From IMG/VR virus record IMGVR_UViG_3300014501_000547, positions 1 to 42,093 of that record: 42,093 bases of DNA. One strand, written 5' to 3'. The stretch is from a virus. How positions within the stretch are numbered: the stretch's first letter is position 1; each line of letters starts with the position of its first letter. This document shows positions 1 to 42,093 of this stretch, piece by piece. The notes beneath the pieces are model-generated. The model was not told the origin of the DNA, did no database searches, and saw only the letters and a program-made list of their open reading frames with translations. A program made the translations under genes and the position numbers.

Positions 1-501
1 CTTAGGGCGTACGCCCGGATGCGCGGGTGCAGCCTGACCGCCGTCCAGAAGGCGATCTCCAGCAAGCGGATCACGACGCTCGCGGACGGGACCATCGACG
101 CCGAACGCGCCAACCAGGAGTGGACGAAGAACACGTTCGCCGGTCAGACGATTAACAAAGCACAGACCGCACCCTCGCTGATGCACGAGCCGCCCGCTGC
201 ATCGGGAGATCCGGTTACCGCCTACCTGCGGGCGCGGGCGGTCAAAGAGAGCTTCGCGGCGCGGACCGCCCAACTGGAATATGAGGAGCGAGCCGGGAAG
301 CTGATCCCGGCGGCGCGTGCGGCCGAGTATGCCGCAGGGTTCTCTTCGATCGTCAAGGACGGGCTGATGGCCATGCCGGATCGTCTCGCGCCGATGCTCG
401 CGGCGGTGGATGACGAGAAAACGATTCATCGCATGTTGGTCGCCGAAGTTTCAGCGGCGCTGCGGAAGGTGAGCAAGGCAGTCGCGGACGCGGGTCTCTA
501 A
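1..501 (+). CDS. phage terminase small subunit (partial, 5' end outside window)
   Basis: The reading frame is open from base 1, and the residues before the first ATG (19) continue the same fold (LRAYARMRGCSLTAVQKAI), so the true start lies upstream. That N-terminal stretch reads as the DNA-binding winged helix-turn-helix of Nu1-type small terminases (YARxRGxSLxAVQKAI, then a KRI wing). The remaining part is a helical, charged oligomerisation region ending in an Ala/Lys-rich tail. The protein would recognise phage DNA at the packaging site and recruit the large terminase, whose gene starts 3 bp after this stop. Assignment rests on the HTH pattern plus position directly before the large subunit. 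Confidence 0.8.
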   Translation, partial: LRAYARMRGCSLTAVQKAISSKRITTLADGTIDAERANQEWTKNTFAGQTINKAQTAPSLMHEPPAASGDPVTAYLRARAVKESFAARTAQLEYEERAGKLIPAARAAEYAAGFSSIVKDGLMAMPDRLAPMLAAVDDEKTIHRMLVAEVSAALRKVSKAVADAGL

Positions 502-503
502 AG

Positions 504-2405
504 ATGCAACCGTTCTCCATCCACGAAGTCGGCGCAGCGGCGATGCTGCCGCCGCGAGACATTCTGGTCTCGCAGTGGGCCGATGAGAACCGCGTCCTCA
601 CGGGCGGCGCGGCTGCCGAGCGGGGCCAATGGCGCACCCGGCATTACCAGCGCGAACCGATGGACGTGCTCAGCCCTGCCCATCCGTGCCGCCAGGTGGT
701 GTTGCTGTCGGCAGCGCAGATGATGAAGACCGAGGTCCTGCTGAACTTCCTCGGCTTCATCGCCGATGTCGATCCGGGACCGGTGCTGGTGGTGGAGCCG
801 CGCACCGAGGACGCCAAGGCGCTCTCGAAGGACCGCGTCGCGCCCATGTTCAAAAGCACGCCAAGTTTGCGCGGGAAGATCGCGCCGGTCAAGTCGCGCG
901 ACTCCAACAATACGACGCTGCACAAGGTGTTCGTCAACGGCGCGGGGCACATCACGTTCACCGGAGCCATCTCTCCGTCCGGGCTCGCGATGCGGCCGAT
1001 CCGCTACGCGCTCCTCGATGAGGTGGACCGGTATCCGGCGAGTGCGGGCACGGAGGGCGATCCCGTTTCGCTGGCCGTCCAACGCACGGCGGAGTTCCAG
1101 CACAACAAGAAGATCGTCATGGCATCCACGCCGACGATCAAGGGCGTCAGCCGCATCGAACAGGCTTGGATTGAAAGCGACCAGCGCGATTACTTTGTGC
1201 CGTGCCCTAAGTGCGGCCACTACCAGGTGCTCGTGTTGGGAGACGGAACGGGACCTGGCCTGGTGTGGCCGGAGGACAAACCTGAAGATGCCATGTATCG
1301 CTGCGCGGGCTGCCGCGAGTTGATTCCGCATCACCAGAAGGCATGGATCGTCGAGCGTGGCGAGTATCGCGCGCAGAATCCATCGTCGCCAATTCCGGGA
1401 TTCCGCATCTCCCAGTTGGTTTCACTGAAGCGCGCGTGGGGTTCGATCGCCACCGAGTTCATCGCGGCGAAGAAATCGCCGGAGACGCTCAAGGCGTTCA
1501 TGAACACGGTGCTCGCGGAGTTGTGGGAAGAGCACCACGAAGTGCCGACCGATGCGCGGGCGTTGTGGAATCGCTGCGAGCCGTTTGAAGCGGAGGCGCC
1601 GGATGGCGTCGCGCTGGTCACGGCGGGAGTGGACGTACAGGCCGACCGGCTCGAGGTGGAGATCGTTGGCTGGGGCCGCGACGAGGAGTCCTGGTCGATC
1701 GCGCATCATGTGATCCCCGGCGACGTCACGCGCAAGGAAGTGTGGGATCACCTGGAAGGCTTGCTCCTCTCCGAATGCATGCACGACTCCGGGCAGCCGC
1801 TCCGAATCGTTGCGGCGTGCATCGATTGCGGATTCAAGGATGCAACCGTACTGCGGTTCACGCGCGACCGTTATGCGCGCCGCGTATACGCAGTGAAGGG
1901 ACGCGCGGGCGAGTCTCCGATCTGGCCGCGAAAGCCGAGCCGGAAGAATCAGACTCCGTTCTTCATGGTCGGAGTGGACGCCGCGAAGACGGCGCTTTAC
2001 GACCGGCTGAAGATCCAGGAGCCGGGGCCGGGATATTGCCACTTCCCGATCGGTCGCGACCAGGAGTACTTCGATCAACTCACCGCCGAGAAGAAGTACA
2101 CGCGATACCACCACGGCTATCCCAAGCAGGAGTGGCGAAAGCCCCCGACGGCGCGGAACGAAGCGCTCGACTGTCGCGTGTACGCTTACGCGGCGCTGCA
2201 CGCTCTCTACGCGAGCGGTTTGAAGCTGACCGTCTACTGCGATCGCTTCGCGCAGATGGGGCGGTCGCGGCGAAAAGAGATGCAGTCGATTCCTCCGGCG
2301 GTGATCGTGGCACAGGCCGAGCAATCCGAACGGCCTGTCGAGGGACGAACTCCTGAGCGCGCGGACGGATGGGTACCACGGCGTGACTGGTTCGGGAGAA
2401 CCTGA
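504..2405 (+). CDS. phage terminase large subunit, GpA family
   Basis: DNA-packaging ATPase and nuclease, 633 residues, the usual size for lambda gpA-type enzymes. The ATPase half has a Walker A-like segment SAAQMMKTE (residues 69-77, Lys75), a Walker B LLDEVD (170-175, Asp172/Glu173) and a coupling motif ASTPT (207-211). A CxxC...CxxC zinc knuckle follows (Cys234, 237, 267, 270). The C-terminal half has the GVDVQADRLEVEIVGWG strand characteristic of the GpA nuclease domain, and ends with the conserved ALDCRVYAYAALHAL helix. The start ATG lies 3 bp after the small-subunit stop. It would assemble on the portal and pump and cut concatemeric DNA. Confidence 0.95.
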   Translation: MQPFSIHEVGAAAMLPPRDILVSQWADENRVLTGGAAAERGQWRTRHYQREPMDVLSPAHPCRQVVLLSAAQMMKTEVLLNFLGFIADVDPGPVLVVEPRTEDAKALSKDRVAPMFKSTPSLRGKIAPVKSRDSNNTTLHKVFVNGAGHITFTGAISPSGLAMRPIRYALLDEVDRYPASAGTEGDPVSLAVQRTAEFQHNKKIVMASTPTIKGVSRIEQAWIESDQRDYFVPCPKCGHYQVLVLGDGTGPGLVWPEDKPEDAMYRCAGCRELIPHHQKAWIVERGEYRAQNPSSPIPGFRISQLVSLKRAWGSIATEFIAAKKSPETLKAFMNTVLAELWEEHHEVPTDARALWNRCEPFEAEAPDGVALVTAGVDVQADRLEVEIVGWGRDEESWSIAHHVIPGDVTRKEVWDHLEGLLLSECMHDSGQPLRIVAACIDCGFKDATVLRFTRDRYARRVYAVKGRAGESPIWPRKPSRKNQTPFFMVGVDAAKTALYDRLKIQEPGPGYCHFPIGRDQEYFDQLTAEKKYTRYHHGYPKQEWRKPPTARNEALDCRVYAYAALHALYASGLKLTVYCDRFAQMGRSRRKEMQSIPPAVIVAQAEQSERPVEGRTPERADGWVPRRDWFGRT

Positions 2406-2406
2406 C

Positions 2407-2661
2407 GTGGCGTTAACGATTCCACAGTTGCAAGCGAACCTGGACGCAGTCAACCAGGCGCTCGGCAATCCCACGTTGAAGGTGCGGTTCCCCGACGGAC
2501 GCGAGGTGACGTACCGCTCCGTCGACGATCTACGAAAAGCGAAGGCCGAGATCGAAGAGGACATTCGACAGACCAGCGGGAAGCCAGGAAGCCGTGTCAC
2601 GCTCGCGCAGCACAAGCGTGGAGACGGTCCCACGGGTCCAACGTCGGACGACCGGTGGTGA
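2407..2661 (+). CDS. gpW-like head-tail connector protein
   Basis: Small protein (84 residues from GTG 2407). The pattern of an N-terminal helix, a beta hairpin (LKVRFPDGREVTYRS), a second helix (VDDLRKAKAEIEEDI) and a basic Gly-rich tail matches lambda gpW, which plugs the portal after packaging. The GTG at 2407 is chosen because it begins just after the terminase stop (2403-2405) and has a GGGAGA ribosome-binding site at 2394-2399. An in-frame GTG at 2383 would overlap the terminase. Position between terminase and portal is the lambda order. Confidence 0.7.
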   Translation: MALTIPQLQANLDAVNQALGNPTLKVRFPDGREVTYRSVDDLRKAKAEIEEDIRQTSGKPGSRVTLAQHKRGDGPTGPTSDDRW

Positions 2662-2664
2662 GAA

Positions 2665-2856
2665 ATGACGCGGCTGCCGGAACTGATCGACTCGCTCGAA
2701 CGCTCGCCGAGGCAAGGCGCAGCCGTGGATGATCCCGAGGGCGCGCGATACGTGGTCATCAGCGAAACAGCGTTGAACTTGATCATCAGGGAGCTTCGGC
2801 AAGGACTGCCCGAAAGGCCGGGCGCAGAGTACTTCGGCTCCGATGTGCCCGAATGA
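2665..2856 (+). CDS. small phage protein of unknown function
   Basis: 63-residue protein with ATG at 2665 and GGTGAG just upstream. Its stop overlaps the portal start (ATGA, 2853-2856), so it is translationally coupled to the portal and very likely real. The sequence is acidic and helical, with a central YVVISETALNLIIRELRQGL segment. No motif reveals its function. Its place between the gpW-like gene and portal suggests a head-assembly accessory role, which is inference. Confidence 0.6.
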   Translation: MTRLPELIDSLERSPRQGAAVDDPEGARYVVISETALNLIIRELRQGLPERPGAEYFGSDVPE

Positions 2857-4535
2857 ATCTTCTCGACAGAGCCATCGGCGTTGTCGCGCCGCGGCTCGCG
2901 CTCCAGCGCGTGCGGAATCGAGTAGCGCTGGAGCTGACCCAGGACTACCTGGAGCGGCACGCGCAACGATTCCGTTACGAAGGCGCCACCGCAGGCCGGC
3001 GCGCCCATGGCTGGTACGCCGCCTCGACGGACGCCAACGTCGAGCTGATGGGGTCGCTGACCTGGCTCCGCAACCGGAGCCGCGATCTTATCCGCAACAA
3101 TCCGTATGCGGCGCGCTCGATTGAAGAGTTGGCCGGCAACGTCGTCGGAACGGGAATCGTTCCGAAGTCCAAGACCGGAAGTGCTGCGATCGACAAGATC
3201 ATCGACGCCGAGTGGCCGTTCTTCGCGGACGCGTGCGACACCCCGCAGCGCCTGGACTTTTATGGCATGCAGACGTTGGCGGTCCGCACCATGGCAGAGA
3301 GCGGTGAAGCCATCCTGCGATTCCGCCCGCGCCTTGCTGCTGCTGGTTTGCGCGTTCCGCTTCAGCTTCAAATGCTCGAAGCCGACTTTCTGGATCAGTC
3401 CCGAACCATGGGGTTGGTCAACGGCCATGTGATGGAGGGCGTACAGTTCGACGAGTTGGGCCGCCGCGTCGCTTACTGGCTGTTCACGTATCACCCGGGC
3501 GGCGTGCTGATCCTCAATCCGCGCGGCGGAATCATCAGCCAGCCGGTGCCAGCCGATCAGATCATGCACGTCTATCGCGTGCTGCGGCCTGGCCAAGTCC
3601 GGGGTGTGCCGTGGCTATCGCCGGTGATGATGGCGCTCCGGGACCTCGATGATTACTGCGACGCGGAACGGGTCCGCAAGAAGGTGGAGGCGTGCGTCAC
3701 CGCGTTCGTGCAGCAACCGGAAGGCATTGAGGGCGACCCGCTGGGCATTTCGGGAACCGACCCTGTCACCAAGGCTCCCGTGGAAACATTCCAGCCTGGA
3801 ATGGTCGAGTACCTGAAGCCGGGCCAGGAGATCAAGTTCAACAATCCTCCGGCGGCGGGCGGATACCGCGAGTACAAGATGACCGAGTTGCAGGGGATCA
3901 TGGCCGGCATCGGTCTGCCGTACGAGCTCGGCACCGGCGACATGTCGCAGGTGAACTACTCCTCCTGGCGCGGCGGCATGTTGGGGTTCCGCAACACGGT
4001 GGAGGCGTACCGCTGGCTGACTTTGATCCCGCTGTTCTGCATGCCGGTGTGGCGGCGCTTCGTGGACACACTGATCCTTCAGGGCAAGATTCCGCAGAAG
4101 GCGATCGATGATCCGAAGGTCGCCGTCCACGCGGTGCAGTGGACCGCGCCGAAGTTCGAGAGCGTCGATCCGGTGAAGGACGCGGCGGCGGAACTGAAGA
4201 TGATTCGAACCGGGACGCTCGATCTGTTCGAGGCGATCTCGCGCAATGGATACGACCCGGAAGAGCGCTTACAGAAGATCGCGCGCATCAACAAGGTGCT
4301 TGACAAGCTCGAAATCATTCTGGATTGCGATCCGCGCAACGTAACGGATCGCGGCCAGGAGCAGCCCGCCGCAAGCGAGGAGCGCACACCGAGTTCGAAG
4401 GCCACGGTTGCCGCTCCCACGCGCCCGGCCGGGGTTTCGAATGAGGCTGGCGACATCGCAGCCATCACCGAGTTGCTTGCTGGTGTAGGTGCTTCGCGGT
4501 CCTGGGATTCGCCCTCCAGAATTTATCGATCGTAG
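2853..4535 (+). CDS. phage portal protein, lambda family
   Basis: 560 residues, typical of lambda gpB-type portals. Recognisable blocks are the N-terminal region with RNRSRDLIRNNPYAARSIEELAGNVVGTGIVPK, the WPFFADACDTPQRLDFYGMQTLAVRTMAESGEAILRF block, the LEADFLDQ segment, the DQIMHVYRVLRPGQVRGVPWLSPVM block and the clip/wing end NYSSWRGGMLGFRNTVEAYRW. The protein forms the dodecameric ring at one capsid vertex through which DNA passes. Its ATG overlaps the previous stop. The C-terminal stretch of about 60 residues is Ala/Pro/Thr-rich and probably disordered. Confidence 0.95.
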   Translation: MNLLDRAIGVVAPRLALQRVRNRVALELTQDYLERHAQRFRYEGATAGRRAHGWYAASTDANVELMGSLTWLRNRSRDLIRNNPYAARSIEELAGNVVGTGIVPKSKTGSAAIDKIIDAEWPFFADACDTPQRLDFYGMQTLAVRTMAESGEAILRFRPRLAAAGLRVPLQLQMLEADFLDQSRTMGLVNGHVMEGVQFDELGRRVAYWLFTYHPGGVLILNPRGGIISQPVPADQIMHVYRVLRPGQVRGVPWLSPVMMALRDLDDYCDAERVRKKVEACVTAFVQQPEGIEGDPLGISGTDPVTKAPVETFQPGMVEYLKPGQEIKFNNPPAAGGYREYKMTELQGIMAGIGLPYELGTGDMSQVNYSSWRGGMLGFRNTVEAYRWLTLIPLFCMPVWRRFVDTLILQGKIPQKAIDDPKVAVHAVQWTAPKFESVDPVKDAAAELKMIRTGTLDLFEAISRNGYDPEERLQKIARINKVLDKLEIILDCDPRNVTDRGQEQPAASEERTPSSKATVAAPTRPAGVSNEAGDIAAITELLAGVGASRSWDSPSRIYRS

Positions 4536-4548
4536 AAGAGAGGCTCAC

Positions 4549-6699
4549 ATGAAAGAAAGTCAGGCGCTTGAGTTTTTCGCCGCCTCCGATGCCAAGCCCG
4601 TCGCCAGCACGGCGAACGAGAAGGACGGCACCATCGATGTCGTCTGGTATACCGGCGCGCAGGTACCGAGGAAAGATCCCGATACCGGCGAACCGTACAT
4701 GCTCACGCTCGACATGGACGGCGCGCGACTGGACCGGCTGAACGCGGGCGCGCCCATCTTCGACACGCACTTTACTGGCGACGACTACAAGTCCGTGGCC
4801 GCCGGGAAAGCTGGCACCAAAGCGCAAGTCGGCGTCGTGAACAAAGCCTGGGCCGACGGTGCGAATGGGATGGCGACGCTGAAGTTCGACCTGGGTGACG
4901 AAGACGGCGCGGAGTTGTTCCGCAAGGTGTCCACCGGGATCGTGCAGAACCTGAGTTTCGGAGCGTGGATCTACAGCCGCGAGAAAACGAAAGTCCAGGC
5001 CCAGACCGGGGGCATGCCTGAGGGCAAGCCGGCCTACAGCAACCCGAACGAGATCGGTATGTTCACGGCGACCGACTGGGAGCCGTTCGAGATTTCCGTG
5101 GTTCCGATCCCGGCCGATTTCAGCACAACGTTCTTGGCCGCCGAAACAACTGGCGGCGAAGCATCACGGGCAATCAGCCCACAAAAGGAGAAACCTGCCA
5201 TGGCAGAAACCACTACGCAGGCGGGCACAGAAGCCCGTGTGAACGAGCAGGACCTCGCCGCGGCGCGCGGTGAGGCAGTCAAACTGGAGCGAGAGCGCGT
5301 TGTCGAAATCGAACATCGCGCTACTCGCTTCAAATCCATCCTTGGAGATGACTTTGTCCGCAAAGCCATCGCCGACGGCAAGACGGCCGATCAGTTCAGC
5401 GTCGAGGCATTCGCGGCGCTGAGCGCGAAGGGGCAGGAGGGCGTGGGCGGACGCGAGCTGCCGATTCGCAGTGAACTCAGCATCACTCGCGACGGCGGGG
5501 AGACTCGTCTCGCCGCGATGCAGTGCGCGATGTTGCTACGCCACGATCCGAAGTTCTTTCTGGCGAAGCATCCGAAGACGGGCGAGCTGCTGACCGGATG
5601 CGGCCAGGAGAACCAGCGTCGCGCCGAGGAGATGGGGCGGGAGTACGTGGGGCTGTCGCTCATGGAGATGGCCCGCGAGTCTCTTGAGATCCGCGGCATC
5701 AACCACCGGGGGATGACCAAGAACCGCATTGCTGAACTGGCGCTGCAGGCGCCGAGCCGGGGCGCGGAGTTCTTCGGGGGCGGTGCGGAATCGACTTCGG
5801 ACTTTCCCGCGATCCTGGCCAACGTCGCCAACAAGACGCTGCGCCAGGCTTACGAAGCATACCCGCGCACCTTCCAGCCCTTCTGCCGTCAGGTGACCGC
5901 GCCCGACTTCAAGCCGATCAATCGCGTTCAGTTGAGCGACGCCCCGGCCCTCCAACAGTTGAACGAGAAGGGCGAATACCACCGGGCGAACCTCACCGAC
6001 ATGAACACGAACTACTCGCTCCAGACGTTCGGCGAGGTCGTGGCCATCACTCGAAAGGTCATCATCAACGACGACCTCCAGGCGCTCACGCGCATCCCGG
6101 CGATTCTGGGAGTCGCGGCGGCGCAGCTTGAATCGAACACGGTCTGGGCTCTCATCACGGCCAACGTGGTGATGACTCTGGACAACAAGGCAATCTTCCA
6201 CGCGGCGCACAACAACCTGCTGAGCGGCGTGGCCAGCAGCATCGATCCCACCGTGACCAATGCCGCTCCGCTCACGGCGCTGGCCAAAGCGCGCGTGCAG
6301 ATGCGGCTCCAGAAGGCTCCGCAGGGGACGCCGCTCGACCTGGTGCCCCGCTTCATGGCGGTGCCGCCGTCGCTCGAAACTTACGCGCTTCAGTTGATCT
6401 ACCCGATCAACATCGCGTCCTCGGATCAGACCAAGGTGGTACCCGAGTGGGTCCGGTCGCTCGTCCCGGTTGTCGAGCCGCGTCTCGATAACACGACCGG
6501 CACCGCGACCAACTGGTTCTTGTTCACCGATCCGGCGCTGATCGATACGCTCGAATACTGCTACCTCGAAGGGCAGCAGGGTGTGTACATCGAAACCCGC
6601 CAGGGCTTCGAGGTGGACGGTGTCGAGATCAAAGCGCGCATGGACTTCGGCGCGGCGGCAATCGATTATCGCGGCCTGCAAAAAAGCGTGGGCGCCTAG
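4549..6699 (+). CDS. prohead protease / major capsid protein fusion
   Basis: 716 residues from ATG 4549, preceded by AGAGAGG at 4536-4542; this start is chosen over an upstream in-frame start at 4489 that lies inside the portal gene. Residues 1 to about 195 are an HK97-type (S78) prohead protease, with candidate catalytic His74 in FDTHF and Ser136 in NLSFG, and a closing strand FEISVVPIPAD. Residues about 218-716 are an acidic scaffold-like segment followed by the capsid domain, ending GVEIKARMDFGAAAIDYRG. The enzyme would cut itself and the scaffold from the capsid during head maturation. Such protease-capsid fusions are known in siphoviruses. A strong internal ribosome site could also yield the capsid part alone (see findings). 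Confidence 0.9.
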   Translation: MKESQALEFFAASDAKPVASTANEKDGTIDVVWYTGAQVPRKDPDTGEPYMLTLDMDGARLDRLNAGAPIFDTHFTGDDYKSVAAGKAGTKAQVGVVNKAWADGANGMATLKFDLGDEDGAELFRKVSTGIVQNLSFGAWIYSREKTKVQAQTGGMPEGKPAYSNPNEIGMFTATDWEPFEISVVPIPADFSTTFLAAETTGGEASRAISPQKEKPAMAETTTQAGTEARVNEQDLAAARGEAVKLERERVVEIEHRATRFKSILGDDFVRKAIADGKTADQFSVEAFAALSAKGQEGVGGRELPIRSELSITRDGGETRLAAMQCAMLLRHDPKFFLAKHPKTGELLTGCGQENQRRAEEMGREYVGLSLMEMARESLEIRGINHRGMTKNRIAELALQAPSRGAEFFGGGAESTSDFPAILANVANKTLRQAYEAYPRTFQPFCRQVTAPDFKPINRVQLSDAPALQQLNEKGEYHRANLTDMNTNYSLQTFGEVVAITRKVIINDDLQALTRIPAILGVAAAQLESNTVWALITANVVMTLDNKAIFHAAHNNLLSGVASSIDPTVTNAAPLTALAKARVQMRLQKAPQGTPLDLVPRFMAVPPSLETYALQLIYPINIASSDQTKVVPEWVRSLVPVVEPRLDNTTGTATNWFLFTDPALIDTLEYCYLEGQQGVYIETRQGFEVDGVEIKARMDFGAAAIDYRGLQKSVGA
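5183..5202 (+). promoter_or_regulatory. internal ribosome-binding site and ATG for separate capsid product
   Basis: AAAAGGAG at 5183-5190 lies nine bases before an in-frame ATG at 5200, codon 218 of the protease-capsid fusion. This falls exactly in the linker between the protease and scaffold/capsid parts, and would give a 499-residue protein starting MAETTTQAG. The site is as strong as that of the next gene (AAAAGGAG at 6713-6720). Use of the start is inferred, not shown. Confidence 0.6.
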
Positions 6700-6728
6700 A
6701 AACCTCAACAGGAAAAGGAGAACAGATC

Positions 6729-7529
6729 ATGCAGAACTACGTTCATCGAGGGGAAACCCTCACCATCACCGCGCCCTACACCGTCGTTACCGGCCAGGGC
6801 GTGCTTGCTGGAAACATTTTCGGCGTTGCGGTATTCAGCGCGGCTTCGGGCGCGTCTCTGGAGATCGTCACCTGTGGCGTATTCGATCTCGCGAAAGATG
6901 CCAGCACGTTCAATCCCGGCGATAAAGTTTACTGGGACAACGTCAACCTCGTGGCCACGTCCGCTCCACCCGCATCGCCATCCACGACTCCCGGCAACCG
7001 CGAGATCGGCGTCGCCGACCTTATTCAGGCCAGCGGCGTCAACGCACCGGGCGGTCTGACCGGTGACGCCACCGTCCGCGTGCGATTGAACCTCTGTTCA
7101 ATCGGCCTGGTGACTTCGTCCGACATGGACCCCAGCCTGTTGCAGAAGATCACCGTGGTGCTTACGGCCGCGCAGATCGAGGCCATGAATGGCGCGCCGG
7201 TGAATATCATTCCCGCACCGCTGGCGGGCCAAGTGGTTGTGCCCGATCAGTTCGTGATCCAGACGAAACCGGGCGGAACCAATTTCACCGGTGGCGGCGC
7301 GGTGACGTTCCAGTATCACGGCACCAGCGTCAATCCGCACGCGGGCAACCTTGCGGCGGCCACCGTGAACAGCGGCACCGCGAGCGTCAACGTGCTGGCT
7401 CCTCCTTCGGCAGGCTACCAGCCGCCCGCAGCGACTGGTATCGACATCACCAACGCCACGGCTGCGTTCGCCACCGGCAACGGCACGATGGTCGTGACCG
7501 CTTACTACAGCGTCATCACGCTCGGGTAA
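6729..7529 (+). CDS. DUF2190-like capsid decoration protein
   Basis: 266 residues, with AAAAGGAG at 6713-6720 before the ATG. The first ~120 residues match the DUF2190 pattern seen next to capsid genes: YVHRGETLTITAPYTVVTGQGVLAGNIFGVAVFSAASG, then a GDKVYWDNVN strand and a closing VRVRLN. This small beta fold is found in capsid cementing or decoration proteins. The remaining ~140 residues are Thr/Gly/Ala-rich beta sequence, possibly an exposed knob. Its location directly after the capsid gene supports a head-surface role. Confidence 0.75.
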   Translation: MQNYVHRGETLTITAPYTVVTGQGVLAGNIFGVAVFSAASGASLEIVTCGVFDLAKDASTFNPGDKVYWDNVNLVATSAPPASPSTTPGNREIGVADLIQASGVNAPGGLTGDATVRVRLNLCSIGLVTSSDMDPSLLQKITVVLTAAQIEAMNGAPVNIIPAPLAGQVVVPDQFVIQTKPGGTNFTGGGAVTFQYHGTSVNPHAGNLAAATVNSGTASVNVLAPPSAGYQPPAATGIDITNATAAFATGNGTMVVTAYYSVITLG

Positions 7530-7852
7530 TGTCCGACTGGTCCAGATTCAATGCGGCGGCGAACGCCGTCATGCAGGAGACGTTCGGCGAGCCGGTCGTG
7601 TATCAATCGGTGCAGGCGGGAGCGGAAGTGGGCGCTCCACGGACGATCACCGCCGTCCGCCACGCTCGCATGCTCGAAGAGTCCGGTGCGATGGCCAGCT
7701 TCGAGGAGATCTCGGTCAATCCTTCGGACTTTACAAGCCCACCCTCAAAAGGCGATTGGGTGACTGCCTGGGACGCGCAGTACGTCGTGACGGCTCTGCG
7801 CCAGCCCGATGCCTACGGCATGATCGCTCTGACACTGCTCCAGCGCTCTTGA
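7529..7852 (+). CDS. head-tail joining protein, lambda FII-like
   Basis: 107 residues. Start and preceding stop share a base (TAATG), so translation is coupled. Size and pattern, with an N-terminal helix followed by beta strands and a KGDWVTAWDAQYVVTALRQPDAYGMIALTLLQR ending, fit the FII family, which forms the interface between connector and tail. Position after the capsid and decoration genes and before tail genes agrees. Sequence support is moderate because these proteins are very divergent. Confidence 0.65.
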   Translation: MSDWSRFNAAANAVMQETFGEPVVYQSVQAGAEVGAPRTITAVRHARMLEESGAMASFEEISVNPSDFTSPPSKGDWVTAWDAQYVVTALRQPDAYGMIALTLLQRS

Positions 7853-8355
7853 TCAATCCACGAATCATACTCGGCGAGTGGGTGACTGCGCTCCAGTCCT
7901 GCCCGGACTTGGTCGCGGCGCTGGGCGGCGGGGACCCGGCCAACATTCGGGCCTTCATGGAAGGGCTGGCCACCGACAACAACGTGCGGCTGGCCATCTT
8001 GCAGATGCCGCCCGGGTCGATCCTGGTTGCGTGGCACGGCACCGCGCCACGGCGTCTTACGGGCGGGGCGCTGCATTTTGCGCATCGCTTCTCGCTCTAT
8101 CTGCGGGCGGCCGAGCAGGACTCCGGCGGCACGTATGCGGATCTGTTCTGGCAGTTGGTGAGCGGCATACCAGCGGGTGCTCCCTCGTGGTCATCGCTCT
8201 TGCATTTTCAGATCGATCCCGATTGCTATCCGATGGATCTGGATCTTCCCTCCGCGCAACGAAGCACAGTGGTGGTTAGCGCGGACGGGGCAACGCTCGA
8301 TTACTTCGAGGTTCAAGCAACTCTGGTCGAACAAGGCAATCCCGGAGGTGAGTGA
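7849..8355 (+). CDS. minor tail protein, candidate tail terminator
   Basis: 168 residues from TTG 7849, which overlaps the previous stop in TTGA. This start is preferred to 7756, which lies deep in the joining-protein gene. The protein has an N-terminal helix (LGEWVTALQSCPDLVAALGG), then alternating strands with HRFSLYLRAAE and DYFEVQATLVEQ near the end. This general layout is seen in tail terminator or completion proteins encoded between joining protein and tail tube. The function is inferred from gene order. Confidence 0.55.
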   Translation: MINPRIILGEWVTALQSCPDLVAALGGGDPANIRAFMEGLATDNNVRLAILQMPPGSILVAWHGTAPRRLTGGALHFAHRFSLYLRAAEQDSGGTYADLFWQLVSGIPAGAPSWSSLLHFQIDPDCYPMDLDLPSAQRSTVVVSADGATLDYFEVQATLVEQGNPGGE

Positions 8356-8362
8356 GGACAAC

Positions 8363-8533
8363 ATGCAGACCGTACACATGAGATCGCCTGAAGGCGAAGT
8401 GAAGGAAGTCGAAGCAACCACTGAAACGCTCACGCCGCTGATGGTCGCGGGGTGGCATCAGGTTCCCGCGCCGGCCGCAAGTCCGGAGCCGTTAGCCCAG
8501 AAGCCGGTGGCCCTGGCGATGGAGGAAAAGTAG
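8363..8533 (+). CDS. small phage protein, unknown function
   Basis: 56 residues, ATG at 8363 with TGAGGA at 8353-8358, stop one base before the tube protein start. It contains MRSPEGEVKEVEATTETLTPLMVAGWHQV, then a Pro/Ala-rich tail. Small ORFs of this kind often sit just before tail tube genes. No function can be assigned. Tight spacing and a ribosome site support that it is translated. Confidence 0.55.
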   Translation: MQTVHMRSPEGEVKEVEATTETLTPLMVAGWHQVPAPAASPEPLAQKPVALAMEEK

Positions 8534-8534
8534 C

Positions 8535-9563
8535 ATGGCAAACATCAACGAGTTGATGGAGGGCTGGGGCTTCGGCAAACAGACCGCCATCGGGACGGCC
8601 AACACGTCGACGGCGATCTGGCGTCAGACCAACCTCAATACCAAGCCGTGGGCGAAGGTCCCGGTGAACGAGGATGATCGGGCGGAAATCGGCAAAGGCC
8701 ACGAGTTCCCGACGCAGCTTTTCAGGTCGCATTACAACATGCCGCCTTTCGAGCTTTCGAAGTACGCCTCGTCAGAGTTCCTCGCTTGGGCGATGTGCTT
8801 CTCCATGGGCAACGTCACCCTGACCGGCAGCGGTCCCTATACGTATGTCATCGTTCCGGCCCTGGGAGCCACGAACACGACTGGCCTCGAGTTGCCTTAC
8901 TTTTCGTTCGTGCAGCAGATCCGGCCCGGTGGCTCGGCGGTCCTCGACGAAATGCTGGTGGGCTGCGCCGTCAAATCCTGGAAGCTGTCGATCAAGAACA
9001 GTCCGGGCCGCGCCAGCGCGATGTGCTCGGTGGAATGCGTGACCACTGGCCAGTACACCTCGCCCAGCGGCATCACGCTTCCCGCCGTTTCGACACCGCA
9101 TGAATTCAATGCCGGCATGATCACCGCGTTAACGTTCAACGGAATCAACTACCTTTCAGGCGGGAGCGCGAAGCAGTTCGTATCCATGGAAGCGTCGTGG
9201 GAGAACAACTTTCGGCCCGGCTTCTTCCCTGGCTCTGGGTCGCAAGATGGCTACCAGATCCAGGGACGCTTCGAGTGGGGTGATCGCGCCTTCGCGGTGC
9301 AGTTCGTAGTGCGTGTCCAGGCCGGATCGACCGAGTACTCGAACCTGATCAACCTGACCACCGGAACGGCCACGTTCACCATGGCGCGCGATGCCAACAA
9401 CTCCTTCTCGATGCTCATCCAGAAGATGGGCTTCAGCGTCGCCGAACTGGGAAACACGGAGGGCATCGTGACGCTCCAGATCACCGGGGTTCAACTCTAC
9501 GACGCCACCAACGGCTTGGTGACGATGACCATCATCACGCCGCTTACGGGCATCTGCCAATAG
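8535..9563 (+). CDS. phage tail tube protein
   Basis: 342 residues with GGAGGA at 8521-8526. It begins with an N-terminal fluorescent-like motif of tube proteins (GWGFGKQTAIGTANTSTAIWRQTN), followed by the beta-rich tube fold and strands such as SWKLSIKNSPGRASAMCSVECVTTGQ. Position between the terminator candidate and the tail assembly chaperone is the standard siphovirus order. It would polymerise in rings around the tape measure to form the tail shaft. The C-terminal ~100 residues resemble an added surface domain. Confidence 0.8.
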   Translation: MANINELMEGWGFGKQTAIGTANTSTAIWRQTNLNTKPWAKVPVNEDDRAEIGKGHEFPTQLFRSHYNMPPFELSKYASSEFLAWAMCFSMGNVTLTGSGPYTYVIVPALGATNTTGLELPYFSFVQQIRPGGSAVLDEMLVGCAVKSWKLSIKNSPGRASAMCSVECVTTGQYTSPSGITLPAVSTPHEFNAGMITALTFNGINYLSGGSAKQFVSMEASWENNFRPGFFPGSGSQDGYQIQGRFEWGDRAFAVQFVVRVQAGSTEYSNLINLTTGTATFTMARDANNSFSMLIQKMGFSVAELGNTEGIVTLQITGVQLYDATNGLVTMTIITPLTGICQ

Positions 9564-9571
9564 GAGCTCAT

Positions 9572-10180
9572 ATGGAAACCGAGAAGAAAGCAGGCTTCGA
9601 TGCAACGAAGCCGTTTGTCGTCCCAATCCTGTCTGGCGGCGAAAAGACCTGCGAGGTCAGGTTCCCAACGGATGAGGAGTGGTGCGCGTGGGCGCGCGCA
9701 CAGCGCACCGTGCGGCACTTCCTCGGGCGTGGGAAGTCGCAGAGCGAGGACGTGGACCTGCCGAAGATCAACGCGGAGTTGTTCGCCAAGATCCGAACGG
9801 ACAAGGATGGTCCCGAGTTCGACGACGCCGAGGCCGGCATGGTGATCGGCCGCATTGAGCGGTGCGCCGTGGCCAACGTGGAACGCGAAGGGATCAACTA
9901 TCGGATTGAGATGAAGGTCCCCGGCGCGCGCGTGAAGCATGTGCTGCGAATGCCGACAGCCAAGGAGATGCAGGACCACGAACGCGGCTCGACCAGCGTA
10001 GTCGCCGCGCGCCGATCCGTCGAGACGCGCGCGTTCCTGGAACCGAGCGGCGCGCTCTACGACAAGCTCCATGTCTCCCATGATGGATACGCCGGCGCGG
10101 TGCCCATCGTACACAAGTCAGCCGCCGTGTCCGAAGTGATCGCGCAGCTCGCGATCGAGGCCGACGAAGACCCGGAATAG
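9572..10180 (+). CDS. tail assembly chaperone (G-like)
   Basis: 202 residues, ATG with TAGGAG at 9561-9566. It is mostly alpha-helical and charged, with VRFPTDEEWCAWARAQRTVRHFLGRGKSQS near the start and an acidic C-terminus ending DEDPE. Genes in this slot, between tube and tape measure, encode chaperones that keep the tape measure soluble. The -1 frame is open from 10084 through this stop to 10596, as in lambda G/GT where a fraction of ribosomes shift back one base. No canonical slippery heptamer is visible in the overlap. Confidence 0.7.
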   Translation: METEKKAGFDATKPFVVPILSGGEKTCEVRFPTDEEWCAWARAQRTVRHFLGRGKSQSEDVDLPKINAELFAKIRTDKDGPEFDDAEAGMVIGRIERCAVANVEREGINYRIEMKVPGARVKHVLRMPTAKEMQDHERGSTSVVAARRSVETRAFLEPSGALYDKLHVSHDGYAGAVPIVHKSAAVSEVIAQLAIEADEDPE

Positions 10181-10233
10181 ACGCGCCCGGTGACTGGCCG
10201 GAAGAGCCGGGCGTTCGTTTCCTGATCCGGTCG

Positions 10234-10596
10234 GTGCTACACCAGGGAGTGTTATGTGGGCTTGAAGAAGACTGCCCCGACCGCGTTTTCCGCTGCCGGA
10301 AGTGCGGATACTCCGCGGCGACGGAGCTGGATGGCTGCCCCGCTTGCGGCGAGGACTGGAAGGCCATCGACGTCAGTCACGGGCCGGGCTGTCCGAAGAA
10401 CCTGCTCGAAGAGGCAATGGATACGCCGAACGGCGCTCTCGTTAGGCGGTGCTTCCGCATTCTAAACGCGAAGAACATCGGGCTGACGATCACGCTCGCG
10501 GATATCACGGAGGAGGAATTCCGGGTGCTGGAACTGATCGAGGCCGAACGTCAGGAGCAGATGAAGGCTGGGGACGGTGCTCGGATTCCTCGGTGA
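10234..10596 (+). CDS. zinc-ribbon tail assembly protein, possible GT-type frameshift extension
   Basis: 120 residues from GTG 10234, but the frame is open from 10084 and neither 10234 nor GTG 10249 has a properly spaced ribosome site. The N-terminus has two CxxC pairs forming a zinc ribbon (CRKCGYSA...CPACGEDW). The C-terminal helix ITEEEFRVLELIEAERQEQ resembles the T part of GT chaperones. The frame is -1 relative to the upstream chaperone, so this may be expressed as its frameshifted extension rather than as a separate protein. Confidence 0.6.
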   Translation: MLHQGVLCGLEEDCPDRVFRCRKCGYSAATELDGCPACGEDWKAIDVSHGPGCPKNLLEEAMDTPNGALVRRCFRILNAKNIGLTITLADITEEEFRVLELIEAERQEQMKAGDGARIPR

Positions 10597-10662
10597 TTCT
10601 GTGCCTCGATGTCTCGGCCACACGGAAGGCTGGTTCGTGGCTCTATCCTCCCGGCAAGTGGA

Positions 10663-10694
10663 ATCACCGTCCTAGAGGACGACGGCGGGGTGAT
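10663..10694. promoter_or_regulatory. nested inverted repeats before DUF488 gene
   Basis: Outer arms ATCACC (10663-10668) and GGTGAT (10689-10694) enclose a tighter hairpin CGTCCT-AG-AGGACG (10668-10681). It lies immediately before the DUF488 start at 10698 and covers its only ribosome-site-like GGGG. It may be an operator or an RNA hairpin controlling the cargo pair. Function is unproven. Confidence 0.3.
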
Positions 10695-10697
10695 AGG

Positions 10698-11183
10698 ATG
10701 CAATGTACTCTGATGCCAGCTCGCAAAATACAACGAACGGGGCCGACAGCGGCTACGCTATTCACGATCGGATATCAATCTCATTCGGTTGAGTCCCTTA
10801 TACGATGCCTGAAGCTCCACGGAATCGAGATCCTGATGGATGTTCGGCAAAACCCCGTCAGCCGGAAGGCTGGCTTTTCAAAGTGCCGATTGCAGGACGC
10901 CATTTCGCAAGCTGGTATTGAATACCTCCACAACCCCGATCTCGGTACGCCGCCGAGCATCAGAAGCATCTATCGCGGCACCGGGGATGTCTCTGACGCG
11001 CTGGCCGAGTATGAAAGGCATCTCTCCTCAAACACCGAACCAATTCGATCGCTTGCAAGAATTGCCTGCTCGAAGAAGGTGTGCCTCCTGTGCCTTGAAA
11101 GTGATCATAGAATGTGCCATCGTGGCATCATCGCACAGAAGGTGTGTGAAATGACCAAATGGCAACAGATTCATCTGATGTAG
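10698..11183 (+). CDS. DUF488 family protein
   Basis: 161 residues from ATG 10698. The frame is open further upstream, but the family homology begins only at LFTIGYQSHSVESLI. DUF488 hallmarks are clear: TIGYQSHSVESLIRCLKLHGIEILMDVR, then NPVSRKAGFSK, then GIEYLHNPDLGTP, and the closing LLCLESDHRMCHRGIIAQ with the Cys-x2-Glu-like and CHR residues. The biochemical role of the family is poorly known. The stop overlaps the next gene by 25 bp, so the two form a pair. Base composition is less GC-rich than the flanking tail genes, and it interrupts the tail operon, suggesting acquired cargo. Confidence 0.85.
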   Translation: MQCTLMPARKIQRTGPTAATLFTIGYQSHSVESLIRCLKLHGIEILMDVRQNPVSRKAGFSKCRLQDAISQAGIEYLHNPDLGTPPSIRSIYRGTGDVSDALAEYERHLSSNTEPIRSLARIACSKKVCLLCLESDHRMCHRGIIAQKVCEMTKWQQIHLM

Positions 11184-11950
11184 GCTGGCGCGAACAAAAA
11201 GCTCTAATCATTGGCCGGGCCTATCCAGAGCCCAGCAAGAAGCACATCGAAACTGTTTGCACCGGAGCGATAACCGAGGATGGTCAGCTTCTGCGTCTGT
11301 ATCCGATTTCGTGGCGATATCTCAACGAGAACCAGCAGTATCGGCTATGGACCTGGGCGACGTTCGAGATCCGAAAGAGTGAGGATGACAAACGCAAGGA
11401 AAGCTACCGCGTTCGCGAGGAGTCGATATCCGTCTTGTCGCATATCGAGTCCCAGGCTGAACGCTTCTCACTCCTGCAGAAAGCCGTCTTCCCGGACCGT
11501 GAGACGTTGGACCTCAAATATCGTGAGGACTGGACCAGCATCGGCCTCGTTGAGATCGAATTGATCGACTTTCGGACGACGAAGCCGAGGAGTGATTATT
11601 CGAAGGCGAAGCCATACACCAAGCAGTCCCACCTTTACGTTGAAGTCAAGCCTGTCGAACAGGCACCGCTGGACATGAAGTTGAAATTCCGCTGCAAGAA
11701 CAATCCCGCCTGCAAGACCCATTTTTGTAGGTTGATCGGCTGGGAGTACATGGAAGCGTTTCGACAATTTAGAGTGAAGTACGGCTCTGACGCGGAAGGC
11801 GTAGCGAAGATTAAAGAGGCCATCGAGCGCAGATTCTCTAATCCGAAAACCGCCGCGTTCGCCCTCCTCGGAACTCATTCGCGCTATCCAGTCTGGATGA
11901 TCGGGCAACTTTACTTCTTCGACAAGAACCTGCCGCCCACTCTTTTCTGA
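11159..11950 (+). CDS. DUF488-linked protein with Cys/His cluster, unknown function
   Basis: 263 residues, ATG inside the end of the DUF488 gene (25 bp overlap), so very likely co-translated with it. It starts with GRAYPEPSKKHIETVCTGAITEDGQLLRLYPISWR, which looks like a small beta domain. A later cluster FRCKNNPACKTHFCRLIGWEYMEAFR has a Cys-x4-Cys-x2-His arrangement that may bind metal, followed by a WE motif. It ends WMIGQLYFFDKN. I recall similar proteins beside DUF488 genes elsewhere but know no established function. It is probably accessory cargo, perhaps in DNA or RNA metabolism or defence (inference). Confidence 0.7.
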   Translation: MATDSSDVGWREQKALIIGRAYPEPSKKHIETVCTGAITEDGQLLRLYPISWRYLNENQQYRLWTWATFEIRKSEDDKRKESYRVREESISVLSHIESQAERFSLLQKAVFPDRETLDLKYREDWTSIGLVEIELIDFRTTKPRSDYSKAKPYTKQSHLYVEVKPVEQAPLDMKLKFRCKNNPACKTHFCRLIGWEYMEAFRQFRVKYGSDAEGVAKIKEAIERRFSNPKTAAFALLGTHSRYPVWMIGQLYFFDKNLPPTLF

Positions 11951-12062
11951 GCCAAGCGGCTGCGCCGTGACCGATGTTACGCTCCCGGCGGGCCGCGCCC
12001 CCGATCCGCTCCACCACGGGAGACTCGGACGCTACCTGGATTTGGCTCCGCCAAAGGAAACG

Positions 12063-12521
12063 ATGGCCAGATTCCAAACAGTCATCAAAAGCGCCCGCTT
12101 CGTGTACTCGCCCTATACTGCGACCGAGATGCAGGGTTTCGCGCAGGTGCTGGCGGATTCGATCCGTGCGCGCATTCAGAGCGGGCAGAACATCTACGAC
12201 CAGGCGGCGGCTCCGCTGAAGCCCGGCCAGTCAGACCGTCGCGGCTACCCCGATTACAAGTCCGCGCGCGGTCTAAAGCCCGTCCGCGACTGGACCTGGA
12301 GCGGCCACACCCTGCGGTGCCTCAAGGTCCTGACCGCGAACGAGAATCGCGCGGCGATCGGGTTTCTCGATGAGGCTCTTCCTGGCCGGCGGCAAACGGC
12401 CGCGCAGATCGCCGCCTTCAATAACCGGCGTGAGCGGCAATGGGGCGTATCGCCGCGCGACCGCCAGGCGGTCCTCACCGCGTTCCAGACACGTCCCTTC
12501 GTAATGCTCAAGGCAGCGTGA
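12063..12521 (+). CDS. tail completion / virion morphogenesis protein candidate
   Basis: 152 residues from ATG 12063, with AAAGGA at 12053-12058. The upstream in-frame start at 11967 has no ribosome site, and its extra residues look non-phage. The protein has helical MQGFAQVLADSIRARIQSGQNIYDQAAAPLKPGQ and ends RRERQWGVSPRDRQAVLTAF, which recalls the end pattern of phage virion morphogenesis proteins. It lies just before the tape measure gene (1 bp gap). Assignment is tentative. Confidence 0.5.
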   Translation: MARFQTVIKSARFVYSPYTATEMQGFAQVLADSIRARIQSGQNIYDQAAAPLKPGQSDRRGYPDYKSARGLKPVRDWTWSGHTLRCLKVLTANENRAAIGFLDEALPGRRQTAAQIAAFNNRRERQWGVSPRDRQAVLTAFQTRPFVMLKAA

Positions 12522-12522
12522 A

Positions 12523-15500
12523 ATGGCAGACCAAGCGGAACGCGTAATCCTCGAAGCCGAGGATCAGGTCAGTCCGGTCGTGGACAAGGCCAACGCCGGG
12601 CTTGACCGCTTCGAGAAACAAGCGGAGTCGTCGCACGGCAAGGTGATCCGCATTTCGGATCAGACGCGATCCAGCGTCCAGCGCCTGATTAGCTCGCTCG
12701 AAAAACAGGCCGAGACCTACGGCAAGAGCGGCGTGGACCGCCTGATCACGCAGCGGGATCAACTGTTGCAGCGATACAACCGCGAGCCACAGGCCATCGA
12801 CGCTATCACCCGGTCCTACGAAAAGATGATCGCCGCGGAAGAGAAGGTCGCGCGCGAGGCTCTCGCCGTCAAGGCGGCCAAGGAAGCCGAGGAAGCGTTG
12901 CGGAAGCAGGCCGAATCCATCACTTCGTTCGGCGAGCGGGTCAGCCAGTTCATGGAGAATCCGCTCCAGGGAGCGAAGGGCGCAGTCACATCCGTGATGA
13001 CGGCTCTTGGTCCCTTTGGCATCGCCGTCACGGCGGGTGCTGCTGTGCTTGGAACCATCGCGGCATCCGCGTTCGAGGCCGCGAAGAGTCTCGGCGAGTA
13101 TGGCACCCGCGTGAGGGACGCGGAGCTGCGCACCGGGTTGACCGCGAAAGAAGTCGGGCAGTTCAGCTTCGCGGCGCGCGCAGTCGGGCAGGACATCTCG
13201 ATTGTCGAGCGCCTCATGCGTGGTCTGTCCCAGGCGGCGAACGACAATTCCAACGAAGGTGAAAAAGCACGAACCACGTTGCGCGGGATGGGCATCGATT
13301 TCCATACTGCTACCGGAGAGATGAAACCCACGTCCGAGATCCTGATGGAGATCTCCGAGGGATTGAACAAGCTCCCGGAAGGGCTTCAACGGGACGCCGC
13401 CGCGATGGACCTGTTTAAGAAGATCGGGATCGAGGCGATTCCGTTCATGACGGAGCTGAATGAGAACCTGCGCGTCGCCCACGAGCAGGGCTTCGGGCCG
13501 ACCGAGGAGGATATCCGCCGCTTTACCGAATACCAGCGCGAAGTGACCGTGCTCGAAACCAAGTGGGATGCCCTGGTCCGCAAGTTCAAGGAAGGGCTGG
13601 TCGTCACCGTGACCTGGGTCGGGAAAGGCGTCGACTGGTTCCTCGAAAACATCTCGACTGCGCGTGACGAGGAACGGGAGCACCGCGAAGAGATCCAGGC
13701 GCTTCAGGATGCCGCGCAGATCAAGGCGTTGGGCGGTTACGGCGCGAGTGTGTCGGTCAGCGGCCATCGTAAGCAGGTGGCCGACATGGAACGCCAGGCG
13801 CCGGAGATCATGAAGAACCGCGATGCCACACTGAAGCGCATCGAGGATCTGCGGGCCGAACAGGAACGGTTGACCGGCAATTTCGGCATCCTGCAAGCGA
13901 TCGCTCCTACTCGCGATGAGGAGGCTCAATCGAAACGCGCGGAGGAAATCCAAGGCCAGATCCAGCAGTTGCAGAAAATGCTGGAGGATGCCGAGGCAGC
14001 CACCAAGCGGAAAGACCTGCAGGCCGGCAAGGAAGAGACGGATCGGATTCGCGCCCGGTTCTTCGGTACGCACGACGGCATGGAAAAGGCATACGCCGAC
14101 GCCAAGAAGGATGTCGAACGGCTCCAGAAGCAACTGCTCGAACCCGACAAGCCGCTGACGAAAGCGCAGGCGCAGGATCTGGGTCAGCAACTCCGCACGG
14201 CGGAAGCGACCGAAGCGCGTCGCAAGGCGGCACTGGACGCGGTCGCAAAGGGCGCGGAGCAGCTCAAGGAATTCCAGCGCCAGGCGGCCGAGTTCGAGAA
14301 GAAGGGCGATGAATCCGAACTGGACGCGACCGGAAAGATCTACTATCAGCGCGACTTGCTTCTGAAACAGGCCGAGAAGGTCAAGGCGTCGGAAGCTGAG
14401 ATCGCGGCGATTCGCGCGTCAGCAGATCGGCAGGCGGGCGTCCTTTATAAGAAGTCGTGGGAGGAGTTTGAGAAGTATGCCGACAAGCAAGACGCGGAGA
14501 AGCGGAAGAGAATGCTGGCACTCATGATGCCAAGCAAAGAGCAGATGAAGGAGTGGGAGGAAGGCTTCGCGGCGCAGGAAAAGATTGAAGACATCGGAGT
14601 CCAGGCGCAACGGGAGGAATTGCGGCGGCGCGCCGGTCGATCGCAGCGTATGGCGGAACTGACAGCCGGTGATCATACGCCGGTAGCGATGTCCGAGACC
14701 GACAAAAAGGAGCTGGCGGCGCGAAAGGAAGAGGCTGCCGCGCAGCAGGCCTACCAGGTCCGACTCGATCTGGCTGTCCAGTTGGCCGGCATCGAAGCGG
14801 AGCGGATATCGAAGGAAGAGAACGCGGCGAAGCGTTCCGTCCTGGCGGCGCAGGCGCAGAAGGACCTGTTCACCGATCTCGCCCAGGCGCAGGATCAGTT
14901 CGAGGAAAAGCAGGCACAGCTCCAGCAGAAACGCGAGCAGGAGTTGCAGTCGCAGATTGACGGCTTGCAGAAGCAGGCCGAGAAACTGATCGACGTTCTG
15001 TTCACCAAACCCGCGAACTTTGGCAAGGATTTGCTCAACACGATCCGCTCCGCGGTGCTTAAGCCAATCACCGAAACGCTAGGCGGCGCAGTGGCGAATG
15101 TGCTGCATCCGATCATCTACGGGGCGGACGGGCACGGCGGCATCAATGGCATGCTGCGCGGCACCTCGAAGGATCCGGTGAGGGCCTCAACAGACATGAA
15201 CACGGCGGCCACCATGCAGAACAGCGCGGTGATGGCTGGTTTGACGGCGATCCTCGCAGCCGGCATGGGGATGGCGGCCCCGCACGTTTCCGGCGGAGCT
15301 TCCGGTGTACCGAGCATCGCCGGCCCATCGATTTCGATTCCAGCACCGGTATCCGGATCGGTCGGCGTGAGCATGCCAACCGCCTCCGGACGTACTGAAG
15401 GTGCATCGCTTCCCGGCCCCATCGTTACCGCTGGCTCGGCCTCGGCCGCAACTCCGAGCGTGGGCGACCTGATGAGTCTTCCGATGGGCGCTCACGCCGG

Positions 15501-16437
15501 TGGCAGCATGAGTCCGCTCGCAACGATTCTTGGTTCCGGCTCCAAGGGTGGGACATCCGGTCTTTACGGCCTGTTCTCCAAGGGTGGCGCTTCGAAGGCG
15601 CTGTCCAATTTGAAGGGTACGTTTTGGAACCAGGACGCCTGGAACGCTTCGGATAGCAACTTCTGGGGCGGCGTGCAGGGCGTGGCGAAGTCTCCGGCCG
15701 CCGGTGCCGCCGGGATGATGCTTGCGACCAGCGGCCTGTTCGGATCACGGCGCGGCACATGGGGCGGAACTCTTGAAGATACCGCCGGAGGCGCACTGAT
15801 CGGCGAGCAGATCGGCGGCCCGTGGGGGGCCGCGATCGGAGCGGCTGCGGGCTTCACTGCTGGCGTGGTCGAGCAACTGCTCGGCATAAAGTCTCCCGAG
15901 AGGAAAGCTCACGACGACATCAAGAGCATCTTCGGCGTAGACATCCCGCAGAACAGCGGGACGATTAAGCAGGTTGTGCAGATCGCGCAGTCGCAGTTCG
16001 GCGGCGATGTCGCTGTGGCCGTGCGGTCCCCGAGCGTCCGTCAGCTTGTGATGCTGTACTCGGAGGCCACCGGCCAGAAGATGCCGCTGTCGGCCACGAC
16101 GCCGTACGCGGGGAGCCTCGTGGAGCAAGGTGGCAAACTCTATCAACAGGCCAGCTACCAGGATGGCCAGGCTCACGTCTATGCTTCGAACATCCCCACG
16201 CTCGGCGGGATAAGCGCGGGCGTTTATCCGACTCCGGGTAATCCGAACACTGGAGGCGGCAGCGGCGCGACGTACATGTCGCTGAACATCAGCGGAGCCG
16301 ACGCGGCGAACTTCATGACCGGCCAATTCGTCACGCCGCAGTTCGTGACCGACCAGGCGATGGCCGCGCAGTACTCAAGCTACGGCCGCACGCAGCAGTC
16401 CGCCAACATGCAGTTGCCCGGTTTAACGGTGGCCTAA
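12523..16437 (+). CDS. phage tail tape measure protein
   Basis: 1304 residues, the longest of the central tail genes. Residues ~1-150 and ~430-850 are rich in Lys, Glu, Gln and Ala with long coiled-coil heptads. A hydrophobic segment (LGPFGIAVTAGAAVLGTIAASAFEAAKSLG) lies near residues 165-195. The C-terminal third is Gly/Ser/Ala-rich and includes GALIGEQIGGPWGAAIGAAAGFTAGVVEQLLG, a glycine-zipper-like membrane segment. These features are typical of tape measures, which set tail length and help form the DNA channel in the host envelope. Its place after the chaperone genes confirms the call. Confidence 0.9.
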   Translation: MADQAERVILEAEDQVSPVVDKANAGLDRFEKQAESSHGKVIRISDQTRSSVQRLISSLEKQAETYGKSGVDRLITQRDQLLQRYNREPQAIDAITRSYEKMIAAEEKVAREALAVKAAKEAEEALRKQAESITSFGERVSQFMENPLQGAKGAVTSVMTALGPFGIAVTAGAAVLGTIAASAFEAAKSLGEYGTRVRDAELRTGLTAKEVGQFSFAARAVGQDISIVERLMRGLSQAANDNSNEGEKARTTLRGMGIDFHTATGEMKPTSEILMEISEGLNKLPEGLQRDAAAMDLFKKIGIEAIPFMTELNENLRVAHEQGFGPTEEDIRRFTEYQREVTVLETKWDALVRKFKEGLVVTVTWVGKGVDWFLENISTARDEEREHREEIQALQDAAQIKALGGYGASVSVSGHRKQVADMERQAPEIMKNRDATLKRIEDLRAEQERLTGNFGILQAIAPTRDEEAQSKRAEEIQGQIQQLQKMLEDAEAATKRKDLQAGKEETDRIRARFFGTHDGMEKAYADAKKDVERLQKQLLEPDKPLTKAQAQDLGQQLRTAEATEARRKAALDAVAKGAEQLKEFQRQAAEFEKKGDESELDATGKIYYQRDLLLKQAEKVKASEAEIAAIRASADRQAGVLYKKSWEEFEKYADKQDAEKRKRMLALMMPSKEQMKEWEEGFAAQEKIEDIGVQAQREELRRRAGRSQRMAELTAGDHTPVAMSETDKKELAARKEEAAAQQAYQVRLDLAVQLAGIEAERISKEENAAKRSVLAAQAQKDLFTDLAQAQDQFEEKQAQLQQKREQELQSQIDGLQKQAEKLIDVLFTKPANFGKDLLNTIRSAVLKPITETLGGAVANVLHPIIYGADGHGGINGMLRGTSKDPVRASTDMNTAATMQNSAVMAGLTAILAAGMGMAAPHVSGGASGVPSIAGPSISIPAPVSGSVGVSMPTASGRTEGASLPGPIVTAGSASAATPSVGDLMSLPMGAHAGGSMSPLATILGSGSKGGTSGLYGLFSKGGASKALSNLKGTFWNQDAWNASDSNFWGGVQGVAKSPAAGAAGMMLATSGLFGSRRGTWGGTLEDTAGGALIGEQIGGPWGAAIGAAAGFTAGVVEQLLGIKSPERKAHDDIKSIFGVDIPQNSGTIKQVVQIAQSQFGGDVAVAVRSPSVRQLVMLYSEATGQKMPLSATTPYAGSLVEQGGKLYQQASYQDGQAHVYASNIPTLGGISAGVYPTPGNPNTGGGSGATYMSLNISGADAANFMTGQFVTPQFVTDQAMAAQYSSYGRTQQSANMQLPGLTVA

Positions 16438-16473
16438 GACGGCTTCGTCGTCCCCACAACAAGGAATCGATCT

Positions 16474-18630
16474 ATGCGGAGATTGCTCATCTTTCTCTTC
16501 TGCGCGGCGCTGTGGCTTGTCAACGCTCTCCCGTGCCGGGCGCAGCCGACGCTGACCACGATCCAGGACACGCTCTACAATCTCGATGGTTCGCTGATGA
16601 ACGGCAACCTCATCGTGAACAATGCGGCTTTCTCGGTCGGAGGCGTGCCGATCGCGCGCGGCGCTCGTGCCTTCCCGATCCAGAACGGCGTCGTCAACGT
16701 TCAGCTTGCACCGACGGACCATGCGATCCCTGCCGCCGCCTACACCGTAAACACGGTTTCGAACGGGCAGACTTCGACGAGTGTCTGGTCGGTGCCTACA
16801 CTCCCGTCGTCCCGGTGCCCGTCGGGAACTTGCACCATCGTGCAAGTCACGACGCTTTATACGCCCGGCCCGACGACGACGGTCGCGGTCTCGCAGCTCT
16901 CCACCCAAGGCGCCACCAATGGGCAGCTCGTCTGCGATAGCAACGGTGTGGCCGGGTGGTGCAACCCGTCGGCCACGGGAGTCACCTCGTTCAACAGCAG
17001 GACCGGCGAGGTCTCGCCTGTCGCGAACGATTACAACTTCAATCAGCTCGCGGGCGCGGCTTCAGTCGGGCAACTCCCGACAGGAATCCCAGCTCCCAAC
17101 ATCGGAGGCGGCAGCGTCGGCAACACGGCTTTCGGATACGTCGCCAACCTGACGAGCGATGCGCAGGCCCAGCTCAACGCGAAGCTCGCCGCGGCGAACA
17201 ATCTGTCCGATGTGGGCAATGCCGCGGCCGCGCTGTCGAATCTCGGCGGGCTGCCCAGGGGCACGGTCAGCACCTGGATCGATCAGTATTGCAGCGTGCC
17301 GGGAACCTATGACGATACCTGCTTCTCCGGCGCGTTCAGCGCTGCTGGGTCCGCACCGAATGTGACCTTCATGATGGGTCCGAACACGTATACGCTGCAA
17401 AACGGGCTTTCGATCTCCAGCAAGACGGGCTGGACCATCATGGGCCTCAGGGCTCGGAGCAAGCTCACCGCGAAGAACGGACTGAACGCGGCGATGGTCA
17501 CCCTGAACGGGACTACCGATTTCGCGATGCGGGATGTGTTCGCGGACGGAAACTATCCGAATCAGACCAGTGAAGCCTCGGTGATTTCGGCGACGGGCAT
17601 CGTCGGTCTGATCCTTGAAGGGAACAAGTTCGCGAACGTCAAGGGCCGAGCGGTGGTGGTGAGCAACTCGGCTTTTGACTTTAACGACGGCCTGTTCATC
17701 GTGGACAACATCATCTCAGGCACCACGGATTCCGCGCTCTATCTAGCGCTCCGCTACGACGGACTGACGATCACGGGGAACCGGATCGACGGGGTCGGTA
17801 TCGATGGAAGCAATCCGCAGAAGGCCGCCGCGGTCTACATCACTCATGGCAGCACTTTCGGCGGCCTCACGACGGTGGGCTACAGCGGCAATTACATCAT
17901 GGCCTCGCCCAACGTCAACAGCAACACGTTCCTGCAGTACGGCATCTTGTTCGACGCGATCGGAGGGCCGCCCGTCACGGATATGTCGAATTCATATTCG
18001 AACATCCAGACCAACTGCGGCAGCATCAATAGCGCCGTGACCTGCACTACGGCTGTCCCCAGCCTAGTGAGCGGGAATACGACTCAGATTAACCCCGTTG
18101 GCTACTGCTCGACTGTCGGCGGAACTCCTCAACCAAGTCCGCAGTTCATGGGGGCGAGCGCTGCGATGCAGTGCATCTCGGTCGGAGGCACGCCGATGGC
18201 GGCAGTTCCGCTGGCTCACGGAGGCGGCGACGTTTACGCGTCGTTGCTCTTTGAGACTCCGGTCACGTACAACTCCGTGTCCCTGTCCTGGGCCGGTTAC
18301 ACGGATGCTTCCGGCGGCAACGTGAACTTCATGGCGCTTATGGCCTGCGCGCCGTTCAGCGTGTCGAGCGGGCCATCCTTTCCTTCCATGCCGGCGGGCT
18401 CTAGCTCGTATTCCGTGACGGCCAACGGCGGCGGGAGTTCGATAGCCACTTCCCAAATCAACGAGTTCACGGGGCCGTACGGTCTCGGCATCAACGCGTC
18501 GTGTCCCAATCCGATATCGGGTGCCGTGATCACACGGCTGTATCGGCGCGGCAGCAACGGCCCTGACACGAACACCGGCACCTTGTGGATCGTGTGGGCC
18601 AAGCTGGAACAGAACTTCAAGGTGCAGTAA
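16474..18630 (+). CDS. beta-helix tail fibre/spike-like protein with Sec signal peptide
   Basis: 718 residues, ATG with AAGGAA at 16461-16466. The N-terminus is a textbook signal peptide: MRR, a hydrophobic core LLIFLFCAALWLVNAL, then a likely cleavage after PCRA. Next comes a beta-rich region and a fibre motif (LNAKLAAANNLSDVGNAAAALSNLGG) seen in phage tail fibres. A right-handed parallel beta-helix follows, with repeated turns such as LILEGNKFANVKG and LTITGNRIDGVG. The C-terminal ~150 residues form an added beta domain. It sits between the tape measure and tail tip genes. A signal peptide is unexpected for a virion protein assembled in the cytoplasm. It may be a tail protein with an odd N-terminus or a secreted surface protein. 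Confidence 0.65.
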   Translation: MRRLLIFLFCAALWLVNALPCRAQPTLTTIQDTLYNLDGSLMNGNLIVNNAAFSVGGVPIARGARAFPIQNGVVNVQLAPTDHAIPAAAYTVNTVSNGQTSTSVWSVPTLPSSRCPSGTCTIVQVTTLYTPGPTTTVAVSQLSTQGATNGQLVCDSNGVAGWCNPSATGVTSFNSRTGEVSPVANDYNFNQLAGAASVGQLPTGIPAPNIGGGSVGNTAFGYVANLTSDAQAQLNAKLAAANNLSDVGNAAAALSNLGGLPRGTVSTWIDQYCSVPGTYDDTCFSGAFSAAGSAPNVTFMMGPNTYTLQNGLSISSKTGWTIMGLRARSKLTAKNGLNAAMVTLNGTTDFAMRDVFADGNYPNQTSEASVISATGIVGLILEGNKFANVKGRAVVVSNSAFDFNDGLFIVDNIISGTTDSALYLALRYDGLTITGNRIDGVGIDGSNPQKAAAVYITHGSTFGGLTTVGYSGNYIMASPNVNSNTFLQYGILFDAIGGPPVTDMSNSYSNIQTNCGSINSAVTCTTAVPSLVSGNTTQINPVGYCSTVGGTPQPSPQFMGASAAMQCISVGGTPMAAVPLAHGGGDVYASLLFETPVTYNSVSLSWAGYTDASGGNVNFMALMACAPFSVSSGPSFPSMPAGSSSYSVTANGGGSSIATSQINEFTGPYGLGINASCPNPISGAVITRLYRRGSNGPDTNTGTLWIVWAKLEQNFKVQ

Positions 18631-18643
18631 CACTCATCAGACC

Positions 18644-19060
18644 ATGCCTGGAAATATTCAAAACGCCGCGCCGAGTGGCGTGTTGCCGGCTTCCTTGTGC
18701 ACGGCGTTCACGGAGCTGCGCGAGTACGTTCAACTCCAGAACCAGTATCACGACGGCACGATCCACCGATTGCAGCTCGCCCAGACGTCGCGCCGCACGT
18801 TCCGACTAAGCAAGCGCCTGAGCGCCTCTCTGCTTTCCGCGCTGTACAGCTTCTGGGTCTCCAAGAACGCCGGGCTGACCCCGTTCGCCTTCTACAATCC
18901 CTTCGACGTGGCGTCTGGCCAGCAGATCGGCAGCAACTACGATTCGACCGGCAACAACACGCAGGGCCGGATAACGGTGGTGTTTCGCGGCAACTGGGCA
19001 CAGGCAACGGACGTGGCGCGGACAAATGTTCAAGGGCTGGAGCTTGTGGAGGTGGCGTAG
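18644..19060 (+). CDS. minor tail protein (gpM-like candidate)
   Basis: 138 residues, 13 bp after the previous gene, with no clear ribosome site. The body, RTFRLSKRLSASLLSALYSFWVSKNAGLTPFAFYNPFD followed by GRITVVFRGNWAQATDVARTNVQGLELVEVA, matches the layout of small minor tail proteins at the tail tip: a Tyr/Phe-rich middle, then a closing strand with an FRG-like motif. It would link tape measure and tip complex. The following gene on this strand, the tail tip protein, is separated by the antisense DUF262 gene. Confidence 0.6.
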   Translation: MPGNIQNAAPSGVLPASLCTAFTELREYVQLQNQYHDGTIHRLQLAQTSRRTFRLSKRLSASLLSALYSFWVSKNAGLTPFAFYNPFDVASGQQIGSNYDSTGNNTQGRITVVFRGNWAQATDVARTNVQGLELVEVA

Positions 19061-19088
19061 CTTCTGCTTGGTGAATCGTGGTGGCGAA

Positions 19089-20756
19089 TCAAAAGTTTTC
19101 ACTCCGGTCGAAAAGCCGTACGCCAGCCTGCTTTTCAAACGCTCGCGCAAGGAGCCAAGCACGGTCGCTGATAAAACTTTTGAAGCCGCGCTTGATGCTG
19201 CGGTCCCAGATCCCGCGATCCTTCTTGGACGGAACAAGGTGACTGCGCAACGCTAAGACTTGGGCTCGCTTGCTTTTGGGAACGTCCTCGAAATAACTCC
19301 TCGGCACCCGCTGACCAACGCTCCTATTGTCACGAGCCACCAGATAACAGATATTCAAGATGCTGTTAAACCTGTCCGGGCCAATGCCGTGCCGGGTCAG
19401 AAGCGCACGGGGGAAGATGTGGTGTTTGTCGCTGCTATTGCGTCGGCTTGAAGTTTCCCCATGCGGAATCAGCGAACCGTCGTCCAAATAGCGCGGCCCG
19501 ATGAGTCGGAGTAGGCAAAAGAACGCGTTGCTAACCGGCCCCGGCCGCCCGTACTCAGTACTTCGAAGAGAATGAATGCGAACCTTGACCTTAAACGAAG
19601 CGTGGGAGTTGGGATTGCTGGCCAGCCGTTTCGCGAAAGCTGCATCCGACGTCAGGTTCGGACGATACCCACGTCCCGTATATCGTGCTCCAACCCCTGT
19701 CGCCCAAAACCATTGGATCAATCGTCGCTTGGCGGACCGCGACGGTCTGACGTTGCCGTTATGGAAAAAGAAGAGCGAAAGGATCATCATCATTGGTTCA
19801 GAAGGCAAGAACTCAAAGTTGGGAACACCGAGCTCATACACGGCGTAGTCGGCGGCTGAGCTAATTGCCTCTCGTAGCTGGGGGAAGACCCGCTCGAAAC
19901 GTGCTCGCTCATGTTCATCAGTTTCCAGCTTGGAAATGAACCCATCTATCGCGCGTTCCCCCAAGTCGCGACTGCCAAGCGCAAGCGCGAACGTTTGAAG
20001 AATGGTCGTTCTGGAGATTCGATCGAAGCCATGCTTGAGACGACTCTGTACATCGCGCACTAAGCCACGCATGTCAAATTGTGAAGCCCGGGCGAAGGCC
20101 CGATCGGCAGCACCGATCCGCATCCCCAAGGAATTGATTCGGATGAAGGTCTCGCGGACTTCACCACGGTCCTTTGTTTCGCAAAATTCGAGCAGCGCCT
20201 CGTACCCGAGCACGCGTCGCCGGCAATCCTCAAGCCGTTTCATAGCGCGAACGCCGTGGCCGCGCGAACGCCTTCGCCAGGTATTGGACAGGAGGTCAAC
20301 GACCGACACGAGCGTCTCACCCTGGTCTCGACTCAGATGCTCGCGGTAAAGAAATAGTCCGTCGCCTTCGGAAGCGTACGGATTAAAGAAAACGTTGCCG
20401 AACTTGAGGGCCTTCCCTTCCTCGTTGACGACTGATCCGCCTTCTCCTCGCAGCAAGTGCCACAGAACCGAGAGACGTTGTTGCCCGTCAATCAGGAAAT
20501 AGATGTCCCGATTCTTCGGATTGAAGTGGGGAAGGATGTGGTAGTGCTTCCGGAGTTGGTTTTCGTTGCGACGGTCAGTCTTCCAAATGAGAATCGTCCC
20601 GATTGGGTAGTTGTGGTAGATGCTGTCGAGGAGATCACAAGCTTTGCGGGCATTCCAGACGAATTCTCGCTGCAATTCCGGCACGGCGAAGATGCCGCGC
20701 TCGATGAGGCCGTGAAGCTTCCTCAGCGTGACGGTTTTTACGTAGATGTCGTCCAT
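19089..20756 (-). CDS. DUF262/HNH (DUF1524-like) protein, GmrSD-type
   Basis: 555 residues from ATG 20756; an upstream TTG at 20786 is possible. N-terminal DUF262 (ParB/Srx-like NTPase fold) motifs are clear: VPELQREFVW (25-34), NYPIGTILIW (49-58) and FLIDGQQRL (87-95). Near the C-terminus, SSDKHHIFPRALL followed by Asn-containing segments is an HNH nuclease-like block as in DUF1524. The two-part architecture resembles GmrSD type IV restriction enzymes and other DUF262 defence proteins. It is transcribed against the late operon and less GC-rich than it, which points to an acquired gene with its own promoter. It ends 28 bp from the minor tail gene. Confidence 0.85.
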   Translation of the reverse strand: MDDIYVKTVTLRKLHGLIERGIFAVPELQREFVWNARKACDLLDSIYHNYPIGTILIWKTDRRNENQLRKHYHILPHFNPKNRDIYFLIDGQQRLSVLWHLLRGEGGSVVNEEGKALKFGNVFFNPYASEGDGLFLYREHLSRDQGETLVSVVDLLSNTWRRRSRGHGVRAMKRLEDCRRRVLGYEALLEFCETKDRGEVRETFIRINSLGMRIGAADRAFARASQFDMRGLVRDVQSRLKHGFDRISRTTILQTFALALGSRDLGERAIDGFISKLETDEHERARFERVFPQLREAISSAADYAVYELGVPNFEFLPSEPMMMILSLFFFHNGNVRPSRSAKRRLIQWFWATGVGARYTGRGYRPNLTSDAAFAKRLASNPNSHASFKVKVRIHSLRSTEYGRPGPVSNAFFCLLRLIGPRYLDDGSLIPHGETSSRRNSSDKHHIFPRALLTRHGIGPDRFNSILNICYLVARDNRSVGQRVPRSYFEDVPKSKRAQVLALRSHLVPSKKDRGIWDRSIKRGFKSFISDRAWLLARAFEKQAGVRLFDRSENF

Positions 20757-20801
20757 GGCTGCCTGGCTTTTACAAGTTTTCCGCAAAGAGACGGAAACGA
20801 T

Positions 20802-20807
20802 ATTCTA
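20802..20807 (-). promoter_or_regulatory. possible -10 element for the DUF262 gene
   Basis: On the minus strand TAGAAT lies 46 bases upstream of ATG 20756. No good -35 box is visible at the proper distance. Some promoter is expected here because the gene is divergent from the downstream tail gene and antisense to the operon. Confidence 0.2.
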
Positions 20808-20909
20808 ACGGTACGCTAAGCGGAATGCCCGGCCGCCCTCCTGCTGAACGCGTTTGATCCCTCCGAGTGCTCCTAAGGGTTGCGCTCATCACCTACTTCT
20901 CCACAAGCC

Positions 20910-23900
20910 ATGTCCGACACCATCGGCCGCATCACCGTCCCCACGGTGATCAACTCCGGCCAGACATTCCCGCTCACCACGCAGTACCCATTCGGCTTCT
21001 CCGTCGAGCGCCCGGTGATCGTCCATCGCTTCGGCAGCCTCGACGCCAAGCAGGAGCAGCGGTATTACGTCGGCATCGGCCCGCGCAAGTTTCAGTTCAA
21101 GCATCCGAACCTCAACTGGGCGGAAGGAAAGCAGCTCCGGGACTTCTGGGAGTCCTTGCAGGGACCGTGGCAGGCGTTCACCTACACCGTCCCCAACCCC
21201 GATGGAACGACCTCCAGCGTGCTCGTGACCTTCGAGCAGACCCCGATCTCGTTCGAGTACCTGCGCAACGCGGTCCAGGTTGGATTGAATCTCGTCGAGG
21301 TTGTCGATCCGACGTCCGCACCCACCTACACGATCAGTTCCACCTGCGTCCGGTTCCCCTCGACCGCACTATCCACAGCGCTGCTTTCTGAGGTGCAGCA
21401 GATCGTCCCGCTCATTCATATTCGTGTGCGCGAATCCGCGGTCGCGGACATCTATCTGTCCGACCGGCGCGTCACGGTGGGCGGCCAGCTATACCTGCCG
21501 CGTCTCATCGGAATCGGCGAACCCGGTTCTGACGTCCTGATCTCCCAGGACATCAAAGGCACGTCAGATAACGTCCGTTTCACGTTCGGCAACGGCGACC
21601 GCGTGATGACGCAGCTCGCCAACGACACCGATCTGAAGTACGCCGAGATCGACCTGTGCCTTTTCCATATGAACTCCGAAATTCTGTTGCAGCTTTGGAA
21701 AGGTGTCATCCAGAACTTCACCAGCGACGGAACGCCGATCTTCCCGGTGACGTGCTCGGACGGGTTCTTCCAGATCATGAACCAGTACCCGGAGCGGCAG
21801 ATCAGCCGTCAGTGCTGGAAGACCTACAACGATGGCGTGAACTGTCCGTGGGCTACGAAGGGGCGTAGCTCTTCGGCGGTTACTGCGGCGGGCGGCGATC
21901 CTGCGAGCTGCGACTACTACCTCGAGTCCGCGAACGGATGCCAGGTGCACGGCATGGCCCCGTACTTCGGCGGGCATCAGGCCGACCCGCAGGGCGTCGT
22001 CATCAAGGACAATTCCACCGGCTTTCTCGGCTTCGGCCGCAACACCGTTACTGCAACGTCGATTCTCTCGGACACAATCTGGGGCCTCGCGTTGCCGGAG
22101 ATCTGGTGCAACAGTGGCGGCAATCCGCTCTTTGCGTTCGTGGCCAACGCGCTGATGGTGGCGTATCGCGATGAATCCGACTACGCCGACTCGCTCGGCA
22201 TTCTTTGTGCCGGCCCCATCGGTGGGTTCACCGGCATGTACGTCGTCACCAACGCGGACGGCTACCGCTACGTGGTGGCGCCCATGGTGGATGGCTACAC
22301 ACCGCAAGGCTTTAAGGTCGATGGGAACCTGAACGTAGTCAAGAACTCGCCCATTGGCGCGCCTCGCGAGGTGCCTGGCAACGACCCTGTAACTCCCACT
22401 TTCGACTATTTCTCCCTTGGCTCCGGCAGCCCGCAAGTCTGGGAGCCGAACGTTTACGCCGCCGGAACTGCCGCGTGCGAGATTCGCATCGTCAAGTCTT
22501 CCACGATTCAGCCGAGCACTCCCGACCAGCACCAGATGACGGTCCCGATCGATTACGGGATGTGGGGCTGGACCTGGGACCAGAGCGGCACCCGCACCGG
22601 CGTCAAGGGACTCATCAATCCATTCTGGATTGCGGTGAATATGCTGCTGCGCGCGATGGGTCTGTATGGCGACCCGTCCACTGGCTCGAACCCTGCGGGT
22701 GGCTCCGGCCCCGCGTCGTCCGACCAGCTCGCTACGTTCGTGCTGCCGTCGCTGATTGTGGGCGATGGAAGCGGTGCGGCCGAGATCGCCGCCGACAACG
22801 TGACGGCCATCCTCGGAAGCGGAACCGAGACGCAGTTCCAGTTCCAGGGAATCATCAGCAGCCAGAAGCCCTTCCGCGACTGGCTCACCGAGGTGCTTAA
22901 CTGCTGTCTGGGTTTCTACACGTGGGAGTTCGGGAAGCTGAAGCTCGGTTGCCGGATAAACGCCAGCGCGGTGGATGCGTACACCCTCGCCAATTCCCTG
23001 TTTCAAACCCTGCGGCTGACGCCGATTCAAGCTGAGTTCGAGCACCTGGTGCTTTCGTTCGCCGATGTTGCCTATCAGTATCAAGCCAACACAGCGGAAT
23101 ACAGCGACAAGACCCACGGCGCCTACTATGGGCGCGCGGGATCTCCGCTCACCACGCAGATGCACTCAGTGGGATGCTCCACCCTGAGCCAAGCGCTGCG
23201 TATCGCGGCCACGCGCACACGCGAAGAAATCGGCGGGGTAACACCTCCGGAATGGCGCGACGCGCGAACGGCGGCATGGCAAACCACTCTACTCGGGCTT
23301 GGAAACGAGGTCGGGCAAGTGGTGTCGATGACGCACCCGGACATTCCGGGCCGTCACGGGAATTGCAACGTCTCCGGCAGTACCGCCACGTGGGTGAGCG
23401 GCGATCCTTGGACCTACGCCGGGACCGCGACCGGAGCTTCGGAGCTGGTCAACAAGGAAATCCTGATCGGCGGTTCTCAGGTGACGATCACCGCAGTCGC
23501 CAGCGACGGCTCGACGATCACGACTTCTCCAGCGCCTCCAAACGGAACGGGCTTGGCCTTCCAGGTCGTCACGATGTGCTTCCGCATCCAACGCTGGAGC
23601 CTGAAGAAGGACTGGTCAGTGCAGATCGAGGCGCAGACCGTCACGGCATCCATGTACGACCTGGATGTCGGGCCGAAGCCGATGGATGTCGTGCCGGCAC
23701 CCTTGCCCCGGCTGTTCTATCCGATTCCTCTTGGCCCGGTATGGGCGCCATACCAGGTTCAGGCGTCTTCGAGCGACGCGCTATTTCCAAGCGAGTGGAC
23801 TTTTGATTCCGACCAGGAATACACGACGCTCGCCGATGGCAGTGCGCTCGCGAGCTTGATCGTCACTGGCAAACTTCCGGTGAACGAGTTCAGCACCACG

Positions 23901-25319
23901 GGTGCGGGCGCGCCGGGAATAGGATCGATTTCGCAGAGCACGACGGGCGGATCATTGCCGGCGAACATCACCTTGTGGGTTGCAATCTGCGCGATCGATT
24001 CAAGCGGCCTTCCTTCGGCTCCCTCGAATATCGCCATTATCGGCAGCGGCACGGCGTCGGGCGGCTCGTTCACGCTTGACGACATCATTTGGCCGGCGGT
24101 CGCGGGTCTCGCCTCTTATGTGTTGTTCGTCGGAACGCAGCCCGACCTGATCTGCGCTCAGGCAACTGCCACTTTGACCGCTGGCACGGGCGACACCTAC
24201 ACGCCGAGTTCGATAACCTTCGGCGGTCCGGTGGTCCGCTCGACGTGGGCGCTGCCATCGCCGTACGTCGCCAAGGTTCGAATCAAGGCCAAGCTTTTGC
24301 TGCACGCAGGCGTGGCAGGCATCGCGGTCACTACCGTCTCGACCAATACCCTGGTTTGTTCGGAGCTGGTCGATACTTCCTCCACTCCGTTCAGTCCCGT
24401 CGGCCGCATTCTCTCCGTGATTGGCCGCCCCAACGGCAGCACGCCGTTCGCCAGCTTCAGCATCACCGCGTTTGTGCCCACCACCGGGACGATCACGCTT
24501 GACCGCGATCCCACCGGGATCGTGAACGTGGGCGACGCAGTGGTCATTCGCAACCAGGCGTCGGGCCTGTCGAGCACGCCTACGGCAGTCACCCAAGTTA
24601 CCGACACCGGCTACCAGAACGTCGCGAACAGTTACGGCGGCCTGGCCGTAAGCGCGGAGGTTGGCAACCTGATCCGCGTGATCGCGGGCACGGGTCGCGG
24701 CCAGCCGCCGAGCACGATCACGGCGAACACGTCAACGCAGTTGACCTTCCAGCCGCCGCTGCTCATGGACAATACGTCGATATCGATCATAGAAGCGCCC
24801 GCCTGGGCTTTCCAAGCGGATTCGACCAGCATCGACAACGCGAACCCGCTGACGCCCGTGACCCTCTCGGTGCCAACGGCGAACTTTATCGAACAGGCAA
24901 TGCTGATTGCCGGCTTCACGGTTGACGTGAACGGCAACGAATCCCCGGATGGCGACCAGCCTTTCCGTGAAGACTGGATCTACGGCGAGGTCGGCGCGCC
25001 ATCCGGCGAGATGAAGATCTCGATTCCTGGAACGCTCGCGATTGGAAGCGATCTCGGTCCAGCGGCGTTCTATACCTCCACCGTCTCCTTGCAGAACGGG
25101 GTGACGTGCATGGTGAAGCAGGCGCCGGTCGGCGCAGACCTCGTGATCCAGGTCTATGCCGGAACCACGCTGTTGTTTACGGTGACGATCGCGGCGGGCT
25201 CCACGGTGGGCTCCGCGGCAGGCACGCCCGCGATCGGCCCGGAGACGCCGGTCATCATAAATCTCACTGCCGTCGGCACGACGTTCCCCGGATCGGACCT
25301 AACCGTCGCGCTGTCTTGA
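20910..25319 (+). CDS. large tail tip / baseplate hub fusion protein
   Basis: 1469 residues from ATG 20910; an upstream TTG at 20880 is less likely. Residues ~1-150 resemble a minor tail domain (FGFSVERPVIVHRFGSLDAKQEQRYYVGIGPRKFQFKHPNLNWAEGKQLRDFWE). About 180-370 resemble a DUF2163/BR0599-type tail domain (IYLSDRRVTVGGQLYLPRLIG, then Cys-rich SRQCWKTYNDGVNC). The middle (~650-900) resembles a hub/J-type domain (QKPFRDWLTEVLNCC, then TREEIGGVTPPEWRDARTAAWQTTLLGLGNEVGQVVSM). The rest is Gly/Thr/Ser-rich beta repeats, probably fibronectin- or carbohydrate-binding-like. It seems to combine several tip proteins that are often separate genes. Confidence 0.75.
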   Translation: MSDTIGRITVPTVINSGQTFPLTTQYPFGFSVERPVIVHRFGSLDAKQEQRYYVGIGPRKFQFKHPNLNWAEGKQLRDFWESLQGPWQAFTYTVPNPDGTTSSVLVTFEQTPISFEYLRNAVQVGLNLVEVVDPTSAPTYTISSTCVRFPSTALSTALLSEVQQIVPLIHIRVRESAVADIYLSDRRVTVGGQLYLPRLIGIGEPGSDVLISQDIKGTSDNVRFTFGNGDRVMTQLANDTDLKYAEIDLCLFHMNSEILLQLWKGVIQNFTSDGTPIFPVTCSDGFFQIMNQYPERQISRQCWKTYNDGVNCPWATKGRSSSAVTAAGGDPASCDYYLESANGCQVHGMAPYFGGHQADPQGVVIKDNSTGFLGFGRNTVTATSILSDTIWGLALPEIWCNSGGNPLFAFVANALMVAYRDESDYADSLGILCAGPIGGFTGMYVVTNADGYRYVVAPMVDGYTPQGFKVDGNLNVVKNSPIGAPREVPGNDPVTPTFDYFSLGSGSPQVWEPNVYAAGTAACEIRIVKSSTIQPSTPDQHQMTVPIDYGMWGWTWDQSGTRTGVKGLINPFWIAVNMLLRAMGLYGDPSTGSNPAGGSGPASSDQLATFVLPSLIVGDGSGAAEIAADNVTAILGSGTETQFQFQGIISSQKPFRDWLTEVLNCCLGFYTWEFGKLKLGCRINASAVDAYTLANSLFQTLRLTPIQAEFEHLVLSFADVAYQYQANTAEYSDKTHGAYYGRAGSPLTTQMHSVGCSTLSQALRIAATRTREEIGGVTPPEWRDARTAAWQTTLLGLGNEVGQVVSMTHPDIPGRHGNCNVSGSTATWVSGDPWTYAGTATGASELVNKEILIGGSQVTITAVASDGSTITTSPAPPNGTGLAFQVVTMCFRIQRWSLKKDWSVQIEAQTVTASMYDLDVGPKPMDVVPAPLPRLFYPIPLGPVWAPYQVQASSSDALFPSEWTFDSDQEYTTLADGSALASLIVTGKLPVNEFSTTGAGAPGIGSISQSTTGGSLPANITLWVAICAIDSSGLPSAPSNIAIIGSGTASGGSFTLDDIIWPAVAGLASYVLFVGTQPDLICAQATATLTAGTGDTYTPSSITFGGPVVRSTWALPSPYVAKVRIKAKLLLHAGVAGIAVTTVSTNTLVCSELVDTSSTPFSPVGRILSVIGRPNGSTPFASFSITAFVPTTGTITLDRDPTGIVNVGDAVVIRNQASGLSSTPTAVTQVTDTGYQNVANSYGGLAVSAEVGNLIRVIAGTGRGQPPSTITANTSTQLTFQPPLLMDNTSISIIEAPAWAFQADSTSIDNANPLTPVTLSVPTANFIEQAMLIAGFTVDVNGNESPDGDQPFREDWIYGEVGAPSGEMKISIPGTLAIGSDLGPAAFYTSTVSLQNGVTCMVKQAPVGADLVIQVYAGTTLLFTVTIAAGSTVGSAAGTPAIGPETPVIINLTAVGTTFPGSDLTVALS

Positions 25320-25325
25320 GAACCT

Positions 25326-28300
25326 GTGCCCACGGAAGCAATCCATAAGCTGGAGCCGCACCGGACCATGTACCTGCGGGGCTTCGACCGCCGCGGGTGT
25401 GCCGCGTCTTTGAACAACGCATCGGCCTCTGGCCTCACCGTTAGTGGCGTCTTCAGCGACCAGGCCGATTTCGTGGTCCTGGTGCTGTTCGACGCCGACG
25501 ATCAGTTCGGTCACCTCTTCACCACCAAGTACCTTCCCGATTTCTCGCTCGCCGGGGTCACGCTCGATTTCGACTTGGCGACCACCAACGCGCAGAATCC
25601 CGTCAGCCGCAAGTTTCAATCGGTTCCCTGGGGTGCGCTCAGCTACATCACCAAGTCGGAAACACCTGGCACCATCTCGCTCCTACCGATGGCGACATCA
25701 GCTACCGGCATGGCTGCGGCTTCTCAGACCTTCACGGTGAACGGCACACCCGCGCTATACGACCGCGTGGATCTCGTCTACCTGAGCAACATCGTTTACG
25801 ACTACCTGGTCTCGACTGCGCTCTCGGCGGGGCCTTCGACGGTGACGTTCGGGTTCTTCAACTACCTCGGTACAGGCTACAACCACACCATCACGATCGG
25901 GTCCAACACGTACTCGCACGTCCAGCTTTCGACCGATGGTTCCGGCGACATCGCCATCGCGCTGGCCGCCGCAATCAACGCTGCCAACGATCCGAACGCT
26001 ACCGCTTCCGTGAGCGCCAACAACGTGATTCTCGCCGCCCGGACGAACAGCGGTGCCAGCATTAGCTGCTCCGCGTCCGACGGCAACGGCCCCGGCACCC
26101 TCTTCGAGTCGCAAGGCGCTTGCCCGTTCATCGCCGCGCAACTGGCCGGACAGATCAACGCGACCAATTGGGCCTTCCTCAACCCCACGATCGCGCTGAT
26201 GGCAACAGTGAGCGGCGCGAGCTTCACCGTCTATGCTGCGCGGTACGGGACCGTCAACACCTCGGGCACATCGGTATCGTTCGCTGCTGGCCAGAACTTC
26301 CTGGGATCGCAAGCCGGCGATCCGATCCTTATTAATGGTGTCCAGTACGCGATCGCATCGGTAACCTCGCCCACGTCGGTCACCCTGACGACCTCTGCTG
26401 GCACCCAAACCGGTGTCAACTATCTCGCACCAGGCGGCGGCCGCGACGGCAATGCCATCGAGTTGTTGGAGATGCACAAGACCTCGACCGCGTACTTGAC
26501 TCCGGCGGGTGCATCCAAACTCACTGGCGGCACAGACCCGTCGTCCGTGCATTTCCACATCGATTTCACAACAAGCGGAATCGACTCGCTGCGCCAAGCG
26601 TGGCTCACCTTCGCGCCCGCGCTGAATTACGACTCCGGGTCCGTTAATCCTGCGCTGGTCGCCTACCAGCCGAGCACCTGGAGCGCGGTTTTCACCAACT
26701 GGACCCTGTCCGATCCCAGCAGTGTGCTGCCGCTGAAGATCGCGGGACCAGGAAGCGTGACGGTCGGCAGCCGCGACTTCTGGGCGAGCTTCACTGGCAC
26801 AGGCTGGAGCGAGCAGACAGGCTTCTACTACCGGGGCTTCGCGCGGCAGTCCTCGCACTCGACCGACCATGTGACGGTCACCTATTCGTGCCAGTACACG
26901 CACAACTTGTACCTGGGTACGTCGCTCTCGTCAGCAGGTGGCGAGTTGACGACCACGCTCGACGGCGTGGCGCAGCCGACGATCGATACCTACGCCGATA
27001 CCACGTCACCAATTTCTACGCGCCGTCTCCTCGCCTCGAGTGTCGCGCCCGGCACCCACGTGGTCGTCCTCACGGTATCCGGCTCTCACAACTCTCTGTC
27101 CACGGGAACCAGTTGCTGCGTCGACTATTTGCAGGCGGCGGTTATTTCGGACGTGCAATCGCCCGCAGTGACCTATCCGAACGTCAACTGCGCTTGCGAT
27201 TTCGACACCGCCCAGACTTACGCCCTCGCGCCCGCGCGTGCCTTTTGGATTCTGAGCAAGGCCGGATTCGCCGGCGACATCGACTTCTACTCCGGTGTCT
27301 TCTTCGCATTGAAACGCGTCCGCTCGGGCGGAAGTTTCCATCAAGCCATCGTCACGATCTCGGCGGGGTCGAGCGGTTTCAATCTCGGGTCGCTCTACGG
27401 CGATGGCGACGCGATGTTCTTGCAGGTGGGTGGCGCGAGTTACGGAGACGGCCTCGGAACGGCGTTCGGCGCAGCAGTCTATCCGATCGACACCGTGGAC
27501 ACGCTCGCGCTGCGGTTCGTCAACGCGATCAACACGCTGTTCGTCGGGATCTCCGCGGCAAAGACCGGGACGGACCAGTTCACGATCACGACGCTCAGCC
27601 CCGTGGCCGGCTTCACCCTGTTCACCAACTACGCTGCAGGAACGGGCGCGAACGGCGCGAATCCCTCAACCGGATCGATCACAGTTAGCGGTGACATCAA
27701 GGCCGGCAACGAAGGCGTCTGGCAGGTGGACGCATCCCAATCGCAGCCGCTCAACCAGGCGTTCACGGACTATCTGGCCGACTTCTGCGTCCAGGTCCAC
27801 GCCGCCGGCCAGACGATGACCGTCGCGTTCTCCCAGGAACTGCTCGCACCGCCGGATGTCAACACCGCCGCGGGTGCGTGGGCGCAGCGGTTCGCGAACG
27901 GCAACCAGGTCCTGACTGATACCGGCTTCGGAAGCTGGGGCACCGGCTTCGTCGAGGCGGTCAGCGGCTCCAGCCCAATCACGATCCAGCAAACCGGCCA
28001 CGGCTACATCACTGGGAACACGGCTCACATTTCCAGCTCAACCCAATCTGGCGTCTGGGCGGTCACCGTCACGGATGCGAATCACTACCAGCTCACCACT
28101 CTGATCTCAGGCGGCTACACGCCCGGAGTCGGAGACGCGACCTTCATCGATCTTCAAACCACGCAATGCACGTTCAATCCGTCCATCGTGACCCCGTACC
28201 TGGCGGCATGCTACACACAGGTGGCCGCAATCATGAGCACCGCTGGTCTGACGCCATGGCTCCAGTTCGGCGAGTTTCTCTGGTGGTTCTTCAGCGTGGT

Positions 28301-29147
28301 CCAGAACCTGGGCGTTGGATACGCGAGTTGGACAGCCCCGATTTCGATTGGCACGGTCAGCCCGCACGGTTTGTCCACGGGCCAACGCGCGATCCTCGCC
28401 GGCATCCGGGGAAACACGGCCGCGAACGGAGGCTGGCCGATCACCGTCACCGACGCGACCCACTTCACTCTCAATGGCTCCAGCGGGAACGGCAACTACG
28501 TGAGCGGCACTGGAACGTGCAGCGGCGGTGGGATGGCTTACTACGACGCCTACACCGCGCAGGCCGCGAGCACCGCGTTGGGCAGGTCCTTGGCCGCGTT
28601 CTACACCCAGGACGACGATCCCACCGTCAACGGATCGGCGGATGCGAACTTCCTCGCCAGCGTGATCAAAAGTCACATCGATTCCATTCGGGCCACCGTA
28701 CTCGCGAGCTATTCCGCCGCGAAGTTCGAGCTGCTCTGGCCGTACGACGTGAACTTCGCGACCTGCTATTACACGCCGGACGTCCCCTACCCGCAGGGCG
28801 GCCGCCTGAATCGCGCTGTCAATCTGCCGTCGCAGTATCTGGCCCAATCAGGCTCTGGGCTCGACCGCCTGAAAGTGGAATCTCTGTCGTGGGGATCGAC
28901 CTACCGAAACTTCGCAAACGCACAGAAAACAATCGCGTTTCCGTTCACCGCGCCCGGCAGTTGGCCGGTGACCGCGGCGGCGTACCTGGTGCCATGGTTC
29001 AACGGTGGCTGCCCCTGGCCGCTGGAGTACGTGTGCGCCCTTAGCCAGTCGATTCCACTCGTTTGCTTCTGGGCCTTCGACCACCTCTGCCTATTTAGTT
29101 GGCCGTTGCCGCTGCCGAAGGAACTCGGTCGCGCGACGTTTCTATGA
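25326..29147 (+). CDS. large tail protein, non-contractile tail sheath-like
   Basis: 1273 residues from GTG 25326, 6 bp after the hub gene. The N-terminus (IHKLEPHRTMYLRGFDRRGCAASLNNASASGLTVSGVFSDQADFVVLVLFDADDQFGHL) and the long beta-rich body are like siphovirus proteins annotated as non-contractile tail sheath. The C-terminal ~400 residues carry helix-strand segments such as TPWLQFGEFLWWFF and FELLWPYDVNFATCYYTPDVPYP, then LDRLKVESLSWGSTYRNFANAQKTIAFPF. These suggest a TIM-barrel or glycosidase-like fold. It would bind or degrade host surface polymers. It is the last phage gene visible. Confidence 0.65.
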   Translation: MPTEAIHKLEPHRTMYLRGFDRRGCAASLNNASASGLTVSGVFSDQADFVVLVLFDADDQFGHLFTTKYLPDFSLAGVTLDFDLATTNAQNPVSRKFQSVPWGALSYITKSETPGTISLLPMATSATGMAAASQTFTVNGTPALYDRVDLVYLSNIVYDYLVSTALSAGPSTVTFGFFNYLGTGYNHTITIGSNTYSHVQLSTDGSGDIAIALAAAINAANDPNATASVSANNVILAARTNSGASISCSASDGNGPGTLFESQGACPFIAAQLAGQINATNWAFLNPTIALMATVSGASFTVYAARYGTVNTSGTSVSFAAGQNFLGSQAGDPILINGVQYAIASVTSPTSVTLTTSAGTQTGVNYLAPGGGRDGNAIELLEMHKTSTAYLTPAGASKLTGGTDPSSVHFHIDFTTSGIDSLRQAWLTFAPALNYDSGSVNPALVAYQPSTWSAVFTNWTLSDPSSVLPLKIAGPGSVTVGSRDFWASFTGTGWSEQTGFYYRGFARQSSHSTDHVTVTYSCQYTHNLYLGTSLSSAGGELTTTLDGVAQPTIDTYADTTSPISTRRLLASSVAPGTHVVVLTVSGSHNSLSTGTSCCVDYLQAAVISDVQSPAVTYPNVNCACDFDTAQTYALAPARAFWILSKAGFAGDIDFYSGVFFALKRVRSGGSFHQAIVTISAGSSGFNLGSLYGDGDAMFLQVGGASYGDGLGTAFGAAVYPIDTVDTLALRFVNAINTLFVGISAAKTGTDQFTITTLSPVAGFTLFTNYAAGTGANGANPSTGSITVSGDIKAGNEGVWQVDASQSQPLNQAFTDYLADFCVQVHAAGQTMTVAFSQELLAPPDVNTAAGAWAQRFANGNQVLTDTGFGSWGTGFVEAVSGSSPITIQQTGHGYITGNTAHISSSTQSGVWAVTVTDANHYQLTTLISGGYTPGVGDATFIDLQTTQCTFNPSIVTPYLAACYTQVAAIMSTAGLTPWLQFGEFLWWFFSVVQNLGVGYASWTAPISIGTVSPHGLSTGQRAILAGIRGNTAANGGWPITVTDATHFTLNGSSGNGNYVSGTGTCSGGGMAYYDAYTAQAASTALGRSLAAFYTQDDDPTVNGSADANFLASVIKSHIDSIRATVLASYSAAKFELLWPYDVNFATCYYTPDVPYPQGGRLNRAVNLPSQYLAQSGSGLDRLKVESLSWGSTYRNFANAQKTIAFPFTAPGSWPVTAAAYLVPWFNGGCPWPLEYVCALSQSIPLVCFWAFDHLCLFSWPLPLPKELGRATFL

Positions 29148-29468
29148 TGCCGCCCAAGTTCAGCTTCTGTTCCCAGTCCTCCCCGTGTCACCACGTCAGT
29201 TATCATGGCCTTGTGACGTCTCCTTCGTTCGATCCAGCGAGGTTCTTCTCTAGTCAGCCATCTATGCCCGCTTGCTGGGAGTCGGCGTCGAGCACGGACG
29301 TATGGACTTCGCCGCCCGAGAGGCGAGCGCGGATTCCCGATTCAAGCGGCCAATGCCAGCCGGATCATCTCGCCGGGTTAAACAAACGGCGCGACCAGTC
29401 TTCGGCTATGGCACGATTTTGACGCTCAATGTTATGTTCGCGAACGCCACGATCGTCGCTTCACTGCA
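29148..29468. other. gene-free junction between phage and bacterial genes
   Basis: About 320 bases without a convincing gene. Several overlapping short open frames are present, but none has a ribosome site with recognisable protein. A perfect 6-bp inverted repeat ACGTCA (29193-29198) / TGACGT (29214-29219), spaced by 15 bases, could be an operator. No att site, tRNA or integrase is visible. The junction marks where the phage late genes stop. Confidence 0.5.
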
Positions 29469-30995
29469 TTGGTGGTTGAATTGAGGTCTTTCGACACCAA
29501 TGTGGCGCATCTCATACGCCTACTAGCCGATGCCAGTCCCACCGCCGCTGATTCGGCTGGCCTTCGGCTCATTGAGCAGGGCGCAAGAGTACTCCCCTCG
29601 CTCTACCGAGTTGCAAACGACGAAGCTCCCGCGATACGGCGTCGAGTCGCCTTCTTGATTGGCGAAATCGCATCCAAATCGAAGTCTGACGCCGAGATGG
29701 CGAGTTCGGTGCTATGCGGATCGCTGAGCGACGACGATTACAAAGTGCGACGCAACGCAGCGTTGAGCCTTGGCAAGTTGGGATGTCACGCTTCAACCGA
29801 GCCCATTCTTTTGCGCCTGCGGAGCGAGACAGACGAGCGCGTTAGAACGTCTCTCATTCTCTCGTTCGGCCACACCGCACAGCCCCAAGACGCGCCCCTC
29901 ATAGAGCAGATCACACCCAATAGCGACACAGAGAAACATGCTCTTGAGAAAGTAATCGATCGCTTTCGAGGTCTGAGCGGCAACGTCGCAAGAATAGAGA
30001 CGACCGAGGACTTGGCCAAAGGGGTCAGGCTGGAGTTGTGGTGTCGTGACGGCTTGGCCGACATACTAGCGGCGGAGGCGTCAGAAGCCGGGATCGCCTC
30101 CGTTCGCGTGCACGGGGATCGCGTGTTGATCACCCAATCGACGAATCTCGACTCGGTTATGAAGCTCCGCACCGCTCTTTATCCAGTGCTCGTATTTCAG
30201 GCTGACACGGATCGACCTGAGACGCTTGGCAAGATCTTCGCTGAATCCGCAGAGGCTAAGGCGATGGCGCATCTCACTGCGGGAGACTTGCTCCACTACC
30301 GATTGACGTTGGAGCTTTCAGCAGCTTTGTCCTTCCGAAAACGTGATTGGGTAAAACAGTTTGCAGGCACGGCAAAAGGGCTTGCGAACGCCGCGACTGG
30401 ATATTCCTGGGAACTTATAGTTCGGCGATCGGGACCTAAGACGATAATTGGCGCACGCCCTATGACGCCGGATTCACGCTTCGCTTACCGCAAGGCGGAT
30501 GTCCCGGCATCGCTGCACCCGACGTTGGCAGCGGCCGCTGTCAGATTCGTTCCCATCGTCCCGACCGACTCAATTCTGGATCCTTTTTGCGGAAGCGGCA
30601 CCCTGCTCGCGGAACGTGCTATGCGTGGCCCATACCGCAAACTAATAGGCGTTGATATCGAGGAGAACGCATTGAATGCGGCCAGACGGAACCTTGAGGG
30701 TTTGGCTGGCGTGTCACTCCTTAAAGAGGACTCCTGTAAGCTTCGGCTTGTCCAAAACGTCGATGTGATCATTTCCAATCCGCCCTATGGGCAGCGTGTC
30801 GGGAGTCCGGCCGGCGCCAGACAACTACACGCTTCATTCGATTCTCTCGCTTCTCGCGTCCTCCGAAAGGACGGCATCTTGGTCGTATTCCGACCGCTCC
30901 ATTTTGCTCCCCCCAATGAAATGAAAATAGAAGGAGTGCATCGGGTTGACGCAGGTGGTATTCCCGTCAATCTGATAGTAGCGAGAAACGTTTAG
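29469..30995 (+). CDS. HEAT-repeat / THUMP-like RNA methyltransferase (UPF0020 type)
   Basis: Up to 508 residues; the start is uncertain (TTG 29469, GTG 29472 and TTG 29481 are all in frame). Residues ~1-140 hold three HEAT-like helical repeats (IRRRVAFLIGEIAS, KVRRNAALSLGKLG, RVRTSLILSFGHTA). The middle resembles a THUMP region (LELWCRDGLADILAAEASEAGI...VHGDRVLI). The C-terminal Rossmann domain has SAM motif I DPFCGSGTLLAERA near 370 and the catalytic NPPY at 437-440, preceded by YRKADVPASLHPTLAAAAVRF as in RlmL/Trm14 relatives. NPPY enzymes methylate exocyclic amino groups of guanine or adenine. HEAT fusion is unusual. RNA is the likely substrate. Its place beside the biosynthetic genes raises the question of self-resistance. 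Confidence 0.8.
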   Translation: MVVELRSFDTNVAHLIRLLADASPTAADSAGLRLIEQGARVLPSLYRVANDEAPAIRRRVAFLIGEIASKSKSDAEMASSVLCGSLSDDDYKVRRNAALSLGKLGCHASTEPILLRLRSETDERVRTSLILSFGHTAQPQDAPLIEQITPNSDTEKHALEKVIDRFRGLSGNVARIETTEDLAKGVRLELWCRDGLADILAAEASEAGIASVRVHGDRVLITQSTNLDSVMKLRTALYPVLVFQADTDRPETLGKIFAESAEAKAMAHLTAGDLLHYRLTLELSAALSFRKRDWVKQFAGTAKGLANAATGYSWELIVRRSGPKTIIGARPMTPDSRFAYRKADVPASLHPTLAAAAVRFVPIVPTDSILDPFCGSGTLLAERAMRGPYRKLIGVDIEENALNAARRNLEGLAGVSLLKEDSCKLRLVQNVDVIISNPPYGQRVGSPAGARQLHASFDSLASRVLRKDGILVVFRPLHFAPPNEMKIEGVHRVDAGGIPVNLIVARNV

Positions 30996-31053
30996 ATGAA
31001 GGAATCGGCGATCGGCGCGACACAGGGGCGATAGACGCTAATGAAGGAATCGG
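30996..31053 (+). repeat. duplicated gene start, ATGAAGGAATCGG direct repeat
   Basis: ATGAAGGAATCGG occurs at 30996-31008 and again at 31041-31053. The copies are 45 bp apart and in the same frame. The first opens a 12-codon reading frame ending in TAG at 31032-31034; the second is the start of the Cys-rich protein gene. The first ATG follows directly on the methyltransferase stop (30993-30995). It looks like an imperfect tandem duplication of the gene start. Confidence 0.6.
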
Positions 31054-31262
31054 AAATGCGCCACCGACCGAAGAGGCGAGCGCTTTCGGACTCTGACTTG
31101 AACTCCGGTTGCGAGTTGTGTGGATGCCCGCTCTCGAAAGGAAGCCCTATCATCCAATGCAAAGTGTGCGGCGCGATAGTCGGCCCTTGTTGCTCGGCGA
31201 ATGACCAACAGCCGATGTGCATCGAGCATGGGGGCGAGTCTGGCGAATCCTCCAAAGGATAG
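31041..31262 (+). CDS. small Cys-rich zinc-binding-like protein
   Basis: 73 residues. After a basic N-terminus (MRHRPKRRALSD) come CxxCxC (24-29), CKVCGA, CC and MCIEH, arranged as a treble-clef or RING-like zinc site, and an acidic Gly/Ser tail. It is 45 bp after the methyltransferase stop, in the same direction, and 160 bp before a radical SAM gene. Function is unknown. A zinc-binding adaptor is the simplest reading. A Cys-rich precursor peptide is an alternative, because a radical SAM gene follows, but the even Cys spacing favours metal binding. Confidence 0.5.
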   Translation: MKESEMRHRPKRRALSDSDLNSGCELCGCPLSKGSPIIQCKVCGAIVGPCCSANDQQPMCIEHGGESGESSKG

Positions 31263-31349
31263 CCCTGTCTCCAGAGCGCCGTCAGCTTTCGGTTTTGGCA
31301 ACGCGACGTTCAAGGGTTCGACGTTAAGATCCATTCCTGGGCGAGAACT

Positions 31350-31366
31350 GATACGATCTTGGTATC
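31350..31366. promoter_or_regulatory. dyad upstream of the first radical SAM gene
   Basis: GATAC (31350-31354) and GTATC (31362-31366) form a 5-bp inverted repeat about 57 bases before the radical SAM start. It might be a small operator. Short enough to be chance. Confidence 0.15.
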
Positions 31367-31422
31367 GTCACTTATCGAATGTTCGCCATCGCCTGGTGGC
31401 AGCAGAATAGCAAGGACGTTCG

Positions 31423-32310
31423 ATGTGCGACTGTCGGGACCGCGCCGATCCGAGAATGGAATACTCAATAAGGGACGGAAAGATCCAGACGTATGGCCTG
31501 GAGATTCAAGCTGCCGAGCACTGCAACCTGAGATGCGCCGGCTGTTCCCAAAGTAGCCCTTTCTTGCCTTCGCGATTCCCTGACCTTGATCTTATAGGGA
31601 AGAGTTTAAGCATCCTCTCGGGTGTCCTGCACGCTGATCGTGCAACGATCCTGGGAGGGGAACCCCTACTAAACCCTCGCCTCAATGACCTGTTGCGCCT
31701 CGTGCGCAGAAGCGGCGTCTTTGACCGGATTCACGTTACCACCAATGGAGTTTTGCTCAGCGCGATGGATTCAGACTTCTGGGATTTAGTGGACGTGGTT
31801 GAAGTTTCAGTCTACCCACCCACCCGCGACAAGATTTTTCGGTCGAGCGGAGAACTTCTGAAGCGAGCTTGGTCGTCAAGTACTGAAATGCGCCTCTTTC
31901 CCTCGCCCGTGTTTCGCCACATTACGCTGACGGAACCAATTGAAAACGAACGCCAGGTTCAAACCATTTACGATAAGTGCTACTTTCGCCATTACTGCCA
32001 CACTCTCCACGATGGGCATATCTACAAATGCGGCCCGAGTACCCACCTCCCCGACTTGATTGCGCGCGTAGGCAGTGATCCCATTGCCACACATGATGCC
32101 GTGATTCGTGTGGACGATGGACCGAGTCTTCAAAACCGCCTATTGGAGTTCTTTCGGAACGAGCGACCAATGGAGGTATGCCGGTACTGCTTGGGGTCGA
32201 GCGGAGCCGAATACCCGCATCGGCAACTGTCCCCCGCTGAACTGATCACGCCAACTCGGGTTCGCCTCTCAGCGGCGATCCTCAGAGACCCACTCATGGC
32301 TGAAGAGTAG
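31423..32310 (+). CDS. radical SAM protein with SPASM-like C-terminal Cys cluster
   Basis: 295 residues, ATG 31423 with AAGGA just upstream; a second ATG at 31456 is less supported. The radical SAM [4Fe-4S] motif is Cys34-x3-Cys38-x2-Cys41 (CNLRCAGC) and the SAM-binding GGEP is at 78-81. Further strands DRIHVTTNG and VVEVSVYPPT fit the partial TIM barrel. C-terminal cysteines 186, 192, 203, 253 and 256 resemble a SPASM/twitch auxiliary cluster site. Related enzymes are common in glycan and antibiotic clusters; the substrate here is unknown. It lies convergent to the minus-strand radical SAM gene (120 bp apart). Confidence 0.85.
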   Translation: MCDCRDRADPRMEYSIRDGKIQTYGLEIQAAEHCNLRCAGCSQSSPFLPSRFPDLDLIGKSLSILSGVLHADRATILGGEPLLNPRLNDLLRLVRRSGVFDRIHVTTNGVLLSAMDSDFWDLVDVVEVSVYPPTRDKIFRSSGELLKRAWSSSTEMRLFPSPVFRHITLTEPIENERQVQTIYDKCYFRHYCHTLHDGHIYKCGPSTHLPDLIARVGSDPIATHDAVIRVDDGPSLQNRLLEFFRNERPMEVCRYCLGSSGAEYPHRQLSPAELITPTRVRLSAAILRDPLMAEE

Positions 32311-32430
32311 GGTCGACAAGATCGCCCGCGCCTCTCCAGCATGAGCATGTTTCGGGATCTCAGCGTCGAGCATCTCACGATGTGAAGGTCTCCGATCCAA
32401 GCCACCGCACCAGCACTCGCATCGCGATAA

Positions 32431-33510
32431 CTAAACGCTCACTTTAACTAGCTTAGGCTCCAATAGATCTTCAAAATCAATGAACCGATTGCGGTAGCAC
32501 CATGCGCATTCGCTGAACAGAGGTGCCTCGCTCCTCCTGGTGCCGCAATGTTCACGCCGAAGATCTACCCAAGCGTCGCCATTCCAGATCTTTTCGAAAG
32601 GATCGCTCTGAAGATGTCCAAGAATGAAGGGATCTCCATGCGGCCCAATCAGATGGTCGCAGAAGCCGACTCGACCATCATACGTGACGTGGCAGTACAT
32701 CCAAGGATGAATGCACGCGGGACCGGCAGCATCTAGCTCGAATTGGCCTTCCCACAGATTGGACGTCTGAAACACCCTGACACCGGCATGTCGAGCCTTC
32801 ACCCTTAGCCTTTCCAACACTACCGGGAAACTTCTCTCTTGCCCGATAATGCTCAAAGGGCTGACTGGTTCGACGGTAACCGGAGCCAGAAAGATATCGC
32901 CGATGCCTGCCGCCTCCGCAAGAGAAACAATTTCATCAAGTACGTTCAGGTTCTTTCTTTGGCAAGTTACGTACAGTCGCAGACGGTCGGTGAAACCCCT
33001 TTGCTTATAGCCGTTTGCCAAAACTGTTAAGTTATCCAGAATCAGCGCTAGGTTTGCGCCGCCGCGGATGTCCTTAAGCAGCTCATCGTCCGCTGCATCC
33101 ACCGAAACGCCGACATAGGCACCGGCCTCAATGAGAGCGTTGAGCACCGCCGGTCTTCGAAAGCTAAGATTCGTAACGAGTCGGATGTCACAGCCATAGG
33201 CGAGAGCACGTTCCATTCGCTCCGAAAACTCAGGCAGAATCAGGCTCTCGCCCCAACCGCGGAGGTCCACCAGTTCCGCACACGGAAACAGTTCCTCCGC
33301 AACGAGCTCGAAAAGTTCACTGCTCATCGTTTCGGACTGCGACACTGAACCCGCGGATCGGCACATTGGGCAGGACAGATTGCAGTATCGAGTGAGCTCA
33401 ACGAAGACAACCCGCGGTCTTGCACGTAGCCTAACGGAACCCGCGGCATACTCAGCCCTGGCGGTCGCGGCGTTCGCGTCTTTCTGTACTCTGTAGGGAC
33501 TATCCTTCAT
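32431..33510 (-). CDS. radical SAM/SPASM enzyme, candidate aminocyclitol dehydrogenase or epimerase
   Basis: 359 residues from ATG 33510, which overlaps the stop of the upstream gene as ATGA; a GTG at 33519 is the alternative. Radical SAM motif Cys43-x3-Cys47-x2-Cys50 (CNLSCPMC), a GGE-like RGWGES segment, and VSVDAAD. The SPASM domain has Cys266, 273, 284, 322, 335 and 338 (CIHPWMYC, VTYDGRVGFC, CAWC), sufficient for auxiliary [4Fe-4S] binding. Enzymes with such clusters include BtrN, which oxidises an amino-deoxy-inositol alcohol to a ketone, and peptide maturases. Coupling to the aminotransferase gene favours a small-molecule role. Substrate is inference. Confidence 0.85.
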   Translation of the reverse strand: MKDSPYRVQKDANAATARAEYAAGSVRLRARPRVVFVELTRYCNLSCPMCRSAGSVSQSETMSSELFELVAEELFPCAELVDLRGWGESLILPEFSERMERALAYGCDIRLVTNLSFRRPAVLNALIEAGAYVGVSVDAADDELLKDIRGGANLALILDNLTVLANGYKQRGFTDRLRLYVTCQRKNLNVLDEIVSLAEAAGIGDIFLAPVTVEPVSPLSIIGQERSFPVVLERLRVKARHAGVRVFQTSNLWEGQFELDAAGPACIHPWMYCHVTYDGRVGFCDHLIGPHGDPFILGHLQSDPFEKIWNGDAWVDLRREHCGTRRSEAPLFSECAWCYRNRFIDFEDLLEPKLVKVSV

Positions 33511-35483
33511 TGTATCCACGCACCGACATTCGAAAAACCGCCAAGCCTATAACGCAACGTCGGACGCATCGAACACGCCACCGGTACAGCGTTCAGTCGC
33601 AAGGCGCGCAGCATCTTGTCGTCTTCTCCAACGCACGTATCAAGTTCCTTGCCATCGTACGACGTCTCTAGCCCTAAAGCTGTAATGAGATCTCGGGGAA
33701 ACAACCAACAGCCCATGTCGACCATTCCGACATCCCGCCCATCCACGAGGGCGCTGACCGAGTCCCGCACAACTGCACTTCCGGGAGAGAGCAGCCCGGC
33801 CCGTGTTGCGTCTTCGAAACGGTTCAACCTCTCTGTTCGCGTCCTCGCCCATGGGAATTCGTGGAGAGGCAGTGGGTCACCATTCGCACAGACGACCGTT
33901 CGCCAGCTATGGCTCGCGGCCGCGGCATGATCAATCAGGACTTCATAGAGGGACGAGAGGTGATCGACCTCCCACTGGTTGTCGTCGTCGAGAAAGCAGA
34001 CAAAATCGCTGTCGACTAAGGATAAAGCGAAATTTCGGAGGTGCGCAACTCGTCGCACACTCGGCAGTTCGTCAAAGGAGGCCCCCCTGACCGTGTATGA
34101 ATAGATGGGGGTCCGCGGACACCGATGTCGCAGACGGTCCAGATCGACTTCGAACCCGTTGTTCACAACAAAGACTGCTCGGTCCAAGGTAGAGTCCTGA
34201 TCCCCAACGGAGGCGATTGCACCTTCCAAGAGTTCAGGTCGATCGCGGGTCAAGATTACGACCGCTACCCTTCGACGAGGCCGTGAGCGCGGAACTTGTT
34301 GAATGGACCGTTCGTCTGCGCCAGATATCAGCCCGTTGGCAAGGCAATCAATGTGTTCTTCGGAGGCCAAGAAAGCCCAATGGGGAATCAAGACCCACCT
34401 GCGCTGAAGTTCATCATCTCCAGCGAAGTCGGCGATCGAGGTTGCCGACGCGGCGGCAGAGTAGAGAGGGATCGTCGCAGGTCGGTAAAGAGGTGAACAC
34501 GGAATCGCCGGATAAACAAAGTCACACCCCAGCCCCAATTGCGTTGAGAGATACTCTCGGAGCTTCTCGGCGGACCAACCGGGGATGGCAATTGGAAGGC
34601 CATAGAACGCCCCGTCGGCGAGCACGGCAGGATCGCATGCATACAAAACCCGGGAAGTAGCTAAGCGGTCCACAAAGCGGCGAAGGCGCTTTGCACGAAT
34701 CGCAAGCTCTTCGTCTAAAGAGGTTAGATGAGCTAATGCAATCGCTGCCTGCATCTCCGACATAGCATGATTTGCCCCATGCAACGTATTTGCGGGAATC
34801 AGGCTTCCGGTTGAGTAATCCCAAATCCTCGAATCTGCCGATAGCGCAGCAAGCTTGGCCGCAATTGTCGGATCGTCCGTGAGGGCGCAGCCGCCTTCAC
34901 CACAGGTGAGAAGCTTCGAGGCCTGCAAACTGCAAATTGATATGATCCCTTTACTTCCGGCTTTCCCATCATTAAGACGTGCCCCGTGGCAGTGTGAAAA
35001 GTCCTCGATTAGGGGGATGCCGCTGAACCGCTCCGTGATGCGGTCGATCTCAAGCCGCGAAGCATACGTGTGGACGGCCAGGATGACTGAAAATTCCTCT
35101 GGACCGAACGCATCGACGTCCCCTATAAAGCTATCCGGCTTGCATGCGCAGAATACAGGCGTCGCACCGACCCGCAGGACTGCGGTGGCCACACCAACCC
35201 AAGTCATCGCCGGCAAAAGGACTCTATGGCCCGGCCCCACGCCAAGCGACTGGAGGGCGATTACGATCGCGCTCGATCCAGTCAGTGTCGTTACTCCATA
35301 CTTACGTCCACAGTACAGGGCGAATGCGCTAGCGAACAACTCCCGGTGGGACGCGTATGGCGTGCGAGGCCCGGCCACCGCCCATCTGCCGGACAAAAGC
35401 GACAGGGCTAACGTTTGCCGCTTCAGGTCGCTTGACGAAGGCCACCGAGGCCATTCGGGGCGCTCTAAGTTCTCTTCACGCAT
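33507..35483 (-). CDS. DegT/StrS aminotransferase fused to a GT2 glycosyltransferase
   Basis: 658 residues from ATG 35483; an in-frame extension to 35654 overlaps the divergent gene and looks noncoding. Residues 1 to ~395 are a PLP-dependent sugar/cyclitol aminotransferase with TGSSAIVIALQSLG (68-81), IEDFSHCHG (159-167, Asp161 pairing with PLP) and the Schiff-base Lys190 in SLQASKLLTCGEGG. The GEGG ending is typical of the StsC/BtrR and AHBA-synthase branch. Residues ~404-658 are a GT-A glycosyltransferase: VAVVILTRDRPELLEGAIASV, FLDDDN (498-502, metal-binding DDD) and a late GED-like GEDDKM. The two-domain fusion is unusual. The next gene overlaps by ATGA. Confidence 0.85.
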   Translation of the reverse strand: MREENLERPEWPRWPSSSDLKRQTLALSLLSGRWAVAGPRTPYASHRELFASAFALYCGRKYGVTTLTGSSAIVIALQSLGVGPGHRVLLPAMTWVGVATAVLRVGATPVFCACKPDSFIGDVDAFGPEEFSVILAVHTYASRLEIDRITERFSGIPLIEDFSHCHGARLNDGKAGSKGIISICSLQASKLLTCGEGGCALTDDPTIAAKLAALSADSRIWDYSTGSLIPANTLHGANHAMSEMQAAIALAHLTSLDEELAIRAKRLRRFVDRLATSRVLYACDPAVLADGAFYGLPIAIPGWSAEKLREYLSTQLGLGCDFVYPAIPCSPLYRPATIPLYSAAASATSIADFAGDDELQRRWVLIPHWAFLASEEHIDCLANGLISGADERSIQQVPRSRPRRRVAVVILTRDRPELLEGAIASVGDQDSTLDRAVFVVNNGFEVDLDRLRHRCPRTPIYSYTVRGASFDELPSVRRVAHLRNFALSLVDSDFVCFLDDDNQWEVDHLSSLYEVLIDHAAAASHSWRTVVCANGDPLPLHEFPWARTRTERLNRFEDATRAGLLSPGSAVVRDSVSALVDGRDVGMVDMGCWLFPRDLITALGLETSYDGKELDTCVGEDDKMLRALRLNAVPVACSMRPTLRYRLGGFSNVGAWIQ

Positions 35484-35672
35484 GATAGACTCTCGAATTG
35501 GTGCTTCGGCACCATCGCAGTTCCCGATTGTAGTACAGCGAGAGAATGGTCTGTTCTGGTGGTGGGCCTGATCTCGCCAAGGCACACTACCCGCGGGCAG
35601 CGGGCGGGTGTCGTTTTTGCGCCTGCCATACCCCAGAATGGCGATTCGCGGCAAAAGGGGCCGCTGGGTCTA
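35484..35672. promoter_or_regulatory. divergent promoter region between the two biosynthetic units
   Basis: 189 bases separate the starts of the minus-strand fusion gene (35483) and the + strand inositol phosphate synthase (35673), so both units must be transcribed from here. A perfect hairpin GGTGC-TTCG-GCACC lies at 35500-35513, within the leader of the minus-strand gene. On the minus strand TACAAT near 35530 could be a -10 box, but its -35 is poor. No confident promoter can be named. Confidence 0.4.
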
Positions 35673-36875
35673 ATGAAAGCGCAAAAAATCGGTGTTTTCT
35701 TGGTAGGAATCAACGGATCGATTGGGACGACCGTGACGTCCGGAGTGTACGCGGCAGCGCGGGGCCTCGTGACGCCTCACGGACTTGTCACCGAACTGCC
35801 AGGAGTAAACTCCCTCTCGTTGCCGCCCTTGGCGGATCTTCGTTTCTATGGCTGGGATCTCAGAAGCGAGCCACATCTGAATCGGGTGCGGGAGCAACCA
35901 CATATCCCGCTTAGCTTGACAGAGCAGATAGCGCCAGAGCTTTCCCGTGTGAGAGTGCTGCCAGCACCGAGGGTCGGCGTCAGTACCCGGGTGCTTGGCT
36001 TGTCTCGCGTACCCGACGCAACTGCAAAGGGTTCCCGCTCCGACGCGGTGTACTCAATAAGGGCGGCGATCAGGGATACCATCGCAGAGGAGCAACTCTC
36101 AGGAGCAGTGCTTGTGAACATCGCCTCGACGGAGCCATTCGCCGGGTTGATGCCAACACATCAGAGCATCGGACAATTTGAAGAGGGACTGGCGAAAGAC
36201 GATCCGGCCATAAGCGCTGGGATGCTTTACGCCTATGCAGCGCTGGCAGCCAAGGTTCCCTATGTAAATTTCACTCCGAGTACGACAGTCGATATTCCTG
36301 CTTTGATGGAGTTTGCGGATGTTCAAGGCGTCGTGATTGCCGGAAAGGACGGCAAAACAGGGCAGACCCTTTATAAGACGGTATTGGCGCCGATGTTCCA
36401 GTTGCGAAACCTGCGCGTGTCGGGATGGTACAGCACAAACCTGCTCGGCAACGATGACGGGTACGTGCTCAGTGATCCGGCTCATCTTCAGCAAAAGGTT
36501 GCGAGCAAACTAGAGGCTCTAGCGCCGATTCTTGGCTATGACGATGTTGACCATCAAGTGGACATCCACTATTACGCTCCGCGTGGCGATGCGAAGGAAG
36601 CCTGGGATGTGATTGATTTCGTTGGTTGGCTCGGTGCCAAGATGTCGATGCGCGTCAATTGGTTAGGCCAGGACTCAATCCTCGCCGCTCCCCTCGTGGT
36701 TGACCTCGCTCGCCTTGTTTGGTTTGCTCAGCAACGGGGAGAGAGAGGGCCGGCGACTCAACTTTCCGCCTTCTTCAAAACGCCTCTGAATACGCGCGAG
36801 CACAATTTTTTCGAGCAGACGCGAAATCTCATGATGTACTGTGATTCGGCATCGCGCCGTAACGGTGGCGACTGA
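35673..36875 (+). CDS. inositol-3-phosphate synthase
   Basis: 400 residues from ATG 35673; an upstream start at 35559 would overlap the divergent leader and adds no family sequence. The NAD-binding motif is GVFLVGINGSIGTTV (7-21). Conserved blocks follow: VNIASTEP, VPYVNFTPS, the lysine-rich GKDGKTGQTLYKTVLAPMFQLRNLRVSGWYSTNLLGNDDGYVLSDP, and late WLGQDSILAAPLVVDLARL. The enzyme cyclises glucose 6-phosphate to myo-inositol 3-phosphate with tightly bound NAD. As first gene of the + strand unit it would supply the cyclitol for the cluster. Length is normal for bacterial forms. Confidence 0.9.
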   Translation: MKAQKIGVFLVGINGSIGTTVTSGVYAAARGLVTPHGLVTELPGVNSLSLPPLADLRFYGWDLRSEPHLNRVREQPHIPLSLTEQIAPELSRVRVLPAPRVGVSTRVLGLSRVPDATAKGSRSDAVYSIRAAIRDTIAEEQLSGAVLVNIASTEPFAGLMPTHQSIGQFEEGLAKDDPAISAGMLYAYAALAAKVPYVNFTPSTTVDIPALMEFADVQGVVIAGKDGKTGQTLYKTVLAPMFQLRNLRVSGWYSTNLLGNDDGYVLSDPAHLQQKVASKLEALAPILGYDDVDHQVDIHYYAPRGDAKEAWDVIDFVGWLGAKMSMRVNWLGQDSILAAPLVVDLARLVWFAQQRGERGPATQLSAFFKTPLNTREHNFFEQTRNLMMYCDSASRRNGGD

Positions 36876-36922
36876 GCCTTCGTTGCGACCGAATCCAAGA
36901 TTCCAATGACGGAAGTTGGACC

Positions 36923-36970
36923 GCGCCTCTAGTTCCCAGATGGCCACCACCCAGACCCGTCTAGAGGCGC
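36923..36970. promoter_or_regulatory. perfect 10-bp inverted repeat before the glycosyltransferase gene
   Basis: GCGCCTCTAG (36923-36932) and CTAGAGGCGC (36961-36970) are exact reverse complements separated by 28 bases, ending 22 bases before ATG 36993. It could be a two-site operator or, in RNA, a large stem-loop controlling translation. The downstream gene lacks a visible ribosome-binding site, which makes a structured leader worth considering. No T-run follows, so it is not a standard terminator. Confidence 0.4.
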
Positions 36971-36992
36971 TGCGATATTATGGTTTGCTCCA

Positions 36993-38348
36993 ATGAATCC
37001 TGAACTGTCCGTCATCGTGCCGGTGCACAATAAGGCTTCGACGTTGAATCGTTTCCTCGACGCGATCACCGAGCAGACGGCGCTATCTGGGTGCGAAGTC
37101 ATTTTCGTGGATGATGGCAGTACCGACGGGAGCGAACGCATACTTCAGAATCTGCATGATGCAGAATGGGCCGTCGTCATTCAGCGGTCCGGAAGGATCG
37201 GGAGCGCCGCACGCTCGCGAAACCTGGCGCTTCGTCGCGCTTCTGCCGAAACGTGCCTCTTCCTCGATCCGGATGTCGTGTTTGGCAGCACTCTGTTTTC
37301 CTCAGTGCTGGAAGCCCTCGCCGTTGACAAGACGGCTGTCTTGCTTTTGCCGGTGATTGGAAATTCATCATCAGCATCTGTATGGCCGCTCCTTGTTCGG
37401 GACGCTGAAGGATGGGAGCCCATGAGCAATTCGCAACTGATGCATTGGGCCGGCACACAGAAGTCCCTGTCGGACTTCCGTCTGAGACTCTGTCGTAACC
37501 GCAACGGTGACCTCGGACATCTGCCTACCCCATGGACCCTCTGTTGGAGCAGCGGGATGGCACTCTCGCGGACATTGGCCCTTACCACAGGTGGTTTTAA
37601 CGAAGAGCTAGAGAAGAAAGGCTCTGAAGATATCGAATTTGCCTATCGTCTTCATCTACAAGGATCTCATTTCAGGCTTCTCGAACAACAACCCATCTTG
37701 CACTTGCCACATTCGCGTGACAGAAGCGCTGAAGAGAGACTCGACAGAACGCACGAGAGGCAAATGTTGGCTCTCTATCCCACCCGAGAGATGGAACTGT
37801 TCTGCGCGTTCGACGGTGAGCATGCAAACGTCCTGTATAAGATCCTCGCCCGGATTGACGGGAACTTTCTCCAAAGCCTCAATGACGCTCTCACACCTCC
37901 ACCCGTCATCGAGCACTTAGGACTCCCCCAAGATGGCGTACTGAGCGGCGCCACTCCCCGTTGGCTGTTGGACGCTACCCGACCGAGGAACGTGATTTCG
38001 CCTGTAGCTTCCACTCCAAGCGGGAGCTTGCCTCTTTTGGGGTTTGCCCTTCCATTCGACGACAATTCTCTACCTTGCGCGGTGCTGAGCGGACTCTGGC
38101 AGGTCCTGCCGGAACGGTTGGCGTGTCGAGTATTTGCGGAGAGCCTCAGAGTTGCAGCCAGGAGTTTCCTATTGAAAACAACCAGTGATTCTCTTCCCTC
38201 CGTCCCATGGCCAGACAGATTGCTACGGCTCAACGATGCCCCTTATTGGGAACGAACGCACAGAATCTCGCGATCATATTTCGATTACTCGATGCGGCTT
38301 ATGGGGAGTTCCGGAAGCCTGTCTTGTTATGAACTCACAGTAGTCTGA
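36993..38348 (+). CDS. GT2 glycosyltransferase with C-terminal methyltransferase-like region
   Basis: 451 residues. Residues 1-~250 are a family 2 GT-A glycosyltransferase: LSVIVPVHNKASTLNRFL, IFVDDGSTDGS (37-47), the metal-binding DPD (92-94) and the acceptor block GGFNEELEKKGSEDIEFAYRLHLQG. The last ~130 residues include FALPFDDNSLPCAVLSGLWQVLPERLACRVFAESLRVAARSFLLKTT. This resembles the second half of a class I methyltransferase (FPDNSFDAVLS...LxEFxRVLRPGG), but no glycine-rich SAM motif I is seen, so it may be degenerate. No ribosome site precedes the ATG. It would transfer a sugar to the cyclitol or an intermediate; donor unknown. Confidence 0.75.
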   Translation: MNPELSVIVPVHNKASTLNRFLDAITEQTALSGCEVIFVDDGSTDGSERILQNLHDAEWAVVIQRSGRIGSAARSRNLALRRASAETCLFLDPDVVFGSTLFSSVLEALAVDKTAVLLLPVIGNSSSASVWPLLVRDAEGWEPMSNSQLMHWAGTQKSLSDFRLRLCRNRNGDLGHLPTPWTLCWSSGMALSRTLALTTGGFNEELEKKGSEDIEFAYRLHLQGSHFRLLEQQPILHLPHSRDRSAEERLDRTHERQMLALYPTREMELFCAFDGEHANVLYKILARIDGNFLQSLNDALTPPPVIEHLGLPQDGVLSGATPRWLLDATRPRNVISPVASTPSGSLPLLGFALPFDDNSLPCAVLSGLWQVLPERLACRVFAESLRVAARSFLLKTTSDSLPSVPWPDRLLRLNDAPYWERTHRISRSYFDYSMRLMGSSGSLSCYELTVV

Positions 38349-38372
38349 GGCCTGCAAGTAACTAACCTAGTT

Positions 38373-40289
38373 ATGACTGTCTTGTCGCTTTATCCCCTTC
38401 CGATGATCTCTTATGCTCACGACGGAGCCGCGGCTCTGGTTAGCGAGACCGGGATCGTCCAGGCTTACGAGGAAGAGAGGATCAGTCGTCGTCAGCACTC
38501 CATCGCTGCTTTTCCTGAACAATCGGCGATGATTGCACTTGAGCGGGCAGGACTTAGGTCTCACGATCTCGATGAGATCGTTGTCACAAGTATGAATTCC
38601 TGCGACCGCCAGGGGGACTACCAGAGCAAGATCGAGTTCTTACGGGAGATTCTGCTCGTCGACACAAAGATCCCCGTCACATGCGTACACCATCACTTGG
38701 CCCATTCTGCACTGTCCGTACTGACCTCATCCTTTGAGGATTGCGCATTTCTTACCGTCGACGCAGGTGGGGATGGCCTCATGGGGCACTGCGGCGTATT
38801 CAAGCACAATCGTTTTGAGATCGACGAACACTTTCGCCTATCGCCAGGCATTCTTTACGCCTACATCACTTGCCTAGCTGGCTTTTCTCTATTTGAAGAG
38901 GGAAAGGTCATGGGCCTCAGCGCCTTCGGGACTGTAAATGATAGGCTCTACACTTGGCTTCGCCGCAATTTCTTCATCTCCAAGGGAAAGGCGGAGATGC
39001 AGACATCAGAAGCCGTTCGACTTCGTTGGGAATCGTCGCTCGTGCCGGAACGCTTTGATCCTGATACTCCGAGACGACACAAATACTACAAGCTGGGAGT
39101 GAGTTTCCACGAAGAGGGCGACGGTGAATGGCTTTCGAACATCGCCCCATGGGATGTGGCCGCCACCGGACAGTTGGTGTTTGAAGAGCTGATGCTGGAG
39201 GCTGTACACAATGTCATTGAAGCGACGAACTGTACACAGCTTGCCCTGAGCGGGGGGGCTTTGCAAAACGTACTGCTAGTTGACAAACTACACCGCCTTA
39301 ACGGTATCCGTGTGCACGTCCCCGTTGCACCGCATGATTCGGGGCTGGTGCTCGGTTCCGGATTGCTGCGAATCATGGAAACGACTGGAAATCGTGTCGC
39401 ATGCCAAACCCATCCTTACCTTGGCCCTTCCTTTTCTGTCCAACAGATCGAAGCTAGGATCAGAGCCTTTGGGCTACCTTACGTTGAGAGACCCGACCTG
39501 CCGATAGCGGCGGCGGATGAGATTGTGAAGGGGCGGACCGTAGGGTGGTTCTCGGGGCCAGCCGAATTTGGAGCAAGAGCACTCGGTGCGCGATCAGTAC
39601 TTGCAGACCCGAGAATTCCCACGGCAAGAGCGAGGCTCAACCAGACGTTGAAACGCCGGGATTGGTTTATGCCATACGCTCCGTCGATCTTAGAGGACCG
39701 AGGATTCGAGTACTTTGAAGACTTCTCCCCGTCCCCCTACATGAATAGAGCCTTTCGAGTTCGTCCCGGCAAGGGTGCCGAGATTCCTTCCGCGCTACAC
39801 ATTGACGGAACTTGTCGAGCACACTCTGTGAACGCGCGGACGAACCCCGCGTACTACGAGCTGATTTCGGAATTCGACCGCAGAACTGGAGTGCCCCTGG
39901 TCTTGAACACGAGCTTCAATCGACACGGGCTACCCATGGTGGCGACCCCGGACCAAGCTATACAACACCTGCTCGAAGGTAGTATCGACTGCCTCGCGAT
40001 CGAGAGGTTCATGGTTTATGCGCCGTCGCGACAACCGGATGCAAGCAGGATGCTCACGGACGACTGCTGTTTTGCATTAGATAAGCTGCGATTCGCGGCC
40101 GCATGTGTTGCCCGCGGGCAAGTCGGTCCGGCAGAGCACGCTCTGCGCGGATTGAAAATGGATGCTGCAGCAACATCAGATGGGCTCAAAGTCGCTGGAG
40201 CATGGATCTGGCGAATCGGCGATGATGTCGAGTCTATTCTAAACAAAGAGAACGGTTCGCGACTGATCGAGTTGCTGGAAGGTAGGTGA
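38373..40289 (+). CDS. O-carbamoyltransferase, NodU/TobZ family
   Basis: 638 residues, a usual length for the family. The N-terminal Kae1-like domain has YAHDGAAALVSETGIVQAYEEERISRRQH, the metal-binding VHHHLAHSALS (105-115; His107/His111) and TVDAGGDG. It continues with LALSGGALQNVL and GPAEFGARALGARSVLADPR. The C-terminal domain carries MPYAPSIL, LNTSFNRHGLPMVATPDQAI and DCLAIERF. In TobZ and NodU such proteins make carbamoyl-AMP from carbamoyl phosphate and ATP and move the carbamoyl group to a sugar hydroxyl. The final ~100 residues are an additional helical tail. The gene begins 24 bp after the glycosyltransferase. Confidence 0.9.
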   Translation: MTVLSLYPLPMISYAHDGAAALVSETGIVQAYEEERISRRQHSIAAFPEQSAMIALERAGLRSHDLDEIVVTSMNSCDRQGDYQSKIEFLREILLVDTKIPVTCVHHHLAHSALSVLTSSFEDCAFLTVDAGGDGLMGHCGVFKHNRFEIDEHFRLSPGILYAYITCLAGFSLFEEGKVMGLSAFGTVNDRLYTWLRRNFFISKGKAEMQTSEAVRLRWESSLVPERFDPDTPRRHKYYKLGVSFHEEGDGEWLSNIAPWDVAATGQLVFEELMLEAVHNVIEATNCTQLALSGGALQNVLLVDKLHRLNGIRVHVPVAPHDSGLVLGSGLLRIMETTGNRVACQTHPYLGPSFSVQQIEARIRAFGLPYVERPDLPIAAADEIVKGRTVGWFSGPAEFGARALGARSVLADPRIPTARARLNQTLKRRDWFMPYAPSILEDRGFEYFEDFSPSPYMNRAFRVRPGKGAEIPSALHIDGTCRAHSVNARTNPAYYELISEFDRRTGVPLVLNTSFNRHGLPMVATPDQAIQHLLEGSIDCLAIERFMVYAPSRQPDASRMLTDDCCFALDKLRFAAACVARGQVGPAEHALRGLKMDAAATSDGLKVAGAWIWRIGDDVESILNKENGSRLIELLEGR

Positions 40290-40290
40290 C

Positions 40291-41076
40291 ATGACGAATG
40301 CTATTGAGGACTTCTATGACCCACTGTTCTATGAGGCAAAGGTTGGCATAGGCGGCCGACCAACTGAAATCTATGTCGAAGAGAAGCTAAGTGATGGCCA
40401 GGTTCTCGAATTGGGGTGCGGTATCGGCGACATACTTCTGCCGCTAGCGCGTCAAGGTCTTCGAGTGTGTGGAGTGGACTCTTCGCAACCAATGTTGGAA
40501 GCATTCGGGCGACGGCTTGAAAGTGAGCCTGCTGAACTGCGAAACCGAGTCACGCTCGTGCACTGTGACATGCAGGAGTTCCAATCAACGGAGCGCTTTC
40601 AGAGGGTATTGATTCCCAACGATGGGTTCGCTCACCTTCTGGATGATGAGGCTCTATTGACGGCCTGTGGTGTGGCATTTCAGCACTTGGTGCCAGGCGG
40701 GCAGGTAGTCCTCGACACCACACCATACGACGTTCAATTCCTTGCTGGAATCGCCGGCTCTCAAAAATCGGTTTTTGTAGATCACGGCTACTACGAGCTA
40801 CCGAGCGGTGAGTTCGTTTTCGTTTCCGGAGCCGCCAGCTTCGAGACGAGTAGCGGCGTCTTAACTGTGCACTTTCGGTATGAGTTCGTCGGTGCCGATG
40901 GGGTTGTCAGGAGAGCTCACTATCGAAAGCTTAGACAGCATCCCAGGACGGCAGCGGAAATCCGGTTTGCCCTCATGACTGCTGGGTTCAAGGATGTTCA
41001 CGTCGAGGAACGCGCTCTTCGAGACGGAGAACAGAGGGTTGTCACCCGAGGCGTTAAGAGTGATGTGTCCGAGTGA
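40291..41076 (+). CDS. SAM-dependent class I methyltransferase
   Basis: 261 residues, one base after the carbamoyltransferase stop, with GGTAGG as ribosome site, so clearly in the same operon. SAM motif I is VLELGCGIGDILLPLA (38-53); the following acidic GVDSSQPMLEAF and VTLVHCDMQEF fit motifs II-III. The C-terminal half has a beta sheet (VLTVHFRYEFVGADGVVRRAHYRKLRQHPRTAAEIRFALMTAGFKDVHVEE) typical of small-molecule N- or O-methyltransferases of tailoring type. It probably methylates the aminocyclitol or sugar product; position unknown. Confidence 0.85.
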   Translation: MTNAIEDFYDPLFYEAKVGIGGRPTEIYVEEKLSDGQVLELGCGIGDILLPLARQGLRVCGVDSSQPMLEAFGRRLESEPAELRNRVTLVHCDMQEFQSTERFQRVLIPNDGFAHLLDDEALLTACGVAFQHLVPGGQVVLDTTPYDVQFLAGIAGSQKSVFVDHGYYELPSGEFVFVSGAASFETSSGVLTVHFRYEFVGADGVVRRAHYRKLRQHPRTAAEIRFALMTAGFKDVHVEERALRDGEQRVVTRGVKSDVSE

Positions 41077-41166
41077 TCTAGCGGAGGCGGAAAAAGTTTG
41101 CTTGAGTTTTGAAACAACACTGGTGGGTCTTCAGCAAGGCGATTCTTGATTGAGTGTGTGATCGTT

Positions 41167-41251
41167 GACAACTGAAGCCACCCCGAAAGTCCTTGCTTTC
41201 AACGTCTTTCGCTTTCGGTTAACAGCGTAGAGAATTGAGGCCACCCCGGAT
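41167..41251 (+). repeat. two copies of a GACAACTGAAGCCACCCCGA-like element
   Basis: GACAACTGAAGCCACCCCGA at 41167-41186 and GAGAATTGAGGCCACCCCGG at 41230-41249 match at 15 of 20 bases, 63 bp apart, in direct orientation. Repeated sites of this kind occur at the ends of IS21-like elements as transposase-binding sites. No transposase gene accompanies them here. Confidence 0.4.
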
Positions 41252-41509
41252 TCTCCAAAACCGTGTTCGGATCTGTGTTCCTCTCGGGGAGGCAATTTCG
41301 CGACTAGGGGGGCCCACCCCCGCGCGCGGAAGCCATCCGCCGTGGAAGTCGTTCAGGCCAGCTCAACGCGAGAAGCCGCTTGGCTACTCATAAATCCTTG
41401 AATTTGCTGGAGTAAGAGACGAGACTCGGGTGGCGGATCGACGAAGAAAGTTCGAATAACGTTGAGAGAGGGGAGCCAGTCCTTAGAGTTGCAACTTCCG
41501 CTCTTTTTT

Positions 41510-41697
41510 GTTGACAGCATCGGAACGTACGAGAAACTGCGTCGGTATCCCCCACATTCTGCATGTCTTACGACCGGTCGCTCTCTCCGTAGATCGCCCA
41601 GCGTCGCAGCCGTCGGACGCGTGGTTAGCCCGTGGAAGGCCGGTTCGGGCCCAAATTCTCCGTCCTCTCCAGTTGACAGGTTGCGTTTGTTGACAGC
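41510..41697 (+). repeat. GTTGACA(GC) direct repeats
   Basis: GTTGACAGC occurs at 41510-41518 and 41689-41697, and GTTGACA also at 41672-41678 and, further left, at 41164-41170. Four copies on one strand in about 530 bases is more than expected by chance. They could be binding sites for a transposase or regulator. Confidence 0.25.
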
Positions 41698-41985
41698 CCC
41701 GTCTGTCCTGGGCTCCCAGAAATTATTTCCGGACTCTGCCCCGAGTGAGGACCGGGGATTTGCCCCTCGGGAGCCCTCGAAGCACATGAGGTTCTAGCGA
41801 ATTGTGAAATCAGTTCGGCGCTCAACTCCACAAAATCCATTCCGCCCGAACCTTACCGATATATCTATCCAGTGGGGTTTGACGGCCACGCACTTGTCTT
41901 CGTGGAAGCTTGAGGCCGTCCATTCGAAGAATCCGTTTCTCGGAAGACTTTCGACTACCGGGGGTGTATAGTGAGGAATCCGGTC

Positions 41986-42093
41986 GAAGCTGATCGCGAT
42001 TCCGCCGCGAAGCCGATCGGGATTCCGCTGGGAAGCCGATCACGATTCCGGGCTGAAGCCGATCAGTAATTCCGCCCGGAAGGCGATCAGTGA
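41986..42093 (+). repeat. 23-bp tandem repeats, likely IS21-type terminal array
   Basis: Four full units and a partial one: 41986-42008, 42009-42031, 42032-42054, 42055-42078 (one base longer) and 42079-42093, cut by the window edge. The shared core is GAAGCCGATCNNGATTCCG. Units are contiguous with no spacers, so this is not a CRISPR. Such arrays of related sites resemble the multiple transposase-binding repeats at IS21-family ends; an element would then begin just to the right. That link is from memory of such ends, not a match. Confidence 0.5.

Follow-up and report, generated by a model that had tools for sequence, protein, structure and literature searches.

The closest described systems to the locus analysed here are the gene clusters for spectinomycin and hygromycin B. 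Spectinomycin consists of an inositol-derived aminocyclitol joined to one sugar, and hygromycin B is built on 2-deoxystreptamine; enzymes of both types are known from actinomycetes. In clusters for 2-deoxystreptamine compounds, the 2-deoxy-scyllo-inosose synthase is the C-type gene (PMC5461906). A single-cysteine switch between radical SAM enzymes of the HygY and SpeY types is named in the title of a 2021 paper cited in PMC10991966.

Here, we describe a locus within one IMG/VR virus record of 42,093 bases, the whole of which was analysed and is called the window. Judged by its genes, the locus is likely to encode the pathway core for an aminocyclitol that derives from inositol, is glycosylated, carbamoylated and methylated, and is related to spectinomycin and hygromycin B. 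As its closest characterised relatives build these two antibiotics, the product is probably a carbamoylated sugar compound new to this antibiotic class. The first-pass annotation had already proposed a carbamoylated, methylated aminocyclitol glycoside, and this reading gains support from an aminotransferase that falls into a cyclitol clade and from relatives of three of the enzymes in spectinomycin- and hygromycin B-type clusters.

Organisation of the locus

The window contains the following features, with the protein family matches on which they are based:

1–29147, plus strand: phage late region (PHROGs matches), a neighbour of the pathway and no part of it
29469–30995, plus strand: HEAT-repeat protein with an RlmKL/Trm14-like methyltransferase domain (UPF0020 and HEAT)
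31423–32310, plus strand: rSAM1, a SpeY/HygY-like twitch radical SAM enzyme, 295 aa (Pfam Radical_SAM)
32431–33510, minus strand: rSAM2, a radical SAM/SPASM enzyme (Pfam Radical_SAM and SPASM)
33507–35483, minus strand: AT-GT, aminotransferase and glycosyltransferase, 658 aa (DegT and GT2 domains in one frame)
35484–35672, no strand: divergent putative promoter region of 189 bp between AT-GT and MIPS (from the flanking gene coordinates)
35673–36875, plus strand: myo-inositol-phosphate synthase (MIPS), 400 aa (Inos-1-P_synth and NAD_binding_5)
36993–38348, plus strand: second GT2 glycosyltransferase (Glycos_transf_2, E 9e-21)
38373–40289, plus strand: TobZ/NodU-type O-carbamoyltransferase, 638 aa (Carbam_trans_N/C)
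40291–41076, plus strand: class I SAM methyltransferase (Methyltransf_25)

The phage region encodes small and large terminase, portal, head protease/capsid, decoration, tape measure and tail proteins of a tailed phage. All genes that had been listed for the locus are open, full-length frames at these coordinates with strong family matches. Two of them had been annotated as radical SAM/SPASM genes, which holds for rSAM2 with its Pfam SPASM domain and fails for rSAM1, a twitch-type enzyme that has none. The arrangement also differs from the two divergent units described before: the gene coordinates give three transcription units. AT-GT and rSAM2 share an ATGA-type overlap on the minus strand and diverge from a plus-strand unit of MIPS, the second GT2, the carbamoyltransferase and the methyltransferase, which are separated by gaps of 117, 24 and 1 bp. 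The third unit is rSAM1 alone on the plus strand, convergent with rSAM2. Scans for promoters and terminators gave matches at chance level only.

Within the window there is no inositol phosphatase, inositol dehydrogenase, NDP-sugar, transporter/export or certain resistance gene. The right edge is cut, as the contig stops 1 kb past the methyltransferase, its last gene. The missing functions may be encoded further right or supplied by housekeeping genes.

Relationship to known aminocyclitol clusters

A genome scan combined with tblastn of all window proteins identified two Streptomyces loci (L025 and L010) in which homologues of the aminotransferase, of rSAM1 and of the fused GT2 domain are encoded next to each other. 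L025 can be assigned to the spectinomycin type because of its match to APH(9)-Ib (507 bits, under the cut-off of 675), its RmlA and RmlB (both over cut-off) and an IolG-like oxidoreductase; a class III aminotransferase and an N6/N4-type methylase are also encoded there. PDB entries 7wzv, 7wzx and 7x0b, which we take to be SpeY, the spectinomycin dehydrogenase, are near-identical to the radical SAM enzyme encoded in L025 and L010. A third locus, from Streptomyces sp. SAT1 (L154), combines APH(7'')-Ia with homologues of the aminotransferase, an N-methyltransferase, GT2 and rSAM1 in a single region, and is a cluster of the hygromycin B type by its gene content. The comparison of gene order suggested earlier thus finds the homologues of aminotransferase, GT2 and rSAM1 together in all three loci, and the combination is less unfamiliar than had been claimed, with the spectinomycin and hygromycin B clusters as its relatives.

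The window shares with the spectinomycin clusters a DegT cyclitol aminotransferase, a twitch radical SAM enzyme and an adjoining GT2. However, aminotransferase and GT2 are separate genes there and fused here. As far as its cut right edge allows, the window lacks the RmlA/RmlB pair, the class III aminotransferase, the IolG-like oxidoreductase, the N6/N4-type N-methyltransferase and APH(9) of these clusters, while it adds a SPASM enzyme, a second GT2, a carbamoyltransferase and a class I methyltransferase. With the hygromycin B-type cluster it has in common the aminotransferase, the GT2 and a HygY-type radical SAM enzyme with the H-donor cysteine, whereas in that cluster aminotransferase and GT2 are again separate and no carbamoyltransferase is annotated. 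The locus has MIPS instead of a 2-deoxy-scyllo-inosose synthase, which is absent up to the cut right edge.

A further likeness is found in a plasmid cluster of Streptomyces sp. BB1-1-1 (L155), where one region encodes an aminotransferase, a TobZ-type carbamoyltransferase and two GT2 enzymes, one of them of the kind that is fused here. This uncharacterised cluster of about 40 kb also contains condensation/AMP-binding genes, several oxidoreductases and a GT4; homologues of MIPS and rSAM1 were looked for in it and not found. Since the defining genes of both known clusters are absent from the window, the locus is a member of neither. The AT-GT fusion, the second, SPASM-type radical SAM enzyme, the second GT2, the carbamoyltransferase and the methyltransferase distinguish it from both.

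A cyclitol aminotransferase fused to a glycosyltransferase

The AT-GT gene joins a DegT domain (E 1e-49, about 34299–35483) and a GT2 domain (E 5e-10, about 33507–34298) in a single frame. The best PDB matches of the aminotransferase domain are glutamine:2-deoxy-scyllo-inosose aminotransferases, namely BtrR 2c7t and 5w71 with 177 bits each; 3-amino-5-hydroxybenzoate synthase reaches 106 bits and sugar aminotransferases likewise stay well below. In the tree, the domain belongs to a 15-row clade (support 100/100) with BtrR, the proteins of L025, L010 and L154, and an StsC-like protein (L006) encoded near an inosamine-phosphate amidinotransferase. Its branch within this clade is long. A grouping with acidobacterial DegT proteins was rejected (p-AU 0.0025), and a quick tree of 100 rows places it in the corresponding clade with support 99. 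The PLP-binding lysine K190 is invariant in the alignment and matches the lysine of BtrR. The assignment to the inosose/2-deoxy-inosose (cyclitol) kind of aminotransferase is thus well supported by sequence comparison, and the description as an StsC-like aminotransferase fused to a glycosyltransferase is borne out by the single frame and these nearest relatives.

The fused GT2 domain is 32–35% identical to the GT2 proteins of L025, L010 and L154. Its plasmid matches come from Streptomyces only, the best from the hygromycin B-type cluster and the second best from BB1-1-1. A search with AT-GT among 396 Acidobacteriota and 200 Bryobacteraceae genomes returned matches to the aminotransferase part only, and no second genome with the complete gene set was found in these searches. 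Viral contigs scanned with single proteins (AT-GT, MIPS, the carbamoyltransferase and the HEAT methyltransferase) gave no relative either. The fusion suggests that the inosamine is handed straight over to glycosylation.

GT2 transferases are usual in surface glycan assembly, and the glycosyltransferases, aminotransferase, methyltransferase and carbamoyltransferase might instead serve to decorate a polysaccharide or lipid that contains inositol or an amino sugar, with the radical SAM enzymes modifying its sugars. Relatives of rSAM1 do occur beside glycosyltransferases in phage contigs (26–31% identity) and in Bryobacteraceae, there in an AsnB-GT-PIG-L cluster. Yet Wzx/Wzy, a polymerase, an undecaprenyl-phosphate transferase and an export gene are all missing from the window, the aminotransferase stands in the cyclitol clade apart from other DegT enzymes, and the plasmid matches of the fused GT2 are all from Streptomyces, with the top two in hygromycin B-type and aminotransferase/carbamoyltransferase clusters. 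This glycan or glycolipid alternative, which the first-pass annotation had raised, is therefore kept as unlikely and ranks below the aminocyclitol reading.

A single cysteine in rSAM1

The rSAM1 enzyme is 39% identical to the HygY-like protein of L154, its one match among 72,556 plasmids, and 34–35% identical to the SpeY-type proteins of L025 and L010. The shortest paths in the tree lead to these three proteins; the fork itself has no resolution. Its CxxxCxxC motif (C34/C38/C41) is present, and the four cysteines of the auxiliary cluster (C186/C203/C253/C256) are invariant.

The residue of interest is C192, within the shared motif CHTLxxGHxxKC. It aligns with C183 of L154, and Cys183 is presumably the H-donor cysteine of HygY; L025 and L010 have Ser183 there. 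The same cysteine occurs in three Bryobacteraceae relatives of rSAM1, so that the serine looks derived. As rSAM1 agrees at this position with the cysteine of HygY and not with the serine of SpeY, it is predicted from its sequence to be a HygY-type sugar epimerase rather than a SpeY-type dehydrogenase. One residue, Cys192, would thus predict epimerisation of a sugar as opposed to its oxidation.

In a variant of the same explanation, rSAM1 would work like SpeY as a dehydrogenase and give rise to a keto sugar and a spectinomycin-like fused ring. Its 34–35% identity to SpeY-type enzymes and the adjoining aminotransferase, radical SAM and GT2 genes in spectinomycin-type clusters speak for this, whereas Cys192 in place of Ser183 and the closer relation to the HygY-like protein count against it. 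We regard this variant as possible though rather doubtful, and favour the epimerase.

MIPS, rSAM2 and the tailoring enzymes

The synthase matches PDB entries 7nwr (E 1.5e-68) and 1u1i (E 7.6e-62). It keeps four lysines, K275, K279, K308 and K369, that align with K274, K278, K306 and K367 of the A. fulgidus enzyme, which are catalytic. The first-pass annotation had named, as a finding that would speak against its reading, a synthase that is a stand-alone housekeeping gene in relatives. Bryobacteraceae indeed possess a housekeeping MIPS (97 of 101 genomes, nearly always in single copy), and the sequences of this family in the tree set are 72–93% identical to each other. The window protein is 39–43% identical to them and branches outside, so it is not the Bryobacteraceae housekeeping gene. 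It represents another lineage, in a comparison that presumes a host from that family.

In rSAM2, the CxxxCxxC motif is formed by C46/C50/C53 and the SPASM cysteines are C269/C276/C287/C338/C341, numbered from GTG 33519. This codon is an alternative to the ATG at 33510 as start of the gene. There is no relative of rSAM2 in the compared clusters, and no close relatives were found. Our guess is that it oxidises inositol or inosamine. Predicted structures of rSAM1 and rSAM2 had a mean pLDDT of 41 and 43, respectively, and were left unused.

The second GT2 matches the GT2 domain of chondroitin synthase in the PDB and has a C-terminal extension with no Pfam match. The carbamoyltransferase aligns with TobZ, the tobramycin O-carbamoyltransferase (3ven, E 6.7e-56, 193 bits, residues 15–549). 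Both have the same domain architecture and metal ligands, HHLAH (HxxxH) and Asp322, but they are distant in sequence, and a C-terminal stretch of about 90 aa is found in the window protein only. A NodU/Nod-factor assignment was considered and rejected, given 120 bits against the NF041651 equivalog cut-off of 1000 and no adjoining NodA/B/C. The PDB matches of the methyltransferase are PCZA361.24, CypM and CcbJ, which we take to be N-methyltransferases, and the window enzyme is probably one as well. Carbamoylation and methylation of the product are suggested at the level of these families.

Proposed pathway

Gene content, enzyme kinship, catalytic residues and the co-occurrence of aminotransferase, GT2 and rSAM1 homologues in known clusters are direct observations. 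For the pathway, we infer the order of steps, the substrates and the product. MIPS would convert glucose-6-phosphate to inositol phosphate, from which inositol might be freed by a housekeeping phosphatase, as the window has no such gene. One hydroxyl would then be turned into a ketone, perhaps by rSAM2 or by a dehydrogenase encoded outside the window, and the aminotransferase domain would convert the ketone to an inosamine. The fused GT2 domain is expected to put a sugar onto this inosamine. A carbon of the sugar would be epimerised by rSAM1, which would abstract a hydrogen and have it returned from Cys192, as in HygY and not as in SpeY. The second GT2 could add another sugar, the carbamoyltransferase an O-carbamoyl group, and the methyltransferase would methylate an amino group. 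The locus would thereby represent a compact gene set for a carbamoylated compound derived from inositol and not from deoxystreptamine.

Host DNA or phage cargo

How does such a locus come to lie in a virus record? Third-position GC is 0.77–0.80 in the phage core genes and 0.56–0.61 in everything from 29,469 to 41,076. In related phage contigs the last tail protein is 80–92% identical, and homology stops at 29,116–29,151, the end of that gene; beyond it each contig continues differently. An integrase gene follows 18 bp downstream of the tail gene in L106, accessory sequence of about 2 kb and 1.7 kb lies between tail gene and integrase in L108 and L104, and L103 and L110 stop exactly at the tail stop codon. 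The breakpoints and integrase positions fit an attachment site between tail gene and integrase, with host DNA from the tail end on. When the window junction was compared with the related phages for a common attachment core, the only matches were 11–12 bp long, no better than chance.

Alternatively, a temperate phage could carry the locus as cargo between tail gene and integrase, a place that is taken by other accessory genes in relatives. The gene order of L104, L106 and L108, with the integrase behind the tail gene, fits this, as do the low third-position GC of the L108 insert, the similarly low values of accessory genes in the window phage (DUF488-like, DUF262-like) and the attachment core that was not found. 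However, the phage genome is estimated at about 49 kb from our reading of the relatives' contig coordinates, and 13 kb of cargo would bring it to about 60 kb. No relative of MIPS was found in viral contigs, L103 and L110 end like trimmed proviruses, the GC values of cluster and phage core differ, and 23-bp repeats at 41,985–42,089, after the cluster, resemble an insertion sequence end. Given the tail-end layout of the relatives, the genome size and the absence of a viral MIPS relative, the locus is probably host chromosomal DNA flanking a prophage, and phage cargo is improbable. The stronger proposal, a temperate phage with a near-complete aminocyclitol glycoside pathway as tail-integrase cargo that provides its host with an antibiotic-like product upon lysogeny, appears more improbable still.

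Taking the locus as host DNA, a hint to its owner comes from the larger tail protein, which has two relatives (39–40%) in one Bryobacteraceae genome (G001, locus L028), the only genome matched among 247 Acidobacteriota. This points to Acidobacteriota, and our best guess is a soil acidobacterium. If the host is indeed acidobacterial, the AT-GT2 fusion and the HygY-type radical SAM enzyme would widen the range of sources of aminocyclitol compounds. The HEAT-methyltransferase protein upstream of rSAM1 had no match in 150 Bryobacteraceae and one match of 31% in a search of the phylum Acidobacteriota. Its gene has the same third-position GC as the cluster, and it possibly belongs to the locus with a putative role in self-resistance.

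Accessory genes and possible cargo in the phage region

Accessory genes of low third-position GC (GC3) interrupt the phage late region at two places in the window, and the names they carry here are putative, assigned by our own judgement:

10449-11950: DUF488-like gene and its neighbour, low GC3
19089-20786, minus strand: DUF262-like gene, low GC3

Related phages diverge from the window around 19.1-20.9 kb. The genes at both places are possibly defence cargo. In one related phage (L108:14065-15955), a gene for an HD-domain-like phosphohydrolase and a second gene, of 185 aa, separate the tail gene from the integrase, and cargo is therefore accepted at that spot.

At the extreme right edge of the window, a 23-bp repeat is present in four and a half copies (41985-42089), which look like an insertion-sequence end.

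Related gene sets in bacteria

A gene set with inositol-3-phosphate synthase is conserved on plasmids of three genera:

L003:7980-17149, Roseomonas
L002:8064-16743, Methylobacterium
L004:7938-16639, Hymenobacter

Besides the synthase, the set includes an HD-like protein, a methyltransferase, a Gfo/Idh oxidoreductase, an MBL-fold protein, a YcaO-like protein, a TIM-barrel isomerase, a GT4 and a PIG-L deacetylase. Matched genes share 41-69% identity, while some are unmatched in individual loci. By analogy, the combination of GT4, PIG-L and inositol recalls mycothiol.

Another conserved cluster, from Bryobacteraceae genomes, includes a HygY-like radical SAM protein:

L170:3150-9656
L171:9499-17181
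L172:3257-10300
L173:9462-15968

It further encodes an amidotransferase resembling asparagine synthase, GT1-like and GT2 transferases, an unassigned protein of ~240 aa and a PIG-L deacetylase; none of the four loci contains a relative of the window's aminotransferase or inositol-phosphate synthase.

In two Micromonospora species, an StsC-like aminotransferase is followed by inositol-phosphate synthase (L013:10001-12462; L080:10001-12353), and the surrounding region has a biosynthetic look. A cyclitol-type aminotransferase of the BtrR/StsC clade is also present in Mycobacterium innocens (L009:10001-11194).

A large uncharacterised cluster lies on a plasmid of Streptomyces sp. BB1-1-1:

L155, NZ_CP134205.1 325762-366481 (also L159)

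It combines two DegT-type aminotransferases, a carbamoyltransferase and a GT2 resembling the window's fused domain with several Gfo/Idh oxidoreductases, RmlA/B and an aminoglycoside phosphotransferase.
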